In this document: positions 1-64,000 of the stretch, piece by piece
Position numbering within the stretch: the first letter of the stretch is position 1
How the letters are laid out: every line of letters begins with the position of its first letter
From: an uncultured Bacteroidales bacterium
GTDB taxonomy: Bacteria > Bacteroidota > Bacteroidia > Bacteroidales > UBA932
Assembly: GCA_900320185.1 (NCBI GenBank)
Contig: ONRD01000003.1
Location: 97,916-161,915, forward strand
Reading direction: 5' to 3'
Length of the DNA stretch: 64,000 bases
Notes under the pieces: generated by a model
What the model was told of the DNA's origin: nothing
The model's input: only the letters and a program-made list of their open reading frames with translations
Database searches by the model: none
Translations under genes and position numbers: made by a program

Positions 1-20
1 AAAGGAACACAGAATAAACC

Positions 21-2618
21 ATGAGCAAGGATATACTCAAAAAGGTCGGGATATTCGCCGGGATAGCACTGTTCTTCCTGGGACTGTCGTATGCTTTCGT
101 CCCGCAGGTGCTCTCCGGGAAGATCATAAACCAGTCCGACATCACCGGCTATACCAACATGTCCCATGAGACCGTCACCTGGAACGCAGGACATCCGGAG
201 GACCCTGCCAAATGGACCGACGCCATGTTCGGCGGCATGCCGACGACGTCCTTCCAGCAGTACCACGACGGAGACTGGACCCATCCCCTGTACAAGGTCC
301 TGATGCTGGCCAAGAGGCCGGCCTCCTTCCTGTTCATCTCCCTAGTAGGGGCCTTCCTCCTGATGCTTTCCCTCGGAATCGACGTCCTTGTGTCGGTAGT
401 CGGTGCGATTGCGGTTACGTTCTGTTCCTACAACCTCCAGATCATCCAGGTTGGGCACAACACGAAGATGCAGGCCCTTGCCTTCCTTCCCTGGGTCCTG
501 GCCGCGCTCATATTCACTTATAAGTCCGCAGTCAAGGATCTGGACGGCAAAGCCTCTTCGGCATGGCGTGAATGGCTTCCCAAGACCCTTCTGGGGGCAG
601 TGCTCTTCGGCCTGGCCCTGAGTCTCCAGATCAAGGCCAACCATCAGCAGATCACCTATTATCTCGCCCTGATGATAGCGGTCTATGTGGTCTGGCTTTT
701 CCTGACCCTCGTGACCGGCAAGGAAACGAGGCACAAGGCCGGCCGCTTCTTCGCCGCTTCCGGCCTCCTTCTGGTGATAGGACTTTTCGGAATAGGCACC
801 AATGCGGTCACCCTTGCCCCTTTGTATGAATATACGCCCTACACGATGCGGGGGGGTTCCGAGCTTTCGCATCCCGAAGGGAAGACCATCAACTCCGACG
901 GCCTCCAGTTGGACTATGCCACAGCCTGGTCGTACGGCTGGGAGGAACTGCCCAACCTCCTGATACCGAATTTCAACGGGGGCTCGTCCTCCGGAGCGGT
1001 GAATCCCGGGAAGTCAGAAGTGGTCAAGCTTTTCCGCCAGGCGGGGCAGGGCAATGCAAACGAGATGGCAAAGCATCTTCCTCTCTACTGGGGTCCCCAG
1101 CCGTTCACTGCCGGCCCTATGTACATGGGGGCGATAACGGTGTTCCTTTTCCTGCTGGGACTTTTCCTCTACAAGGGGAAGGAGAAATGGTGGCTTCTTG
1201 CCGCCACCGTCCTGGCCGTGTTCCTCGGGCTCGGAAGCAACATGATGTGGTTTACGAAGCTCTTCTTCGACCATGTCCCGATGTACAACAAGTTCAGGAC
1301 GGTCTCGATGGCGATAACCGTGCTTCAGTTCACCCTGCCCATGCTTGGATTCCTGGTCCTTGACAGGATCCTGAAGCAGGAGTATTCCAGGAAGGAATTC
1401 CTCAAGGAGGGATGGCCCGCACTCGCGCTATCCGCCGGGTTCTGCCTCGTGATGGCCTTGATTCCCGGCCTGGCGGGCTCATTCACCGGAGGGAGCGACT
1501 CCCAGATGCAGGATGTCGTCGTGGAGGCATTGCGTGCAGACCGCAGGCACCTACTGGTGTCAGACTCCCTGACCTCGATGCTTTTCATCCTTGCCTCCTT
1601 CGGCCTTCTCCTTTGGTCCTTTGCTCCCACGGGCAAGAAGACAGGGATCCCGAGGCGTACGGTTGCCGCCGCAGGCATCGGAATCCTGGTGGTGGTGAAC
1701 CTGTTCACGGTCGGCCACCGCTATCTTGGCAAAGACGACTTCGTCACTCCGAAGCAGTGGAAGGGACATTTCAACGCCAGGACGGTCGACAACCTGATCT
1801 TCGAGGACAAGTCCCCGTCCTACAGGGTGCTGGACCTCACCTCGGACATATTCAACGACAATTTCGTCTCCTATCACCACAAGAACATAGGCGGTTATTC
1901 CCCGGCCAAGCTCCAGCGCTACCAGGACTTGATAGACCGGCATCTGATGCCTGAGTTGAAGACCCTCTATTCCGCCTTGAATTCGGCCATGAAGGAAGCG
2001 ACTTCGCAGGAGGACCTGGAGGCCGCAGTACCTTCTCTTCCGTTGCTTGATGCCTTGAACCTCAAGTATATAATCTACAATGGAGATTCCGCCCCGATAG
2101 AGAATCCGTCGGCCTTCGGTACGGCCTGGTTCGTGGACGACTTCGCTCCGGCCTCGTCTCCCGACGAGGAGATCGAGAAGATCGGCACCGTGGACCTGAG
2201 GACGACGGCCGTGGTCGGGAAGGATTTCGAAGAGTTCATCGTCCCTGCCGCCGCTCCGGCCGATTCTTCCGCCGCCATCGAAATGGTCTCATATTCTCCC
2301 AACGAACTCCGCTACCGTTACCATACGACGGTGCCGCGCACGGCGGTGTTCAGCGAGATCTACTATCCCAAGGGGTGGCACGCGGAGATAGACGGAATCA
2401 ATCTGCCGCTCTTCAGAGCCGATTGGATCTTCAGGGCGGCAAATCTTCCTTCCGGAGAGCATGAGATAGTGATGAGGTACGATCCCGCGGTCTATACCGG
2501 CAGCGCAATGGTCTCCATGGCCTCTTCGGCCGGCCTGTTGCTGTTCCTGCTGCTTGCCCTTGCCGGGATGTTCATTCCCGGCGGGAAGCGCGGAAGCGAG
2601 GGGGCAGGGAAAGATTAA
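21..2618 (+). CDS. YfhO-family polytopic membrane protein
   Basis: An 865-residue protein with an N-terminal membrane segment (about residues 8-30) followed by a long soluble loop and then many hydrophobic helices up to about residue 550. A soluble C-terminal part of about 250 residues follows, and one last membrane helix lies near the end. This topology and the overall sequence match the Bacteroidota YfhO-like membrane proteins, GT-C-like proteins linked in Firmicutes to glycosylation of wall or lipoteichoic polymers. The substrate here is unknown. The ATG at 21 follows an A-rich leader; the true promoter lies outside the window. The stop overlaps the convergent EF-hand gene by 4 nt. Confidence 0.85.
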   Translation: MSKDILKKVGIFAGIALFFLGLSYAFVPQVLSGKIINQSDITGYTNMSHETVTWNAGHPEDPAKWTDAMFGGMPTTSFQQYHDGDWTHPLYKVLMLAKRPASFLFISLVGAFLLMLSLGIDVLVSVVGAIAVTFCSYNLQIIQVGHNTKMQALAFLPWVLAALIFTYKSAVKDLDGKASSAWREWLPKTLLGAVLFGLALSLQIKANHQQITYYLALMIAVYVVWLFLTLVTGKETRHKAGRFFAASGLLLVIGLFGIGTNAVTLAPLYEYTPYTMRGGSELSHPEGKTINSDGLQLDYATAWSYGWEELPNLLIPNFNGGSSSGAVNPGKSEVVKLFRQAGQGNANEMAKHLPLYWGPQPFTAGPMYMGAITVFLFLLGLFLYKGKEKWWLLAATVLAVFLGLGSNMMWFTKLFFDHVPMYNKFRTVSMAITVLQFTLPMLGFLVLDRILKQEYSRKEFLKEGWPALALSAGFCLVMALIPGLAGSFTGGSDSQMQDVVVEALRADRRHLLVSDSLTSMLFILASFGLLLWSFAPTGKKTGIPRRTVAAAGIGILVVVNLFTVGHRYLGKDDFVTPKQWKGHFNARTVDNLIFEDKSPSYRVLDLTSDIFNDNFVSYHHKNIGGYSPAKLQRYQDLIDRHLMPELKTLYSALNSAMKEATSQEDLEAAVPSLPLLDALNLKYIIYNGDSAPIENPSAFGTAWFVDDFAPASSPDEEIEKIGTVDLRTTAVVGKDFEEFIVPAAAPADSSAAIEMVSYSPNELRYRYHTTVPRTAVFSEIYYPKGWHAEIDGINLPLFRADWIFRAANLPSGEHEIVMRYDPAVYTGSAMVSMASSAGLLLFLLLALAGMFIPGGKRGSEGAGKD

Positions 2619-3049
2619 GCCTCTTTCTCTCCCTTGGAGGCTTTCTTCTCCTCGATCTTCTGCTTCAAGGTGTCTATGGCATCCTCGGCCTTGTCCTTGG
2701 CGTCGTCGTAGAAATCTTCAACCTTGTCCTTGGCCTCGGCATAGGCATCCTTTGCCTTGCCGGCGAATTCGGAACCCTTTTCCTTGGCTGTCTCGAAGGC
2801 TGCCTTGCCCTTGTCGGCAAGCTTTCCTCCGGTGAACTGGACCTTCTCCTTGAAGGTGACCTTCCCGTCACCGTCGAGGTCTGCGGAGTTGATCTTGTCG
2901 ATCACTTCCTCCGTCCTTTCCTTGGCCTTTCCGTAGGTTTCCTTGGCCTTGTCGGCTACCTTCCCGGCTGCAGCCTGGAGTTTCTCGCTGAAACTGACCT
3001 TCCCGTCTCCGTTGAGGTCGGCGGGGTTCTTCTTGATTTCTTCTTCCAT
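2615..3049 (-). CDS. EF-hand and LEA/apolipoprotein-like small charged protein
   Basis: A 144-residue, very Lys/Glu/Ala-rich protein without a signal peptide. It has two canonical 12-residue EF-hand loops, residues 11-22 (DLNGDGKVSFSE) and 57-68 (DLDGDGKVTFKE), each opening a similar module ending in repeated KA/AKDK helices. Residues about 70-135 form one long amphipathic helix resembling late-embryogenesis-abundant or apolipoprotein repeats. The duplication suggests a Ca2+-responsive helical or membrane-surface protein, but no function is established. It is transcribed divergently from the phosphatase-esterase gene across a short palindromic promoter region. The Asp/Gly loop could also be read as dockerin-like, but the spacing fits EF-hands and no cohesin or dockerin context is seen. 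Confidence 0.75.
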   Translation of the reverse strand: MEEEIKKNPADLNGDGKVSFSEKLQAAAGKVADKAKETYGKAKERTEEVIDKINSADLDGDGKVTFKEKVQFTGGKLADKGKAAFETAKEKGSEFAGKAKDAYAEAKDKVEDFYDDAKDKAEDAIDTLKQKIEEKKASKGEKEA

Positions 3050-3071
3050 TGTACTGAGTGTTTTGTTGGCT

Positions 3072-3101
3072 TAAATATAGTGATTTTTTTGACTATATTT
3101 A
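3072..3101. promoter_or_regulatory. Palindromic divergent promoter region
   Basis: A perfect 10-bp inverted repeat, TAAATATAGT and ACTATATTTA, separated by 10 bp, sits in the 57-bp gap between two divergent genes. Each arm supplies a TATATTTA sequence resembling the Bacteroidota -7 box (TAnnTTTG) for one direction. The right arm ends 5 nt before the ATG at 3107. The arrangement could be two promoters, an operator, or both. Confidence 0.5.
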
Positions 3102-3106
3102 CACCT

Positions 3107-5788
3107 ATGAAGACAAGATATGCCATTATCGCCCTCGCCGTCATCCTCCTTGGTTACGGCAAGGCCGCGTACGCCCAGAGGACCGGTGTCCGTGAAGAAG
3201 TGCTCTCCGACTGGAACAAGTCTTCCGGATTGGACTGCATCTATGACTTTTCAAAGAAACACCTGACCCCTGCTCCTAAAGGCTACGAGGCGGTCTACAT
3301 CGGCCATTACGGCCGCCACGGCTCCCGCTATGCCTACTCGGGGGATGCCTACCGCATCATACACGACATGCTCCTTGAAGGATTGGAGGCAGGCAACCTT
3401 ACCGCCTACGGCAAGACCCTGCAGGAGAGGATGGTCCCTTTCTGGGAGAATGTCAGGTATCGTGTCGGAGACCTTACCGCGCTGGGATGGGAGCAGAATG
3501 ACAGGATCGGCGCGGAGATGGTCAAGGCATATCCGTCCGTTTTCCGTAAAGGGAGTTTCGTGGATGCCTGCTCCTCTCCTTCGGTCAGGTCCATCCTGAG
3601 CATGTCTGCCTGCTGCGGTGCCATCTCCAGGCTGGCTCCCCAGGTGAAAGTCTACGAGCATCAGGGCATGACGGACCTCCAGGCCACCCGCCCCAACATG
3701 GGCGGCAATCCTTTCAGGTACGAAGGTCCGGAGAGCGTGTTCCCGTACGGTGAAACCTCGAAAGAGTTTTTCCTGCGGCGTTTCCCCGGGTACAGGGACG
3801 TCCTCGCAAGGATATTCAAGGACCCGGACAAGGCTCTCGGGGAGAGGGATCCCTACACCGTTTTCTTCCATCTCTACATGTTCGTCGCCGGCATGGCTTC
3901 GCTGCCCGAGGCGGAAAGGATGGACGTGGACGGATTCTTTACGAAGGAAGAGTTCGCCACCCTTTGGGAAATCGACAACTATGAGCGTTTCCGGGAATAT
4001 CATTCCTACCGCACCGCCTGCTCGTCGATAGTGGACGACATGGTCGCGAAGGCGTCCGAGGCCCTTGCCTCCGGAGTGCGCGGAGCCCATCTCCGCTACG
4101 GTCACGACCATGTGGTGATGCCGCTGGAGATGATAATGGACATCGACGGCTTCGATGAGGCGCCCGCCGATGCGGACGACCTTGTCTATTATTTCCAGAC
4201 ATTCCGGTCGCCGATGGCAGCCAACATCCAGATGGTGCTTTTCAAGCCCGTGCGCGGCTCCGGGGATGTCCTTGCGAAAGTACTCCTCAACGGGGAGGAG
4301 GTCCGTCTGGGCGACCTCCGGGCTTATTCCTGGCCATATTACAGGTGGGAGGACATGAAAGCCTACCTTAAGGAAAGGACTGACCGCTTCGTGTACCGTG
4401 ACGGCCGTCCCGAACCGGAACCGGCCCCCGAGCCGGAACCGGAGTACCTGTCTTCGAAGACCACGGTCGCTCCGGGGACGCCGGTATGGTCTGCCGCAGA
4501 CCAGGCCAGGGTGAGGACCGAGGCCTACAGCCACGTCAATTACAATGAAGAAGCCGTTCCTTCCTACACGCTTCCGGACCCGCTGGTCTTCTCCGACGGG
4601 AGGAAGGTGACTTCAAGGAAACAGTGGCCGTCCCGGCGCCGGGAGATCCTGGAAATATTCCAGAGCCAGATGTTCGGAGTCCTTCCTCCGCCTCACGAGA
4701 TCTATCTCGAGACCCTTGAAGAGGGTCCCGCGGTCGCAGCGACACCGGCGACCAGGCGGCAGGTAAGGATGTGGTTCTCTCCCGACAGGACAGGTCCGAA
4801 GCTTGACTGGCTGATCATCACTCCGGACTTCGTCCAGGGGCCTGTCCCTGCGGTGTTGCTGCTCAATTACGGCGGCAACCATGAAGTGCTTCCCGACAAG
4901 CAGATCCTCCTTCCAGAGTCCTGGCTCAGGGAAGCCCCCCACAAGGCTTCGGAGGAGACCAGGGGCCGGCTGAACCACGATTCCGACAATCTGACCATAT
5001 TCCCGGTGAGCATGCTCCTTGCCAGGGGATATGCGCTCGTGACGTGCTGTTACTGTGACATTTCCCCCGATCCGGACCCGCTTCTCGAGGACAACGGCAA
5101 GATCCTTCAGGACACCTTTGCCTACAGCGGCGTTTTCTCTCTCTGGGGAGAGAGGGACCCTTCCAGGGACGACAACACCTCTTCCCTGATGGCCTGGGCC
5201 TGGGGACTCATGAGAGGAATGGACATGATCGAGAAGGACCCTCGCCTGGATGAATCCAGGGTGGTCCTTACCGGATATTCAAGGCTTGGGAAGGCAGCCC
5301 TGGTCGCCGGAGCTTTCGACGACCGTTTCCCGGTCACCGTGCCGATACAGACCGGCGGAGGCGGGGTGCCGCTTGCAAAGAGGCACTTCGGGGAGACGAT
5401 CGCGACCGAGGTTTCTTCCTTCAGGCACTGGTACTGCAGGGCCTATGACAAGTATGCCTACGACACGGCTTCCATGCCTTTCGACCAGCACATGCTGCTG
5501 AGCTGCTTTGCCCCGAGGGCACTGCTTGTCGAGGGATTCAACCAAGGCTGGTTCGACACCCGCGGAGAGTTCCTTGCCGTCCAGGCTGCCAGCCCGGTGT
5601 GGAAGCTGCTCGGTCAGGACGGTTTGCCCGCTGTGGCCTGGCCCGGGGATTTCGACACTTCGGCGGTAGGGAAGACGCTGGGTTACATCCGCCGGGCCGG
5701 CGGACACGGGATAGCGTCCATCGACTGGATCCGGATGCTTGATTTTGCCGACGGGGTGTTTTCCGGGAAGGCTACTTCGCGGAAGTGA
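3107..5788 (+). CDS. Secreted histidine acid phosphatase-CE15 esterase fusion
   Basis: An 893-residue two-domain protein. The ATG at 3107 is chosen over an upstream in-frame start because it begins a clean signal peptide (MKTRYAIIALAVILLGYG, cleavage near AYAQ). Residues about 25-425 form a histidine phosphatase of the MINPP/phytase type: the RHGSR motif is at residues 70-74 and a late GHDH motif is near residue 335. A Pro-Glu-rich linker (about 434-445) leads to an alpha/beta-hydrolase like CE15 glucuronoyl esterases, with the nucleophile motif GYSRLGK near residue 721 and a C-terminal GGHG histidine near 865. The protein would act in the periplasm or outside the cell. A phosphatase fused to a glucuronoyl-type esterase is unusual. 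The substrates are inferred from family only. Confidence 0.8.
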   Translation: MKTRYAIIALAVILLGYGKAAYAQRTGVREEVLSDWNKSSGLDCIYDFSKKHLTPAPKGYEAVYIGHYGRHGSRYAYSGDAYRIIHDMLLEGLEAGNLTAYGKTLQERMVPFWENVRYRVGDLTALGWEQNDRIGAEMVKAYPSVFRKGSFVDACSSPSVRSILSMSACCGAISRLAPQVKVYEHQGMTDLQATRPNMGGNPFRYEGPESVFPYGETSKEFFLRRFPGYRDVLARIFKDPDKALGERDPYTVFFHLYMFVAGMASLPEAERMDVDGFFTKEEFATLWEIDNYERFREYHSYRTACSSIVDDMVAKASEALASGVRGAHLRYGHDHVVMPLEMIMDIDGFDEAPADADDLVYYFQTFRSPMAANIQMVLFKPVRGSGDVLAKVLLNGEEVRLGDLRAYSWPYYRWEDMKAYLKERTDRFVYRDGRPEPEPAPEPEPEYLSSKTTVAPGTPVWSAADQARVRTEAYSHVNYNEEAVPSYTLPDPLVFSDGRKVTSRKQWPSRRREILEIFQSQMFGVLPPPHEIYLETLEEGPAVAATPATRRQVRMWFSPDRTGPKLDWLIITPDFVQGPVPAVLLLNYGGNHEVLPDKQILLPESWLREAPHKASEETRGRLNHDSDNLTIFPVSMLLARGYALVTCCYCDISPDPDPLLEDNGKILQDTFAYSGVFSLWGERDPSRDDNTSSLMAWAWGLMRGMDMIEKDPRLDESRVVLTGYSRLGKAALVAGAFDDRFPVTVPIQTGGGGVPLAKRHFGETIATEVSSFRHWYCRAYDKYAYDTASMPFDQHMLLSCFAPRALLVEGFNQGWFDTRGEFLAVQAASPVWKLLGQDGLPAVAWPGDFDTSAVGKTLGYIRRAGGHGIASIDWIRMLDFADGVFSGKATSRK

Positions 5789-6392
5789 CGTAGAGGTTGC
5801 GGATCTCCATCGGACCTCCTTCGGACTGGAATCCGATGTAGCCCTCCTTGGCTTCGCACACGGCTTTGTTGACAAGGACTCCGTTCAACCAGGCTTCCAA
5901 CTGGCCTCCCTTGCAGGAAAACTTCACTTCATTCCATTCACCTACAGGTCTTTCCGGGCTGGATTCAACCAATCTCGGTTTCTTGTAGAATGGGCCTTCG
6001 ACGCCTTCCAGGGGAATCCCTCCCATCAGGACTCCCATGTCCTCCGGGGTCATCTGGAACTGGACGCCCAGGGGCCAGACCTTGTCTTCCCCCTGGAGGA
6101 AGTTGAAGATTCCTCCGTCGACGCCCTTTTCTCCGGTCCAGCGCCATTCCAGGCTGAGGGTATAGTCGGAGAAGGACTGTGCCGAGCGGATGTAACCGAA
6201 AGGCATGCCGCTTATCTTGAGGATTCCCTCTTCGATGGTGAATGCGGTGCGTCCCAGGGAATCTTCGTTGACCACCACCTTCCACCGGTCCATGGAATCC
6301 GATTCGAGGAGGTTGACTTTCTTTTCGCCGCACGAAGCAAGCAGGGTGGCTGCTAATACCGCTGCAGCCAGGTAGATACTTCTCATGGTCAT
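5772..6392 (-). CDS. DUF1080 / 3-keto-disaccharide hydrolase lipoprotein
   Basis: A lipoprotein of about 206 residues. The first 20 residues are hydrophobic and end in a lipobox (LLASC), so it is predicted to be SPII-processed and envelope-anchored. The rest is a single jelly-roll DUF1080 domain, a fold now associated with 3-keto-glycoside hydrolases and concanavalin-like sugar binding, with motifs such as FSDYTLSLEWRW and GYIGFQSEGGPMEIRNL. ATG 6392 and ATG 6386 are both possible; an upstream TTG is less likely. It is the last gene of the DPP7-Mrp-DUF1080 run, 9 nt after the Mrp stop, and converges with a 17-nt overlap onto the phosphatase-esterase gene. Confidence 0.82.
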   Translation of the reverse strand: MTMRSIYLAAAVLAATLLASCGEKKVNLLESDSMDRWKVVVNEDSLGRTAFTIEEGILKISGMPFGYIRSAQSFSDYTLSLEWRWTGEKGVDGGIFNFLQGEDKVWPLGVQFQMTPEDMGVLMGGIPLEGVEGPFYKKPRLVESSPERPVGEWNEVKFSCKGGQLEAWLNGVLVNKAVCEAKEGYIGFQSEGGPMEIRNLYVTSAK

Positions 6393-6401
6393 ATTCAATG
6401 T

Positions 6402-7472
6402 TTACTGTTTATCCACTGCTTCGGCGAGCGAGCGGGCAAGGTCCAGGAAAGCCAGTCCGTCGGGACGGGTGGAGAGGGCGGCGGGTTCGCCGGAGTCACC
6501 GCATTCCCTGATGCTCTGCACGAGCGGGATCTGCCCCAGGAGGGGGATGCCGTATTTTCGGGCCATCTCCTTGCCGCCGTCCTTGCCGAAGATGTAGTAC
6601 TTGTTGTCAGGAAGCTCTTCCGGAGTGAACCACGCCATGTTCTCCACAAGGCCGAAAACCTTCCGGTTGATGTGTTCGTTGCGGAACATGTTCACTCCCT
6701 TCTCCACATCCGAGAGGGCCACCGGCTGCGGTGTCGTCACTATCAAGGCTCCCTCCATCGGGATGTCGTTGACCAGCGAGATATGGATGTCGCCGGTGCC
6801 CGGAGGCATGTCCACGAGAAGGAAATCCAGGTCTTCCCAGCGTACCTGCAGGATCATTTGCTTCAGGGCGTTGCAAGCCATCGGGCCTCTCCAGATCAGG
6901 GCCTGTCCCTTCTCGGCGAAATAGCCGATGGACATCCACTTCACACCGTATTTCTCCACGGGGTAGATCACTTCCTTCCCGTCCTCGAGTTTCTCGGCTT
7001 CGGGAATATGCTCCTCTGTGCCGGTCATCAACGGAACCGAAGGGCCGTAGACATCGGCGTCGGCCAGGCCGGTCTTGTAGCCGAGCCTTGCAAGGGCGAC
7101 CGCGAGGTTGACGGCTACGGTGGATTTACCGACCCCGCCCTTTCCCGAGGCTATCCCGATGATGTGGCGTACGCAGGCGAGTTCTTCCATACCGAGGTCG
7201 AGGCCTTTTTTCCTGGGGGCTTCTTCCTCCTTCACGATGGCCTTCACTTCAACTTCCGTCCCTTCAGGAGCGTTCCTGATGACGGCGGCGCGGCTGGCGC
7301 CGACAAGATATTCGGTAAGCGGGTCCCTCCGCTTCGGGAAGGCAAGGGTCACGCACACTTTCCCGGGTTCGACGACGATGCTGTCGACCATCCCCAGTTC
7401 AACCAGGTTCCTGCTGCCTTTCGCCGGGTGCACGACCTCGGCCAGCATCAGCATTACATCCCTTTCTTCCAT
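6402..7472 (-). CDS. mrp: Mrp/NBP35-family P-loop ATPase (Fe-S carrier type)
   Basis: A 356-residue protein with an N-terminal MIP18/DUF59 domain (about 1-85) and a C-terminal ParA/MinD-like ATPase. The deviant Walker A reads GKGGVGKST, followed by DADVYGPS and DMPPGTGD. Mrp/ApbC proteins bind and hand over Fe-S clusters in the cytosol. The CxxC pair of many homologues is absent; the region reads ENMAWFTPEELPDNKYY, a form I associate with Bacteroidota members, so cluster ligation is uncertain. The start ATG at 7472 directly follows the TAA stop of the upstream DPP7 gene, indicating translational coupling. Confidence 0.93.
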   Translation of the reverse strand: MEERDVMLMLAEVVHPAKGSRNLVELGMVDSIVVEPGKVCVTLAFPKRRDPLTEYLVGASRAAVIRNAPEGTEVEVKAIVKEEEAPRKKGLDLGMEELACVRHIIGIASGKGGVGKSTVAVNLAVALARLGYKTGLADADVYGPSVPLMTGTEEHIPEAEKLEDGKEVIYPVEKYGVKWMSIGYFAEKGQALIWRGPMACNALKQMILQVRWEDLDFLLVDMPPGTGDIHISLVNDIPMEGALIVTTPQPVALSDVEKGVNMFRNEHINRKVFGLVENMAWFTPEELPDNKYYIFGKDGGKEMARKYGIPLLGQIPLVQSIRECGDSGEPAALSTRPDGLAFLDLARSLAEAVDKQ

Positions 7473-9638
7473 TTACTTGACAATATTCATTTCCTTGAGA
7501 AGATAGCCTGCGCCTCCGAACTTGTCCACCATGAAGAGGACGTAGCGGATGTCGACGCAGATGCACCTCTGCAGCTTCGGATCGTAGAGTTCGTCGCTGG
7601 ACATGCTCTCCCAGTTGCCGTCGAAGGCAAGTCCGATGAGCTGGCCGTCGGCATTGAGGACGGGGCTGCCGGAATTGCCGCCTGTGATGTCGTTGTTGGT
7701 GAGGAAGCAGCAGGGGAGGTTGCCGTCCGCCATGGCGTACCTGCCGTAGTCGCGTGCCTGGTAGAGTTTCTTCAGTTTTTCGGGGACGATGAATTCGTAG
7801 TTGTCAGGGTCTTCCTTTTCCATCACTCCTTCTATGGTGGTGAAGTAGTTGTAGGTGAGGGCGTCCTTGGGGGAATACGGGCAGACAGTTCCGTAGGTCA
7901 GCCTCATCGTGAAATTGGCGTCGGGGTAGAAGGACTTGCCCTTCTGCCATTCAAGCAGGCCTGCGGTGTAGGCGGTGGAACCTTGCTGGATGAGGTCCCT
8001 TCCCGCGGATGAGCCGTAATAGAGCTTGATCAGCGTACCGTACAAGGCCGAGAACAGCTGGTTCGCAGGATCGTGGACCAGGGCGTTGAACCCGAGGGGC
8101 AGGGCCTCCCGGAGCTTTTCCTCCGAAGTGAAGACGCTGTTCTCGAACAGGTCGTCCACATAGGCGTCGATGTCCATCGTGGCAAAATCCTCGTCGCCGA
8201 AATCGAGGTAGTTGTCCGGCTCCGCATTCTCCCTATAGAACTTCAAGAGGGCTGCAGCTTCTTCTTTGTCGAGCGGAGCCCAATAATCCCCGTAGGCTTC
8301 CTCGACGCTGAGCAAGGCGTCTTCGAGGGCTGCCGTAGTGTCGGAGGGGTCCGCCTTCAGCGAGCCGGCCGCGGTCTGCAGGAATGAATATGAGAGGTTC
8401 ACCAGTTCGATCTCTGTCACGGTTTCGCTCAGGAGGGTCATCGCCCTTCCGGCGGCCGATCCTGCCTCGACACCCTGCGAGATGGCTTCTATTGCGTTGG
8501 CATATGCAGCTTTGCGCTTCTTGTTCTTGTTGGCCCATTTGAGGAAGGCTTCTTCTTTTGCCTGCTCGTTCTCAAGGATCCGGAGGTTCTTGATGGCCAG
8601 TTTCTCGCCCTGCCACTTTTTCCAGTAGTTCGAAGAAGATGCATATTTGTCGGCATATTTCAGACGGATGGAGGGATCGCTCTTCATCCATTTCTGCATG
8701 ATATCCTGGCGCAGCGTCCTTGCGGCGATGGAGATGTCATTCCTGGCGAGCATCTCGTTGAGCTGGCTTACGGTCTGGTACCTCTGGGTACGTCCGGGAT
8801 AGCCGAGAATCATGGTAAAATCACCCTGGGAGATCCCTTTAAGCGAGACGGCAAGGGACTGGGCAGGCCTGTAGGGGACGTTGTCCTCGGAATAATCGGC
8901 CGGTTCGTTGTCCTTCCCGGCATATACCCTGAACATCGAGAAGTCGCCGGTGTGGCGGGGCCACATCCAGTTGTCGGTGTCGCCGCCGAACTTTCCCACG
9001 GATGCCGGAGGCGCTCCGACAAAGCGTACGTCGTTGTAGCTCTTGTAGACGATCAGGTACCAGACGTTGTCGTTGTAGAACGACTGGACCGTCGCCCTGC
9101 AGTTGGGATTGGCTTTCTGTGCTTCTTCGCTGATCTTGCCCATGACGGCGGACCTGGCGGCCCTGGCAGCCTGAAGACGGACCTCGTCTGAAGAGTCGCG
9201 CGCCTGCATGAGTCCTTCGTTGTAGGCATCACGCACGGCGTCCGTGACGTCCTGCATGCTGACGAGGAAGGTCACGGACAGGCCGGGAGCCGGGATCTCT
9301 TCCTTGTTGTTCATCGCCCAGAAGCCATTCTCGAGATAGTTGTGTTCGTCGGAGGAAAGCTGCTGGATGCTGCTGTAGCCGCAGTGGTGGTTGGTGACCA
9401 GCAGTCCCTTGTCCGAGATGATCTCTCCGGTGCAGCCTCCGCCGAAGATCACGATCGCATCCTTGATTGAAGAATGGTTGATGCTGTAGATCTGGTCGGC
9501 CGAAAGGCGGCAGCCGAGTTTCTGCATGTCTTTGATGTTGAGTTGTTCAAGGAGCGGCAGGAGCCACATCCCTTCATCGGCATGCGCGCTTGCCAGGAGC
9601 AGCAGCGCGGCAGCGATCGAGCAAAGTATCTTTTTCAT
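7473..9638 (-). CDS. dpp7: S46 family dipeptidyl-peptidase 7
   Basis: A 721-residue secreted serine peptidase with a signal peptide (residues 1-20, cleavage after AHA). The S46 catalytic features are visible: TNHHCG at residues 83-87 (His), DTDNWMWPRHTGDF (Asp region, about 225) and GGNSGSPV near 655 (Ser). The residue in the S1 pocket motif is glycine (FDGNWE), which in characterised enzymes separates DPP7 (hydrophobic P1) from DPP11 (arginine, acidic P1). It should release dipeptides from peptides in the periplasm, typical of peptide-using Bacteroidales. It is the first gene of a three-gene operon and is separated by 70 nt from the RNase HII gene upstream. Confidence 0.93.
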   Translation of the reverse strand: MKKILCSIAAALLLLASAHADEGMWLLPLLEQLNIKDMQKLGCRLSADQIYSINHSSIKDAIVIFGGGCTGEIISDKGLLVTNHHCGYSSIQQLSSDEHNYLENGFWAMNNKEEIPAPGLSVTFLVSMQDVTDAVRDAYNEGLMQARDSSDEVRLQAARAARSAVMGKISEEAQKANPNCRATVQSFYNDNVWYLIVYKSYNDVRFVGAPPASVGKFGGDTDNWMWPRHTGDFSMFRVYAGKDNEPADYSEDNVPYRPAQSLAVSLKGISQGDFTMILGYPGRTQRYQTVSQLNEMLARNDISIAARTLRQDIMQKWMKSDPSIRLKYADKYASSSNYWKKWQGEKLAIKNLRILENEQAKEEAFLKWANKNKKRKAAYANAIEAISQGVEAGSAAGRAMTLLSETVTEIELVNLSYSFLQTAAGSLKADPSDTTAALEDALLSVEEAYGDYWAPLDKEEAAALLKFYRENAEPDNYLDFGDEDFATMDIDAYVDDLFENSVFTSEEKLREALPLGFNALVHDPANQLFSALYGTLIKLYYGSSAGRDLIQQGSTAYTAGLLEWQKGKSFYPDANFTMRLTYGTVCPYSPKDALTYNYFTTIEGVMEKEDPDNYEFIVPEKLKKLYQARDYGRYAMADGNLPCCFLTNNDITGGNSGSPVLNADGQLIGLAFDGNWESMSSDELYDPKLQRCICVDIRYVLFMVDKFGGAGYLLKEMNIVK

Positions 9639-9708
9639 TTCTTGATGGGTTTGTCTTGTTTGCGGAGTCTTCTGCGGGCCGGTGCGGCTGACTCCGTCTG
9701 CGAATATA

Positions 9709-10329
9709 CTAAAATAATGTGGGTTCCAGCTCTTTCGGATGGAAAGAACGGCGGTGGTGCGGAGTCAATCCATACATCCTTATGGCTTCGATGTGCTCCC
9801 TGGTGGGATATCCGGCGTTCCTGTCCCATCCGTATTGCGGGTACACCATGGCCAGTTTCTGCATGTACTCGTCCCTGTGTGTCTTTGCCAGGACCGATGC
9901 CGCGGCAATGGAAGCGTAGGTGGCGTCTCCGTGCACTACGGTTGAATATTCCTTGGGACCGAACCTGTCGAACGGACGGAAACGGTTTCCGTCGACCAGG
10001 AGGAATCCAGGTCGCGGCGACAGCTTCAGGACGGCTCTCTGCATTCCAAGGATCGAGGCGTTGAGAATGTTCAAGCTGTCGATTTCCTCGACTCCCACAG
10101 CTTCCACCGCCCAGGATACAGCCTCTTTCTCGATGATTCCACGGAGAATATCCCTGCTCTTTGCGGTCATCTGCTTCGAGTCATTGAGGAGAGGGTGGCT
10201 GAAGCCCTCCGGCAGGATCACGGCCGCGGCGAACACAGGACCGGCGAGAGGGCCCCTGCCGGCCTCGTCGCAGCCTGCTTCCAGCCTGCCGGCTTCCATG
10301 TAAGGTTTGAGATGTATCTCCTGTGGCAT
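9709..10329 (-). CDS. rnhB: Ribonuclease HII
   Basis: A 206-residue cytosolic RNase HII that nicks RNA in RNA-DNA hybrids and helps remove misincorporated ribonucleotides. The first catalytic pair lies in CDEAGRGPLAGPV (Asp21, Glu22), the NDSK motif follows at about residue 53, then VDGNRF and a last acidic residue in GDATYASIAAASVLAK. Length is normal for the family. A -7 box on the minus strand (10412-10419) lies about 80 nt upstream, so it can be transcribed independently of the XRE regulator gene. Confidence 0.96.
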   Translation of the reverse strand: MPQEIHLKPYMEAGRLEAGCDEAGRGPLAGPVFAAAVILPEGFSHPLLNDSKQMTAKSRDILRGIIEKEAVSWAVEAVGVEEIDSLNILNASILGMQRAVLKLSPRPGFLLVDGNRFRPFDRFGPKEYSTVVHGDATYASIAAASVLAKTHRDEYMQKLAMVYPQYGWDRNAGYPTREHIEAIRMYGLTPHHRRSFHPKELEPTLF

Positions 10330-10411
10330 GGACTTTTCGGGTCAGGGAGCGGTCCTTCGGCGTTCCTGGCGCATCTCGCCGGTTTCAGCCGGACTCCCTG
10401 CCTTCAAGTTG

Positions 10412-10419
10412 CAAAGATA
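10412..10419 (-). promoter_or_regulatory. -7 box, probable rnhB promoter
   Basis: TATCTTTG on the minus strand matches TAnnTTTG exactly. It lies immediately after the XRE gene stop, 83 nt upstream of the rnhB start. No clear TTTG -33 element is seen at the usual distance. Confidence 0.5.
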
Positions 10420-10422
10420 GTT

Positions 10423-10845
10423 TTATTTTTTCGCCTTGAGTTGTTTTTGCAGGTCTTTGATGTGGACCTTCTGTGCGGAGATGGTTTCTTCCTTGTCGTG
10501 GATCTGCTCCTTCAGGTGCCGGATCTCCTCGTTCAGGCGTGACAATTCGCCCTGGAACCCGTCCCTCATCATCCTCATTTTCTGCCCGTATTCGCTTCTC
10601 ACGTCTTCCACGATGTTTTTCCCCGGGTCGTCGGGTTCGAATCCCAGCAGAAGTTCTTCAATGGAGACGCCGAGGGCCTCGGGAAGCTTGACGAAAATCT
10701 TGTTGAGGATTTCCGTCGAACCTGTCTCCAGGTTGCAGTAGGCGGTTTTTGAATAGCCTACGCGTTCGGCGACTTCGGCCTGGGTGAGACCGAGTTCCAA
10801 CCTCTTCCTTCTGAGGTACTCCCGTATTTTTGCGTCGTCTGTCAT
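10423..10845 (-). CDS. XRE-family HTH regulator with C-terminal coiled coil
   Basis: A 140-residue protein starting at the ATG at 10845. An upstream in-frame ATG would add 42 residues encoded by the AT-rich operator region and is rejected. Residues about 5-65 are a Cro/CI-type helix-turn-helix (LGLTQAEVAERVGYSKTAYCNLETG). Residues about 85-140 are Glu/Lys-rich heptads (LSRLNEEIRHLKEQIHDKEE), probably a coiled coil for oligomerisation. It probably binds the perfect palindrome overlapping its own promoter, making it autoregulatory, and may control the divergent 68-residue gene. Its targets are unknown. Confidence 0.88.
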   Translation of the reverse strand: MTDDAKIREYLRRKRLELGLTQAEVAERVGYSKTAYCNLETGSTEILNKIFVKLPEALGVSIEELLLGFEPDDPGKNIVEDVRSEYGQKMRMMRDGFQGELSRLNEEIRHLKEQIHDKEETISAQKVHIKDLQKQLKAKK

Positions 10846-10865
10846 CGGAGTTCCGCCATACGATG

Positions 10866-10909
10866 CAAAATTATTCACATAAGGAGAACCAATTGTACAA
10901 GAATTGGTT
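10866..10909 (-). promoter_or_regulatory. XRE gene promoter with palindromic operator
   Basis: The minus-strand -7 box TAATTTTG lies at 10866-10873. A perfect 8-bp inverted repeat, AACCAATT-N7-AATTGGTT, occupies 10887-10909 over the -33 region. A TTGTACAA palindrome (10893-10900) sits across its left arm and spacer, and a related AAGTACAA follows at 10913-10920. This is the layout of a repressor operator, most likely for the adjacent XRE protein. Confidence 0.55.
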
Positions 10910-11048
10910 GACAAGTACAAGAAAAGGTTATAAAAAACAGTGGTTTTCAATAAAAAACGTAAATAAATCACTGAAACCCCCGTGAAAAGTCACGCGAAAG
11001 TTGTTTTTTCCGTCTTAACCGGCCTTCTTTGCAGAAAAACAAGAAGCC

Positions 11049-11255
11049 ATGGAAAAGACAGGAAAATACTTCGCGGCGTTCGGCCGCGCGATGGATGAAA
11101 AGGAAGTGTGGAAGGACCGTTCCCTTGACTTCGAGGGAATCTGCCGGAGCCTCGGGGCGGATCCGGCATCCCTGGACAGGGAGGTCTTCGATGAACTCGG
11201 TTTCCGGGGCCAGCAGGTCCTTGACCTTTACAGGGGGCTTTTTCCCAACAAGTGA
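11049..11255 (+). CDS. Small hypothetical protein (68 aa)
   Basis: A soluble 68-residue protein with no signal peptide or membrane segment. It is predicted largely alpha-helical, with a Gly/Arg turn (ELGFRGQQVLDLYRGLF) near the C-terminus. I recognise no family with confidence. It lies between the divergent XRE gene and the EF-G2 gene, about 90 nt upstream of the latter, which has its own promoter. Codon use and GC match the surrounding chromosome, so it is probably real. Confidence 0.6.
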   Translation: MEKTGKYFAAFGRAMDEKEVWKDRSLDFEGICRSLGADPASLDREVFDELGFRGQQVLDLYRGLFPNK

Positions 11256-11263
11256 TTCTTATT

Positions 11264-11294
11264 TTTGTTATTGAGGCATTTTTTGTTAACTTTG
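11264..11294 (+). promoter_or_regulatory. EF-G2 promoter
   Basis: TTTG at 11264-11267, 19 nt spacer, then TAACTTTG at 11287-11294. This is an exact match to the Bacteroidota -33/-7 consensus. Transcription would start near 11301, giving a leader of about 45 nt before the ATG at 11348. Confidence 0.8.
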
Positions 11295-11347
11295 CCCAGT
11301 TATGCCGACATGTAAGCGATAATACTTAAAATTAACAACTTATAAAA

Positions 11348-13495
11348 ATGAAGGAATATTCAACAAAAGACATCCGCAACGTTGTTCTGATCGGAGGCTC
11401 CAAATCCGGAAAGACCACTTTGTCGGAGGCTATGCTCTTCGAGGGCAAAGCGATTGACCGCAGGGGTACGGTGGAAGGAAAGAACACTGTTTCCGACAAC
11501 ACCGAATTCGAGCAGACAAACCAGAAGTCGGTGTATGCGACTCCGCTCTCGGCCGAGTTCATGAACACCAAGTTCAACATCATCGACGCTCCTGGTTCCG
11601 ACGACTTCTGCGGTGGTGCGATTGCCGCATTCAAGGTCTGCGAGTCAAGCGTCCTGGTGGTCAACTCCGCCCAGGGAGTCGAGGTCGGAACCGAGATTTT
11701 CGCCCGCTACGCCGACCAGTACAATGTTCCCATGGTGGTCGCCGTCAACCAGCTCGACACAGAGAAGGCCAACTGGGAGCACACCCGCGACACCCTCAAG
11801 GAGGCTTTTGGCAAGAAGATAGCCTTTGTCCAGTTCCCGGTCAACCCCGGACTCGGATTCGACGGCATCGTGGACGTCCTCACCATGAAGTTCTACCGCT
11901 TCAAGGACGAGAATGGCAATTTCGAGGAGCTTGACATTCCTGCCGAATATGCAGACGAGGCGGAAGAGCTCCACATGGAACTCGTCGAGAAGGCTGCCGA
12001 GGGAGACGACGCCCTCATGGAGAAATACTTCGAGACGATGGAACTTACCATCGACGAAGTCCGCGCCGGTCTGGCAGCCGGTCTGGCCAAGAAGGAAATC
12101 ATGCCCGTCTTCTGCATGTCGGCACGCAAGGACATGGGTGTCAGGAGGCTCATGGAGTTCCTCGTTAACGTGGCTCCTTCCCCTCTCGGCTCCGTGGCCA
12201 AGACCATAGGCGGAGGCGAGATCAAGTGCGATCCGGCTGCTCCCGTCAGCCTCTTCATCTACAAGACCAGCGTCGAGCAGCACCTCGGAGACGTTTCCTT
12301 CTTCAAGGTGATGAGCGGTGTCCTCAAGGAAGGCGCCGACCTGGTGAACCCTGAGAACGGCAACGGAGAGCGCCTTTCCGCCCTCTATGCGGTCAACAAG
12401 AAAGACAGGGTCGCTTCCATCTGTGCCGGAGACATCGGATGCGTGATGAAACTGAAGGCCGGCAAGACCGACGTCACTCTCGCCGCTCCCGGCGTCGACG
12501 CGATCGAGCATATGGTTTTCCCTGACGCAAGGTACCGCTGCGCCGTCAAGGCCGTCGACAAGAACGACGAGGCCAAGGTCGGTGAGGCTCTCAACAAGAT
12601 TGCCGCCCAGGATCCTACCATCACCGTAGAGTATTCCAAGGAACTCCGCCAGACCATCCTCAGCGGACAGGGCGAGCAGGCGATCAATCTCGTGAAGTGG
12701 AGAATGACCAACGAGTTCAAGCTGAACATCGAGTTCCTCGCCCCTAAGGTCCCTTACCGTGAGACCATTACCAAGGTGGCTACCGCCCAGTACCGTCACA
12801 AGAAGCAGTCCGGCGGCGCCGGCCAGTTCGGAGAGGTCCACCTCCTCGTCTGCCCTTACGTCGAGGGTGAGCCCGCAGGCAACAAGTTCATGATCAACGG
12901 AAAGGAGACCATCCTCAACATCAAGTCCCAGGAAACCTACGACCTGGAATGGGGCGGCAAGCTCGAGTTCATCAACTGCGTCGTCGGTGGCGCGATCGAC
13001 CTCGGTTTCATGCCTGCCATCCTCAAGGGTATCAACGACAAGATGTCCGAAGGTCCCCTCACCGGTTCTTATGCCCGTGACATCAGGGTCTATGTCTACG
13101 ATGGAAAGATGCACCCTGTGGATTCCAAGGAAATCGCCTTCATCATCGCCGGCCGCAACGCCTTCAAGGAGGCCTTCCGCAACGCTGGTCCGAAAATCCT
13201 CGAACCTATCTACAATGTGGACATCCTCACTCCCAACGAGTTCGTCGGTCCTTGCATGTCCGACCTCAACGGCCGCAGGGGAATGATCATGAACCAGGAC
13301 ATGGACAAGGGATTCACAATCCTCCATGCCCGCGTCCCTCTTGCAGAACTTTACAGGTACTCCACAACCCTCAGCTCCCTTACCGGAGGTGCTGCGACAT
13401 TCACGATGAAGTTTGCTGACTATCAGCAGGTTCCTGCAGATGTCCAGACCAAGCTCCTTGCCGACTACGCAGCCCAGGAGCAGGACGAGGACTGA
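11348..13495 (+). CDS. fusA2: Elongation factor G paralogue (EF-G2)
   Basis: A 715-residue EF-G-like translation factor with the full domain order: G domain (1-280), domain II (about 295-380), then domains III, IV and V to residue 700. The P-loop reads GGSKSGKTT (about 16-24) and the G4 motif NQLD (about 134). The G3 motif is DAPGSDDF, with serine at about residue 84 where canonical EF-G has the catalytic histidine of DTPGHVDF. Bacteroides EF-G2 has been reported to support translation during starvation and gut colonisation without GTPase activity, and this substitution fits that. It is transcribed alone, between a textbook promoter and a strong terminator. Confidence 0.9.
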   Translation: MKEYSTKDIRNVVLIGGSKSGKTTLSEAMLFEGKAIDRRGTVEGKNTVSDNTEFEQTNQKSVYATPLSAEFMNTKFNIIDAPGSDDFCGGAIAAFKVCESSVLVVNSAQGVEVGTEIFARYADQYNVPMVVAVNQLDTEKANWEHTRDTLKEAFGKKIAFVQFPVNPGLGFDGIVDVLTMKFYRFKDENGNFEELDIPAEYADEAEELHMELVEKAAEGDDALMEKYFETMELTIDEVRAGLAAGLAKKEIMPVFCMSARKDMGVRRLMEFLVNVAPSPLGSVAKTIGGGEIKCDPAAPVSLFIYKTSVEQHLGDVSFFKVMSGVLKEGADLVNPENGNGERLSALYAVNKKDRVASICAGDIGCVMKLKAGKTDVTLAAPGVDAIEHMVFPDARYRCAVKAVDKNDEAKVGEALNKIAAQDPTITVEYSKELRQTILSGQGEQAINLVKWRMTNEFKLNIEFLAPKVPYRETITKVATAQYRHKKQSGGAGQFGEVHLLVCPYVEGEPAGNKFMINGKETILNIKSQETYDLEWGGKLEFINCVVGGAIDLGFMPAILKGINDKMSEGPLTGSYARDIRVYVYDGKMHPVDSKEIAFIIAGRNAFKEAFRNAGPKILEPIYNVDILTPNEFVGPCMSDLNGRRGMIMNQDMDKGFTILHARVPLAELYRYSTTLSSLTGGAATFTMKFADYQQVPADVQTKLLADYAAQEQDED

Positions 13496-13520
13496 TAATC
13501 CGAACGGACACCCGACAGAG

Positions 13521-13564
13521 AAGGGGATGGCCGGAAAGTCATATCGACTTGAGGCCATCCCCTT
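13521..13564 (+). terminator. Terminator of EF-G2 gene
   Basis: A perfect 12-bp stem, AAGGGGATGGCC with GGCCATCCCCTT, begins 25 nt after the stop. A second inner stem (AAGTC/GACTT) lies in its loop. The T-run is weak but the structure is strong. Confidence 0.75.
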
Positions 13565-13637
13565 ACTTAATTCATATTTATCCGAATTAATCCGATTATT
13601 CTTTGTATCTTGTCGGAGAATCAGCGACTTAACGGCT

Positions 13638-13790
13638 ATGAGACACCCTCTTCGGAGTATCCTCGGAGCAGGACTTTCCCTTTTCCTGCTGTCGCTCCCG
13701 TCAATGCCATCCTCCGCGCAATCGGAGGGGTCGTACAAGCGTGGAGCAACTCAGCTGGACATCAACAGGACTCCCAACCCTAGACATTAG
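13638..13790 (+). CDS. Short secreted peptide or truncated secreted protein
   Basis: A 50-residue open frame from the ATG at 13638. Residues 1-29 form a convincing signal peptide (Arg/His start, LGAGLSLFLLSLP core, cleavage near SSAQ). Only about 21 residues remain after it before the stop. It has chromosomal base composition but sits directly upstream of an AT-rich foreign gene, so it may be the surviving 5' end of a secreted gene cut off by recombination. A genuine small exported peptide cannot be excluded. Confidence 0.4.
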   Translation: MRHPLRSILGAGLSLFLLSLPSMPSSAQSEGSYKRGATQLDINRTPNPRH

Positions 13791-13831
13791 ATCAAAGAAC
13801 ACAGGAAGAAGGTATAAAATAAGATATAATA

Positions 13832-14464
13832 ATGGGAATTGATTCTAGTATAATTAACGATTATAAATGTCTTGCTCAAAGCTTTTGTGAACCAGACTTT
13901 GCTGATTATTATATGCATACTGGTTTAACACGTGAGGATTGGCTTGACAATAAACGAGCTATTCTTTTTTTGGAAAAGTATTCATTTATTAATAGGTCAA
14001 TTCCCACTGAATGGATTCTATCTAAAGAAAGGATTTTTAATCTCCCATTTAAAAAAGAGGATTATCTTTACCCGACTCATGTGTATAAAGACGGATTTGT
14101 GTCCTCTTGCAAACAATCCGGTGCTCTTTTCGATAAAACAGGATATGAAGCTCTTCAGAGTTCTCTTATTAATATGGGGGAAAATCAATTATTCATTGAA
14201 AAGGTACAGGAGTGTTATGATCCACGACCTTTATTTCTATCTTTGCCAGTTCGGTTAAGTTGGGAAGAGCTCCTCTCCGGAGGGTTTATTGTTTCCTTTC
14301 TTATTGATTTTCCTCATGGTTTTTTCTTTCTTTTTAGTCCCTCGGCCCTATGGGGATTATTCATTGCAAACGATGCATTGTTTGATGTAGAGATATTGGG
14401 AGTTAAGAGCAAATATCAATCTTGTTTCTCACCTTACTATCAGTATGAACCCTCCTATGAATAA
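13832..14464 (+). CDS. AT-rich hypothetical protein, immunity-like
   Basis: A 210-residue soluble protein rich in Phe, Tyr and Leu, with no signal peptide. Base composition is far more AT-rich than all neighbours, so it was acquired. The C-terminal part (WGLFIANDALFDVEILG) resembles endings seen in polymorphic-toxin immunity proteins. The gene follows a truncated secreted reading frame, as orphan immunity genes often do. That function is an inference from composition and context; no family is recognised. It starts 41 nt after the preceding stop. Confidence 0.5.
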   Translation: MGIDSSIINDYKCLAQSFCEPDFADYYMHTGLTREDWLDNKRAILFLEKYSFINRSIPTEWILSKERIFNLPFKKEDYLYPTHVYKDGFVSSCKQSGALFDKTGYEALQSSLINMGENQLFIEKVQECYDPRPLFLSLPVRLSWEELLSGGFIVSFLIDFPHGFFFLFSPSALWGLFIANDALFDVEILGVKSKYQSCFSPYYQYEPSYE

Positions 14465-14509
14465 TGATTTCATTCCCGTCCGCCAAAAGTTATGGATAAT
14501 AGTAATGGT

Positions 14510-14690
14510 AAAGGGTAACTCGTCAGGAATAAGGACATCAAGATTAACCGAATCTCCCACTTGGTCAGAATGACCGCCTCCATCTTCTTCTCCAAATTCG
14601 CCTTAGCATAGACTTGCGTTGGCACCAGACCGCCGCCGAACCCATTCCTCCGGTAGCTCCGGTGACGATGGTGGTTCCAGTCTTATTCAT
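14510..14690 (-). pseudogene. Degraded gene remnants, including an SDR N-terminus
   Basis: Reading the minus strand from the ATG at 14690 gives MNKTGTTIVTGATGGMGSA, the Rossmann TGxxxGxG start of a short-chain dehydrogenase/reductase. The homology ends after about 19 codons and the frame runs into unrelated sequence. The rest of the 14465-14812 gap holds only short broken frames and the weak promoter of the next gene. This looks like a scar left beside the AT-rich insertion. Confidence 0.45.
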
Positions 14691-14755
14691 ACTAAAGCAA
14701 AAATAACAATTATTGCTCTTCCATAAACAGTTCTCCCTTGATGAATGCGATGCTC

Positions 14756-14789
14756 TTTGTGACGAAGTCGCCGAATATTGTTAAATTTA
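14756..14789 (+). promoter_or_regulatory. Possible promoter of the M28 peptidase gene
   Basis: TTTG at 14756-14759 and TAAATTTA at 14782-14789 (one mismatch to TAnnTTTG) with a 22-nt spacer, about 24 nt upstream of the ATG at 14813. The spacing is slightly long, so this is tentative. Confidence 0.35.
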
Positions 14790-14812
14790 CCGATACTCCA
14801 ACAGTCAATGAT

Positions 14813-16396
<1,584 letters not shown>

Positions 16397-16494
16397 GATT
16401 GTTTGTGGGGAAGGTCCCGATCGATAGTTTTTTCCCGTAGCTTTCAGTCAATTCGTTATCTTACATATAGAACAAGAGCATAACCCTTCCTGCT

Positions 16495-18507
16495 ATGAAA
16501 CCATATTCATTCCTGCTGTCCGCCGCGCTGTCCGCCGCGCTGTCCGCAATACTTGTCTCCTGCACGGGATCTCCCGGAAGGACGGATCTGAAAGAGCCGG
16601 TCATTGTCACCCAGGTGCCACTGGGCTACCTCGACGACAGCACCAGGCAGACTTATCTTGACGACCTCCGCAACTCGGGAGTGTCGGTCGTGCTGGTTTC
16701 CCTTGAAGACGTATTCTGCTCAGGTGCCGAAAGGGACAGCCTTATGGCCAGGCTCGGACGCGCCATCCGCCTCTTCGAAGGTGAGGGTTACGAGGTCGGA
16801 GTCTGGACCAATACCCTCGGGTACGGCTATCCCCGTCCGCAGCTGGACACCCTTGTTCCCGGCATAAGGTATCTGACCAGCTTCGAGGGAAATACGGGGA
16901 ATGCAGTCTGCGCCACGGACAAAGGGTTCCTGGAACTGATGAAGGACAACGTCAGGGATTTCGCCAGGGCGGGGGCCAGGTTCATCCTGATTGACGACGA
17001 CCTGGTCCAGGGAGTGCGTCCGGGCTTCGCCTGCGTGTGCGAGGGCCATCTCGCCCTCCTGAAGGAGGCGACGGGCAGGGATTTCACCAGGGAGCAGGTG
17101 CGGGACCTCTTTACGGGGGACCCGTCCGCTGAGAGGACCGCCTATATGGACATATTGGGCGGAAGTATGGAGGATTTCTGCAGGGGCCTGCGCGAAGCGG
17201 TGGACGAGGTGGATCCTGGAATCGTTATGTCGATCTGTTCAAGCTACACCCATTTCGACGCGGAAGGAGTTGATATGGAGGAAATTGCACGGCTTCTTGC
17301 AGGCAAGGGGCACACTCCGTTCCTGAGGCTGAGCGGGGCTACGTACTGGCCGGTGGTGGCACCGAGGTTCCCAGGCGAGACCCTTGGGGACGTCCTGGAT
17401 TTCGTGAGGATGCAGACGGGGTGGTTCCGAGGACGCGGAGTCGTCCTGTTCGACGAGAACGACCCCTATCCGAGGAAGTCGGACATCGTCCCGGAAGAGT
17501 GGTGCGAGATCTACGACAAGGTGATGATGGCCGGCGGAGGCGTCAACCGCCACAAGTATATGTGCTGCTACACGCCCCAGGACCCCGACCGTGCCTATGT
17601 GGAGGCCCATCTCTCGGACAAGGACGACGACCCGGTGCTTCTGGATATGTTCGCCGGTACGTCTCCTTGCGGCTTCCGCGTGTGGAATGCTGAACACCTG
17701 GTCCGCGAGACCACCCTTCCCGATGAATATCCCGGGAACTACCAGATGATGGTCCGCGCCTCACATTCAGCCGCCGCAGTCTTCCTCGGGGCGAACTCGA
17801 TACCCGCCTGTTTCGAAGGCAAGGGCTTCCCCGGCATCGTATTCGGCGACCAGGCCCGCCTCCTGCCTCCCGGAGCGGCCGGTCACGGCCTTGTCCTCGA
17901 CGTCCCGGCCGCGCTGGCGCTCATTTCGAAAGGAATGGACGTGGGACTGGAAAGGGCCGTACCCTTGCAAATGCCTGAATATGAGATATTCGGCACCGAC
18001 ACCGTGGCGTTCGGAGCCGCTGGGGGGACCTTCTTCGGCCTGGTCCCTCGCGAGGATGCGGAAGCGGAGGTGATAAGTTCCTTCGTCTCAGGCGGGGAGG
18101 TGGTCCCTTCCTGCCTGCTTTGCAGGACCAGGGACGGGCTGTTCGCAATCTATGGCTGGGACGGCTACGACCAGTTGTTCCGGCAGCCCAGGAATTGGGG
18201 TGGCGGCCACCGGGCCGCGCAGTTGAAGGAACTGTACCGCCGTATGGCCGGAGGGGAGTCCCTTGACGCCGCCATTTCCGGGACAGACGGCTTGTATATG
18301 CTTGCGGCCCGCTCCTCCGACGGCGGCAGGCTGTCGGTCCTTGTGTGCAACCCGTCTGACAAAGCCGCCCCGGAACAGGACCTGGAAGTCCCTGAAGGGT
18401 GGGTTCCGGCGAGGTCCCTGCGCACGGAGGTTTCCGCGGAACCGGGAGGGTTCCGCCTCCCGGAGATCCCGCCTATGGGGTGGTGCGCCGTCGAACTGAA
18501 AAAGTGA
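16495..18507 (+). CDS. Lipoprotein with glycosidase-like TIM-barrel features
   Basis: A 670-residue predicted lipoprotein with lipobox ILVSC at about residue 23. The signal peptide contains a perfect coding repeat (LSAALSAALSA). The N-terminal half alternates beta/alpha segments with DDD (ILIDDDLVQGVRPGF, about residue 165), CSSYTHFD and VLFDENDPYPR, as in (beta/alpha)8 glycosidases whose acidic residues sit at strand ends. The C-terminal part resembles the GH42-like trimerisation and beta domains. I cannot name a CAZy family; an outer-membrane or periplasmic polysaccharide role is inferred. Downstream, the DUF1846 gene has its own -7 box. Confidence 0.6.
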   Translation: MKPYSFLLSAALSAALSAILVSCTGSPGRTDLKEPVIVTQVPLGYLDDSTRQTYLDDLRNSGVSVVLVSLEDVFCSGAERDSLMARLGRAIRLFEGEGYEVGVWTNTLGYGYPRPQLDTLVPGIRYLTSFEGNTGNAVCATDKGFLELMKDNVRDFARAGARFILIDDDLVQGVRPGFACVCEGHLALLKEATGRDFTREQVRDLFTGDPSAERTAYMDILGGSMEDFCRGLREAVDEVDPGIVMSICSSYTHFDAEGVDMEEIARLLAGKGHTPFLRLSGATYWPVVAPRFPGETLGDVLDFVRMQTGWFRGRGVVLFDENDPYPRKSDIVPEEWCEIYDKVMMAGGGVNRHKYMCCYTPQDPDRAYVEAHLSDKDDDPVLLDMFAGTSPCGFRVWNAEHLVRETTLPDEYPGNYQMMVRASHSAAAVFLGANSIPACFEGKGFPGIVFGDQARLLPPGAAGHGLVLDVPAALALISKGMDVGLERAVPLQMPEYEIFGTDTVAFGAAGGTFFGLVPREDAEAEVISSFVSGGEVVPSCLLCRTRDGLFAIYGWDGYDQLFRQPRNWGGGHRAAQLKELYRRMAGGESLDAAISGTDGLYMLAARSSDGGRLSVLVCNPSDKAAPEQDLEVPEGWVPARSLRTEVSAEPGGFRLPEIPPMGWCAVELKK

Positions 18508-18571
18508 CAGGCGACGGAAAAGACTATTGCGAAAATGCCCGGCCGATGAAGGGAGGTAACGACTTTTTCGT

Positions 18572-18579
18572 TATCTTTG
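18572..18579 (+). promoter_or_regulatory. -7 box of the DUF1846 gene
   Basis: TATCTTTG matches TAnnTTTG and lies 25 nt upstream of the ATG at 18605. No clear -33 TTTG is seen at the usual spacing. Confidence 0.5.
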
Positions 18580-18604
18580 TAACCCGTATTCAAGACATTG
18601 CACG

Positions 18605-20104
18605 ATGAAATACGGATTTGACAACGAGAAGTATCTGAAGATCCAGTCAGAGCACATCAAGCAACGGATCGCCACCTTCGGCGACAAACTTTACCTGGAA
18701 TTCGGCGGCAAGCTTTTCGACGACTATCACGCAAGCCGCGTCCTCCCCGGATTTGAGCCGGACAGCAAACTGAAGATGTTGATGCAGATGAAAGACGATG
18801 CGGAAATCGTCATAGTCATCAGTGCGGTTGACATCGAGAAGAACAAAGTGCGCAGCGACCTGGGCATAACCTACGACGTGGATGTACTCCGCCTTAGGGA
18901 TGAATTCATGGACCGTGGCCTCAGCGTCAACAGCGTGGTGATCACCCATTTCAACGGCCAGTCAAGTGCGGAAGCCTACCGCAAGCGCCTGGAAGGCATG
19001 GGGATCAAGGTCTATTACCATCACACCATAGAGGGATACCCCCACAATGTCGCCCTCATCGATTCGGACGAAGGCTTCGGCAAGAACGACTATGTCGAGA
19101 CCTCCCGCCCGCTCGTCGTGGTTACGGCTCCCGGCCCCGGGAGCGGCAAGATGGCCGTCTGCCTGAGCCAGCTCTACCAGGAGAACAAGAGGGGAGTGAA
19201 GGCGGGATATGCCAAGTTCGAGACGTTCCCCATATGGAACCTTCCCCTCACCCATCCGGTCAACCTGGCTTACGAGGCGGCCACGGCCGACCTGGAGGAC
19301 GTCAACATGATCGATCCGTTCCACCTGGAGGCCTATGGGAAGACGGCCGTCAACTACAACCGGGACGTGGAGATATTCCCGGTGATGAACGCCCTTTTCG
19401 AGGATATCTACGGCGAGTCGCCCTACAAGTCCCCGACGGACATGGGCGTGAACATGGCCGGATTCTGCATAAGCGACGACCCGGTCTGCCGCGAAGCCTC
19501 CCTCCAGGAGATCATCCGCCGCTACTATACCGCGATCTGCAATTTCGCGGACGGCAAGGCCACCGAGAACGAAGTGGGCAAGCTGAAACTGCTGATGAAA
19601 AAGGCAGGCATAACCACCGACTACCGCCGTTCCACGGTCGCCGCAAGGGAGAGGATGGAGCGTTCTTCGGTGCCAACGGCTACAGCTGCCATCGAACTTG
19701 AGGACGGAACAATCCTGACTGCGGAAACCAGCCCGCTGCTGGGACCCAGCGCCGCCCTTCTGCTCAACGCCCTGAAGCATCTGGCCGGAATCGCCCACAA
19801 CGTCAAGCTCATTCCCCAGACGATGATAGAGCCCATCCAGAAGACGAAAGTCACTTACCTGCATGGCAAGAATCCCCGCCTGCACACTGACGAGGTCCTG
19901 GTCGCCATCTCCATGATGAGCCTTCTGGACGAGAACTGCAAGCTTGCCCTTGAGCAGCTTCCGAAACTGGCCGGCTCCCAGGTCCACTCTACTGTGATGC
20001 TGAGCGAGGTAGACCGGAAGTCTTTCAAGAAGCTGGGTGTCGGACTCACCTGCGACCCGGTCAAGAAACTGATCGTGAGCCGCAAGGAAGAAGAAGAAAT
20101 CTAG
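18605..20104 (+). CDS. DUF1846 domain-containing protein
   Basis: A 499-residue cytosolic protein matching the DUF1846 family along its length. Recognisable stretches are the N-terminal GFDNEKYLKIQSEHIKQRI, the nucleotide-binding-like loop TAPGPGSGKMAVCLSQLY (about 174-192), and DMGVNMAGFCI (about 280). Length is normal for the family. The Gly-rich loop implies phosphate or nucleotide binding, but the reaction is not known to me. It converges with the transglutaminase gene, leaving 8 nt between the stops. Confidence 0.9.
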   Translation: MKYGFDNEKYLKIQSEHIKQRIATFGDKLYLEFGGKLFDDYHASRVLPGFEPDSKLKMLMQMKDDAEIVIVISAVDIEKNKVRSDLGITYDVDVLRLRDEFMDRGLSVNSVVITHFNGQSSAEAYRKRLEGMGIKVYYHHTIEGYPHNVALIDSDEGFGKNDYVETSRPLVVVTAPGPGSGKMAVCLSQLYQENKRGVKAGYAKFETFPIWNLPLTHPVNLAYEAATADLEDVNMIDPFHLEAYGKTAVNYNRDVEIFPVMNALFEDIYGESPYKSPTDMGVNMAGFCISDDPVCREASLQEIIRRYYTAICNFADGKATENEVGKLKLLMKKAGITTDYRRSTVAARERMERSSVPTATAAIELEDGTILTAETSPLLGPSAALLLNALKHLAGIAHNVKLIPQTMIEPIQKTKVTYLHGKNPRLHTDEVLVAISMMSLLDENCKLALEQLPKLAGSQVHSTVMLSEVDRKSFKKLGVGLTCDPVKKLIVSRKEEEEI

Positions 20105-20112
20105 GCCGGGCC

Positions 20113-22713
20113 TCAGAGTTTCGCAAGGGCGCCGATGATCTGGTCGCCAAGGCCGATCGTGTAGCCTTCCGAGGAAAGGAAAACCCTGTTGAACGTGTCT
20201 GCAATGAGGAAATACGGGGTCTGCCTTCCCTTGGTCGCTCCGTCCGGGGTAATCCCGAACCGGACGTTGGAAGGCAGTCTGTCTGAATATTCCTTCATCC
20301 AGTCGTAGCCGTCCTCGGTGGTCAGAAGCAGGATGGTCCTGCCCCATTTCTCGAGATCTTCCTTCGCGGCCGCCAGGTCGTTCAGCGCATGGACGGAAGG
20401 TTCGTGACGCGGTGTGAGGAAACCGATGACGTACACACCTCTGCCGGTGGTGGAAAGCACGGACACCGGTTCCTCGCCGGGAGCCTTCCTGTACCTGGTT
20501 TCGGAATCGAACTCCCCGATTACCGGAAGCTTCCCTTCCGGGATCCTGACCACGAGTTCGAGGGTGGTGGTCTGACCCTCCTCCACCGAGAAGAACTGCA
20601 TCCGCACCGGAACGCTTCCGTCGGAAAGGCGGTTCCCGCTCACGAGGACATATTCCCCGGCATCGAGCGCCGTCCCGTCCTTGAACACGTTTTCCCAGCT
20701 GACGCCGCCTCCCATGTCGACCTGTCCTTCATCGAAGGTAAGGAGCCTGGTCCTGCCGTCCTCGATCTTGCTTATTGTGAAGTTGGTGTAGTAGCCGGGG
20801 TTCTTGAGGAAGGAAGCCTGCCTGTAGGTGAGTACAAGACGTCCCTTGGGAGCATTCTCCTGCACGCCGGATTCGAAATCCACATCCTGCCACTCGCCGT
20901 CGGTCCTGTACTGGATCTTCCCGGTGACCGGATCCTTGCGGGCATCGATTCCCAGGGTACGGGCAAGGGCGACGAAGAATATGTTGCGGGAGCGGACGTC
21001 CGCGTAGCCGGCCTTCCAGACGCCGGCGGGAGACATGGGGATCTTCCATGCCTTCAGGTCGCGGTCCAGCTTGATGTTTTCCCTGACCCATGAGACGAGG
21101 CGGGAAGGATCGGACAGGGCCTCTTTCTGTTCCCGGGAAAGGTTAGCGTTGAAGAAAGACTTGTAGGGACTGAGGAACTCGTTCTCGATCCTCGGGCAAA
21201 GGATGGCCGTGCTGTCGAGATAGCTGTCGTCCAGGATTTCCCTTGTCACGTCTTTCAAGTCCTTGCGGCTCAGTGAAAGCAGGAGGTCGGTAGCCCGTTT
21301 GTCCGGATGGTCCCTGAGGAATTGTTCGATCACGCTCCTGTTCCCTGCCGCCATCGCGGCCAGGTCGCCTTCCAGGGTTCCGTCCCTCTGGGCGAAGGTT
21401 GCCATGTAGGCCTTGCGGACGGCATCTTCCCCGGCGGTCCTCCGGGCGTTTTCCTGACGCTGTTCGTCAGTTACTTCGGGGAGGTTCACTTTCTCCGGCG
21501 GGGGGACTATCATAAGGTCCTGGGGAGCCGTGGAAAGGCTGTCGGAAAGGACGACACGGACCTCGCTGTCCGTGCCGAAAGACACTTTGGACCATCCGCA
21601 CCTGCCGTCCTTCGAGGCCCATGCCAGCATGTCTCCCTTCCCAGCGGTGAGGAAGGTCCTGCCTTCCCTGTCGGTGTACTTTGAAAGCGCCGGGTAGAAT
21701 TCAGCGTAATTGTAGATCCTGAAGTCGACCAGCGCGCTGTCCACAGGGTTGCCGTCCGTGTCAGTGACCAGGAAGTCGACCCTTGCGGTTTCGGCATAGT
21801 TGCCGATGAGGTTGATCTCCGTGAAATTCGGACCTTCCATGACTTTCTCTTCCGGTCCGTCGTACCGCCCGAAGGCCCGGGTGTGCATCAGCAGTCCGCG
21901 GCTTGCGGGAGCATTGAACCATCCCAGGTTGAGAACGGGTTCGGGTTCGCAGGCGCCCATGAAATACCACTGTCCGTCGGCCCAGGCTTCCACCCATGCG
22001 TGATTGTCGTCCGAATGCGCCCAGCGCGGGGTGTAAACTTGCCTTGCAGGGATTCCTACGGCCCGCAGGGCGGCTACGCAGAAGGTGGCTTCTTCGCCGC
22101 ATCGGCCGAGGGAGCTCTTGATGCAGGCCAGGGGAGACAGGGTCCTGGCATCCGAAGGCTGGTAGGTCAGCTTTTCATGGCACCAGTGGTTGACCTCGAG
22201 CACGGCTTCCTTCATGGTCAGGCCTTCAAGCCTTGGCTTGATCTCCCTGTAGAAGACGACGCGCGAGGAATCGAGGTTTTCATTGTTCACCCGCAGGGGA
22301 AGCACGAAATGCCTGAAGAGCCTTTCAGGAACTTCCCAGCCCATTTCTTCCTGGGCCTTGAAGGACGAGCGGACGTTCCTGAGGTAGAATTCCGTAGGAT
22401 AGTCGGTCATGTCTGCAAGAGGCATGTACGCATAGAGGAACTCCAAAGCCTCGAACTCCTTGGCTGTCAGGAGACTTTCCTCTGCCGGGACGTCTACTCC
22501 GACGAGTTCCCTGCCTTTTGGATCGACCATGAAGAAGTTCTTGAGGGAATCGGCTTTCGCCAGCCTGTCCTTCAGGTCGGTCTCGACAGTCTTCCGGTAG
22601 GAGGGGTCCGTGATGAAATGGTTGACGTCGCAGGACGACAGTGCCAGGAAAGCGAAGAGGACGGAGGGCAGCAGCGCTGCCAATGCGTTCATCCTGTTGG
22701 GGAAACCTTTCAT
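20113..22713 (-). CDS. Transglutaminase-like lipoprotein with thioredoxin-like C-terminus
   Basis: About 866 residues from the ATG at 22713; an ATG at 22692 would also leave the lipobox (LALSSC) intact, while far-upstream frame extensions cross the divergent promoter region. The transglutaminase core is at about residues 185-260, with the catalytic Cys in LGRCGEEATF and the His in DDNHAWVEAW. A second, degenerate protease-like repeat follows at about 590-690. The C-terminal 110 residues (VYVIGFLTPRHEPSVHALNDL onwards) look thioredoxin-like but lack a CxxC pair. Probably periplasmic or surface-anchored; the substrate is unknown. It is divergent from the GH125 gene. Confidence 0.8.
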   Translation of the reverse strand: MKGFPNRMNALAALLPSVLFAFLALSSCDVNHFITDPSYRKTVETDLKDRLAKADSLKNFFMVDPKGRELVGVDVPAEESLLTAKEFEALEFLYAYMPLADMTDYPTEFYLRNVRSSFKAQEEMGWEVPERLFRHFVLPLRVNNENLDSSRVVFYREIKPRLEGLTMKEAVLEVNHWCHEKLTYQPSDARTLSPLACIKSSLGRCGEEATFCVAALRAVGIPARQVYTPRWAHSDDNHAWVEAWADGQWYFMGACEPEPVLNLGWFNAPASRGLLMHTRAFGRYDGPEEKVMEGPNFTEINLIGNYAETARVDFLVTDTDGNPVDSALVDFRIYNYAEFYPALSKYTDREGRTFLTAGKGDMLAWASKDGRCGWSKVSFGTDSEVRVVLSDSLSTAPQDLMIVPPPEKVNLPEVTDEQRQENARRTAGEDAVRKAYMATFAQRDGTLEGDLAAMAAGNRSVIEQFLRDHPDKRATDLLLSLSRKDLKDVTREILDDSYLDSTAILCPRIENEFLSPYKSFFNANLSREQKEALSDPSRLVSWVRENIKLDRDLKAWKIPMSPAGVWKAGYADVRSRNIFFVALARTLGIDARKDPVTGKIQYRTDGEWQDVDFESGVQENAPKGRLVLTYRQASFLKNPGYYTNFTISKIEDGRTRLLTFDEGQVDMGGGVSWENVFKDGTALDAGEYVLVSGNRLSDGSVPVRMQFFSVEEGQTTTLELVVRIPEGKLPVIGEFDSETRYRKAPGEEPVSVLSTTGRGVYVIGFLTPRHEPSVHALNDLAAAKEDLEKWGRTILLLTTEDGYDWMKEYSDRLPSNVRFGITPDGATKGRQTPYFLIADTFNRVFLSSEGYTIGLGDQIIGALAKL

Positions 22714-22739
22714 GATGATCAGTGATTGAGTACCAGGTA

Positions 22740-22747
22740 CAAATATA
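22740..22747 (-). promoter_or_regulatory. -7 box of the transglutaminase gene
   Basis: TATATTTG on the minus strand matches TAnnTTTG, 26 nt upstream of the ATG at 22713. In the same gap the plus strand has TAACTTGC at 22775-22782, a weaker candidate -7 box for the divergent GH125 gene. Confidence 0.55.
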
Positions 22748-22804
22748 ACAATTCGATTTGACAAAGGATTTTCGTAACTTGCAAAACTTTTATCAAAGCA
22801 GAAC

Positions 22805-24235
22805 ATGAAGCCCAGAATCCTCAGACCAGAACTTTTCGTCCTCATCCTTGCCGGGATCCTTGCATGCCAGACCGACGCCAAGATACCTCCTTCGCAGAGG
22901 CCGCAGCCCGACGGGAGGCTTTTCGTCTCCAGGGCCGTGGAGGACAAGATCGCCAGGGTGGACTCCGTCCTGACGGACCCTTACCTGAAATGGATGTTCT
23001 CCAACTGCTACCCGAACACCCTGGACACCACCGTCCATTACGGCAAGGACGAAGACGGGAACGACCGGACCTTCGTCTACACCGGAGACATCCATGCCAT
23101 GTGGCTCAGGGATTCAGGGGCCCAGGTCTGGCCATATGTGGGGCTCTGTGCCTCCGACGAGTCCCTGAGGCATCTTGTGGCCGGAGTCATCAACTGCCAG
23201 TTCGACCTGATGGCGACGGACCCTTTCGCCAACGCCTTCAACGACGGACCGACTGGCGAAGGATGGCATGAAGACCGGACGCCGATGAAGCCGGAGGTGT
23301 TCGAACGCAAGTGGGAAATCGATTCCGACTGCTATCCCATCAGGCTCGCCTATGGCTACTGGAAGGCGACCGGAGACGAAAGCATATTCGGACCGAAGTG
23401 GCTCAAGGCCATCAGGTGCGCCCTGGACACGTTCAAGGACCAACAGCGTAAGGACGGCCGGGGATCCTACCGCTTCGAAAGGAAGACGGAGCGGGCCACC
23501 GACACCAAGGGCAACGGTGGATGGGGCAACCCCGTCAAGCCGTGCGGGCTCATCGCTTCTTCCTTCCGTCCATCCGATGACGCCACCACTTTCGAATTCC
23601 TCATCCCGGACAATTTCTTCGCGGTGAGCTGCCTGAGGAAGGCCGCCGAGATACTTTCGGCCGTCAACAAGGATGAGAAGACAGCGGCCGAGTGCACTGG
23701 GCTTGCAGACGAGGTGGAGGCTGCCATCCGTGAACATGCGGTGGTGGGCCATCCCAAGTACGGGAAGATCTATGCTTTCGAGGTGGACGGCTTCGGCAAC
23801 GCCTACCTCATGGACGATGCCAATGTCCCGAGCCTCCTCTCGCTTCCCTACATTGCGGACGTGCCGGTCGACGACCCGGTTTACCAGAACACCAGGCGCT
23901 TCGTCTGGAGCGAGGACAACCCGTGGTTCTTCAAGGGAAAGGCAGCCGAAGGGATCGGCGGGCCCCACATCGGTTTCGACATGGTCTGGCCGATGAGCAT
24001 CATGATGAAGGCCTTCACTTCCACGGACGACGGAGAGATACTCCGCTGCCTGGACGTCCTTGTGAACACCGATGCAGGAACAGGGTTCATGCATGAATCC
24101 TTCAACAAGGATGATCCTTCGGACTTCACCAGAAGCTGGTTCGCCTGGGCCAACACCCTTTTCGGTGAACTTGTCGTCAAGTTGTACGACGAGGGGAAAG
24201 TGGACCTCCTCAATTCCGTGAAGCGAAACAAGTAG
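22805..24235 (+). CDS. GH125 exo-alpha-1,6-mannosidase lipoprotein
   Basis: A 476-residue predicted lipoprotein (lipobox GILAC, Cys21) of the GH125/DUF1237 family, inverting exo-alpha-1,6-mannosidases that trim mannans and N-glycans. Family landmarks are VYTGDIHAMWLRDSGAQVWPY (about 96-116), the acidic stretch EIDSDCYPIRLAYGYW, GGPHIGFDMVWPMSIM and HESFNKDDPSDFTRSWFAWAN near the C-terminus, where the catalytic acids are expected. The product would be in the periplasm or at the surface. The SGNH-MBOAT operon starts 11 nt downstream, so the two may be co-transcribed. Confidence 0.92.
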   Translation: MKPRILRPELFVLILAGILACQTDAKIPPSQRPQPDGRLFVSRAVEDKIARVDSVLTDPYLKWMFSNCYPNTLDTTVHYGKDEDGNDRTFVYTGDIHAMWLRDSGAQVWPYVGLCASDESLRHLVAGVINCQFDLMATDPFANAFNDGPTGEGWHEDRTPMKPEVFERKWEIDSDCYPIRLAYGYWKATGDESIFGPKWLKAIRCALDTFKDQQRKDGRGSYRFERKTERATDTKGNGGWGNPVKPCGLIASSFRPSDDATTFEFLIPDNFFAVSCLRKAAEILSAVNKDEKTAAECTGLADEVEAAIREHAVVGHPKYGKIYAFEVDGFGNAYLMDDANVPSLLSLPYIADVPVDDPVYQNTRRFVWSEDNPWFFKGKAAEGIGGPHIGFDMVWPMSIMMKAFTSTDDGEILRCLDVLVNTDAGTGFMHESFNKDDPSDFTRSWFAWANTLFGELVVKLYDEGKVDLLNSVKRNK

Positions 24236-24246
24236 GCACCAGGCTG

Positions 24247-25791
24247 ATGAAACCGGGCAAGATACTCCTGTTTTTCCTGTCTGTCTTTGCAGTCCTTTTC
24301 GTCCTGTGGTATTTCTTTCCGGCGGAAGGCGTGGAGGTGGGCGGTCTCACGTTGAGGTTCCCCTGCTACGAGTCCCGGCTCGGAGACCTTCGGGAAGGAG
24401 GAGAGGCCGTGGATGTGGATTCGGTCCTTGTCGCAATGCACGAGGACGAGGCGAGGCTCGAAAGGATGAAGGACTCGCTCGACACTTTCCTTGAATACCT
24501 TCGGAGCAATGTCGGCAGCATAGTCCTTCCGGGAGACGATCCTTCTTTCCTGGATTCGCTGTTTGCCGCGCTTGAAAGTCCTTCGGACTCAGGCCGGGTG
24601 GTGAGGATCATGCATTACGGAGATTCCCAGCTGGAGATGGACAGGATTTCCGGGACCTTGCGCCAGAAGTTGCAGGAACGGTTCGGAGGTTCCGGGCCGG
24701 GGATGGTGCCGATGATCCAGCACATAGCTTCGGTTTCGGTGCGCCAGGGCGCAGGCGGGTCCATAGGGAGATATTCCTGCGTGGCGGACACGCTTGCCAG
24801 CTACGATTCCCGTCACCATTACGGAATCATGACCCAGTTCGTGAAAGTCAGAGGTGGAGGGACCTTCACCTTCAGGAAAAGCGACCATGCCCTGGCAAAG
24901 GAGCGTGCGAAGGAGATCTCGAGGGTCTCGGTGCTGTTCGGTTCAAGTTCTCCTGCTTTCACCCTCACCCTGAGATGTGACACGCTCGAGCGTACGGAGG
25001 TGCTCGATTCCGCCGTTTCCGGCACATCGCTGGTGACCTGGACACTTCCCGGGAATGTCGAAAGGGGTACGCTCACCTTCAAAGGGTCGGCGGAGGTCTA
25101 CGGGATCATGCTTGACGGCCCGGGCGGGATTACCGTGGACAACCAGGCCATCAGGGGCTGTGCGGGAGACATATTCACGAGGATAGACTCGACCCTCATG
25201 GCGGAGAATATGCGTCTGGCCGGCACCGGTCTGGTCATCCTCCAGTACGGGGGCAATGCGATGCCCGGGATAGGTTCCACCCAGGCCATCACGAAATATG
25301 TCGACAGGATGCAGGCCCAGATGGATTATTTCAAGAAGGTGGCTCCGTGGGCCAGGATCCTGTTCGTGGGACCCGCAGACATGTGCAAGAGCGTGAACGG
25401 GCGGCTGGTGACCTGGCCCAGGCTGGAACAGCTCAACGATTCGCTGAGGACAAGGTGCCTCAGGAACGGGGTAGCCTATTGGGACACTTTCAGGGTCATG
25501 GGAGGAGCCGGCTCCATGCGTGGCTGGGTCAGCCACAACCCTCCTCTCGGCGGGCCCGACTACATCCATTTCACCTCCAGGGGCGCGGACGAGATCGGAG
25601 AGTCCCTGGCAAAGGCAATCACCAGCTTGTATGACTACTATTGCCTCCGCAGGCAGGTCTCCGGGACCGGACAGGTCTCCGTGGACGGGCAGGTTTCCCC
25701 GGACGGACAGGTTTCCTCGGACGGACCGGCTTCCGGGGACGGGCAGGTTTCCGTGGACGGACAGATAGAAGAGGAGGTTCCCGATGCGTAA
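24247..25791 (+). CDS. SGNH-hydrolase-like membrane-anchored protein with hexapeptide repeat tail
   Basis: A 514-residue protein with an N-terminal membrane anchor (residues 5-25) and a soluble periplasmic part. It has a GDSL-type block I (IMHYGDSQLEMDR, about 120), a central beta-rich insert, and late VSHNPPLGGPDYIHFTSRG containing the Asp-x-x-His pair (DYIH, about 438). These features mark an SGNH/GDSL acyl-transfer or esterase fold as found in sugar O-acetylation systems. The tail carries six 18-bp repeats encoding GQVSxD units. It overlaps the next SGNH gene by 8 nt. Confidence 0.8.
   Translation: MKPGKILLFFLSVFAVLFVLWYFFPAEGVEVGGLTLRFPCYESRLGDLREGGEAVDVDSVLVAMHEDEARLERMKDSLDTFLEYLRSNVGSIVLPGDDPSFLDSLFAALESPSDSGRVVRIMHYGDSQLEMDRISGTLRQKLQERFGGSGPGMVPMIQHIASVSVRQGAGGSIGRYSCVADTLASYDSRHHYGIMTQFVKVRGGGTFTFRKSDHALAKERAKEISRVSVLFGSSSPAFTLTLRCDTLERTEVLDSAVSGTSLVTWTLPGNVERGTLTFKGSAEVYGIMLDGPGGITVDNQAIRGCAGDIFTRIDSTLMAENMRLAGTGLVILQYGGNAMPGIGSTQAITKYVDRMQAQMDYFKKVAPWARILFVGPADMCKSVNGRLVTWPRLEQLNDSLRTRCLRNGVAYWDTFRVMGGAGSMRGWVSHNPPLGGPDYIHFTSRGADEIGESLAKAITSLYDYYCLRRQVSGTGQVSVDGQVSPDGQVSSDGPASGDGQVSVDGQIEEEVPDA
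25652..25764 (+). repeat. Six tandem 18-bp coding repeats
   Basis: Six consecutive 18-bp units (25652-25669, 25670-25687, 25688-25705, 25706-25723, 25724-25741, 25742-25759) plus a 5-bp start of a seventh. They encode variants of the hexapeptide GQVSxD at the C-terminus of the first SGNH protein. The repeat keeps reading frame, so copy-number changes by slippage would alter tail length only. Confidence 0.95.
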
Positions 25792-27028
25792 GGTCTGCTT
25801 GCTTACAGTGCTCATGGCCGCTTGTTTCCAGATGGCCGCGCAGCCGGCGAAGAAGGTCCTTCCTGACTGCCCCTTCGCCCCTCTGGAAAAGAGCCGGATC
25901 ATTTTCCAGGGAGACAGTCCTTCGTTCGGAGTGTTCTTCTCCAAACTGGACACCTTGATGACGGCCGGAAAGGGAAACGTCCGGATAATGCACATCGGAG
26001 GTTCCCATGTGCAGGGGGGTACGATGACACGGGAGTTGCGCAACGACCTCGTGGGGCTTTGCCCTGCTCCCGACGGAGGTTTCGGGATGGTTTTCCCCTT
26101 CTCGGCGGCCAGGACCAACAACCCGACCGGCTACACGACTCGCTTCGAGGGTGAGTGGAGGGTGTCGAAGAACACCCAGTCCAATCCGGAGAAACGCCTG
26201 GGCCTCAACGGAATGGCGATTACGACCGGAGACCCGGCCTCGTCGGTGACCGTCTCCACGGTTCCCAGGCATCCCCTGGCGGGGGACGGGACTTACCGGT
26301 TCGACAGGGTGACCGTCATCGGATATTCGGACGGAGGCGGTCTGTGCCCGGTGGTGGTCGCGGCACCGGGAGACACGATCCTGCCCGTGAAGGCGGCCGG
26401 GGATTCCTGCATGACCTTCATCCTGAGGAATCCTTCCGACTCGGTGAGGGTCGCCCTCGGCGGACGCGACGGGGAGTTCACCCTGACAGGGATCCTGCTG
26501 GACAATCCCGGTCCCGGGGTGTCCGTGACGGGAGTGGGAGTGAACGGGGCCGCCCTTCCGTCTTATGCGAAATGCGAGGACTTCGTCAGGGACCTGCGGC
26601 TTGTCAATCCCGACCTCGTGGTTTTCGGGATAGGGATCAACGACGCTGCCGCCGCAAACTTCTCTCCGGAGACATTCAAGAGAAGGTACCGGGAGCTGGT
26701 GGCCAGGATACTGTCCGTAAACCCCGACTGCGCCCTTCTTTTCATCACCAACAACGACAGTTTCCGCCGCGTCCGCAAAGGGTATGCGGTCAACCCCAAC
26801 GGGGCAGTCGCCGAGAAGGTGTTCATGGAGCTCGGCAAGGAATGCAATGCCGGAGTGTTCGACCTTTTCGACATAATGGGCGGAGAGGGATCCATGAGGG
26901 CATGGGAAAAGGAAGGCCTGGCCAAGAAAGACAAGGTCCATTTCACGGAGAAGGGTTACATCCTTGTCGGGGACCTGCTCTACAACGCCCTTGTGGATGC
27001 ATTTTCAGAGTATAAGGAGGGAAGGTGA
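25784..27028 (+). CDS. Secreted SGNH/GDSL hydrolase
   Basis: A 414-residue protein with a signal peptide (residues 1-19, cleavage near MAAQ). It carries an SGNH fold with block I as HIGGSHVQGG (about 66-75), block III GIGINDAAA (about 283-291) with the conserved Asn, and a C-terminal KDKVHFTEKGYILVGDLL containing the catalytic Asp and His. GAGGAGG (25771-25777) lies 6 nt before the ATG, an unusually good Shine-Dalgarno for this phylum. It overlaps the preceding gene by 8 nt and the MBOAT gene by 1 nt, so all three should be made together. It is likely the periplasmic partner of the MBOAT protein. Confidence 0.88.
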   Translation: MRKVCLLTVLMAACFQMAAQPAKKVLPDCPFAPLEKSRIIFQGDSPSFGVFFSKLDTLMTAGKGNVRIMHIGGSHVQGGTMTRELRNDLVGLCPAPDGGFGMVFPFSAARTNNPTGYTTRFEGEWRVSKNTQSNPEKRLGLNGMAITTGDPASSVTVSTVPRHPLAGDGTYRFDRVTVIGYSDGGGLCPVVVAAPGDTILPVKAAGDSCMTFILRNPSDSVRVALGGRDGEFTLTGILLDNPGPGVSVTGVGVNGAALPSYAKCEDFVRDLRLVNPDLVVFGIGINDAAAANFSPETFKRRYRELVARILSVNPDCALLFITNNDSFRRVRKGYAVNPNGAVAEKVFMELGKECNAGVFDLFDIMGGEGSMRAWEKEGLAKKDKVHFTEKGYILVGDLLYNALVDAFSEYKEGR

Positions 27029-28914
27029 TGGGCATGGTGGAAGTTGCAAGGGATTTTCTCGGGAACCTGTTCTCTTTCGACCAGGCGCACCCTCTGCTGT
27101 TCACCCAGTTCTATTTCTGGGCTTTCTTCGCCCTGGTGCTTGCCATGCTCTGCGTGTTCCGCAACAAGATCCTGCTGCGCAATGCGTGCCTTTTCGCTGT
27201 GAGCCTGTTCTTCTACTACAAGACTTCCGGTCTTTTCCTTCTCCTCCTGCTGTTCGTGGTGGCCTTCAACTACCTTGCAGGTCTCTTGATTCCCAGGATC
27301 CGCGGCAAGGGGTGGAGGAAGGCGGTCCTCGCAGCCGGAATCGTAGTGGACCTTTCCCTGCTGTTCTACTACAAGTACGCCTACTTCGTCACGGATGTGG
27401 CCAACAACCTTTTCGGAACCTCCTTCGTCGTGAGGGACTGGTTCGCGGCCGCAGGCAACAGGATAACGGGCACGTCCGCCTTCACCGTGGACTCGATCTT
27501 CCTTCCGGTGGGGATATCGTTCTTCATATTCCAGGCGATCAGCTACATTGTCGACGTGTCCCGCGGCGCCGGGGAGAATCCTGACGGCAGGGGAATAGCT
27601 CCGGTCCGGAATTTCATGGACTTCGGGTTCTACCTGAGTTTCTTCCCCCAGCTGGTCGCCGGACCGATCGTCCGCGCCAAGGAGTTCATCCCGCAGCTGA
27701 GGAAGCCGTTCTTCCTGAGCCGCCACCAGTTCGGCATTGCCATCTTCTGGATAATCAACGGACTCGCGAAGAAACTTGTCCTGAGCGACTACCTTGCCGT
27801 GAATTTCTGCGACAGGGTCTTCGAGAACCCGCTCCTCTATACCGGTTTCGAGAACCTTACGGCCCTGTTCTGCTACTCCCTTCAGGTTTATGCCGATTTT
27901 TCCGGCTACACGGACATCGCGATAGGGGTGGCCATGCTGATGGGTTTCTACCTTCCCAAGAACTTCAACTCTCCCTACAAGGCACGCAGCGCCGGAGAGT
28001 TCTGGAAGAGGTGGCACATATCCCTTTCCCGCTGGCTTCAAGACTACCTTTACATCCCTCTTGGAGGTAACCGCAAGGGCACTTTCGGAACCTATGCGAT
28101 CATAATCGGCATAGCTTTCCTGGCTTCCGCCCTGGCCCGGGACTGGTGGGTGTTCGGAAGCGTATCCGTCCTGACGGCTGTGCTGGCCATGCTGATCCTG
28201 TTCAAGAAAGACTGGCGCAAGGAACTCATCGCCGACATCAACAGGATGGACACGATGCTCCTCGGCGGACTCTGGCACGGAGCGAGCTGGAACTTCATGA
28301 TATGGGGCGGACTCAACGGGCTGGGAATCCTCTTCTTCCGGTTCTGGAAAAGTTGCAACCCCTACATAAGGACCATCGTCATAGGTCTTGTCTGTACGGC
28401 CTTCCTCCTGCTCAAGACGGCCTTTCCCGCCCCTGTCTTCAACCTCTTCTTCTGGTGGACCTTCTCCATCTTCGCAGGGGCCTTCGTCCGGATGCTCTAC
28501 CATGCGATGCACTTTCGCAGGGATTTCAGCAGGCTCCACCTTTACTGGTCCGTCCTGACCACTTTCATATTCATCACCTTCACCCGCCTGTTCTTCCGTT
28601 CGGGGTCGAACCTCGACCCGGCCGAAGCCAACAGGGTCGCGTGGGAGACGGCCAAGAACATGGTGAACAGGATCGGCGGCGACTGGGACTGGTCGCTTGT
28701 CCCGGCCATGGCCTGGCAGCACAGGAGCATCCTCCTGGTCTTCGCCCTGGGAATGGCCGTCCACTGGCTTCCAGACCGCTTCAAAAGGCGCTACAGGATA
28801 GTTTTCTCACGGCTGCCCCTTGCGGTCATGGTGCTTGCCGTCGCGGCGGCGGTCTTCGTCATCTGCCAGTTCGTGACAGCCGACCTCCAGAGTTTCATCT
28901 ATTTCCAGTTCTGA
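27028..28914 (+). CDS. MBOAT-family O-acyltransferase (AlgI/PatA type)
   Basis: About 628 residues with ten or more membrane helices. The MBOAT signature, with the putative catalytic histidine, is GLWHGASWNFMIWGG at about 413-427; GPIVRAKEFIPQL and YADFSGYTDIAIG are further AlgI-like landmarks. Such proteins move acyl groups, usually acetyl, across the membrane to periplasmic SGNH partners that modify alginate, peptidoglycan or exopolysaccharide. The ATG at 27028 is preferred over the GTG at 27025: it overlaps the upstream stop and follows AAGGAGGG at 27014-27020. The acceptor glycan is unknown. Confidence 0.92.
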   Translation: MGMVEVARDFLGNLFSFDQAHPLLFTQFYFWAFFALVLAMLCVFRNKILLRNACLFAVSLFFYYKTSGLFLLLLLFVVAFNYLAGLLIPRIRGKGWRKAVLAAGIVVDLSLLFYYKYAYFVTDVANNLFGTSFVVRDWFAAAGNRITGTSAFTVDSIFLPVGISFFIFQAISYIVDVSRGAGENPDGRGIAPVRNFMDFGFYLSFFPQLVAGPIVRAKEFIPQLRKPFFLSRHQFGIAIFWIINGLAKKLVLSDYLAVNFCDRVFENPLLYTGFENLTALFCYSLQVYADFSGYTDIAIGVAMLMGFYLPKNFNSPYKARSAGEFWKRWHISLSRWLQDYLYIPLGGNRKGTFGTYAIIIGIAFLASALARDWWVFGSVSVLTAVLAMLILFKKDWRKELIADINRMDTMLLGGLWHGASWNFMIWGGLNGLGILFFRFWKSCNPYIRTIVIGLVCTAFLLLKTAFPAPVFNLFFWWTFSIFAGAFVRMLYHAMHFRRDFSRLHLYWSVLTTFIFITFTRLFFRSGSNLDPAEANRVAWETAKNMVNRIGGDWDWSLVPAMAWQHRSILLVFALGMAVHWLPDRFKRRYRIVFSRLPLAVMVLAVAAAVFVICQFVTADLQSFIYFQF

Positions 28915-28936
28915 CGACACATAAACAACCACAATC

Positions 28937-29404
28937 ATGGCATTCGAGATAGAAAGGAAATTCCTTGTCAAAGGCGACTATAAGGATTCCGTCACAAAGT
29001 CGGACCACATAGTCCAGGGGTACATTGCCACCCTCGGCCCCAAGACGGTCCGGATCAGGATCCGCGGGGACAAAGGCTACATAACGATAAAAGGGAAGTC
29101 GAACGCCACGGGTGTCAGCCGCTTCGAATGGGAGAAGGAGATCCCCCTCGGCGACGCCGTCCAGCTGATGGACCTGTGCGACGGCGGCGTGGTGGAGAAG
29201 GTGCGCCACCTAGTGCCTTTCGCCGGGCACACCTTCGAGGTCGACGAATTCCTTGGGGACAATTCGGGACTGACGGTCGCTGAAGTCGAACTTCGCTCGG
29301 AGGACGAGGTTTTCGACCGTCCCTCCTGGCTTGGGGAAGAGGTTACGCAGGACCGCCGCTACCGCAACTCCAACCTGCTGGTCCATCCGTTCAAGGACTG
29401 GTGA
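28937..29404 (+). CDS. CYTH domain protein (triphosphate tunnel enzyme)
   Basis: A 155-residue CYTH/TTM protein with the diagnostic ExExK motif in EIERKFLV (Glu4, Glu6, Lys8). Paired basic residues (TVRIRIRGDKGYITIKGK) and later acidic pairs (EVDEFLG, EVELRSEDE) would line the tunnel that binds triphosphates with Mg2+ or Mn2+. Small bacterial members are mostly inorganic triphosphatases, less often class IV adenylate cyclases. It starts 22 nt after the MBOAT stop and may be the last gene of that operon. It converges with the next gene, with 7 nt between stops. Confidence 0.93.
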   Translation: MAFEIERKFLVKGDYKDSVTKSDHIVQGYIATLGPKTVRIRIRGDKGYITIKGKSNATGVSRFEWEKEIPLGDAVQLMDLCDGGVVEKVRHLVPFAGHTFEVDEFLGDNSGLTVAEVELRSEDEVFDRPSWLGEEVTQDRRYRNSNLLVHPFKDW

Positions 29405-29411
29405 GGTCCGC

Positions 29412-30854
29412 TTATCGGGCGACCTCTTCGATAGCCCTGATGCCGTCCCTCGAAAGGGCAATCCGGAATCGCTTGAGTTCCACGGTGCCGTCGTAGCTGT
29501 ACCTGAAGACAAGGTTGATGTAGTACTCCCTGTCGCAGGGGACTGTCTTCAGGGCGCCCTCCTCGTCCATGGTGTTCATCAGGACGACGGGATTGTCGGC
29601 TTTCTTGATGAAGTTGGTCACGTTGAGCCGGAAGATGTCGTTGATCCCGCTGAAGGAATATTCGGCATTCTCCAGTAGTTTCGCGCTGTCGAGGTGGACT
29701 GATTTCCGGTACATGAGCACCCTTTCGGTGTTGGTGCTGGTTTCTATGTCGGTCATGTGCGAACGGTTCCGCAGTCCGGCCACGTCCCGCGGGACCTTTT
29801 CCGGTTGTACGAAGTCGAAACCCTCCTTGAGCCATCCGAACTCCGTGTCCTTGTGGATGATCCTTGCCTTGTTGTCGAAGAACTTCCCGCCGACGCGGTG
29901 GGCAAGGTAGTAGCGCATCAGCTCCTTTATCCTGTCCTTCAGCATATAGCTGACTATCAGGGCTATGAACAGCGGCAGCGTGAGCGAACCGAACTTTTTC
30001 TGGAATGCGAACGAAACCACGGTGGCGAACAGCATGGCCAGTCCGGCCGCTATGCTGAGGTACAACTGTTCCAGAAGCACGCCGTCCCTTTTCTTCGGGG
30101 CGCGGAGATAGAGCACTTCTTCGACGTATTTCTTGAGTGCGGAGAAGCGGTGGGTGTAGGTCCTGTTGTGCCCGGGATCGTCTTCGCGGATCACCGGGAA
30201 GCCCATCTCCACGTCGTGCCTTCCGATTTTCCGGTAAAGCAGGGCGGCCTTCTGCGAAACGGCAGGGGCGAGTCCGCCTTCCACTCTCCTGATGAACTCC
30301 ATCAGGTACTTCGACATGATGTCGCCGAGGAACTCGTCGCCGCGGAGGAAGATCCTCTCCATCTCCGGATCCGTCCCGTTTCCGCCGGAGGCGGGCCGCA
30401 GGGAATGGAAGGAGTCCAGGACCGATTCCGCGTCGTCGACGTACTTCTCCCAGCCGGCGACCTTGTCCGGGCTGAAAGGGCCAAGCGCGGCAAGTCCTTC
30501 GCGGAGGGAACTTTTCACGATTGCACAGAACATCTTGACATCGTACTCGAAGTCCTCCATGCTCCCGTTTCCCGACTGCACCGCGCGGGCCGATTCCTTC
30601 AGTTTGGCAAGGGGAACACCTCCGGCTGCGAGGTCCCCGAGCGGGAATGCCGGGGTGATGAGCCTGATGTTCGACTTGACATCAGAGTAGAACATGTCCT
30701 TGGAATATGTGGAAGGGGTGATGTCAAGGCCTCCGGGCACGAACAGCCACATGGCCAGGGAGAAGTCGTCAGGCTCCCTGCCCTTTCCCGTCACGAAGCC
30801 AACCTTGAACTCAAGGGTGAACCTGTCGTGGATCTTGGTGGAGATGTCTATCAT
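29412..30854 (-). CDS. Hypothetical protein with central membrane pair
   Basis: A 480-residue protein of no family I recognise. It has no signal peptide. Two adjacent hydrophobic segments lie at about residues 265-312, between large soluble N- and C-terminal parts, giving a hairpin-in-membrane topology. The N-terminal region is mainly helical with many acidic residues; the C-terminal region has beta-like stretches. Its start overlaps the PD40 gene stop by 4 nt (ATGA), so the two are translated together and probably act together at the envelope. Confidence 0.7.
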   Translation of the reverse strand: MIDISTKIHDRFTLEFKVGFVTGKGREPDDFSLAMWLFVPGGLDITPSTYSKDMFYSDVKSNIRLITPAFPLGDLAAGGVPLAKLKESARAVQSGNGSMEDFEYDVKMFCAIVKSSLREGLAALGPFSPDKVAGWEKYVDDAESVLDSFHSLRPASGGNGTDPEMERIFLRGDEFLGDIMSKYLMEFIRRVEGGLAPAVSQKAALLYRKIGRHDVEMGFPVIREDDPGHNRTYTHRFSALKKYVEEVLYLRAPKKRDGVLLEQLYLSIAAGLAMLFATVVSFAFQKKFGSLTLPLFIALIVSYMLKDRIKELMRYYLAHRVGGKFFDNKARIIHKDTEFGWLKEGFDFVQPEKVPRDVAGLRNRSHMTDIETSTNTERVLMYRKSVHLDSAKLLENAEYSFSGINDIFRLNVTNFIKKADNPVVLMNTMDEEGALKTVPCDREYYINLVFRYSYDGTVELKRFRIALSRDGIRAIEEVAR

Positions 30855-32398
30855 TCGAATGAGATGAAAGTCTCTCCTGCTTCGCGGAGTTTCTCGACCA
30901 GCTCCGCCGCTTCTTCCTTTGTCTCGATGGGACCGGCCATGTAGGTGACCTGGCCGTTTTCATTGCTGCGTATGATGTCCCCTTCCAGGAGATCCTTGAT
31001 GGCCTCGATGGCTCCGGTTGAAAGGGATTTCCCGTTGGCCGGGCGGATCGTGACCATCAGCCCTTCCTCTCCCGGTTCCGGAATCTGGAGATCCATGGGC
31101 TCCGGCTTGAGGATATTCAGCCTGAACGGCTTCCCGAAGCTGTTCTTCGTGAAGGTGTAGGCTGTGGCGGCTCCCACCACCTGCTTGTCTGCGGCAGCCT
31201 GGAGTTTCCGGGTGTCCAGGACGATTCCTTTCGAAAGGAAGTCCATCTCGATGGCCTGGAGTTCCTTGACAGCCCGGTTGAGGGAGGCGTCGAGCGCGGG
31301 TAGCCGGGTTTCTTTTTCGGAGATGATGCCGGCTATCCTTTCCTTGCCGGATTCTTCGGCTGACATGTAGCGTTCGCGGAGTTCGTCCAGGGAGGCGTTG
31401 AAAGCCGACACTGAGTCGCGCAATGCCCTGACTTCCTTCATCTTGGCCATGTATTCCCCGGTCTGGTCGTCCCCGTCTCCGGCCACGCTGACGGCGGAGC
31501 CGTTGTCGAAGCGGGCTTTGTCCCCGGAGGGGGCCAGCCTGCAGAGTTCCCGCAGCTGGGCGACGTCGCCGATGGCCTTGCGCACGGGCATCCCGTCATA
31601 TTCCAGGACGTAGATGCACACGCTGTCGGCGCTGCATTCGCGGTTGGATGCGAATATCGAATACTTTCCGTCAGGGGTGTTGATGAAGAGGAAGTCGTCG
31701 TAGGGGGAGGAGTAGGGGAAGCCCATGTTCTCAGGAGTGCTCCAGGAGCCGGTCTCCTTGTCCAGGCGGGTTACGTACAGGTCGTAGCCGCCCATGCCAT
31801 AAAGGCCCTTGGAGGCAAAGAACACCGATTCTCCGTCGGGGGACAGCATGGGGTAGATGTCGTCGGCATCGTCCGTATACTGGGCGTTGACAGGCACCGG
31901 GGCGGTCCAGACCGAATCGAGCAGCGATGTGATGAATATGTTCCTGCCGCCGTTCTTGTCCTTTGACGAGAATACTATGGTTCCTGCGCCGTCGGGAACG
32001 TATGTCGCCTTCGCCAGGTTCCCTCCTCCGAGGGTGTCCAGCTGGTTGGGCGTCTCGCGCCAGCTGTGGTTCGGCAGGGGATAGAACAGGAAGAAGTCCT
32101 CAAGGGGCATCACCTGTTTTGCGACCACGGTGGGAGTACTGCAGAAATCCATCATGCTGAGACCGTTGCTGGCGTACAGAGAGCGGCTCTCGAAGCGGGC
32201 CCTGGACGCCGTGTCGAGCGATTCGAGAGCTTGGTTGCACAACGCGGCTGCGGCTGGGAAGTCATAGTTCATCCTTGCGGAATCGGCTCTTGCAAACAGC
32301 CGGTGCGGAGACTCCTGGCCCAATGCCGGGACACCCAGTAGCAGGGCCGTGAATATGATGGATATGCGGAATGAAACCTTTGCTTTCATTTGGTACAC
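30851..32398 (-). CDS. PD40 beta-propeller periplasmic protein with SPOR-like C-terminus
   Basis: A 515-residue secreted protein; either ATG 32398 or ATG 32389 gives a signal peptide ending at PALGQ. A TPR-like segment (about 30-60) is followed by PD40/WD40-like blades (IYPMLSPDGESVFFASKGLYGMGGYDLY and FLFINTPDGKYSIFASN). An acidic coiled-coil segment comes next (about 320-385), and the last 75 residues have the alternating pattern of SPOR-like modules (YMAGPIETKEEAAELVEKL). It resembles Bacteroidota OmpA-like PD40 proteins but lacks an OmpA domain. It is coupled to the downstream membrane protein. Confidence 0.75.
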   Translation of the reverse strand: MYQMKAKVSFRISIIFTALLLGVPALGQESPHRLFARADSARMNYDFPAAAALCNQALESLDTASRARFESRSLYASNGLSMMDFCSTPTVVAKQVMPLEDFFLFYPLPNHSWRETPNQLDTLGGGNLAKATYVPDGAGTIVFSSKDKNGGRNIFITSLLDSVWTAPVPVNAQYTDDADDIYPMLSPDGESVFFASKGLYGMGGYDLYVTRLDKETGSWSTPENMGFPYSSPYDDFLFINTPDGKYSIFASNRECSADSVCIYVLEYDGMPVRKAIGDVAQLRELCRLAPSGDKARFDNGSAVSVAGDGDDQTGEYMAKMKEVRALRDSVSAFNASLDELRERYMSAEESGKERIAGIISEKETRLPALDASLNRAVKELQAIEMDFLSKGIVLDTRKLQAAADKQVVGAATAYTFTKNSFGKPFRLNILKPEPMDLQIPEPGEEGLMVTIRPANGKSLSTGAIEAIKDLLEGDIIRSNENGQVTYMAGPIETKEEAAELVEKLREAGETFISFE

Positions 32399-32416
32399 AT
32401 GCGGTCAAAGCATCTG

Positions 32417-32424
32417 CAAAAATA
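32417..32424 (-). promoter_or_regulatory. -7 box of the PD40 gene
   Basis: TATTTTTG on the minus strand matches TAnnTTTG, 18 nt upstream of the first candidate ATG. This favours either annotated start. No strong -33 element is visible. Confidence 0.45.
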
Positions 32425-32465
32425 AGAAATACTTGGCAGATAATTTCTTTCTAAGAAAAAAATGC

Positions 32466-32473
32466 TAAATTTG
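32466..32473 (+). promoter_or_regulatory. -7 box of secDF
   Basis: TAAATTTG matches TAnnTTTG exactly, giving a leader of about 45 nt before the ATG at 32525. An imperfect TTTC lies at -33. Confidence 0.55.
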
Positions 32474-32524
32474 TACCCTTATTTTTGGCGATAAAGATTA
32501 TAAACGATAAAATTTTATTGAATT

Positions 32525-35500
32525 ATGCAAAGTAAAGGTTGGATCAGAATGGTCGCTATCCTGCTGGCGCTGGCATCCATCTGGGTGCTGTCCTACACGG
32601 CCGTGACCTCGATCCAGGAAAGGAAGGCGGACAAGTTCGCCGAGGATGCCGCCCAGGCGTTCCAGGCAACTCCCGCTTTTGCGAATGTGCCTGAAGGAGA
32701 GAGGGCCTATGTGCTCGATTCCATCAGGAAAGAGCAGAACAGGGTCTACATCGACTCGGTCTCTGACAAGAACGTGTATCTCTGGAGCACCTACAAGCAG
32801 TGCAAGGAGAAGGAAATCAACCTCGGTCTGGACCTCAAGGGCGGCATGAACGTCATGATGCAGGTCCAGCTCCAGGACCTGATCAAGGCCCTTGCCGGAA
32901 ACAAGGCCACCCCTGAGTTCTTGGCGGCTCTCGATACCGCAAAGGCCAGGAGCGTCAAGTCGAGGGATGACTACATCACCCTTTTCGCCCAGGCCTGGAA
33001 GGAGGTCGGCAACGGCAGGAGGCTTTCCGAAATCTTCGGAACCTTCGAGATGAAGGACAAGATCAAGCCCGAAACCACGGATGCCGAGGTCATCAACGTG
33101 ATCCGCAGCGAAGCTGAAAGCGCCGTTTCCAACTCGTTCAACGTCCTGAGGAACCGTATCGACCGTTTCGGTGTCACCCAGCCTTCCATCCAGAAGATAG
33201 GCAGCACCGGAAGGATCCTCGTGGAACTTCCAGGAGTGAAAGAGCCTGAGCGTGTCAGGAAGCTCCTCCAGGGAACTGCATCCCTCGAATTCTGGGAGAC
33301 CTACACCAACCAGGAGATCTCGGTGTTCCTCCAGGAGGCCAACGCCAAGCTCGCCGACATCCTCTCCGCCGGAGAGGCTCCTGCTGAGGCTGAGGCTGAG
33401 GCCACTGAGGCCGCTCCTGCAGAGGCTCCCGCGGACACAGCCGACATCCTCAGCGAGGAGATCGCCCAGACGGAGGTTTCTTCCGAGGAGAGCGATGCCT
33501 ACCGCAAGGCTAATCCTCTTTTCGCCATCCTCCAGCCTTCCCAGTACACCGGTGATGCCTGCATAGGCTTCGCCAGCGCCATCGACACCGCCAGGATCAA
33601 CAAGTATCTGGCAATGCCCCAGATCGCTTCCATATTCCCTGCCGGCTTCCGTCCCATGTGGACGGTACATCCTTCCGAGAGGATTGTCGGAGGCAACATC
33701 TACGAACTCGTCGCCATCAAGGCTCCCGCCGACGGTAAGGCCAAGCTGACCGGCGACGCCGTCACCGACGCCCGCACCGTGATGGACCAGAGGTCCAACG
33801 GCGAGCCTTCGGTCTCGATGACCATGAACGCCGAGGGTTCCAACATCTGGGCCCACATGACGGGCGACAACGTAGGGAAGCAGATAGCCATCGTCCTCGA
33901 CGGCATGGTGTACTCCTATCCCAACGTCCAGAATGCGATCACCGGAGGAAACTCCTCGATCACCGGACATTTCACCGTGGACGAGGCGGACGACCTCGTG
34001 AACGTCCTCAAGTCGGGACACCTCCCCGCCCCTGCGACCATCGTCCAGGAGCAGGTAGTTGGTCCGACCCTTGGTGCAAGGTCGATCAGGGCTGGATTGA
34101 TCTCCTTCCTCATCGCCTTCCTGCTCGTCCTGCTCTACATGGTGTTCTTCTACCAGGGTGCAGGTCTTGCAGCCGACGTGGCCCTTCTGTGCAACGTCCT
34201 TCTCCTCTTCGGCGTCCTCGTCTCGTTCGGAGCCGTGCTGACGCTGCCTGGAATCGCGGGACTTGTCCTGACCATGGGTATGGCAGTGGATGCCAACGTG
34301 ATCATATATGAAAGGATCAAGGAAGAGCTTGCTGCCGGCAAGGGTCTGAGCAAGGCTGTTGCCGACGGATATTCCAATGCCTATTCCGCCATCATCGACG
34401 GCCAGGTCACGACCCTCCTCACCGGTATCGTCCTCTACATCTTCGGTTCCGGACCCGTCCAGGGCTTCGCCACGACCTTGATCATCGGTATCATCACTTC
34501 GGTCCTCACCTCCATCTTCATCACGAGGATGATCTTCGACGACCGTATCCAGAAGGGCAAGAACATCACATTCGAGAACAAGCTCACCAAGAACTTCCTC
34601 AAGAACACCCACTTCGACTTCATCGGCGCCCGCAAGGTCTCCTACATCGTCTCCGGCGCCCTGATCCTCATCTCCATCGTGTCCATCTTCACCAAGGGCT
34701 TCACCTATGGTGTCGACTTCACGGGTGGCCGTACCTATGTGGTCCGCTTCGACAAGCCGGTTACCGCGGAGGAAGTCCGTGCCGCAGCTGAGGCCAAGTT
34801 CGAAGGTGCCGTGGAGGTCAAGCAGTTCGGTGGAGAGAGCCAGATGAAGATCACGACCCAGTACAAGAACGAGGACGAGTCCTCCACTGTCGACGCCGAG
34901 ATCGAATCCATGCTCTACGAGTCGATGATTCCTTTCTTCAACCAGAAGATGACGCTCGACCAGTTCAAGTCGACGCTCGACAACCCGAACGGTATCATCT
35001 CCTCCGACAAGGTGGGACCGACTATCGCCAACGACATCAAGAGGAACGCTATCATAGCGGTCCTGCTGTCCCTCCTGGTCATATTCGCCTACATCGCCTT
35101 CCGTTTCAAGGGATGGACCTGGGGACTTGGAGGTGTCGTCTCGCTTGCCCACACGGCCATAATCGTCATCGGATTCTTCTCCCTGTTCACGGGAATCCTT
35201 CCGTTCAACCTTGACGTGGACCAGACGTTCATAGCGGCTATCCTGACCATCATCGGTTACGCAATCAACGACAACGTGGTTATCTTCGACCGTATCCGTG
35301 AATACAGGACCAACCATCCGAACGTGGACATCAAGACCAACACCAACCTTGCCTTGAATGCAACCTTGACCCGTACGCTCAACACGTCCATCTCCACCCT
35401 CGTCACGATGCTCGCCATCGCCATCTTCGGAGGTGAGTCGATCAGGGGTCTTGCAGTAGCCCTCATCCTTGGTATCATCATCGGTACTTACGCTTCCATC

Positions 35501-35596
35501 TTCATCGGTACGCCCGTCATGTACGATGCTACCATAGCCAACAACAAGCGCCTGGCCGAGAAGAAGGGTGCAGCGGCAAAGTCTGCCAGGAAGTAA
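32525..35596 (+). CDS. secDF: Protein translocase subunit SecDF (fusion)
   Basis: A 1023-residue fusion of SecD (about 1-665) and SecF (about 700-1010), two six-helix RND-type halves that use the proton gradient to pull secreted proteins from SecYEG. Landmarks are NLGLDLKGGMNVMMQV near residue 100, LVLTMGMAVDANVIIYERIKEE in SecD and IGYAINDNVVIFDRIREY in SecF. Between the SecD P1 subdomains lies an Ala/Glu-rich low-complexity insert (about residues 279-318) not typical of E. coli SecD. The gene stands alone between its promoter and a strong terminator, and codon use is strongly host-optimised. Confidence 0.96.
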   Translation: MQSKGWIRMVAILLALASIWVLSYTAVTSIQERKADKFAEDAAQAFQATPAFANVPEGERAYVLDSIRKEQNRVYIDSVSDKNVYLWSTYKQCKEKEINLGLDLKGGMNVMMQVQLQDLIKALAGNKATPEFLAALDTAKARSVKSRDDYITLFAQAWKEVGNGRRLSEIFGTFEMKDKIKPETTDAEVINVIRSEAESAVSNSFNVLRNRIDRFGVTQPSIQKIGSTGRILVELPGVKEPERVRKLLQGTASLEFWETYTNQEISVFLQEANAKLADILSAGEAPAEAEAEATEAAPAEAPADTADILSEEIAQTEVSSEESDAYRKANPLFAILQPSQYTGDACIGFASAIDTARINKYLAMPQIASIFPAGFRPMWTVHPSERIVGGNIYELVAIKAPADGKAKLTGDAVTDARTVMDQRSNGEPSVSMTMNAEGSNIWAHMTGDNVGKQIAIVLDGMVYSYPNVQNAITGGNSSITGHFTVDEADDLVNVLKSGHLPAPATIVQEQVVGPTLGARSIRAGLISFLIAFLLVLLYMVFFYQGAGLAADVALLCNVLLLFGVLVSFGAVLTLPGIAGLVLTMGMAVDANVIIYERIKEELAAGKGLSKAVADGYSNAYSAIIDGQVTTLLTGIVLYIFGSGPVQGFATTLIIGIITSVLTSIFITRMIFDDRIQKGKNITFENKLTKNFLKNTHFDFIGARKVSYIVSGALILISIVSIFTKGFTYGVDFTGGRTYVVRFDKPVTAEEVRAAAEAKFEGAVEVKQFGGESQMKITTQYKNEDESSTVDAEIESMLYESMIPFFNQKMTLDQFKSTLDNPNGIISSDKVGPTIANDIKRNAIIAVLLSLLVIFAYIAFRFKGWTWGLGGVVSLAHTAIIVIGFFSLFTGILPFNLDVDQTFIAAILTIIGYAINDNVVIFDRIREYRTNHPNVDIKTNTNLALNATLTRTLNTSISTLVTMLAIAIFGGESIRGLAVALILGIIIGTYASIFIGTPVMYDATIANNKRLAEKKGAAAKSARK

Positions 35597-35616
35597 TCCA
35601 CGGCACTACAGAATTG

Positions 35617-35649
35617 AAAGAGGATGACCTCCAACGGGTCATCCTCTTT
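35617..35649 (+). terminator. secDF terminator
   Basis: A perfect 13-bp stem, AAAGAGGATGACC with GGTCATCCTCTTT, with a 7-nt loop, ends in a short T-run. It starts 20 nt after the secDF stop. Confidence 0.88.
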
Positions 35650-35728
35650 TATGTTGTGGGCCTTTTGTTTATGGTAGAGGCGGAAGGGAGATACCCTCCC
35701 GGAGGGCTTCGTTCCGCTACGCTCCCTG

Positions 35729-37348
35729 CTAGAACAGGACCCTTCGGGAATAGCCCTCCGTGAGTACGGCGGGATCCATCATGTGACCTACGGCCTTGAA
35801 AGCGGCGATGCCCCTTTCCTGGCTCCCGGTCACGGTGCATTGCATCAAGGGACCGAAGAAATAGCGCTTGCGGCCGTTCCACTCATCTATCTTCCTCTTG
35901 GTAACGAAGGAGACCTTCACCACGTCTCCGGAAGCGAAAGTCTTGCAGATGGCCAGGAAGCCGTCCTCCTGCACGGTTTCGGTCTCAGTGTCGTTGACCG
36001 TCACCTTCCAGCCTTCAGCCCAGGGAAGCTCTGGAACAAGGATCCTGTCCACGCCGGCGGAGTTGTCCTCGAAAGTGAAGACCACCAGCGACCTGTCCGG
36101 ATAGCTGGTCCTTTCCCTGACGGTAAGTCCGGGTGCATTAAGGATGCCGGAGAAGAAGAAAGGTACGTACAGTGAGGATCCCTTCCTGGCCCAGGCGGAT
36201 TCCGCGACCCTGGGAAGACCCTCCCCGCCGCGCATCGTGCAGCACCATGTTGCTTCGGGGATGATTACCTTCAGGAAGGGATCTTCAGGCGACGGGCAGT
36301 TGTCGCATCCGAAACCACCGTTGTCACGTTGTCCGTTGGAAAGGGCGTTGTAGTAGATCAGCTCCGCCATGTCGCGGTAGTGCGGGTCCATGGTCGCCTT
36401 CCACAGTTCGAATGCTACGATGTACGAGTCCACGACCGCGCAGGGCTCCGTCCATGAATCTTTGCGGCCGAACCAGTTGTAGTTGGCATAGGTGCAGGTC
36501 ATGCCTTCGTTCTCGTAGACTGCCCAACGGTCTGCGGCGGCCTTGAGCCATCTTTCCTCTCCGGTCAGGGAATAGTACTTAAGCATTCCGCGGAGGGCGG
36601 ACAGGGTGGCATGTGTCTGCATCTGTATGCCGACAAGGTCTATCTCCAGGAACCTTTCCATCATCTCCTCGATCACGGGGCGCAGCTTCTTGTCTCCAAG
36701 CACTTCGTAGGCGTCCACCAGTCCGGCCATCCCGATGAAGAGGCATCCCACGTCGGTGGAGAGGATCCATCCGGAAGTGGATGAATTAATTGCTCCGCTG
36801 GCCTCGCCTCCCTCGTTGGAGTGGAGGGCGGGATCGATCGGATAGGATCCATACTTGCCGGCGCCGGGGAGGAAGAGATTGTCCACGATGGTCCTGATCA
36901 GCGGAACCATGCTCTCGTCCCCCTTCCACTTGTAGTATTCGCAAAGGCCCCTGAGGAGCCAGCCATGGCCGGAGAGCTGCTGCTCGTTGATCTCCGGGGA
37001 GAAATCGTCACCGAGGTAGCCTTTTTCGTTGAGGCTGCCCGGAAGCCTCCTGAGGATTTCCGGCAGGAAGGCGGGCTCTTCGTGGAGTGCGCGGGAGGAA
37101 AGGGTGGTACCAAGGATGATGCGTCCAACATAATCTCCCGGCCAGTCTTTGCTGTCGGCTATCGCCATGTCGGGCTGGTAGATCGTGTCTTCCAGCCTGT
37201 GCTTGTTCCTGGAGAGACGCTCATGCAGAGGGGCTCCGGCCGAGATGGAGATGTTCTCCAAAGGGAAGGTCTGTGGGACTTCCTCCGTCTGTGCGGTACA
37301 GGCCGCCACTATGGCAGCGGCCATTCCTAAGAAGATTCTTGCTCTCAT
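35729..37348 (-). CDS. GH127/DUF1680-like glycosidase lipoprotein
   Basis: A 539-residue predicted lipoprotein (lipobox VAAC, Cys17). It is an (alpha/alpha)6 barrel related to GH127/GH146 beta-L-arabinofuranosidases, whose active site uses zinc-bound cysteines. Family-like cysteine motifs are visible: GFGCDNCPSP (about 350) and WCCTMRGGEGL (about 372). A C-terminal beta-sandwich follows. It would remove sugars from plant or host glycans in the periplasm or at the surface; the exact linkage is not certain. It lies downstream of the RND operon, separated by 91 nt. Confidence 0.82.
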   Translation of the reverse strand: MRARIFLGMAAAIVAACTAQTEEVPQTFPLENISISAGAPLHERLSRNKHRLEDTIYQPDMAIADSKDWPGDYVGRIILGTTLSSRALHEEPAFLPEILRRLPGSLNEKGYLGDDFSPEINEQQLSGHGWLLRGLCEYYKWKGDESMVPLIRTIVDNLFLPGAGKYGSYPIDPALHSNEGGEASGAINSSTSGWILSTDVGCLFIGMAGLVDAYEVLGDKKLRPVIEEMMERFLEIDLVGIQMQTHATLSALRGMLKYYSLTGEERWLKAAADRWAVYENEGMTCTYANYNWFGRKDSWTEPCAVVDSYIVAFELWKATMDPHYRDMAELIYYNALSNGQRDNGGFGCDNCPSPEDPFLKVIIPEATWCCTMRGGEGLPRVAESAWARKGSSLYVPFFFSGILNAPGLTVRERTSYPDRSLVVFTFEDNSAGVDRILVPELPWAEGWKVTVNDTETETVQEDGFLAICKTFASGDVVKVSFVTKRKIDEWNGRKRYFFGPLMQCTVTGSQERGIAAFKAVGHMMDPAVLTEGYSRRVLF

Positions 37349-37439
37349 ATATTCAGAAGGTTATGTGCAGTTTGTTTCCAATTTGTCTTGTCTTGTTTGC
37401 GGCCGGGACGCTGTCCTGCCGCCTCGGAGTCCGGGCCGT

Positions 37440-38747
37440 TCATTCTCCAGATCCCCCTCCAAGAGCCTGGTAGAGCGCGACCCATGCGTCGGCAAGGGCG
37501 AGCTTGTCGTTTACCAGGGTGAGTTCGGAGTCGAGGAGCGACTGCTGGGCGGTAAGCACTTCCAGATAGTTGGTCGTGGAATAGTGCATCATCAGCTCGA
37601 TCTTTTCGACGGCGTCGGAGAGGGTCCGGCACTGCAGGGAGTCGGTCTCTATCCTCTCTTGCGCGGAATAGTACTCCGCGAGCGCGTCGTTCACTTCCGT
37701 ACCGGCCTCTATGAGGGTCTGCCTGAACTGCAGCCGTGCCTCTTCCTGCCTTGCCCGGGCTGCCTTGAGTCCGGCTTTGAATATTCCCCTGTTCAGCAGC
37801 GGGGCTGCGAGCGAACCGATGGCGGACCATGCCAGGTCGGAAGCGGAGGCGGAAAGCCATTCGGAGGACCCTCTCAGGGTGATGTCGGGATAGAAGGCGG
37901 CCTTTGCGGCGGCAGTGTTGTAGAATGCCGTGGCAAGGGCGCTTTCAGCCCTTCTTACATCCGGGCGTGCCGCGAGGGCGCCGAGGGGAACTCCTTCAGC
38001 CATGCTTTCCGGGAACGAGCATCCGTCCATGCTTCCTCTCCTTATCTCAAGGTCCGGCTTGCCGGCAAGGGCCCTGAGGGCGTTCTCGGCCGTCGTGATG
38101 TTCTTGCGCAGCCTCATCGATGAGGATTCCAGGTTCATCTTCCTTGCCTTCGCCTGGAGGATGGCGACATCGTTGGTCTTCCCTGCCATCTTGAGGGCTT
38201 CCAGCACGGAGATGGTCTTGTCCCAGTTCTCAAGGGTGCTCGTGCTGATCCTAAGCTGGCTGTCCAGAGCCAGGAGATTGTAGTAGGAAGAAGCGACCGA
38301 AGCTATAAGCGCGCAGCGTACGGCCTGTGAATATGCAGCCTGTCCTTCCAGTGACGACAGGGCTGCAAGGTTGGCGTTGCGCAGCTTCCCGAAAATATCC
38401 GCCTGCCAGGAGGCGTTCAGGGACGCCCTTGCACTCCGCTCCACGATGTCCCCGGTGGCGGAAGCGTCCAGGGAGGGGAGGAAAGCCATCCTGGTGCGGT
38501 AGAGGTCGGCCCTGGCCTCTTCGACCTTGAGCATCGCTACGGCGAGGTCTGTCGAATTCGCGAGAGCAGTGTCGATAAGGTCTTTCAGGAAAGGATCCTG
38601 GAACCGTTCCTGCCATGGCACGGTCCGGACGGGGGTTCCGTCTCCCAGTTCCAGGTCGAGGGCGGGGCGTTCGTACCTTCCGTAAATCCCGCAGGAAGAG
38701 AGCGCCAGCACCGCCGCGACGGTCAGTAAAGTCGTCAATGCTTTCAT
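37440..38747 (-). CDS. TolC/OprM-type outer-membrane efflux lipoprotein
   Basis: A 435-residue outer-membrane factor with a lipobox (LALSSC). It has the two duplicated coiled-coil/beta-strand repeats of the NodT/OprM family (ALANSTDLAVAMLKVEEARADLY and the mirrored repeat near residue 330). It forms the exit duct of the tripartite RND pump. The ATG overlaps the RND gene stop by 4 nt, so the pump is one translational unit of adaptor, permease and duct. Confidence 0.92.
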   Translation of the reverse strand: MKALTTLLTVAAVLALSSCGIYGRYERPALDLELGDGTPVRTVPWQERFQDPFLKDLIDTALANSTDLAVAMLKVEEARADLYRTRMAFLPSLDASATGDIVERSARASLNASWQADIFGKLRNANLAALSSLEGQAAYSQAVRCALIASVASSYYNLLALDSQLRISTSTLENWDKTISVLEALKMAGKTNDVAILQAKARKMNLESSSMRLRKNITTAENALRALAGKPDLEIRRGSMDGCSFPESMAEGVPLGALAARPDVRRAESALATAFYNTAAAKAAFYPDITLRGSSEWLSASASDLAWSAIGSLAAPLLNRGIFKAGLKAARARQEEARLQFRQTLIEAGTEVNDALAEYYSAQERIETDSLQCRTLSDAVEKIELMMHYSTTNYLEVLTAQQSLLDSELTLVNDKLALADAWVALYQALGGGSGE

Positions 38748-41700
38748 TCTGTATCCTCCTTCTTTTCTCTCCAGTGGGGGAACATCTTTTCGTGCAGGTA
38801 AAGGAACACTATGGAAAAGACCGGGGTGAAAACCAGCAGGGCTATCGTCCCGACGAGCATTCCTCCGGCCGCGCCGACGCCTACCGCCCTGTCCCCGTTG
38901 GCGCCCGCGCCCGAAGCGAAGACCAGGGGCAGCAGTCCGATGATCATCGTGAGCGAGGTCATGAGTATGGGGCGGAGCCTGTCCTTGGCGGCCGACATGC
39001 CGGCCTGAGTGATGCTCATGCCGCTTCTGCGGGCCTGGGTTGCATATTCAGTCAGGAGGACGGCCGTCTTGGCCAGCAGGCCGATCAGCATGATCAGCCC
39101 TATCTGGAGGTAGATGTTGTTGTCGATGCCCCACATCTTGGCGAACAGGAAGCTGCCGGCGAGTCCGAACGGGACGGAAAGGATGATTGCGAGAGGCACG
39201 GTCACGCTCTCGTAGAGTGCGCACAGGATGAGGAAGATGAACAGCAGGCAGATCGCGAACACGATGATGGTCGTGTTGCCGCTGTCGGCCTCCTCCCTGG
39301 ACATCCCTCCGAACTCGAATCCGTAGCCTTCTGGCAGGGAAGTGCGGGAAGTCTGCCTGATGGCATCGATCGCTTCACCGGAGCTGTGTCCGTTGCCGCT
39401 TTCTCCGTAGACCGCAATCGAAGGGAAGAGGTTGAACCGGGACAGCGACTCTGAACCGTACACCCTCGTCAGGTGGATGTACTGGCTTACCGGGGACATC
39501 TCTCCCGTGGTGCTCCTGACGTAGATGTTGTTGAACGCCTCAGGGCTCGCCCTGAATTCAGGGGAAGCCTGGATCATGACGCGGTAGATCTTGGTGAACC
39601 GGTTGATGTTGGAGGCATAGACCCCTCCGACATAGCCTGCCAGGACGCTCAGGACGGACTTAGGTGAGACTCCGTTGCGCTTGCACAGGACGGCGTCCAC
39701 ATCCACCACGAACTGAGGGTATTTCGTGTCGAAGCTGGTGTAGGCCCTGGAGATCTCCTCCCTCTTGTTGAGGTCGTCGATAAAGCTCCTGGTGTATCTC
39801 AGCAGGTCTTCTATGGTGCCGCCCTTCTTGTCCTGTACGTACAGTTCGAAGCCGGATCCCGAGCCGTAACCGGCAATCATGGGCCTGGTGGAAAGCCTGA
39901 TCAGGGCCGCCGAGATGTGCGAGGTCCTGCGGTAGATCTCCGCCATGACCGCCTTCTCCGAATCTTCCTTCTTCGTCCTCTCATCCCAGTTTTTCAGCCT
40001 GAGGTTGAAAGAGGCTGCGGCTGTGGTGGTGGTCCTCCTGGCGTCGGAGCCGGTGGTCCGGGAGTAAAGCTCGACCTGGGGGATGTCCTTGATGATCTCC
40101 TCCACTTCGGAAGTGATCCGGCTTGTCTCTTCCAGGTTCGTCCCCGGTGCGGCCTGGACGTTCACCGTGATGCTCCCGAGGTCCTCCTGCGGCACGAGGC
40201 TGGTACTCGTCGTGGCCAGCAGCGTCCCGAGTGTGGCGACAGCCGCCGCGAGCAGTACCCAGCTTATCCACTTCCTGTGGAAGAGTCTCAGTTCAAACCA
40301 TGAATATGCGTCCTTGAACCTCTCGAACACCCTGTTCCATGAATAGTGGAACCGGTCGGAGAACGACATGTCCCTCCCGTCTTCCGGCTTGCTCCTTGGC
40401 TTCAGCATTATGGCGCAGAGTGCCGGACTGAGCGTGAGGGAATTGATGCAGGAGATCCCGACGGCCGCCGCCATCGTGAGACCGAACTGGGTGTAGAAGA
40501 TGCCGGTGGTCCCTCCCATGAAGCAGACCGGGATGAACACGGCCATGAACACGAGGGTGTTGGTTACGATCGCCGAGGTAAGCCCCTTCATCGCATCGAC
40601 CGTGGCCCTGTAAGGAGAGGTGTACCGGTCGTCGAACTTGGCCTGTACGGCCTCGACGACGACGATGGAGTCGTCCACGACGGTACCGATCACAAGGACC
40701 AGGGCGAACAGTGTCAGCAGGTTCAGGCTGAATCCGGCCGCGTAGATGAAGGCGAAGGTTCCGATCAGGGAGACGATTATCGAAATCGTAGGGATCAGGG
40801 TAGCCTTCAGGTCGTGGAGGAAGAAGTAGACTACCAGGATGACGAGCAGGATCGCGATGAGAAGGGTCTTGACGACCTCCTTTATCGAAGCGTCGAGGAA
40901 GTCCTTGATGCTCATGACGGTCACCAGCTTCATCCCTTTCGGGAGATCTTTCTCGAATTCCTTGAACTCTTTCTGTACGGCCTTGATGACTTCGTTGGCG
41001 TTGGAGCCGGAAGTCTGTACGATCATGCAGTTGCAGGAAGGGTGACCGTTCACTTCGTTGAAGAAGTTGTACTGCTGGGCCCCGAGTTCGATGCGGGCCA
41101 CGTCCCCCAGGCGAAGCAGGCGTCCGTCCGGAAGGGACTTGACGACCATGTTCTCGAAGTCCTCTTCTTTCTCGTAGCGGCCGCGGTACTTGAGGGTATA
41201 GACGAACACGTTGTCGGTCTCGAGCCCGAGCTTCCCGGTCGCGGCTTCGATGTTCTGCTCGGCCAGCACCGCCGAGATGTCCTCGGGTACCAGGGAGTAC
41301 ATGGCCATCTTTCCGGGATCCAGCCAGATCCTCATCGAATACCTCGCTCCGAAGATGTTCACTTCCCCGACTCCGGGGATCCTGCTCAGCCTCGGCTCGA
41401 GGTTGATCTGCATGTAGTTGGTCAGGAAGTTGGCGGCGAACGAATCGTCCGGGCTGTACAGCGAGACGAACATCAGGGTACCTGTCTGCATCTTCCTGAC
41501 AGTGACGCCGCTCTGGACCACTTCGGCGGGCAGCAGCCGCTGTGCTTCGCCGACGCGGTTCTGCACGTTGACCACCGACATGTCGGGGTCGGTGCCTTGC
41601 TTGAAGAATATCCTTATGGAGGCACCTCCGGCATTGGTGGCGCTGGAGGTCATGTAGGTCATGTTCTCCACACCGTTGATGGACTCCTCCAGCGGGACGA

Positions 41701-41887
41701 CGACGCTCTTCATGACGGTCTCCGCGCTTGCGCCGGAGTAGTTGGCCATGACGGTGACCGTCGGCGGAGCTATGTCCGGGTACTGCTCAAGAGGCAGCTG
41801 GCCGAGGGCGATCAGGCCGATGATCAGGATGGCCACGGAGATCACGCCCGAGAGGATCGGACGGTCTATGAAAGTCTTTACGTTCAT
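38744..41887 (-). CDS. RND efflux permease, AcrB/HAE1 family
   Basis: A 1047-residue inner-membrane proton antiporter with twelve helices and two large periplasmic loops. The TM4 proton-relay motif LVLVIGTVVDDSIVVVEA (about 400) holds the paired Asp residues. Signature sequences FMGGTTGIFYTQFGLTMA and LIGLLAKTAVLLTEYA are clear. It probably exports amphiphilic drugs or bile-type compounds with the flanking adaptor and TolC proteins. Length is normal, and it overlaps by 4 nt at both ends with its partners. Confidence 0.96.
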   Translation of the reverse strand: MNVKTFIDRPILSGVISVAILIIGLIALGQLPLEQYPDIAPPTVTVMANYSGASAETVMKSVVVPLEESINGVENMTYMTSSATNAGGASIRIFFKQGTDPDMSVVNVQNRVGEAQRLLPAEVVQSGVTVRKMQTGTLMFVSLYSPDDSFAANFLTNYMQINLEPRLSRIPGVGEVNIFGARYSMRIWLDPGKMAMYSLVPEDISAVLAEQNIEAATGKLGLETDNVFVYTLKYRGRYEKEEDFENMVVKSLPDGRLLRLGDVARIELGAQQYNFFNEVNGHPSCNCMIVQTSGSNANEVIKAVQKEFKEFEKDLPKGMKLVTVMSIKDFLDASIKEVVKTLLIAILLVILVVYFFLHDLKATLIPTISIIVSLIGTFAFIYAAGFSLNLLTLFALVLVIGTVVDDSIVVVEAVQAKFDDRYTSPYRATVDAMKGLTSAIVTNTLVFMAVFIPVCFMGGTTGIFYTQFGLTMAAAVGISCINSLTLSPALCAIMLKPRSKPEDGRDMSFSDRFHYSWNRVFERFKDAYSWFELRLFHRKWISWVLLAAAVATLGTLLATTSTSLVPQEDLGSITVNVQAAPGTNLEETSRITSEVEEIIKDIPQVELYSRTTGSDARRTTTTAAASFNLRLKNWDERTKKEDSEKAVMAEIYRRTSHISAALIRLSTRPMIAGYGSGSGFELYVQDKKGGTIEDLLRYTRSFIDDLNKREEISRAYTSFDTKYPQFVVDVDAVLCKRNGVSPKSVLSVLAGYVGGVYASNINRFTKIYRVMIQASPEFRASPEAFNNIYVRSTTGEMSPVSQYIHLTRVYGSESLSRFNLFPSIAVYGESGNGHSSGEAIDAIRQTSRTSLPEGYGFEFGGMSREEADSGNTTIIVFAICLLFIFLILCALYESVTVPLAIILSVPFGLAGSFLFAKMWGIDNNIYLQIGLIMLIGLLAKTAVLLTEYATQARRSGMSITQAGMSAAKDRLRPILMTSLTMIIGLLPLVFASGAGANGDRAVGVGAAGGMLVGTIALLVFTPVFSIVFLYLHEKMFPHWREKKEDTE

Positions 41888-42981
41888 TCTCCGGCAGCTT
41901 TGATCTCGGTTCCTTCCCTGACCAGTCCGGCACCTTCGGCAATGATCACATCGCCTTCTTCAAGTCCGCTCTCGACCACATAGTCCGAGCCGTTGTTCAG
42001 GCGGAATACCTTCACTGGGGCCGACACGGCCTTCCCGTCCTCCACCTTGAACACGAAAACCCTTTCCTGGATTTCATAGGTGGCTGTCTGGGGTATCACG
42101 ATGCAGTCTTCCCTTACCGTGGGGATGACTACCGTGGCGGTGCCGCCGCTCCTGAGGAGACGGTCCGGGTTGGGATAGCACGCCCGCATCCTTACCGAAC
42201 CGGTGGCCGCATCGACTATTCCGCTGACGGCATCTATCCTTCCCTTTTCAGGGTAACGCTCCCCGTCGCTCACAAGCAGTTCCACATCCGGCATTTCCTT
42301 GAGGAAGCGCTCCTGTGAACCATGCTGGCGGATGAGGGACAGGGTCTGGTTCTCGCTCATGGAGAAATATGCGTAGATGCGGCTGTCGTCTGAGACGGTC
42401 ACCAGCGGCTGGGTGATCGCGCTGCTGACCAGGGCGCCGACACGGTAGGGGATCATGCCCGCGACGCCGTCCACCGGGCTTCTGACAACGGTGTAGGACA
42501 GGTTGTTCCTGGCGGTCTTGACCTGGGCTTGAGCCTGTGCGAGGGCGGCTTCTGCGGAAGCGAGTGCGTTCTTCGACGTCTGCAGCTCGAAAGCCGAGAT
42601 TACGTCGCGGTCGAAAAGGACCTGGTTGCTCTCGGCCGTCAGCTTGGCCGTGGAGAGCTGTGACTTTGCGCTTTCTTCATTGGCCTGCGCCACCTGCAAG
42701 GCTGCCTGGTAGGGAATCTGGTCCAGGATGAAAAGGGTCTGTCCCTTGTGGACGAGGTCGCCTTCGTTGAAGCAGATCTTGGTGATGGTTCCGCTCACCT
42801 GGGGACGGATCTCCACCATCTGCTGTCCCTCCAGCGAAGCGGCGTAATTGGATTCAAGCACCTGGTCCGACAGCGAGACGGTCAAGGTCTTGTAGGCAAC
42901 GGCCTGCTGCTGCTCCCCCTGGCGGCCTGAACAGCCGCAAAGGAGGAGCACCAGGCATAAGGCCAAGCATGTTCTTTTCAT
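41884..42981 (-). CDS. RND periplasmic adaptor, AcrA/MexA family
   Basis: A 365-residue periplasmic lipoprotein (lipobox LLCGC near residue 16). The first lipoyl half reads VEIRPQVSGTITKICFNEGDLVHKGQTLF, an alpha-helical hairpin follows at about 85-140, then the second lipoyl half (VRSPVDGVAGMI) and beta-barrel and membrane-proximal domains. It is the first gene of the efflux operon. No adjacent TetR or AraC regulator is present, so control of the pump is not visible here. Confidence 0.94.
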   Translation of the reverse strand: MKRTCLALCLVLLLCGCSGRQGEQQQAVAYKTLTVSLSDQVLESNYAASLEGQQMVEIRPQVSGTITKICFNEGDLVHKGQTLFILDQIPYQAALQVAQANEESAKSQLSTAKLTAESNQVLFDRDVISAFELQTSKNALASAEAALAQAQAQVKTARNNLSYTVVRSPVDGVAGMIPYRVGALVSSAITQPLVTVSDDSRIYAYFSMSENQTLSLIRQHGSQERFLKEMPDVELLVSDGERYPEKGRIDAVSGIVDAATGSVRMRACYPNPDRLLRSGGTATVVIPTVREDCIVIPQTATYEIQERVFVFKVEDGKAVSAPVKVFRLNNGSDYVVESGLEEGDVIIAEGAGLVREGTEIKAAGE

Positions 42982-43027
42982 GTTAGATTCTGTAAAGTTC
43001 GTTCTTGTGAGGATATCGCGCTCCTGC

Positions 43028-44440
43028 CTACTTCAGCAATTCGTGCGAGGCCGTCATGGCCTTGGGATCCAGCGCCTCGTCCAGCTTGTCCTTGGACATG
43101 TAGCCGTGCTCGAGCACCAGGTCGTAGACGCTGCGTCCGGTTTCGAGGGCTTCCTTGGCAACCTTCGTGCTGGTCTTGTAGCCGATGTAGGGATTCAGGG
43201 CAGTGACGATGCCGATGGAATTCTTCACCATCTCGTAGCAGTGCGCGGCGTTGACGGTGATTCCCTCGATGCACTTCGTACGGAGGGTCTCGATGACGTT
43301 GCACAGCCATGTCACGCTCTCCAGGACCGACTCGGCTATGACCGGCTCCATCACATTGAGCTGGAGCTGTCCGGCCTCTGCCGCGAAGGCGACAGTAGTG
43401 TCGTTTCCGATGACCTTGAAGCACACCTGGTTGGTTACCTCGGGGATGACGGGATTGACCTTGCCGGGCATGATTGAAGAACCGGGAGCCATCGGGGGAA
43501 GGTTGATTTCATTGAGGCCGCAGCGAGGTCCGGAGGCCATGAGGCGCAGGTCGTTGCAGATCTTGGAAAGCTTGATGGCGAGGCGCTTCAGGGCTGCGGA
43601 ATAGCTCACGTAGGCTCCTGTGTCGGGGGTTGCCTCCACAAGGTCGGGGGCCTTCAGGAAGTCGTCTCCGCTGAACTCGGACAAGAGGCTCGTGCAAAGC
43701 TCGGCAAAGCCCGGTACGGCGTTGAGGCCGGTTCCGATGGCGGTTCCTCCCATGTTGATCTCCTTCAGGAGGACGGCATTGCGGTTGAGGTTGGCGATCT
43801 CTTCCTCAAGGTTGTTGGCAAAGGCGTTGAATTCCTGGCCTGATGTCATAGGGACGGCATCCTGGAGCTGGGTGCGGCCCATCTTGATGACATCCTTGAA
43901 CTCTTCTCCCTTTGCCCGGAAGGAAGCTATAAGTTTCTGCAGGTTGCAGACCAGCTTCTTGTTCATCCGGACGAAGGTGTAGCGGAATGCGGTAGGATAG
44001 GCATCGTTGGTGGACTGGGCGCAGTTCACATGGTCGTTTGGGGAGCAGAACTGGTACTCTCCCTTGTTGTGGCCCATGAGTTCCAGGGCGCGGTTGGCGA
44101 TGACCTCGTTGGCGTTCATGTTGACGGAGGTTCCTGCCCCGCCCTGCATCATGTCGACAGGGAACTGGTCGTGGAGTTTCCCGTCCACTATTTCCTTGCA
44201 GGCTGCGACGATGGCGTCGGCGATCTTGCGGTCCAGGACACCCAGGCGGGCGTTTGCCTCGGCGGCGGCCATCTTGACGTATGCCATTGCGATGACATAT
44301 TCAGGGTAGTCGCACATCCTTGTGTTGGAAATCCTGTAATTGTTCAGAGCCCTTTGGGTCTGGACGCCGTAGTAGGCGTCAGCGGGGACCTGGAGTTCAC
44401 CCAGGAGGTCGCTTTCGACGCGGTATTTGATGTCAGACAT
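43028..44440 (-). CDS. aspA: Aspartate ammonia-lyase
   Basis: A 470-residue cytosolic lyase of the fumarase/aspartase superfamily that converts L-aspartate to fumarate and ammonia. The family loop [11 protein letters not shown] is at about residue 320, with the catalytic serine. TGLNAVPGF and the N-terminal [19 protein letters not shown] are typical of aspartase rather than fumarase C. In Bacteroidales it feeds fumarate to anaerobic respiration. It lies 46 nt upstream of the efflux operon in the same direction and has its own promoter box. Confidence 0.95.
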
Positions 44441-44483
44441 TGTGATATTGATTAATTAATTCAGTGTGTTTCCTGTAAACATG

Positions 44484-44491
44484 CAAAGTTA
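44484..44491 (-). promoter_or_regulatory. -7 box of aspA
   Basis: TAACTTTG on the minus strand matches TAnnTTTG, 43 nt upstream of the aspA ATG. A TTTTGAC lies upstream at a shorter distance than the usual -33. Confidence 0.6.
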
Positions 44492-44579
44492 CGAATTTTT
44501 ATCGTCAAAATCCGACACTGGCCGGCCTCTTGGATTCCCGCATTTTTTGCGATTGGGCGTAGGCTTGCAGGCCAGTCCA

Positions 44580-44608
44580 TTGCAGTTCGGTTTTTTTTCG
44601 GTAAATTG
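44580..44608 (+). promoter_or_regulatory. Promoter of the fucose-isomerase-like gene
   Basis: TTG at 44580-44582, a 19-nt spacer containing eight T, then TAAATTG at 44602-44608. Spacing is canonical and the -7 box is near-consensus. The ATG follows 25 nt later, at 44634. Confidence 0.55.
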
Positions 44609-44633
44609 ACACCTCCAAACCGAATCTTGACAC

Positions 44634-45839
44634 ATGGTATCCATTTACACCCTTGCATCCGCACTGCACGACGCGAAGGCGGTCGATGCGGCAGCCCGCT
44701 CGTTCCTTGACAGCCTTGGGATTGAATATTCCCTCAAAGGGGACGACTTTTCCGATTATGGGTCGGAGCTGTCCCTCATCTGCATATTGACTGGGGGCAC
44801 GGAGGGCTTGTTCAAGGAGGTCCTTCCGGTGATAAAGGGCCTTTCCCGCCAGCGGATATTCCTTCTGGCCTCCGGCAGGAGCAATTCCCTGGCCGCCTCT
44901 ATGGAGATAATGTCGTATCTCAGGCAGCACGGCCTGCGGGGAGAGATACTCCATGGCAGCCCTGCGTACATCCGTACCCGGATAGAATCGGTTGCGAAAG
45001 TGGAGGATGCCAGAAGGTCGCTTGAATTCACCACCGTCGGCGTGATAGGCGCTCCTTCCGACTGGCTGATCGCCAGCCATGCCGATCCGGAAGCGGTCTA
45101 CGACCGGCTTGGGGTGAATGTCGAGTCCATCCCCATGGAAGAACTGATGGATGAATATTCATCCTTGGAAGACGTGGGAGACAGGGCTCTTGAGGGTCTT
45201 CCGGACCCGTGCGGCGAGATTCCGTCAGTGGTACGGGCTTCGCTCCCCGGAGCGGACAGGATCTACCGCGCCTTGCGGAACCTGGCGGCGAAGAGAGGCC
45301 TTTCCGGCCTGACGGTCAGGTGCTTCGACCTTCTTACCTCGGTCCATAACACCGGCTGTCTTGCCCTTGCCAGGCTCAACTCCGAAGGAATCGCGGCAGG
45401 TTGCGAAGGTGACATACCGGCGCTCCTTTCGATGCTGGTCGGGAAATCGGTCTCCGGCGTGAGCGGTTTCCAGGCCAACCCTTCCTGCATGGACCTGGAA
45501 AGCGGGGAATTTGTCTTCTCCCACTGTACCGTACCTCTTGACATGGTGTCTTCGTTCAGCCTGGACACGCATTTCGAGTCCGGGATAGGCGTGGGAATAC
45601 ATGGAGAGCTCCCGCTGGGGCCGGCGACGGTCTTCAAGGTTTCCGGAGACCTTTCCAGGCACTTTGCCTGTGAAGGGGAATTGCTGCGCAACGAGTACAG
45701 CCGCGATCTCTGCAGGACCCAGGTTGTCCTTAGGCTCCCTGACCAGGCTTTCAGGTATTTCCTTACGGACCCCATAGGCAACCACCATGTAATATTCCCC
45801 GGGCATTGCGCGGCTGCGCTGGAGGAACTTCTGAAATGA
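44634..45839 (+). CDS. L-fucose/L-arabinose isomerase-like protein
   Basis: A 401-residue cytosolic protein resembling the fucose/arabinose isomerase superfamily. The C-terminal half carries the family block VRCFDLLTSVHNTGCLALARLNSEGIAAGCEGDI read in two parts around residue 228-262, where Glu and Asp residues help bind the metal. It is shorter than FucI (about 590 aa), as are the uncharacterised fucose-isomerase-like proteins of Bacteroidales. The ketose substrate is unknown. A thioesterase gene follows 109 nt downstream with no evident terminator between them. Confidence 0.7.
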   Translation: MVSIYTLASALHDAKAVDAAARSFLDSLGIEYSLKGDDFSDYGSELSLICILTGGTEGLFKEVLPVIKGLSRQRIFLLASGRSNSLAASMEIMSYLRQHGLRGEILHGSPAYIRTRIESVAKVEDARRSLEFTTVGVIGAPSDWLIASHADPEAVYDRLGVNVESIPMEELMDEYSSLEDVGDRALEGLPDPCGEIPSVVRASLPGADRIYRALRNLAAKRGLSGLTVRCFDLLTSVHNTGCLALARLNSEGIAAGCEGDIPALLSMLVGKSVSGVSGFQANPSCMDLESGEFVFSHCTVPLDMVSSFSLDTHFESGIGVGIHGELPLGPATVFKVSGDLSRHFACEGELLRNEYSRDLCRTQVVLRLPDQAFRYFLTDPIGNHHVIFPGHCAAALEELLK

Positions 45840-45948
45840 CGCCTGCCGGGAAACAGCGGATGGAGAGGCTTCGCGGCGGTTCACCTACCGATGCGACCAT
45901 CCCAACGCATGGGACGCGGACGGAATAAATATTAAACGGTAAAGGAAT

Positions 45949-46362
45949 ATGACAGGAACAGAGAATCCGGCAAGCAGGCTGGAGATTGGAACGAAAGGCT
46001 ACCAGGAGGAGACCGTGACCCCGGAACTCCTCGCGTGCCACATCGGCAGCGGAACGGTGAGGGTCTTCGCAACCCCGCTCATGATAACCCTTATGGAACG
46101 GACTTGCCGGCTGAGCGTCCAGCCCTTCCTCGATGAAGGTTTCGAGACGGTCGGGACCCATGTCGACGTGTCCCACGTCAGCTCCACTCCGGAAGGGATG
46201 AAGGTGTGGTGCGATTCAGAACTGGTGCGGATTGACGGACGCCGCCTGGTGTTCAAGGTCGTCGCCCGGGACCCCAAAGGAATAATCGGCGAAGGGACCC
46301 ATGAGCGTTTCATAGTGAACGTCAAGAGGTTCCAGGCCAAGACAGACGCCAAGCTGGCCTAG
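45949..46362 (+). CDS. FlK-like hotdog thioesterase
   Basis: A 137-residue hotdog-fold protein like fluoroacetyl-CoA thioesterase FlK. The N-terminal ATPLMITLMERTC holds the conserved Thr and Glu, and VGTHVDVSHVSSTPEGM holds the His; these are the catalytic triad positions of FlK. Most genomic homologues have no link to fluoroacetate and are annotated as generic thioesterases. It is the last chromosomal gene before the tRNA-Leu integration site. A GC-rich palindrome (AAGCCCGGGCTT) follows the stop. Confidence 0.88.
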   Translation: MTGTENPASRLEIGTKGYQEETVTPELLACHIGSGTVRVFATPLMITLMERTCRLSVQPFLDEGFETVGTHVDVSHVSSTPEGMKVWCDSELVRIDGRRLVFKVVARDPKGIIGEGTHERFIVNVKRFQAKTDAKLA

Positions 46363-46489
46363 GGCCGAAGCCCGGGCTTGCTTCCGGCTCCGTCGCCGCT
46401 CTGCAAGGCTGCGGCAGCGGCACTCCCTTCGGGAAGATGTTGCGGCGTACTTGTCAGACTCCGGCACCGGCGGGAAGCCTCATGTTTGG

Positions 46490-46518
46490 TTGTCTTTGTG
46501 CTTTTTTTGCTAACTTTG
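46490..46518 (+). promoter_or_regulatory. tRNA-Leu promoter
   Basis: TTG at 46490-46492, an 18-nt spacer, then TAACTTTG at 46511-46518. Transcription should start near 46525, 42 nt before the tRNA 5' end. The promoter now drives a truncated tRNA and the left end of the inserted element. Confidence 0.65.
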
Positions 46519-46566
46519 CCGCACATTTGCTGCTGCGGTTTCCGGTTTCCGGAATGATGCGGCGAA

Positions 46567-46644
46567 GCCCTGGTGGTGAAATGGTAGACACGAGGGACTT
46601 AAAATCCCTTGGCCCGAAACGGCCGTGCGGGTTCGATTCCCGCC
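46567..46644 (+). tRNA. tRNA-Leu(UAA), split gene, 5' part
   Basis: The acceptor 5' strand GCCCTGG, D arm, anticodon arm with loop CTTAAAA (anticodon TAA), long class II variable arm and the full T arm (GCGGG-TTCGATT-CCCGC) are intact. The 7 nt that follow (CAATTGG) cannot pair with GCCCTGG, so this copy lacks its acceptor 3' strand. The missing CAGGGC plus discriminator A lies at 59698-59704, immediately before a strong terminator. Joined, the two parts give a perfect 7-bp acceptor stem and an 85-nt tRNA. The gene has been cut by the intervening element and should not yield a mature tRNA as it stands. Confidence 0.93.
46638..46644. other. Left attachment core
   Basis: TCCCGCC at the 3' side of the tRNA T stem. 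The same 7 bp recur at 59691-59697, where they lead into the displaced tRNA end. This is the probable crossover core of a tyrosine-recombinase integration. Confidence 0.75.
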
Positions 46645-46646
46645 AA

Positions 46647-46666
46647 TTGGACAACATTTGGACAAC
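46647..46666 (+). repeat. Direct repeats at the left island end
   Basis: TTGGACAAC occurs at 46647-46655 and again at 46658-46666, 11 bp apart, just inside the island. Repeats one helical turn apart beside an att core are typical of integrase arm or core sites. A similar pair (TTGGCAAC and TTGGCGAC, about 59764-59781) follows the tRNA 3' end beyond the right core. Confidence 0.55.
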
Positions 46667-46729
46667 AGAATACATTTAGTCTTTCTCTAAAGCGCATACT
46701 TTATACGGTCTATATCCCCCAAAAAATAT

Positions 46730-46737
46730 TAACTTTG
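46730..46737 (+). promoter_or_regulatory. -7 box of the DISARM methyltransferase gene
   Basis: TAACTTTG matches TAnnTTTG, 20 nt upstream of the ATG at 46758. No convincing -33 TTTG is present, so it may be weak or regulated. Confidence 0.55.
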
Positions 46738-46757
46738 TAAGTTAAAAACGTTTCCGC

Positions 46758-48038
46758 ATGCCTAACGTATTAGAGTTATTTGCAGGTATTGGCGGCTTCC
46801 GGGTTGGTCTTGAACAACGTGCTAATGCAAGACTCGGAGGTGATTTTTATCATGTAATATGGAGTAATCAGTGGGAACCTAACTCTACCATTCAGCATGT
46901 TTGGCGAACATATGAAAGAGTCTATGGACTGGGCTCATGTGTAAACGAGGACATTGAGCAGGTTGTCAAACATCCGGAAACTATTCCAGACGCCCAGATG
47001 ATAGTGGGAGGATTCCCCTGTCAAGATTATTCTGTTGCACGCTCTCTTCAACAGGCCGAAGGAATAGAGGGACAGAAGGGCGCTTTATGGTGGAGCATAA
47101 TTCGACTCATTCAAGATAAAGAGGTAGCGGGGAATGCCCCCCGTGTTATTTTCTTGGAAAATGTTGACAGGTTAATACACTCGCCAGCGAAAAGACGGGG
47201 CCGCGATTTTGCTATCATTCTCCAGTCTTTATCGGATTTGGGATATAGTGTTGAATGGCGAGTCATAAATGCTGCGGACTATGGTATGCCTCAGCGCCGT
47301 CGTCGCACCTTCATTCTTGCGTATAGAAACGGTTCACCATTATGCCAGGGTCTGGATAATCCAACAGGATGGATTTATAATAACGGTATAATGGCGGAAG
47401 CCTTTCCTGTAGAACCCGGAAACGACAACATCGAAGGTCGGGCCATTAAAGAGAATACGGAATGGGATTTGGCAGATATAAGTGACCATTTTAACGAAGA
47501 GACCCCACAGAAGAGGGTATTTGAAAATGCCGGGGTTATGGTCCATGGGGTGTTTTATACTGCAAAAGTTAAGCCTCGCTATAATGGACCTAGAATAACA
47601 TTAGGGGATATTGTCGCTGAAACTCCTAGGAAAGAAATAACTGAAGATTATTATATCAACAATGACTCAATTGAGATCTGGCAGCGAGAGAAAGGTAGTA
47701 AGAAAATAGAGAGGGTAAGTCGAACGACAGGGTTTAAGTATCTCTACAGTGAGGGGCCAATGGTTTTTCCAGATGCTCTTGACAAGCCATCCCGTACGAT
47801 TATAACAGCCGAAGGAGGACAATCTGCATCAAGGTTCAAACACGTAATCGAAGATCCTGTTACTCACCGCTATCGCCGATTGGTTCCTTCCGAGTTAGAA
47901 CAATTGGATATGTTTCCCCGTGGACATACAGCGGGAGAGACAGCTGTTAGAAGGGCCTTTTTCATCGGGAACTCTCTAGTCTGTGGTATAGTAGAAAGAA
48001 TAGGTGTTGTTCTGGCACACCGAGATTGGGGCGAATAA
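46758..48038 (+). CDS. drmMII: DISARM-associated C5-cytosine DNA methyltransferase (DrmMII-like)
   Basis: A 426-residue 5-methylcytosine methyltransferase. The AdoMet motif I is LELFAGIGGFRVGLE at the N-terminus, motif IV with the catalytic Cys is GGFPCQDYS (about residue 86), motif VI is ENV (about 133) and motif VIII is QRRRRTF (about 178). The target-recognition region spans about 210-340, and motifs IX-X follow (GNSLVCGI at the end). In class 2 DISARM the methylase marks self DNA; the recognition site cannot be read from sequence. It faces the other DISARM genes convergently instead of lying in their operon. Codons 5 and 7 are TTA. Confidence 0.9.
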   Translation: MPNVLELFAGIGGFRVGLEQRANARLGGDFYHVIWSNQWEPNSTIQHVWRTYERVYGLGSCVNEDIEQVVKHPETIPDAQMIVGGFPCQDYSVARSLQQAEGIEGQKGALWWSIIRLIQDKEVAGNAPRVIFLENVDRLIHSPAKRRGRDFAIILQSLSDLGYSVEWRVINAADYGMPQRRRRTFILAYRNGSPLCQGLDNPTGWIYNNGIMAEAFPVEPGNDNIEGRAIKENTEWDLADISDHFNEETPQKRVFENAGVMVHGVFYTAKVKPRYNGPRITLGDIVAETPRKEITEDYYINNDSIEIWQREKGSKKIERVSRTTGFKYLYSEGPMVFPDALDKPSRTIITAEGGQSASRFKHVIEDPVTHRYRRLVPSELEQLDMFPRGHTAGETAVRRAFFIGNSLVCGIVERIGVVLAHRDWGE

Positions 48039-48040
48039 TA

Positions 48041-48073
48041 AACCAGAAGTCCCTCAAAGAAGAACTTCTGGTT
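48041..48073. terminator. Hairpin between convergent DISARM genes
   Basis: A perfect 10-bp stem, AACCAGAAGT with ACTTCTGGTT, with a 13-nt loop lies between the methyltransferase stop and the DrmB stop. It lacks a T-run but is placed to act as a bidirectional terminator. Confidence 0.5.
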
Positions 48074-48098
48074 GCAGGATAGCGAGAAATACACCGAA

Positions 48099-50210
48099 TC
48101 AAAAGGATAGTTTTCTGAAATAACCAAAAGAATCATTAACGAGTGCTTGTCTGTCTAGCCCCATGTTTCTGAATTCGCAAGAAGTCTCAGAAATCATCTC
48201 GCAGGAAAAACAAGCCGCAAGATTCATAGTTTCTTTGTCGCGCTCCCAGCAGATTGGATCGCTGGAGCAATGTCTTGCCCGGTCCATGGCCCTTTTGATA
48301 GTTCTTTCAATCAGCGCGCTTTTCCCTTGCCATACGAGTCCACCCATACTACCTTCGGAACCCTCGGCTGTATAGATAAGCACACCACACATGCGGTTCG
48401 AAAAGTAGATTCTTTCAGATAAGCTGGCCGAAGGATACCCGCATGAGAATTCCATCTCCTTAATAATGGAGTGCGCAAAAGTGTGAAGCATATAAAACCT
48501 ATGCGGGTTGCCATATTTGCCAAGCATGACTGAAAGGATGTTGTTCTTCTCGTCATCCTCTTTCTCCCGGTATCGATTTTTGCTGGCCTCATCAGTACTA
48601 ATAAGTGTGTCCCAAGCTTTTAAGGTCTCTTCATTGAACTGGAAGAAAAGGCCTTCTCCATACTCCTGTATCGCAGGATACACGGTTATTTTATCCTTTG
48701 GAAGTTGAGAAAGTTTCTGTCCCTCCGGATAGTCAATACCTCCCTTATCATTTCTTGTAGGAGCAGGTGACTGAACGCGGAAGAAGTTTAGCTGTGTTTT
48801 TGTGATGCAGAGCAGAGGTATTTGGCTTATTTTGGAGAAATAGGGCAAAAGCGAGTTCGGTAAATCAATCGTGTTGGTCTTCAAATTCTCGCTGTCAACG
48901 CTGTCTTGATTTGCAAAAATATCATACTCAGCAAATTTCATTTCTTCCTCTTTATCGTCCGATTCTGAAGAAACGTGGAGAAAACGATTTTTGATATTTT
49001 TAAGCTCTGAATCAGATAAACTGATTCCCGCCATCATTTGTAGGGCAATTTTAATGGGGCCATCTCCACCATTAGTCTCCCACCAATCTTTTTTAGTTGC
49101 TGAGGGATTTGAGATTAATAAATTCGGGAAGGCAGAGGTATTGAGAAAGGATAGAGCTTTTTGCTCTTTCTCGTTAAGCGTATCTGGGATGAAAAGGCCG
49201 CTATGTGCATCCGCAAAATAGATACTTGGACTGGTGTTCAGAAGAACACGCATGACCCCAGGTTTGCCGGAAAGCCTACAGGTACTATCTACCGGAATCT
49301 CTTCGTTTCCAGAACGACGCCTCCATGGCATTTCCTTAGAACAAAGAGGACGGAGGTTTAGAATACCTTCCAGAGAAGTCTTCTTTTTGCACTTAGTACA
49401 GCGGACATAACCAAAACCTTCAGTATGGCCGATGTTTTCAGAAAACTCCAAAGAATGCTTACCACCGCAACTACAGGTGGTGTCTGAATATCCGAACAGG
49501 TCAAAACCCTCGTCATAGAGTTTATCGCCCACGTTCGGGTCGTGACTTGCACTGAAGAATTTGTCCCAGGGGATATCAGATATATGTCCATTCGGGCAAG
49601 CAAGAACGAGTTGTATCTGTTTTAGAGGGGAATACCTGTCCACAGGCTCCCCTTTCTTATTAGTAAAGCTCGTCTTGCTTTTCGCATCCATTGGAGGTGC
49701 AAAATTTCTTAGGCTGTTATTGTGAGAGGCTTTCCACTCTTTCTTCCAGTCATCCAGCTCTTGCAGCCTTCCATCTTTTGGACTATACATCCAGCGAGGA
49801 AATAGGATTGCCGGAACTGAAAAAACAGAATCAAAGAACTGCTTCCCAGGATTGTTCTCTTTAAAATCCTGGAACAGAGGATTCTGTTCATACTCCTGAC
49901 GATTATACTCGTCCAGTTGCATATGAGGAATTGCCACAAGCGTCTTCAGGTTGGTCATCCCCTCTTTTTCTTGCAGATACCTGAGAAAAGAAGGGTTAGA
50001 TATCGGAGTGACAGCAAACTGTTTAAGCTTTTTGGGGTCTGAAGAGTCGGCCTGTTTAGCTCTCATAATAAAATCCCACAGTTCGATAGAAAGGGGCATA
50101 ATGAAGACCCCCATTTTGGTAGGGATAATGGCTCCAACCCCATATGTGGAAGATAGAAGCTTATACTGGTCAACCTCTTGATTGAACTGCTGTTGTGAAT
50201 TAATCGTCAT
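48099..50210 (-). CDS. drmB: DISARM protein DrmB (DUF1998)
   Basis: A 703-residue protein with the DUF1998 domain at about 570-690: HTFAHSIIKEMEFSCGYPS, LIYTAEGSEGSMGGLV and a C-terminal cysteine set (CSSDPIC, NLAACFSC, TSCEF). Two more zinc-ribbon-like pairs lie at about 215-280 (CPNGH, CSCGG, CTKCKKK). DrmB forms a complex with the helicase DrmA that loads on unmethylated phage DNA with a 5' overhang. It is the last gene of the minus-strand operon, 2 nt after the DrmA stop, so it should be translationally coupled. Confidence 0.93.
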   Translation of the reverse strand: MTINSQQQFNQEVDQYKLLSSTYGVGAIIPTKMGVFIMPLSIELWDFIMRAKQADSSDPKKLKQFAVTPISNPSFLRYLQEKEGMTNLKTLVAIPHMQLDEYNRQEYEQNPLFQDFKENNPGKQFFDSVFSVPAILFPRWMYSPKDGRLQELDDWKKEWKASHNNSLRNFAPPMDAKSKTSFTNKKGEPVDRYSPLKQIQLVLACPNGHISDIPWDKFFSASHDPNVGDKLYDEGFDLFGYSDTTCSCGGKHSLEFSENIGHTEGFGYVRCTKCKKKTSLEGILNLRPLCSKEMPWRRRSGNEEIPVDSTCRLSGKPGVMRVLLNTSPSIYFADAHSGLFIPDTLNEKEQKALSFLNTSAFPNLLISNPSATKKDWWETNGGDGPIKIALQMMAGISLSDSELKNIKNRFLHVSSESDDKEEEMKFAEYDIFANQDSVDSENLKTNTIDLPNSLLPYFSKISQIPLLCITKTQLNFFRVQSPAPTRNDKGGIDYPEGQKLSQLPKDKITVYPAIQEYGEGLFFQFNEETLKAWDTLISTDEASKNRYREKEDDEKNNILSVMLGKYGNPHRFYMLHTFAHSIIKEMEFSCGYPSASLSERIYFSNRMCGVLIYTAEGSEGSMGGLVWQGKSALIERTIKRAMDRARHCSSDPICWERDKETMNLAACFSCEMISETSCEFRNMGLDRQALVNDSFGYFRKLSF

Positions 50211-50212
50211 AA

Positions 50213-53200
50213 TCAGTCATTTTTAATGTTAATAACTGAGGATTCTGCAATGTCTCTCAAACTGTGAGGAACGCTCCAAGAGGTATTTGCCTTCTCTTCC
50301 TCATATGCATCTATTGAAAGATACAAAGGGTTTTTCCTCGGATTCTCAAAGGATTCGATGATGGAGTTCCTATTGAGCCATTCGTCAAGTGCTTTCTCGA
50401 CGAAGGAATCTATCATCTGGAGTCCTTCGGCGGTGAGAAGGTCACGAAGAAGTTCATTCTGATTACTCTGAATGGAGTTCATCCTTTCGGAAAAGATGGT
50501 GTGTATTCTGTTCTGAATCTCATTTTTCTTCGCCGAATCCAGGTGCCGAATATCCTTATCTGTCGCTAAAGAGGGGAACTCGTGTCGAATAATTGCCGCA
50601 AGGACCGCAGGCATGTATTTTTCAATTGCCTGTGGAGAATACGGTGTTATGGAGATAGGGTCAACATAGAAGTACATCTTCTCATGGAATTCCCGGAACT
50701 TCTCAAAGTGTGATAGATCACGGGCCCTATATGGGTTATGAAGGGTAAAGACTATGCCGAGTTCGTCTCTGGCAACACGAGACGATGCCTGTATATATTC
50801 AGATTTGTTCCGAGGCATTGAGTTGACAATCATAAGATTAAATCGAGACACATCGATACCTACAGAAATCATATTCGTTGCAAGAACAAAATCAGGGGGT
50901 GTGGTCCCGCGAACAAATTCTCCATCTTGCGTGAAATGCGGTACTCTTGTGTTTGGATTCCATTTCTTCTGAACTTCACCAAGAGACTTTACTATCTCAG
51001 CTCCGTTAAGGCGACCAGTTAGTTCACAGTTGCTAAATGAACGGTTAAGAGCGTAAAAGCACTCCAGCATCCACTTATGACGTAATACACGATGATATAC
51101 CTGTCTGGTGTATTTAGGAAACTCTGTGGGGAATTGCGCATCAGTATTTCCCACATCCTTTTTGCTGTTGAAATAGGAAATGAGGGTAAAGTAGTAATCT
51201 ACAGCCTTAATGAAATCAGGGTTATTAAAGTCGTTCTGGTGTTGAGCTTCGAATAGAGCGCGATGGGTTAAGCAACAGGCAGCTAAGCGAATTTGAGTGT
51301 ACATAGAAGTTCTTCCCGTTGGGAGAACTCCGATATAGCGACGTTTGGAATCGTATTCCTCTGCGTTGTCTTTGCGACGCTTATAAAAGGCGAAGAAGGA
51401 ATCATCGAAATCCAGTCCGTTTTTAGGGAACACATTAACGTTGCGGTCATAAAGAGCGAGAATCTGGAGGTCGGTATTTCTGGTTGTCGCTGTTGACGAA
51501 ATAATCTTAGGACGGATAGTAATACCATTGGGGCCCGGTCTGCTGGAGAGGGTGTCAACCGCATTCTCAAAAAGACCTACGGCAGATCCGAGAGGGCCTT
51601 CAAGGAGATGAAGTTCATCCTGGATAATTAGATCGGGGGTGAGCTTGTTTAATTTAAACAGGCGTCTGGAATCATTCTTTGGATCTTTTGAGACTTTATG
51701 AGCGATAGCGGCGAACTTATCAACTGTCCCGAAAAGGAGAGTCGGGGGAGTGGCATAGATAAGTTCATCGCATAGAAGAACAGGAAGCCCATCTTCAAAT
51801 GCGCAAAAAGCATTTTCGCATGTAAGGGTCTTTTTGTCTTCGTTCCATCTCATTGGCGCTCCGCACCATGGACAGACCTTGCTTTCGAAGGGAATCTTCG
51901 ATGGCTGGTCATTGTTCCAACGCTCGCCCTCCGTTTTCAGCCCTTTTTCTCTGGCAGAATCATCCCATGTGTTAGGGAGAGCCCCGGCCCCGACGAACAA
52001 GCCGATATTGATTTGCTCATCACCAAGTTTATATCGGCCCCATTTTCGAATTTGTTCGAGAGCAAGTATTAAGCGTAGAGCACGTTGGAACTGCTGAGTT
52101 GCAAGAAGTCGGAGTGTATAACGCATGATAGCCGTCGTACCTCCGCCTTTCAAATTCGTCAATCGACGATGCAGAATAGAGAAGGCAATCAGGCCAAGGT
52201 AAGCCTCAGTCTTGCCACCTCCCGTAGGGAACCACACTAAGTCGACCAAGTTGTTTCTTTTTTTCCAAGTGGGGTCCGAAGGACTTTGTACGATTCCATC
52301 CAGGTTCAGAAGGATAAACGCGAGCTGGAACGGTCTCCATGCAGCTGGCCCCTTGCCTTTACGAATTTCAGGGTCAGCGTCTTTATAAAATGATTCATCA
52401 AGGTCATTGCAATCATCTCCATGTGCAAGTGCTAGCTTCTTGTTGCTCTCTGAAGAATGCCACAACTGCATGAACATGGCCGTGTTCATAAGACGGAACG
52501 CGAGCATTACTTTCGGCTGGGAAAGAAGATAAATATTATCCAGAAGACGAGTGTAGTCTTTTAAGCACTGTTCCCGTACATGCTCAATGAGGCCTTTATG
52601 GGCGGGGATGTCATCGACAAAGGTGCTGTCAATCCATTTCTTGTAAGAGTCTACAAATAGAGTGAGTCCCTGTTTGATGCTGTCATCACTCTCGCTGCTA
52701 AGCGTAGAAAGGCGCTTGAACTCAAGATAAGCCGTGCTTTCAATCAATTTCTCTGTATGTGATAATCCATCTGTTTTTACCACTTTCTGGGGAACAACAT
52801 CTACATCGGGACTATCGTGCATGGGGAGAAATTCTGACCAAACGCGTGTTGCCTTCTTCGGGAACCAATCAACAGAACATAGATGTCCAGCGCCATAGTC
52901 TTCAATTTTTCTGTAAAGAAAGCGAAGGCGAGCCTGTTCTTTATCGGCGGAGTCAAATTCATCGTTTAGATGATATGGGGAGAGATGTTCACATTGAATT
53001 TCAACCTTAGCACCAAAAAATGCTTTCGTGTTAACCCCCTCCGTAACAATAGAGTAATATCGTTTCTCATTTTCTTCAAACGGCGCTGAAGTGTTCTCGA
53101 CTAGAACTTTGAGGTATGTGTTATCGTTGCTTGCGTCACGCGTGTCCTTGGTAAGTTGAATCCATACAGAGATTTTTGCATGTTCACTCTCGATTGGATT

Positions 53201-54208
53201 GCCATCTTTGTCGTAGAGAGGAATATCCTTAAGCCCATTTTCTTTCGTCGGCTTGATTGTAAGCCTCGCTCCGTCCATAGAAAAATTTACACGGCTGAGG
53301 TCAAGGGGAAAATCGAAGTTACGAGCCACCCAAAAACCATATCCGTTTGCGCTGAGCATAGGCATGAGATCCCGAAAGTAAGACAGCAACGTTTCCTTCT
53401 CTTCAATCATTCGGATGGTTTCAGTGCATTTCGCGATATTATTGGTCTTTGTGTTGTTGAGATTGCCAAAGACTCGTTCCTTGTACGAAGAAAGGAGTAC
53501 CCCGCTTTCCTGAATGTCATCTCCACGTTCACTTGCAATCTGAAGGGAGAAGGATTTTTCCAGAGTATTTAGGCATCCTTGAATAATACCGAAGCTCTTC
53601 TTGTCTGCTGTGAGGAAATAAAGCCGGTTTTCCCGCAGAATGAAATAGTCAGCAAGAACGACATTTACCGAAGTCCCATCATCATTAGGAACCGTCGTGG
53701 ATGACATCAGCAGTTGAGAAATGTTGTCGAGGTCTGCGGAATCGACCTTGACGAAAACCTTAGTAAAACTTTTGCTTCCGATTTTCGTGTAGAAGCGTCC
53801 AGAAAGACGGACAGTAATGTCATTGGCTGTGATTCCCGGTTTACCGATGCAGCAGGAAATGCCGAATGAGTCCGGGAAGCGTTGTGTCAACTGCTTAATA
53901 TCCTCTTCATCATATAATGAAAACCCTTCTTCGTCAGAATCTTCATTACGTGGAAGCGTGTTTTCCAGCGATTCATCTTCATCCTCCGGGAGGGTGGACT
54001 CTTCGTCATTGTCAGAGGCTTTAGTTTTCTTCGGAAACAGAATGCCTGAGCAATAGATTGAGCCAGGGGTCACATCCAAAATATCAACATCATCGGCTTC
54101 TCCGTCCATGCCGAACTTGTATCCGTAAGCGCCCGGACCAATCATTTGCTCGCGAACGAAGCCGGTGAGGCTTTCTCTCTTCTCGTTGATGAAAGTATTA
54201 TTCGTCAT
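50213..54208 (-). CDS. drmA: DISARM helicase DrmA
   Basis: A 1331-residue SF2 helicase matching DrmA. After an N-terminal segment with a highly acidic tract (about 66-103), the Walker A motif FPTGGGKTEAYLG lies at about 664 and the DEAH-box variant DELHLLEG at about 863. A four-cysteine zinc motif (CPWCG, then CENAFC) lies between them at about 783-800. The C-terminal RecA domain has ATNMISVGIDVSRFN and motif VI QASSRVARDELG (about 1140). It is the core DNA translocase of DISARM. Its start overlaps the DrmE end by 11 nt. No catalytic helicase motif appears missing. Confidence 0.94.
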   Translation of the reverse strand: MTNNTFINEKRESLTGFVREQMIGPGAYGYKFGMDGEADDVDILDVTPGSIYCSGILFPKKTKASDNDEESTLPEDEDESLENTLPRNEDSDEEGFSLYDEEDIKQLTQRFPDSFGISCCIGKPGITANDITVRLSGRFYTKIGSKSFTKVFVKVDSADLDNISQLLMSSTTVPNDDGTSVNVVLADYFILRENRLYFLTADKKSFGIIQGCLNTLEKSFSLQIASERGDDIQESGVLLSSYKERVFGNLNNTKTNNIAKCTETIRMIEEKETLLSYFRDLMPMLSANGYGFWVARNFDFPLDLSRVNFSMDGARLTIKPTKENGLKDIPLYDKDGNPIESEHAKISVWIQLTKDTRDASNDNTYLKVLVENTSAPFEENEKRYYSIVTEGVNTKAFFGAKVEIQCEHLSPYHLNDEFDSADKEQARLRFLYRKIEDYGAGHLCSVDWFPKKATRVWSEFLPMHDSPDVDVVPQKVVKTDGLSHTEKLIESTAYLEFKRLSTLSSESDDSIKQGLTLFVDSYKKWIDSTFVDDIPAHKGLIEHVREQCLKDYTRLLDNIYLLSQPKVMLAFRLMNTAMFMQLWHSSESNKKLALAHGDDCNDLDESFYKDADPEIRKGKGPAAWRPFQLAFILLNLDGIVQSPSDPTWKKRNNLVDLVWFPTGGGKTEAYLGLIAFSILHRRLTNLKGGGTTAIMRYTLRLLATQQFQRALRLILALEQIRKWGRYKLGDEQINIGLFVGAGALPNTWDDSAREKGLKTEGERWNNDQPSKIPFESKVCPWCGAPMRWNEDKKTLTCENAFCAFEDGLPVLLCDELIYATPPTLLFGTVDKFAAIAHKVSKDPKNDSRRLFKLNKLTPDLIIQDELHLLEGPLGSAVGLFENAVDTLSSRPGPNGITIRPKIISSTATTRNTDLQILALYDRNVNVFPKNGLDFDDSFFAFYKRRKDNAEEYDSKRRYIGVLPTGRTSMYTQIRLAACCLTHRALFEAQHQNDFNNPDFIKAVDYYFTLISYFNSKKDVGNTDAQFPTEFPKYTRQVYHRVLRHKWMLECFYALNRSFSNCELTGRLNGAEIVKSLGEVQKKWNPNTRVPHFTQDGEFVRGTTPPDFVLATNMISVGIDVSRFNLMIVNSMPRNKSEYIQASSRVARDELGIVFTLHNPYRARDLSHFEKFREFHEKMYFYVDPISITPYSPQAIEKYMPAVLAAIIRHEFPSLATDKDIRHLDSAKKNEIQNRIHTIFSERMNSIQSNQNELLRDLLTAEGLQMIDSFVEKALDEWLNRNSIIESFENPRKNPLYLSIDAYEEEKANTSWSVPHSLRDIAESSVINIKND

Positions 54209-56606
54209 TGGTTGAAATGCTCTTTATGTTTTTTATGGATATCCGTTCTTCAATGATTGTCTTTATTGCCTCTAAGTCACCAACAGAAGAAATATCAAAC
54301 AGATTCATGGCTTCCTCATGTTGCCTTGAGACCTTTTTGTAATATGCTTCAGTGATTTCCTTACCGACGGTAATACTGAGAATGTCGTCAATAAGGGCAT
54401 TGGTTGTTCGAGAGTCCCGAATGGTTTTCAGGTATCGACTATAGAGGGTATTAAGATATGAATGGAAAGAAGAAACACCAATATAATCGAAAACCACCCG
54501 ACGCGTCCGTTTCTTCCTCGGTAGCATTGTTTTAGAAGCCGGGTTAGACCAATCCTTTAGACGGTATTCAAGACTCTTTTCATCCAATTTAGGTGAAAGA
54601 TCCTTTACGACTGAGTCAAAGCCGACAGATTCAATTTTGGCTTTAAGAGCCAACTTCCAAATCTCTCCTTTCGAGAAGTCAAACCCGGGATAAACCGAAC
54701 TTAGGGCATCGCGAACAGCAGAATCCACAGCACTGCTCTCTCGTTTTTCGTCCAGAAGTCCCTCAAGTTTTCTTTCCAACTCTGAAAGGAACTGAATCCC
54801 CGTAATCTCAGGATTGTCAACGAGTTCACGGAGTTTCCCGACATGCAGAGTCTTGTCAGAAAGACGATAAATGACGGGTTCAGTGTCAATCGGGAAAGAG
54901 ACGCTGCCATCGGCCATTTCCAAGCAGACTTTATCTGCCCCGGAAGAAGAGGTATCGTTCTCGTCGAACCCTTCTTCGTCGCCAAATATATTATATGATT
55001 GAGGCGCGACAATTCCACCCGAGTATTTACCTGGAGTCCAATGAAACACTTCACGTCTGAAATTCGAATCAAGAACCTGATTATAGTGCTTCATCCGGTT
55101 TCCTTCGCTCCTTGAAATGAGACCTTTGAAAAGAATCTCAGGAATGAACTCTAAAAGCTGTTGACCGGGGTTTACAATGTATGGGTCATACGAATTGGGA
55201 TAGGATGAAGGGTAACTCTTGCATTGAAGGAACCTCAGGACAACAATCTTGTTCTCAGTTGCTGGAATGATGCCTTTTTTCGGAATCAAATCGGAAGGCG
55301 TTCTGAAAACAATCTTTTTGTCGGGGAAAAGCGTCTGGATTTCTGCTTTGATTCCATCGGGAGTGGATGCTTCTAAGACGAGCGCGAAAGTGTCATCATC
55401 GGAGCAGAATTCATTAATCGCAGGGATGATAGAATTGGACCAGATCAGCCGAATGTATTCAAATATTGAAATAGAATTTTCCTGCTCGAATTCGTTGTCT
55501 ATTGTCTGAAGATATTTATAGAAAATGGCTTCGCATTTTTGTGTGGCGCATGATGCAATTATATTGCAGAGCACGCGCTGCCTCCGGTCGAATCCCTCAA
55601 GGAGGGACGCTACCTCTGGGAAATATTTGTCATAATCTTCCCCACACTCAATACTTACCCTCTCTTCTGAATAGCATAACCCAGCTGTGTTCTGGACCGC
55701 ATTTGAAACACTATAGCAGATGAAGTCCTCCCCGGACCTGGATGCCCCATTATAAATGTTATTGAAATGGTTCTTTTCTTCAACAAGGGTCCTTAGGGAG
55801 TAAGTCTTGTCACTTATCTTGAATACAAACAGATTCTCGACGGTATACCCTAGTTGAGATAGTTTTGACAAAACTTCCGAAGAGTTAAAAGAACGGTATC
55901 TAGGGGAGTTTACATACATGATAAACAAATTCCCATGCCTCGGATTGGCTTTGCTAACAAAATCTTCTTTGAGCGCACTTTTGGTCCTTTGCTTTAAAAG
56001 GTCAACATCTTTGTCAGTAACGACATTGAAAGGTTTATAAATCTGGAAACCTTCATAAATATAGCGGCTCAAAAAAGAACTACGCTTCTGTGGGAGAAGG
56101 CTCCTGTCACAAACAAGGACATTAGAGTTTGAAAACGGGAAGTATGAACTACCGTTTTCAGATTCCAAGAGGGTATATGCAATTGCATTGAATTTCCGTC
56201 TGGCATCCCCGAATTTTCTTGTCACTTCTTTCCCTTTCGCATTATAGTAGGTGAAATTCTTCTGGAATTCTTTGAAATCTGGCGAAGTGTTTCCTGGAAT
56301 CTCTTCAGGATGCATATGCTCTTTCGTAATATCCCGCTTATATTCTCCATTAAAAACACCAAACCTTATTATGATGTAATTCGCCAGGATGTTTTCGAAA
56401 TTGGGAACAACTCTTGGAAGGTAGAAAATGGGTGAATGCTGCGAGGATTTATCATTCAGAAAGAACTGAAAGGCGTTTTCAACTGTCTCCAAAACAGGCC
56501 GGGATTTCTCAATTACAGCCCGTTCGTCCAAAGGCAAGCCGAACTTCATCATTTCAATGATGCAGTCAAGTACGGATACTTTATTGCATGTGTAAGAATC
56601 AGTCAT
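54198..56606 (-). CDS. drmE: DISARM class 2 protein DrmE
   Basis: An 802-residue protein of the size and position of DrmE, the marker of class 2 DISARM; similarity is recognised over the N-terminal and central parts (FYLPRVVPNFENILANYIIIRFG, YEGFQIYKPFNVVTDKDVD). The centre looks like a degenerate RecA/helicase-type fold, without a clear Walker A. A TRP-poor, Lys/Arg-rich segment lies at about 700 (LPRKKRTRRVVFDYIGVSSFHSYL). The exact role of DrmE in interference is not known. It overlaps the NERD-helicase gene by 8 nt and DrmA by 11 nt. Confidence 0.8.
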   Translation of the reverse strand: MTDSYTCNKVSVLDCIIEMMKFGLPLDERAVIEKSRPVLETVENAFQFFLNDKSSQHSPIFYLPRVVPNFENILANYIIIRFGVFNGEYKRDITKEHMHPEEIPGNTSPDFKEFQKNFTYYNAKGKEVTRKFGDARRKFNAIAYTLLESENGSSYFPFSNSNVLVCDRSLLPQKRSSFLSRYIYEGFQIYKPFNVVTDKDVDLLKQRTKSALKEDFVSKANPRHGNLFIMYVNSPRYRSFNSSEVLSKLSQLGYTVENLFVFKISDKTYSLRTLVEEKNHFNNIYNGASRSGEDFICYSVSNAVQNTAGLCYSEERVSIECGEDYDKYFPEVASLLEGFDRRQRVLCNIIASCATQKCEAIFYKYLQTIDNEFEQENSISIFEYIRLIWSNSIIPAINEFCSDDDTFALVLEASTPDGIKAEIQTLFPDKKIVFRTPSDLIPKKGIIPATENKIVVLRFLQCKSYPSSYPNSYDPYIVNPGQQLLEFIPEILFKGLISRSEGNRMKHYNQVLDSNFRREVFHWTPGKYSGGIVAPQSYNIFGDEEGFDENDTSSSGADKVCLEMADGSVSFPIDTEPVIYRLSDKTLHVGKLRELVDNPEITGIQFLSELERKLEGLLDEKRESSAVDSAVRDALSSVYPGFDFSKGEIWKLALKAKIESVGFDSVVKDLSPKLDEKSLEYRLKDWSNPASKTMLPRKKRTRRVVFDYIGVSSFHSYLNTLYSRYLKTIRDSRTTNALIDDILSITVGKEITEAYYKKVSRQHEEAMNLFDISSVGDLEAIKTIIEERISIKNIKSISTNDE

Positions 56607-58326
56607 GCTTGTCTAGAATTAGGATGGATAGAGACTGAATAGTGCGGGACATTCCAATGTAAAGCTCAAATGTATTAAAAAACCTCTCGCAGTATACGGC
56701 TAAAATAACGTGCCGACTTTCAAGCCCTTTGAATTCAAGAATATTGGCGGTTGGCAGGACCACAGAAAAATCATCGTTAATGTTCTCTTTTGTAAGTGGG
56801 CGCGGTCCGGCAAATTGCCGTATGCCATTTAGAAGAGGCATTTCGCCAAAGACCATAACATTTTTGATGTTAGAATGGGTTAATAGGACATAGTCATTAC
56901 CTGCCCGGCGTTTAGAAACATCGTCAGAAACTTGCTTGATGTATTGAATCATGGCCATGGCATCACTGAAGTGAGTGATGGAAATGGGAAGGCCTTCGGA
57001 GGTTTCAATCTCGTTAAAGACGTGAAGAGCTGCATCAAAGTTCTCAGAATCTTTAATTTTTCTGGCGAAATTGATAATGTCCTTATTGGTTTGTACTCTA
57101 CGACAGTCCAAAAGTCGGTATTTCGCGGCATATTTTGAAATCAGTGCAGCGGAATCATCAAGATTGCGTGCTTGATTGTTATACGCTTGCTCTCTGTCAT
57201 AGAACGCCAGATACCGTCCTGATTGTAAGCCAGCCCCGATGATGGAAGACAACTCATTCAGGAGAATGTCTATACCCTTATCAAGTACATCGTGAACCTC
57301 ATCCGCAATAACATAATCGAATGGGGCATAATTGCTATTTGCCTTATAGGATATAAGTAGATTTCTCAGTTCCTTGCTCAGGGACGCGTCACGGCTGATG
57401 GTATTAATCTTCTCAAGGTCAAATGACCCTTCGGAAATCATCAGGATGAATGATGCAAAAGTGTAGACTTCGCAGTTACCTAAATTCTCATATTCAACTT
57501 TGTGCTTAAACTTTGATGCCAATAGATTATTCCAGCACAAGTAAAGACCGTGCTCACGGTTATGACGTTTTATATACGTCTTCGCAATTGTGGTTTTTCC
57601 GGTTCCGGGACCACCATCAATGAATAGGCGATGGTTGTCGGAAAGGCTTTCGATAGTGTTTTCGTCATCTGCCCGAAGCCATTCTAGGGCATCCTCTAAA
57701 TCCCTCCACGAATAATCGTTCGAAGTAAAAACGGTAGAAGCAAGGCGGTGGTTAATAAGACGATTCAGGTCATTATCGCTTAAGCGCGGAAGCGTAAGCC
57801 CACACCGAATCCTCTCTTCTTCTATAATCTTAATGCAGAAGTCAGTAAAGGACAAGCTTGAATTCTCATGCTCTTTCTTGGTCCAGACTCTTCCTGAATG
57901 CTCAGTGTCTGAGTATGCCGACATAGGGAAAGCGCAAGCGGTCGCAATGACAATCTCATCTTGTGAGAAAATGCCGTTGTTGAAAAGTCCCCACTTGTAA
58001 TCTTCAGCTTGCTTGAAGGGATCTGAGATAGTACGACTCTTCCCGTAAGCGTGATTAATGTATTTACTTCCCTGTTTCTCAATCTTGCCTCCTTTAACCT
58101 CAATAATAATTGCACCCTTTTTACAAGCCAAAAGAAAATCTATTTCAAAACGCGGCTTTCCGTTAATGGGTCGGTCGATTAAAAGATTATAAAACACATG
58201 CCAAGTCAGCGGACTATTTTCACAGTCTTTTATAATGCGTTCATACATCGTGCGCTCGCCATGTAGAGGATTACCGTTGAGATCGGTAATCTGTTCTATG
58301 GTTTTCTGACTGTGATTAACTAACAT
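56599..58326 (-). CDS. NERD nuclease-SF1 helicase, DISARM-linked
   Basis: A 575-residue two-domain protein and first gene of the DISARM operon. Residues about 20-130 form a NERD (PD-(D/E)xK-like) nuclease domain: the catalytic Asp lies in FEIDFLL and the Glu/Lys pair in IIEVKGG, followed by a late KQAEDY. Residues about 225-575 are a UvrD/DUF2075-type SF1 helicase: Walker A GGPGTGKTTIA (about 238), motif II ADEVHDVLD, motif III-like YDREQAYNN, DCRRVQTN, and motif VI YIGMSRTIQSL. The canonical class 2 set instead has a phospholipase-D protein, DrmC, absent here. It probably supplies nuclease activity, an inference from domains and coupling. Confidence 0.82.
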   Translation of the reverse strand: MLVNHSQKTIEQITDLNGNPLHGERTMYERIIKDCENSPLTWHVFYNLLIDRPINGKPRFEIDFLLACKKGAIIIEVKGGKIEKQGSKYINHAYGKSRTISDPFKQAEDYKWGLFNNGIFSQDEIVIATACAFPMSAYSDTEHSGRVWTKKEHENSSLSFTDFCIKIIEEERIRCGLTLPRLSDNDLNRLINHRLASTVFTSNDYSWRDLEDALEWLRADDENTIESLSDNHRLFIDGGPGTGKTTIAKTYIKRHNREHGLYLCWNNLLASKFKHKVEYENLGNCEVYTFASFILMISEGSFDLEKINTISRDASLSKELRNLLISYKANSNYAPFDYVIADEVHDVLDKGIDILLNELSSIIGAGLQSGRYLAFYDREQAYNNQARNLDDSAALISKYAAKYRLLDCRRVQTNKDIINFARKIKDSENFDAALHVFNEIETSEGLPISITHFSDAMAMIQYIKQVSDDVSKRRAGNDYVLLTHSNIKNVMVFGEMPLLNGIRQFAGPRPLTKENINDDFSVVLPTANILEFKGLESRHVILAVYCERFFNTFELYIGMSRTIQSLSILILDKHD

Positions 58327-58350
58327 GGTTTTCTATCGGGGTGTATTGTA

Positions 58351-58358
58351 CAAAGTTA
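58351..58358 (-). promoter_or_regulatory. -7 box of the DISARM operon
   Basis: TAACTTTG on the minus strand matches TAnnTTTG, 24 nt upstream of the NERD-helicase ATG at 58326. A TTG lies upstream with a 22-nt spacer. A single promoter could drive all four minus-strand genes. Confidence 0.6.
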
Positions 58359-58708
58359 GCAAAATCCCACTAAATGAAAACAATAATACAACAAATCGTT
58401 TGCTCACAATATGCCCGCCGAAAGCGTACGAGATTCGCCTCTTTGGCGATCGTTTCGTAACACGAACGCCCATCTCGCAGTTTGCACTAACGGGCAATGG
58501 TGCAGAAATGAATGCATGGATGCGTAAGTCTATACCGCGAATAACTTCATAATGCGATAGATGGCGTTGAACATGAGGTGATGAGGGTATGTAAAACCAA
58601 TCGGCATGGCCGAATGCATGAATAGAAAACCTTTGGTCCACACTGCAAGATGGGTGTTTGTAGCACAAACACCGAATCGACAGGGCCGATTCTACGCCAG
58701 CGGCGAAC
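58359..58708. other. Non-coding stretch inside the island
   Basis: About 350 bp between the DISARM promoter and the terminator of the small RHH-like gene. Short open frames on both strands have no recognisable family and poor codon use. I see no RNA gene or clear repeat. Confidence 0.5.
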
Positions 58709-58738
58709 AAAAAAGACAGGCTCTGGAATCGCCTGTCT
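58709..58738 (-). terminator. Intrinsic terminator for leftward transcripts
   Basis: On the minus strand an 8-bp stem, AGACAGGC with GCCTGTCT, and 9-nt loop is followed by six T. It ends transcription from the small RHH-like gene before the DISARM operon. Confidence 0.8.
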
Positions 58739-58794
58739 GAGAAGATTCTTCGGCCATAGGCCTCAGAATTACAAAGATGAAAAAGAAGGGCGTA

Positions 58795-58995
58795 TTAACT
58801 ATCACCGCTATGTTTCTTTACAAACGCAGCTGCCTTTTCGTTGGCCGCAAGAACCTCGTCAAGCATCGCGTCCAATAGAGCGCTGAAAGATTGGAAGTCC
58901 ATGCCACAATCTCGGCGGAGCCAGAACTTGTAGCAGTCCAGACGGGCAAAGGTTTTCCTGGACAGGGAAATGCTGGTGCGATCAATCTGTCCCAT
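58795..58995 (-). CDS. Small RHH-like DNA-binding protein
   Basis: A 66-residue protein. SISLSRKTFARLDCYKFW could be the strand and first helix of a ribbon-helix-helix fold, followed by a second helix (FSALLDAMLDEVLAANE). Similar tiny genes sit beside excisionase-like HTH genes in Bacteroidales mobile elements. Its ATG lies 2 nt after the stop that the upstream HTH frame would reach if the frameshift were repaired, so the two were once coupled. Exact function is unknown. Confidence 0.55.
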   Translation of the reverse strand: MGQIDRTSISLSRKTFARLDCYKFWLRRDCGMDFQSFSALLDAMLDEVLAANEKAAAFVKKHSGDS

Positions 58996-58997
58996 GG

Positions 58998-59310
58998 CTA
59001 CATCCTCCCTCCGTTAAGAATACGCATCACGTCGGCCTTCCGGTAGATGCTTGCCGCCCACCATGGACGGAACAAGATATCCCCGCCGGGCCCACTTGGT
59101 CATTGTGGAGTTGCAACGCTTTAGGATGGTCATGACCTCCTTCCGGGTCATCCACTCTTCCGGTGACGGTTCTGACGCCTTTCGGCGGGCAATGCTTTGT
59201 TGATACTTAGTGATGAAAGCATCGGCGAACGCCTCCAGCTGCTCATCGGTGATGATGGTAAGGACCATCTGGCTTGCCGGCACTTCCGGCACATAAATCT
59301 CTCTCTTCAT
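58998..59310 (-). pseudogene. Excisionase-like helix-turn-helix gene, frameshifted
   Basis: The frame from the ATG at 59310 encodes 98 residues with a MerR/excisionase-type HTH (WMTRKEVMTILKRCNSTMTKWARRGYLVPSMVGG, split around residue 60-90). After VGGK it turns into KHLPEGRRDAYS and stops at 59014. In the shifted frame the DNA reads SIYRKADVMRILNGGRM and stops at 58998, the ending expected for this family. A one- or two-base change near 59060-59068 therefore disrupts the gene. The product would normally be a recombination directionality factor or regulator of the mobile element. Confidence 0.65.
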
Positions 59311-59340
59311 ATCGAGCCAGAATTAAAGGTTTAAAAATAT

Positions 59341-59375
59341 GTATCGCTGCATGGATTTATGCCGTGCAGCGATAC
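59341..59375. repeat. 11-bp inverted repeat upstream of the HTH gene
   Basis: GTATCGCTGCA and TGCAGCGATAC are perfect inverted copies with a 13-nt loop, 31 bp upstream of the HTH gene start. It could be its operator, a leader hairpin or a recombinase site. Confidence 0.6.
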
Positions 59376-59419
59376 AAAGTTCCGTAAAATAATTGAGTTA
59401 TGCAAGTTTTCGGAGTGGA

Positions 59420-59683
59420 CTATCGTTCAACAGGATAATACCCACCGGTTCTTTTTGATCCTTTATGCTCAATTAATCCTTTTTCCCGAAGCAAAGAAGT
59501 ATACCTTTCTAATTTTCTTTCTGGAATACCCGATGCTTTAGATAAGTATGGGACTCGATTACCGGGATAAGTTCTAACAACATCCAGAGCCAATTTTTCA
59601 CCCTCGGTTATTCCGCCATTTATTCCGCCATTTATTCCGCCATTGCCGTATTTTACCACATTCTCCCGTATTCCGTCGTACAT
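59420..59683 (-). pseudogene. C-terminal winged-helix remnant (AlbA_2/Fic-type tail)
   Basis: From MYDGIRENVVKYG at 59683 this frame encodes about 87 residues: an NGGINGGINGG repeat and then a winged helix (PYLSKASGIPERKLERYTSLLREKGLIEH) ending GGYYPVER. This is the characteristic tail of larger AlbA_2-type ATP-binding regulators or Fic proteins in Bacteroidota, whose N-terminal domains are missing. An upstream extension to 59773 crosses the tRNA end and terminator and is chance. The gene is cut by the right attachment site. Confidence 0.55.
59601..59645. repeat. 12-bp tandem coding repeat (NGGI)
   Basis: Three near-identical TTATTCCGCCAT-type units encode the NGGINGGINGG stretch of the winged-helix remnant on the minus strand. 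Such a repeat can slip in length without shifting frame. Confidence 0.7.
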
Positions 59684-59690
59684 CCGTGCG

Positions 59691-59697
59691 TCCCGCC
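59691..59697. other. Right attachment core
   Basis: TCCCGCC, identical to 46638-46644, directly followed by the displaced tRNA-Leu acceptor strand. It defines the right boundary of the island. Confidence 0.75.
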
Positions 59698-59706
59698 CAG
59701 GGCACC
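59698..59706 (+). tRNA. tRNA-Leu(UAA), split gene, displaced 3' end
   Basis: CAGGGC, discriminator A and CC. With the last C of the core, CCAGGGC pairs perfectly with GCCCTGG at 46567-46573. The tRNA terminator begins a few bases later, confirming the original end of the gene. Confidence 0.9.
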
Positions 59707-59709
59707 TTA

Positions 59710-59751
59710 AAAAAGAGCTAACTGTCCGATTTTCAGCAGTTAGCTCTTTTT
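59710..59751 (+). terminator. Original tRNA-Leu terminator
   Basis: A 15-bp stem, AAAAAGAGCTAACTG with CAGTTAGCTCTTTTT, and 12-nt loop. It begins 5 nt after the tRNA discriminator base, so it was the natural terminator of the unsplit tRNA. Confidence 0.88.
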
Positions 59752-59807
59752 GCATCTTGGTTTTTGGCAACATTTTGGCGACTTAGGAGTGGTTTTGCCG
59801 ACTTTGG

Positions 59808-60041
59808 GATGTTAGGGGGTCTTGTGGAATCCCGCAACAAAGTGACCCCCCCCTGTTCTCTTTTCAACGTGACCCCCTGTGTTCCGATTGAAAGTGACCC
59901 CCTGGTCTTGAGAACGAAATCTTAAACAGAATGCAGGCTGGAGCGGTTATTCGTCCCTACAGCCTGCATTTCTTGTTTCGATGAAAGGAAGAGTATCCGG
60001 GGGTCAATTAGGACCGGAATGAGGGGGTCAATTTACAACGG
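59808..60041. repeat. IS-like remnant with inverted GTGACCCCC/GGGGGTCA repeats
   Basis: Three copies of GTGACCCCC (about 59842, 59869 and 59894) face two copies of GGGGGTCA (59999-60006 and 60023-60030), and a GGGGGTC lies at 59814. Between them is an 11-bp hairpin, AATGCAGGCTG with CAGCCTGCATT (59930-59940 and 59960-59970). Multiple short inward-facing terminal repeats are typical of IS21-family ends. No transposase remains, so this may be a MITE-like or solo-end remnant. The rest of 59752-60110 holds nothing else I can identify. Confidence 0.5.
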
Positions 60042-60110
60042 ATTCTCCAATAAATACTGGATCTTTGTATCCGAAGGTCAGATTGATTTATGAAATAATT
60101 GTCAAAAAGC

Positions 60111-60142
60111 TACGGCTATTTCAAAAATTAGCCGTATATTTG
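60111..60142 (+). promoter_or_regulatory. AbiE promoter and operator
   Basis: A perfect 8-bp inverted repeat, TACGGCTA-N10-TAGCCGTA (60111-60118 and 60129-60136), overlaps the -7 box TATATTTG (60135-60142). AbiEi antitoxins are known to repress their own promoter through inverted repeats, and this is the expected layout. Transcription would start near 60149, only about 11 nt before the ATG at 60160. Confidence 0.65.
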
Positions 60143-60159
60143 TCGTGAATTATGTGCCT

Positions 60160-60738
60160 ATGACAAAGTTTTATCAAGACATTTCTGCAAGCGGAGGAAC
60201 GATACGGACTCATGAGCTACGTGAGCCCCGGGCTTACTATGGGATCAACAAAGGTATCAAATCCGGTGATGTCATTAGGATCAAGAATGGTGTTTATATG
60301 CTTCCGGAAGAACTGGCGACCACGATGGTCGATGTTGAAAGAATCGTTCCCGGTGGTGTAGTTTGCATGTATTCCGCATGGGATTATTATGGACTTACCA
60401 CTCAAATCCCTGACGGATTCTACGTTGCTATTGAAAAGCACAGGAAAGTGGTGGCCCCTGAGATTTCAGGCATCGTTCTCTGCTATTGGGAAGAGAAATA
60501 CTGCACGATGGGCGTTGAAGAAACTGAAATTGCTAATCATAGGGTTAAGATTTTCTGTATAGAGAAAAGCGTCTGCGATGCCGTAAAGTTTCGCAACAAG
60601 ATCGGGACGGAAGTGGCTGTTGAAGTTCTTAGGAACTATCTCAAGCGCAAAGATCGTAACATATCCCGCCTTATGGATTACGCAAAGCAAATGAGAGTGC
60701 TGTCAACAATGAGGCAATACCTTGAAATGGGGCTGTAA
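60160..60738 (+). CDS. abiEi: AbiEi-family antitoxin
   Basis: A 192-residue protein with an N-terminal winged HTH (ISASGGTIRTHELREPRAYYGINKGIKSG) that binds DNA and a C-terminal domain (YCTMGVEETEIANHRVKIFCIEKSVCDAVKFR) typical of type IV AbiEi antitoxins. It blocks the toxicity of AbiEii without binding it and represses the operon. The ATG at 60160 is chosen because an upstream GTG at 60145 lies before the predicted transcription start. The toxin ATG is 1 nt after the stop. Confidence 0.87.
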   Translation: MTKFYQDISASGGTIRTHELREPRAYYGINKGIKSGDVIRIKNGVYMLPEELATTMVDVERIVPGGVVCMYSAWDYYGLTTQIPDGFYVAIEKHRKVVAPEISGIVLCYWEEKYCTMGVEETEIANHRVKIFCIEKSVCDAVKFRNKIGTEVAVEVLRNYLKRKDRNISRLMDYAKQMRVLSTMRQYLEMGL

Positions 60739-60739
60739 T

Positions 60740-61624
60740 ATGGAAAAGAAAAATGTAGCGATGTCTGTTCGGGCCAAACTCCTCAACATCCGGGATTCAG
60801 TGCCCGGGACCGAATATATGCAGATTCTGCTCAGATACATTCAAGAGCGGATGTTGTATAGGCTGTCGATGAGCCTGTATCGGGATAACTTCTGCCTGAA
60901 AGGAAGTGCACTTCTCTTCGCCTACGAAAAGTTCAAGGCTCGTCCGACGAAAGACATAGATTTCCTGGGCGACAAGATCAGCAGAGACAAAGAAACCATT
61001 CGGAAAGCTTTTCGCGAGATCTGCTCAATTCAGTGCCCTGAAGATGGCCTAACTTTCGATAATGGAGAGAATGACATTAAGGTTGAGGATATTTCTTTGG
61101 ATAAAGAGTATAGTGGAGTCACAGTCACTGTGACAGCTCATCTTGACACCATTGTGCAACCTTTTTCTATGGATATTGGGTTTGGAGACATTGTTGTTCC
61201 AGAGCCCCAGGAATTAGACTATCCTCTTCTCCTTGATAATATGCCAGAGGTAAGCATCAACGCGTATTCTTTGGAGACCGTGGTTGCCGAGAAGTTTCAG
61301 ACAATGATTGATCGAGCATTGGCTAACAGTCGGATGAAGGACTTCTTTGATGTCTACTCCATTCTTTCGTCAGAATCAGAACGTGTCAAGGTAAATGAAG
61401 AAACCCTTTCTGAAGCAATTGCCTCTGTTTTCAGCAATAGAGGAACGACATATACTGAGAATCACCCGCTTTTCAATGGCGAATTCAAGAATGATCCTAT
61501 CAAGCAGACTCAATGGAACGCATTTTTGAAAAAGATGAAATACAAGGGAATTTTACCTCTGAATGAGGTCGTTGATTATATCACGGAGAAACTGTCCCCA
61601 TATTGGCTATCGTTGAATAAATGA
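60740..61624 (+). CDS. abiEii: AbiEii/AbiGii-family nucleotidyltransferase toxin
   Basis: A 294-residue DNA polymerase beta-type nucleotidyltransferase. The catalytic signature is GSALLFAYEKFKARPTKDIDFLG (read as GSALLF and RPTKDIDF, about residues 55-77), with a downstream acid in DIGFGD and the conserved ETVVAEKFQTMI/SRMKDFFDVY helices. AbiEii toxins transfer nucleotides, with GTP preferred in studied cases and tRNA modified in related toxins, stopping growth on phage infection. It overlaps the metallophosphoesterase start by 4 nt (ATGA). Confidence 0.9.
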   Translation: MEKKNVAMSVRAKLLNIRDSVPGTEYMQILLRYIQERMLYRLSMSLYRDNFCLKGSALLFAYEKFKARPTKDIDFLGDKISRDKETIRKAFREICSIQCPEDGLTFDNGENDIKVEDISLDKEYSGVTVTVTAHLDTIVQPFSMDIGFGDIVVPEPQELDYPLLLDNMPEVSINAYSLETVVAEKFQTMIDRALANSRMKDFFDVYSILSSESERVKVNEETLSEAIASVFSNRGTTYTENHPLFNGEFKNDPIKQTQWNAFLKKMKYKGILPLNEVVDYITEKLSPYWLSLNK

Positions 61625-62388
61625 ATTCATTTCACACATACTCATTTCCTAACGCAAAGAACGTTGTTGTCTGTGGAGATATTCACGGCGAATTCAACGC
61701 CGTGATATACAAGCTATGTGTCCAGTACCAGATGACGGATACCGTGCTTATTATTGCTGGGGATTGCGGTTTTGGGTTCGATAAGCCGGGATACTATGAC
61801 AATGTGTACAACCGCAATTCCTCAAGGTTGAGCAAGGCGAACAATTGGGTTTTGATGATCCGGGGAAACCACGATAATCCAGCGTATTTTCAGGAGGAAC
61901 GCATTCATCACGAGCGATTCCGCTGCATTCCGGATTACAGTGTCATCCAAGCTTGCAGACACAACATCCTTTGCGTCGGTGGCGCTGTCAGCATAGACCG
62001 GGATTACAGGAAGAAGCACGATTCCCGGCATCTGCGCTCCGGTGTCGCATCTTACTGGGCCGATGAAATGCCCGTCTATGACAAGGAAAAGCTGGACAGC
62101 ATCTGTCAAGAACTCAAGATCGACACGGTCATCACTCACACGGCACCATCCTTTTGCGAGTTGATCTCCAAAGGTGACTTGACTGAATGGGCGGCGCTGG
62201 ATCCGGATATCCCTTCTGACTGCGCGAAGGAACGTGAGACGATGGACCGTATCCACAACTATCTCAAATCTGCCGGACACCCAGTGTCCCACTGGTATTA
62301 CGGTCATTTCCACCAGAGTTGGAATTCCGAGATTGATGGCATCCTGTTCTCCATGCTAGACATCATGGAGTATAAAGAGATACGATGA
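61621..62388 (+). CDS. Calcineurin-like metallophosphoesterase coupled to AbiE
   Basis: A 255-residue phosphoesterase with the full metal-binding set: GDIHGEF (about 19-25), AGDCGFG (about 46), RGNHDNPA (about 79), ITHTAPS (about 170) and GHFH (about 222). It has no signal peptide and should act in the cytosol on nucleotides, RNA ends or phosphoproteins; the substrate is unknown. Its ATG overlaps the AbiEii stop, making a three-gene translationally coupled unit. A phosphatase here could reverse or complement the nucleotidyl transfer by the toxin. Confidence 0.9.
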   Translation: MNSFHTYSFPNAKNVVVCGDIHGEFNAVIYKLCVQYQMTDTVLIIAGDCGFGFDKPGYYDNVYNRNSSRLSKANNWVLMIRGNHDNPAYFQEERIHHERFRCIPDYSVIQACRHNILCVGGAVSIDRDYRKKHDSRHLRSGVASYWADEMPVYDKEKLDSICQELKIDTVITHTAPSFCELISKGDLTEWAALDPDIPSDCAKERETMDRIHNYLKSAGHPVSHWYYGHFHQSWNSEIDGILFSMLDIMEYKEIR

Positions 62389-62394
62389 TTATAG

Positions 62395-62540
62395 TTAAGT
62401 TTCTCGTTTAGATGCAGATACTTTTGCTATTCGTTCTTTATAGTTAATCATTCCTTGTACCCTCGGCGTTTTATCATCCGACTCTTTGGAAAGGGCATTC
62501 TTGAACTTATCCGTAACGGTCATAGAATTGTTGAGCATCT
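62395..62540 (-). pseudogene. Possible C-terminal gene remnant
   Basis: A minus-strand frame ending at 62395 encodes, from an internal ATG near 62538, about 48 Lys-rich residues (MLNNSMTVTDKFKNALSKE onwards). An extension to 62688 runs through the TGTAAA repeats and looks non-coding. I recognise no family. It may be the tail of an accessory gene lost at the island boundary. Confidence 0.3.
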
Positions 62541-62623
62541 TAACACCCGTTACATCGGTGATACCAGATTTATATGTTGTTTTCCCTTGGCTGATTTTAA
62601 AACCATGAGAAGTAAAGAAAAAG

Positions 62624-62670
62624 TGTAAAGAGAGTGTAAAATGACTGTAAAGTCCTTTACAGTTTTTACA
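62624..62670. repeat. Phased TGTAAA direct repeats with inverted copies
   Basis: TGTAAA at 62624, 62635 and 62646, exactly 11 bp apart, then inverted TTTACA at 62656 and 62665. The third copy and the first inverted copy form a 9-bp perfect inverted repeat (ACTGTAAAG-TC-CTTTACAGT, 62644-62663) followed by five T. Helically phased repeats suggest a cooperative protein-binding array; the last hairpin could also be a plus-strand terminator. Confidence 0.6.
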
Positions 62671-62737
62671 AGCCCACAAATTACGCAATCAACTATAAAT
62701 CAATACATTAGTTGAAGAGGCTCAATATTTGCTTCGA

Positions 62738-62759
62738 AATAACGATAAAAAGCGTTATT
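62738..62759 (+). promoter_or_regulatory. Hairpin before the ABC ATPase start
   Basis: AATAACG and CGTTATT form a 7-bp inverted repeat ending 3 nt before the ATG at 62763. AATATTTG just upstream (about 62724-62731) is a partial -7 box. Confidence 0.35.
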
Positions 62760-62762
62760 ACG

Positions 62763-63442
<680 letters not shown>

Positions 63443-63443
<1 letters not shown>

Positions 63444-64000
63444 TGAAATCCTACCTCAAATTCCTCTCCCGCAACAAGCTTTACACCGCTATCGAGTTCA
63501 TCGGACTGGCGGTGAGCCTGGCGTTCGTGATCCTGATCGGGTCGTATGTGCGGCAGCAACAGAAGGCCGCCTACGGCTATCCTGAATGGAAGAAGACCTA
63601 TCTTGTCGGTACCCTCTATGGTTCCGTAGAGATGGGGCCCAGGACCGGTTTGGCAGGGCTGTTGAAGGAGAATGTTCCTGAGATCGATAAAGCTGCTGAC
63701 TATTCGTATCTGGGACTCCAGGGAAAGGTGGGAGATGTCCCTATCCACCATAACGGGATGATCGCTGAAGTCACTGCGGATTTCCTGGATATGTTCCCGA
63801 TTCAGTGGGTATCCGGAAATCCGGACGAACTCCTGGAGTCGAATACCGTGGCCGTCAAGGAGCGGTTCGCCCGGGAGATGTTCCCTGGAGAAGATGTCAT
63901 CGGCAAAGTATGGGAGTATGAAGAGGAGGCAAGTACCGTTGTCGCCGTTTTCCGGGACTTCGGATCTCCGATTTTCCGTGATGACGAACTAGTTCTCCTG
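63443..64000 (+). CDS. ABC transporter permease, FtsX/MacB-like, partial
   Basis: A reading frame from the ATG at 63443 (MKSYLKFLSRNKLYTAIEF) runs off the window end, covering 186 codons. The first membrane helix lies at about residues 14-38 (FIGLAVSLAFVILIGSYV) and is followed by a MacB-type periplasmic domain (EVTADFLDMFPIQWVSGNP, VAVKERFAREMFPGEDVIG). This matches the two-gene Bacteroidota antimicrobial-peptide or lipoprotein exporters. The C-terminal helices are outside the window. Confidence 0.88.

What the first reader, a model, noticed from the sequence alone, without database searches (positions are those of the whole stretch)
46758..58326. DISARM class-2-like system lacking DrmC and carrying a NERD nuclease-SF1 helicase
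DrmE, DrmA and DrmB are encoded in one coupled operon headed by a NERD-UvrD-type protein (8-nt overlap with DrmE), and a DrmMII-like methylase faces them. The canonical set includes the phospholipase-D protein DrmC, which is not found anywhere in the window. The NERD domain retains Asp and Glu-x-Lys residues, so it may supply the nuclease. This could be a distinct DISARM subtype.
Basis: partly seen in the sequence, partly recalled or inferred. Interest (0 to 1): 0.88.

Follow-up and report, generated by a model that had tools for sequence, protein, structure and literature searches.

The report
DISARM-like anti-phage operon with NERD nuclease
A Bacteroidota genome carries a relative of the DISARM anti-phage system in which the usual PLD nuclease is missing and an apparently active nuclease-helicase of another family is built into the operon, a layout that recurs in many bacteria.

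Summary
A four-gene minus-strand operon, NERD/SF1-helicase > DrmE-like > DrmA > DrmB, faces a cytosine-5 methyltransferase beside a tRNA-Leu in a low-GC island. DrmA and DrmB match curated DISARM profiles. "DrmE" matches none, but its family aligns with true DrmE by profile-profile comparison (E 1e-6) and shares a C-terminal W-W-P signature. Two PLD profiles find nothing in the 93%-complete genome. In the window's DrmA clade 19 of 21 loci with intact flanks carry the NERD gene; it also lies beside bona fide DrmE, DrmA and DrmB in other phyla. Nuclease residues E, D, E, K, Q are intact in 51 of 51 rows (49 distinct). Across 104 DrmA loci, 49 have NERD, 12 have recognised DrmC, none has both; this follows clades, so replacement is plausible, not proved. 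The window's DrmA lies outside the branch with canonical class 1 and class 2 systems: a DISARM-like class, not class 2 that lost DrmC. DrmC was already reported as dispensable and often missing, which lowers the surprise. Unexpected: in 6 sister loci a radical-SAM enzyme replaces the methyltransferase. New variant of a known kind.

The parts
56599..58326 (-). NERD nuclease domain + SF1 (UvrD/Schlafen-type) helicase, 575 aa (P0005), first gene of the operon
   Evidence: PF08378 4.2e-9, SLFN-g3_helicase 5.7e-10; alignments
57991..58260 (-). NERD domain (residues 23-112) with E24, D63, E76, K78, Q106
   Evidence: Pfam match; residues conserved in 51 of 51 rows that hold the domain, 49 distinct
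56617..57693 (-). SF1 helicase region; Walker A GGPGTGKT (K244), motif II D342-E343, R561
   Evidence: conserved in 52 of 52 aligned rows
54198..56606 (-). DrmE-like protein, 802 aa (P0004)
   Evidence: no curated DrmE profile; family-to-family hhalign to DrmE prob 91.2, E 9.9e-7, controls at most 0.3%
54519..54659 (-). C-terminal W650-K651...W686...P696 signature shared with DrmE
   Evidence: control
50213..54208 (-). DrmA, SF2 YprA-like helicase, 1331 aa (P0003)
   Evidence: PADLOC DrmA 2.6e-174; NF038325 4.9e-216; solved DrmA 7s9v 5.9e-112
52208..52228 (-). DrmA motif I PTGGGKT (661-667)
   Evidence: invariant in the 4-sequence clade alignment
48099..50210 (-). DrmB (DUF1998/MZB), 703 aa (P0002)
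   Evidence: NF038324 2.1e-92 above cutoff; PF09369 6.9e-7
46758..48038 (+). cytosine-5 DNA methyltransferase, 426 aa (P0001), convergent with DrmB, 60 bp apart
   Evidence: PF00145 1.1e-55; PADLOC MTase_II 3.3e-148; motifs
46570..46652 (+). tRNA-Leu (taa) at the island edge
   Evidence: ARAGORN; GC falls from about 57% to about 44% here

Best explanation
This is a DISARM-like anti-phage system, outside the DrmC-bearing DISARM branch, whose nuclease is a NERD PD-(D/E)xK domain fused to an SF1 helicase. Proposed working: the DrmA-DrmB pair (SF2 YprA-like motor plus DUF1998 canopy) loads on incoming phage DNA, probably at exposed ends or single-stranded stretches, as reported for the solved DrmAB complex. 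The DrmE-like protein, probably a catalytically dead SF2-like fold, acts as adaptor between the motor and the NERD-helicase. The NERD-SF1 protein then translocates on and cuts the DNA. The cytosine-5 methyltransferase marks host DNA as self. Shown here: gene content, coupling, intact active-site residues, recurrence of the set, and no PLD gene found in the genome. Inferred: anti-phage activity, complex formation, DNA cleavage, DrmE's role and self-marking.
For: DrmA and DrmB identified by curated profiles. All four operon genes overlap or abut, and this tight coupling recurs across the clade. NERD present in 19 of 21 window-clade loci with intact flanks. NERD lies in the same operon as profile-confirmed DrmE in L090, L113, L116, L125 and L141 and just after a DrmE at the cutoff edge in L041 (79.6 of 80 bits). 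Residues E24, D63, E76, K78, Q106 in 51 of 51 rows that hold the domain; helicase residues in 52 of 52. In 296 Bacteroidota genomes the NERD-helicase model rings in 12: 8 of these lie directly in a DrmA-DrmB locus (the window's own included), one beside a split DrmE at a contig end, one beside a C5 MTase at a contig end in a genome whose DrmE-like/DrmA/DrmB lie on another contig. No PLD hit in the genome.
Against: No experiment. The NERD search model was seeded from DISARM-like loci, so its specificity is biased, and the other 2 of the 12 genomes carry the gene in other contexts; the one scanned is an SspC/SspD locus with a DrmC-like PLD gene in the same run. NERD is absent in two window-clade loci (L072, L133; no NERD remnant by tblastn) and, with at least 4.8 kb seen on both sides, in 24 of 72 DrmA loci that also lack recognised DrmC, so it is not universally needed; its operon position varies. 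In the nearest sister loci no C5 MTase was found, and the window's MTase is a separate convergent gene, so its membership is uncertain. The SF2-like fold for DrmE rests on models of pLDDT 67.7 and 74.2 with low TM-scores.
Confidence: 0.6

Rival explanations
1. The NERD-helicase is an accessory module, not the effector. DrmAB alone blocks phage DNA by translocation and unwinding, with or without a host nuclease, and the NERD gene adds target range or counters phage escape.
For: DrmC is dispensable in tested DISARM (Bravo et al.). 24 of 72 DrmA loci with both flanks seen have neither NERD nor recognised DrmC. NERD is missing from L072 and L133. A related NERD-helicase serves a different system (L167).
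Against: Retention in 19 of 21 loci of the clade, tight coupling to DrmE, and catalytic residues intact in 51 of 51 rows argue that nuclease activity is selected within the system.
Confidence: 0.25
2. Canonical class 2 DISARM that recently lost DrmC; the NERD gene is an unrelated neighbour in a defence island.
For: Same gene order DrmE-DrmA-DrmB plus a C5 MTase as in class 2; DrmC is often missing in print.
Against: The window's DrmA is in a supported 25-row clade with no recognised DrmC, away from the class 2 loci with DrmC. The NERD gene overlaps the operon and recurs in it.
Confidence: 0.07
3. A non-defence DNA repair or mobile-element maintenance operon built on YprA-like helicases.
For: YprA-like helicases also serve repair (MrfAB; Bell et al. 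2025).
Against: DrmA/DrmB profile hits, a separate DrmB gene, a low-GC island next to a tRNA and AbiE genes, patchy distribution (27 of 395 genomes match, 7 of them only weakly) and a MTase or radical-SAM partner fit defence better.
Confidence: 0.08

Closest known systems
DISARM class 2 (DrmA, B, C, E, MII; e.g. L151/L152 here)
   Same: DrmE > DrmA > DrmB order, C5 methyltransferase, separate DUF1998 protein
   Different: no DrmC; NERD-SF1 helicase added; DrmE recognisable only by profile-profile comparison; DrmA in another part of the tree; methyltransferase convergent rather than downstream in the operon
DISARM class 1 (DrmD, MI, A, B, C)
   Same: DrmA and DrmB
   Different: no DrmD, DrmMI or DrmC found in the window genes scanned; separate DrmA clade
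Uncharacterised DISARM-like classes of Bell et al. 2025 (preprint, PMC12458937)
   Same: the Figure 1 legend says the DISARM-like clade holds many uncharacterised DISARM-like classes; this locus is very likely one of them (inference)
   Different: in the sections I read, NERD is named only for TALON, not for DISARM-like loci; the last part of the results, the methods and the supplements were not read
TALON (NERD nuclease + YprA homologue, Bell et al. 2025)
   Same: a YprA-family helicase with a NERD nuclease
   Different: TALON has a TPR-CSD fusion, TBP and an ARMADA-like YprA protein fused to an inactive RNase H domain; this locus has DrmA/DrmB split, a DrmE-like protein and a SF1 helicase fused to NERD
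Defence NERD-helicases in PADLOC (RTasNERD-Hel, C3a187 NERD+UvrD, Nhi)
   Same: NERD and/or SF1 architecture
   Different: not known to me as partners of DrmA/B/E (recalled); the best match of the window protein is weak (Nhi 4.6e-9), although several relatives match RTasNERD-Hel well (L046 8.1e-72)

Membership tests
DISARM (core) | DrmA SF2 helicase | tested here: met
   PADLOC DrmA 2.6e-174; NF038325 4.9e-216 though below the equivalog cutoff
DISARM (core) | DrmB, DUF1998 protein in a separate gene | tested here: met
   NF038324 310.9 bits, cutoff 240
DISARM (core) | DrmC, PLD nuclease | tested here: not met
   no DrmC or PLD hit among the window genes scanned; no PLDc or PLDc_2 hit in the genome, 92.8% complete
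DISARM class 2 (PADLOC type II: A, B, C, E, MII) | DrmE | tested here: inconclusive
   no DrmE profile hit; profile-profile prob 91.2, E 9.9e-7; shared W-W-P signature
DISARM class 2 (PADLOC type II: A, B, C, E, MII) | DrmMII C5 methyltransferase | tested here: inconclusive
   C5 MTase present but nearest model is a generic type II MTase; convergent, not in the operon
DISARM class 2 (PADLOC type II: A, B, C, E, MII) | DrmA groups with class 2 DrmA (my criterion) | tested here: not met
   L151/L152 group with class 1 (SH-aLRT 94), window elsewhere
DISARM class 1 | DrmD SNF2 helicase and DrmMI | tested here: not met
   no such hit in the listed matches of the nine window proteins scanned (lists cut at 25 families)
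TALON | TPR-CSD and TBP genes; ARMADA-like YprA protein | tested here: not met
   no TPR, CSD or TBP among the ten window proteins scanned; DrmA/DrmB split
Anti-phage defence system | protection against phages | not testable with these tools
   no experiment possible

The most novel reading that the evidence does not exclude
A separate, widespread class of DISARM-like immunity. In it a NERD nuclease fused to an SF1 helicase has taken DrmC's place, DrmE is a dead SF2-helicase fold that bridges motor and nuclease (a functional counterpart of class 1 DrmD), and the self-marking arm can be exchanged. In the window and most relatives it is a cytosine-5 methyltransferase. In the sister lineage of Bacteroidales it is a radical-SAM enzyme, which would imply a DNA mark other than ordinary methylation.
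Probability: 0.3. Interest if true: 0.8.

Novelty: new variant of a known kind. Interest (0 to 1): 0.55.

Why it matters
How DISARM destroys phage DNA is open, because DrmC is dispensable and often absent. A large group of relatives that lack recognised DrmC but carry a nuclease-helicase with conserved catalytic residues gives a direct candidate for the effector and a simple mutant test. The methyltransferase/radical-SAM exchange in sister loci makes the self-marking question testable by DNA base analysis. The curated DrmE models tried here miss this DrmE branch, so such loci are probably under-called.

Tried and rejected
Single-sequence searches with the DrmE-like protein found nothing useful: 1 weak broken hit besides the window's own in 393 genomes of the order, none in plasmids or viral contigs. 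PDB sequence searches with the DrmE and DrmE-like alignments found nothing.

Rejected: 'class 2 that lost DrmC' (tree); 'NERD is sporadic' (19 of 21 in the clade); an att-like exact repeat of the tRNA 3' end, none of 14 bases or more between the tRNA and the window end; active helicase motifs in DrmE: a Walker A pattern in 2 of 29 DrmE, 0 of 16 and 0 of 6 in the two E-like families, DExH-like words only scattered (2 of 29, 5 of 16, 2 of 6).

Not established: statistical exclusion of NERD and DrmC. Phylogenetically independent pairs were uninformative: of 7 pairs DrmC differed in 0.9 on average, median p = 1. The DrmC model was grown from one annotated protein; it found class 2 DrmC at 1e-24 but did not label the annotated PLD protein of L059. 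Of 140 unlabelled neighbour ORFs (200-520 aa) around NERD loci, neither PLD nor DrmC is among the 25 most frequent families listed, but 165 and 283 families matched, so rare hits are not excluded.
Full report
What is there. On the minus strand four genes are tightly coupled: NERD/SF1-helicase (58326-56599), DrmE-like (56606-54198, 8-nt overlap), DrmA (54208-50213, 11-nt overlap) and DrmB (50210-48099, 2-nt gap). A C5 methyltransferase (46758-48038, plus strand) converges on DrmB with a 60-bp gap. The block starts next to a tRNA-Leu (46570-46652), where GC drops from about 57% to about 44%, and is followed by an AbiEi/AbiEii pair. This looks like a defence island; no integrase was recognised in the ten window proteins scanned. 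The host is taken as Bacteroidota because its searched phylum and class relatives include contigs whose lengths match named Psychroflexus and Flavobacterium records; its own name was not given.

Identity of the parts. DrmA and DrmB match curated models and DrmA matches the solved DrmA 7s9v at 5.9e-112. The 802-aa protein matches no DrmE model in PADLOC or NCBIfam. The protein falls in a family of 16 (15 distinct), next to a family of 8 in the same position. Profile-profile comparison links the 16-member family to 29 full-length members of the DrmE cluster: prob 91.2, E 9.9e-7, colinear over part of the C-terminal half, while DrmB, NERD, MTase and DrmA controls give at most 0.3%. Results against: comparisons with some smaller subsets of the DrmE cluster were weak (0.6 to 56%; the Bacteroidota subset reached 88%). 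That cluster is DrmE: eight of ten tested members hit DrmE_fam above its cutoff, up to 9.3e-227; L112 and the half-protein L092 do not; in an earlier scan of seven others, L041 scored just below the cutoff, L054 had a partial hit, and L036, L037, L038, L053 and L056 had no DrmE hit. A pattern of W-K/R, a second W about 36 residues on and a P about 9 further is found in 14 of 16 window-family proteins, 25 of 40 DrmE-cluster proteins of at least 480 aa, 4 of 4 of a split-DrmE cluster, but only 2 of 8 in the second E-like family. Controls: 34 of 430 other ORFs of at least 480 aa, and on average 0.36 of 16 and 0.79 of 40 after shuffling.

Fold hint. Models of P0004 (pLDDT 67.7) and of a true DrmE, L113 (pLDDT 74.2), were searched against the PDB separately. 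By entry title, all ten P0004 matches with E up to 1e-3 are SF2-type motors (nine Snf2-type remodeller entries and HsdR); lower ranks include unrelated enzymes. For DrmE the 50 rows listed are, by title, entries of SF2 helicases (RIG-I, XPB, Hef, Snf2, MrfA and others), except three repair-complex chains whose titles do not name the chain. TM-scores by query are low (at most 0.21 and 0.27 in the listed rows) and the Walker motif is not conserved, so I read DrmE as a degenerate SF2-like fold, as a lead only.

NERD-helicase. 52 rows from loci with DrmA were aligned; 51 hold the NERD region (L048 lacks it; 49 are distinct) and all 51 keep E24, D63, E76, K78 and Q106; all 52 keep the Walker lysine, DE and the C-terminal arginine. 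The family was gathered by similarity, so part of this is expected, but identity to the window is only 20-29% in the 12-row alignment.

How consistent is it? In the window's DrmA clade (25 rows, SH-aLRT 100) four loci are cut by contig ends (L035, L065, L076, L077). Of the other 21, 19 carry NERD; L072 and L133 do not, and tblastn finds no remnant there. Over 104 DrmA rows (from 109 loci plus 3 added; dropped: 3 duplicates, 2 without a recognised DrmA ORF, 3 with DrmA under 900 or over 1600 aa) 49 have NERD, 12 recognised DrmC, 43 neither (19 of them cut by contig ends), 0 both. Among the 72 counted as having at least 4.8 kb on both sides (the three added loci were set so by hand): 40, 8, 24, 0. 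On 85 usable rows NERD changes at least 8 times on the tree and DrmC 4 times; independent pairs do not test the exclusion. The gene sits before DrmE (window clade), between DrmE and DrmA, or after DrmB. In the 395-genome sample, 11 of the 19 other strong DrmA genomes have NERD next to DrmA and 2 have DrmC.

Place among known systems. Two loci from the order of a Bacillus genome with true class 2 content (DrmE-A-B-C-MII) group with the class 1/DrmC branch (SH-aLRT 94, not starred); the window does not (quick tree, midpoint root). Papers: Bell et al. 2025 preprint PMC12458937 (abstract, introduction, two of three parts of the results section, figure legends and passages read): many uncharacterised DISARM-like classes exist; NERD is named for TALON. 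Bravo et al. 2022 PMC9142583 (passages): DrmC dispensable and often missing, nuclease recruitment unknown. PADLOC paper PMC9252829 (passages): type II DISARM requires DrmA, B, C, E and MII. Passages only were seen of PMC11090510, PMC10952713 and PMC13192584. Ofir et al. 2018 was not held, so whether it mentions this gene is unchecked. Searches of the open library for DISARM with NERD (6 papers, 12 of 54 listed) and for DrmE (28 listed, 30 of 61 listed, 13 listed) showed no title or abstract that describes a NERD-helicase in DISARM; DISARM with radical SAM and DNA modification gave one review, not read. This does not cover subscription papers or unread full texts.

Mechanism. Best reading: DrmAB senses and translocates on phage DNA (reported for the solved DrmAB), the DrmE-like protein couples it to the NERD-helicase, which cuts; the methyltransferase marks self. 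Only anatomy and conservation are shown; the rest is inferred.

Unexpected lead. In the 21-locus clade 14 loci have a C5 MTase in the fetched stretch, 6 have instead a radical-SAM protein (CxxxCxxC) heading the same run of genes (directly before NERD in five; a 238-aa ORF lies between in L068), and L133 has neither; none has both. The assignment rests on the cysteine motif and a sub-threshold Radical_SAM hit in one of six. The six form one lineage sister to the window together with the cut locus L065, so this is one exchange. The protein is not found in the window's genome. Homologues occur in 14 phage records, several annotated as radical SAM, one overlapping the end of a DNA methyltransferase gene. 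A 7-kb 'phage' record, MT837356, holds the same radical-SAM > NERD > DrmE-like order.

Noticed in passing
L066 3439-4866, L067 3395-4807, L068 2668-4170, L069 3445-4878, L074 3391-4824, L075 3439-4851: A radical-SAM-type protein (470-500 aa) takes the place of the C5 methyltransferase at the head of the sister DISARM-like operons; no Pfam family above cutoff. It may install a DNA mark.
   Followed up: partly
L175 (PV036431.1) 4773-7119: A phage homologue of that radical-SAM protein is encoded directly after, and overlapping, a DNA methyltransferase gene.
   Followed up: partly
L177 (MT837356.1), 1509-5881: A 7-kb record filed as 'Bacteriophage sp.' carries radical-SAM > NERD-helicase > DrmE-like genes, so it is probably a piece of a bacterial defence island.
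   Followed up: partly
L167 1468-15237: A NERD-helicase relative lies in an SspC/SspD-type locus with a DrmC-like PLD gene, so the module is shared between defence systems.
   Followed up: partly
window 60145-61624: AbiEi/AbiEii toxin-antitoxin-type pair just beyond the operon in the same low-GC island.
   Followed up: no
L039, L044, L045, L050, L051, L087-L089, L092-L094, L098, L102, L154: In several lineages DrmE appears to be split into an N-terminal (about 290-370 aa) and a C-terminal (about 470-540 aa) gene; for L039, L044, L045, L050, L051 and L154 the N-terminal half is assigned by position only.
   Followed up: partly
L169 1-1673: A NERD-helicase gene beside a C5 MTase at a contig end is split over two ORFs; the same genome's DrmE-like/DrmA/DrmB lie on another contig (L035).
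   Followed up: no
L060, L117, L118, L129: Actinobacterial DISARM-like loci carry a UvrD-type helicase in the NERD-helicase position, apparently without the NERD domain; only L060 was scanned (GajB-like), the others rest on weak NERD-helicase model scores.
   Followed up: no
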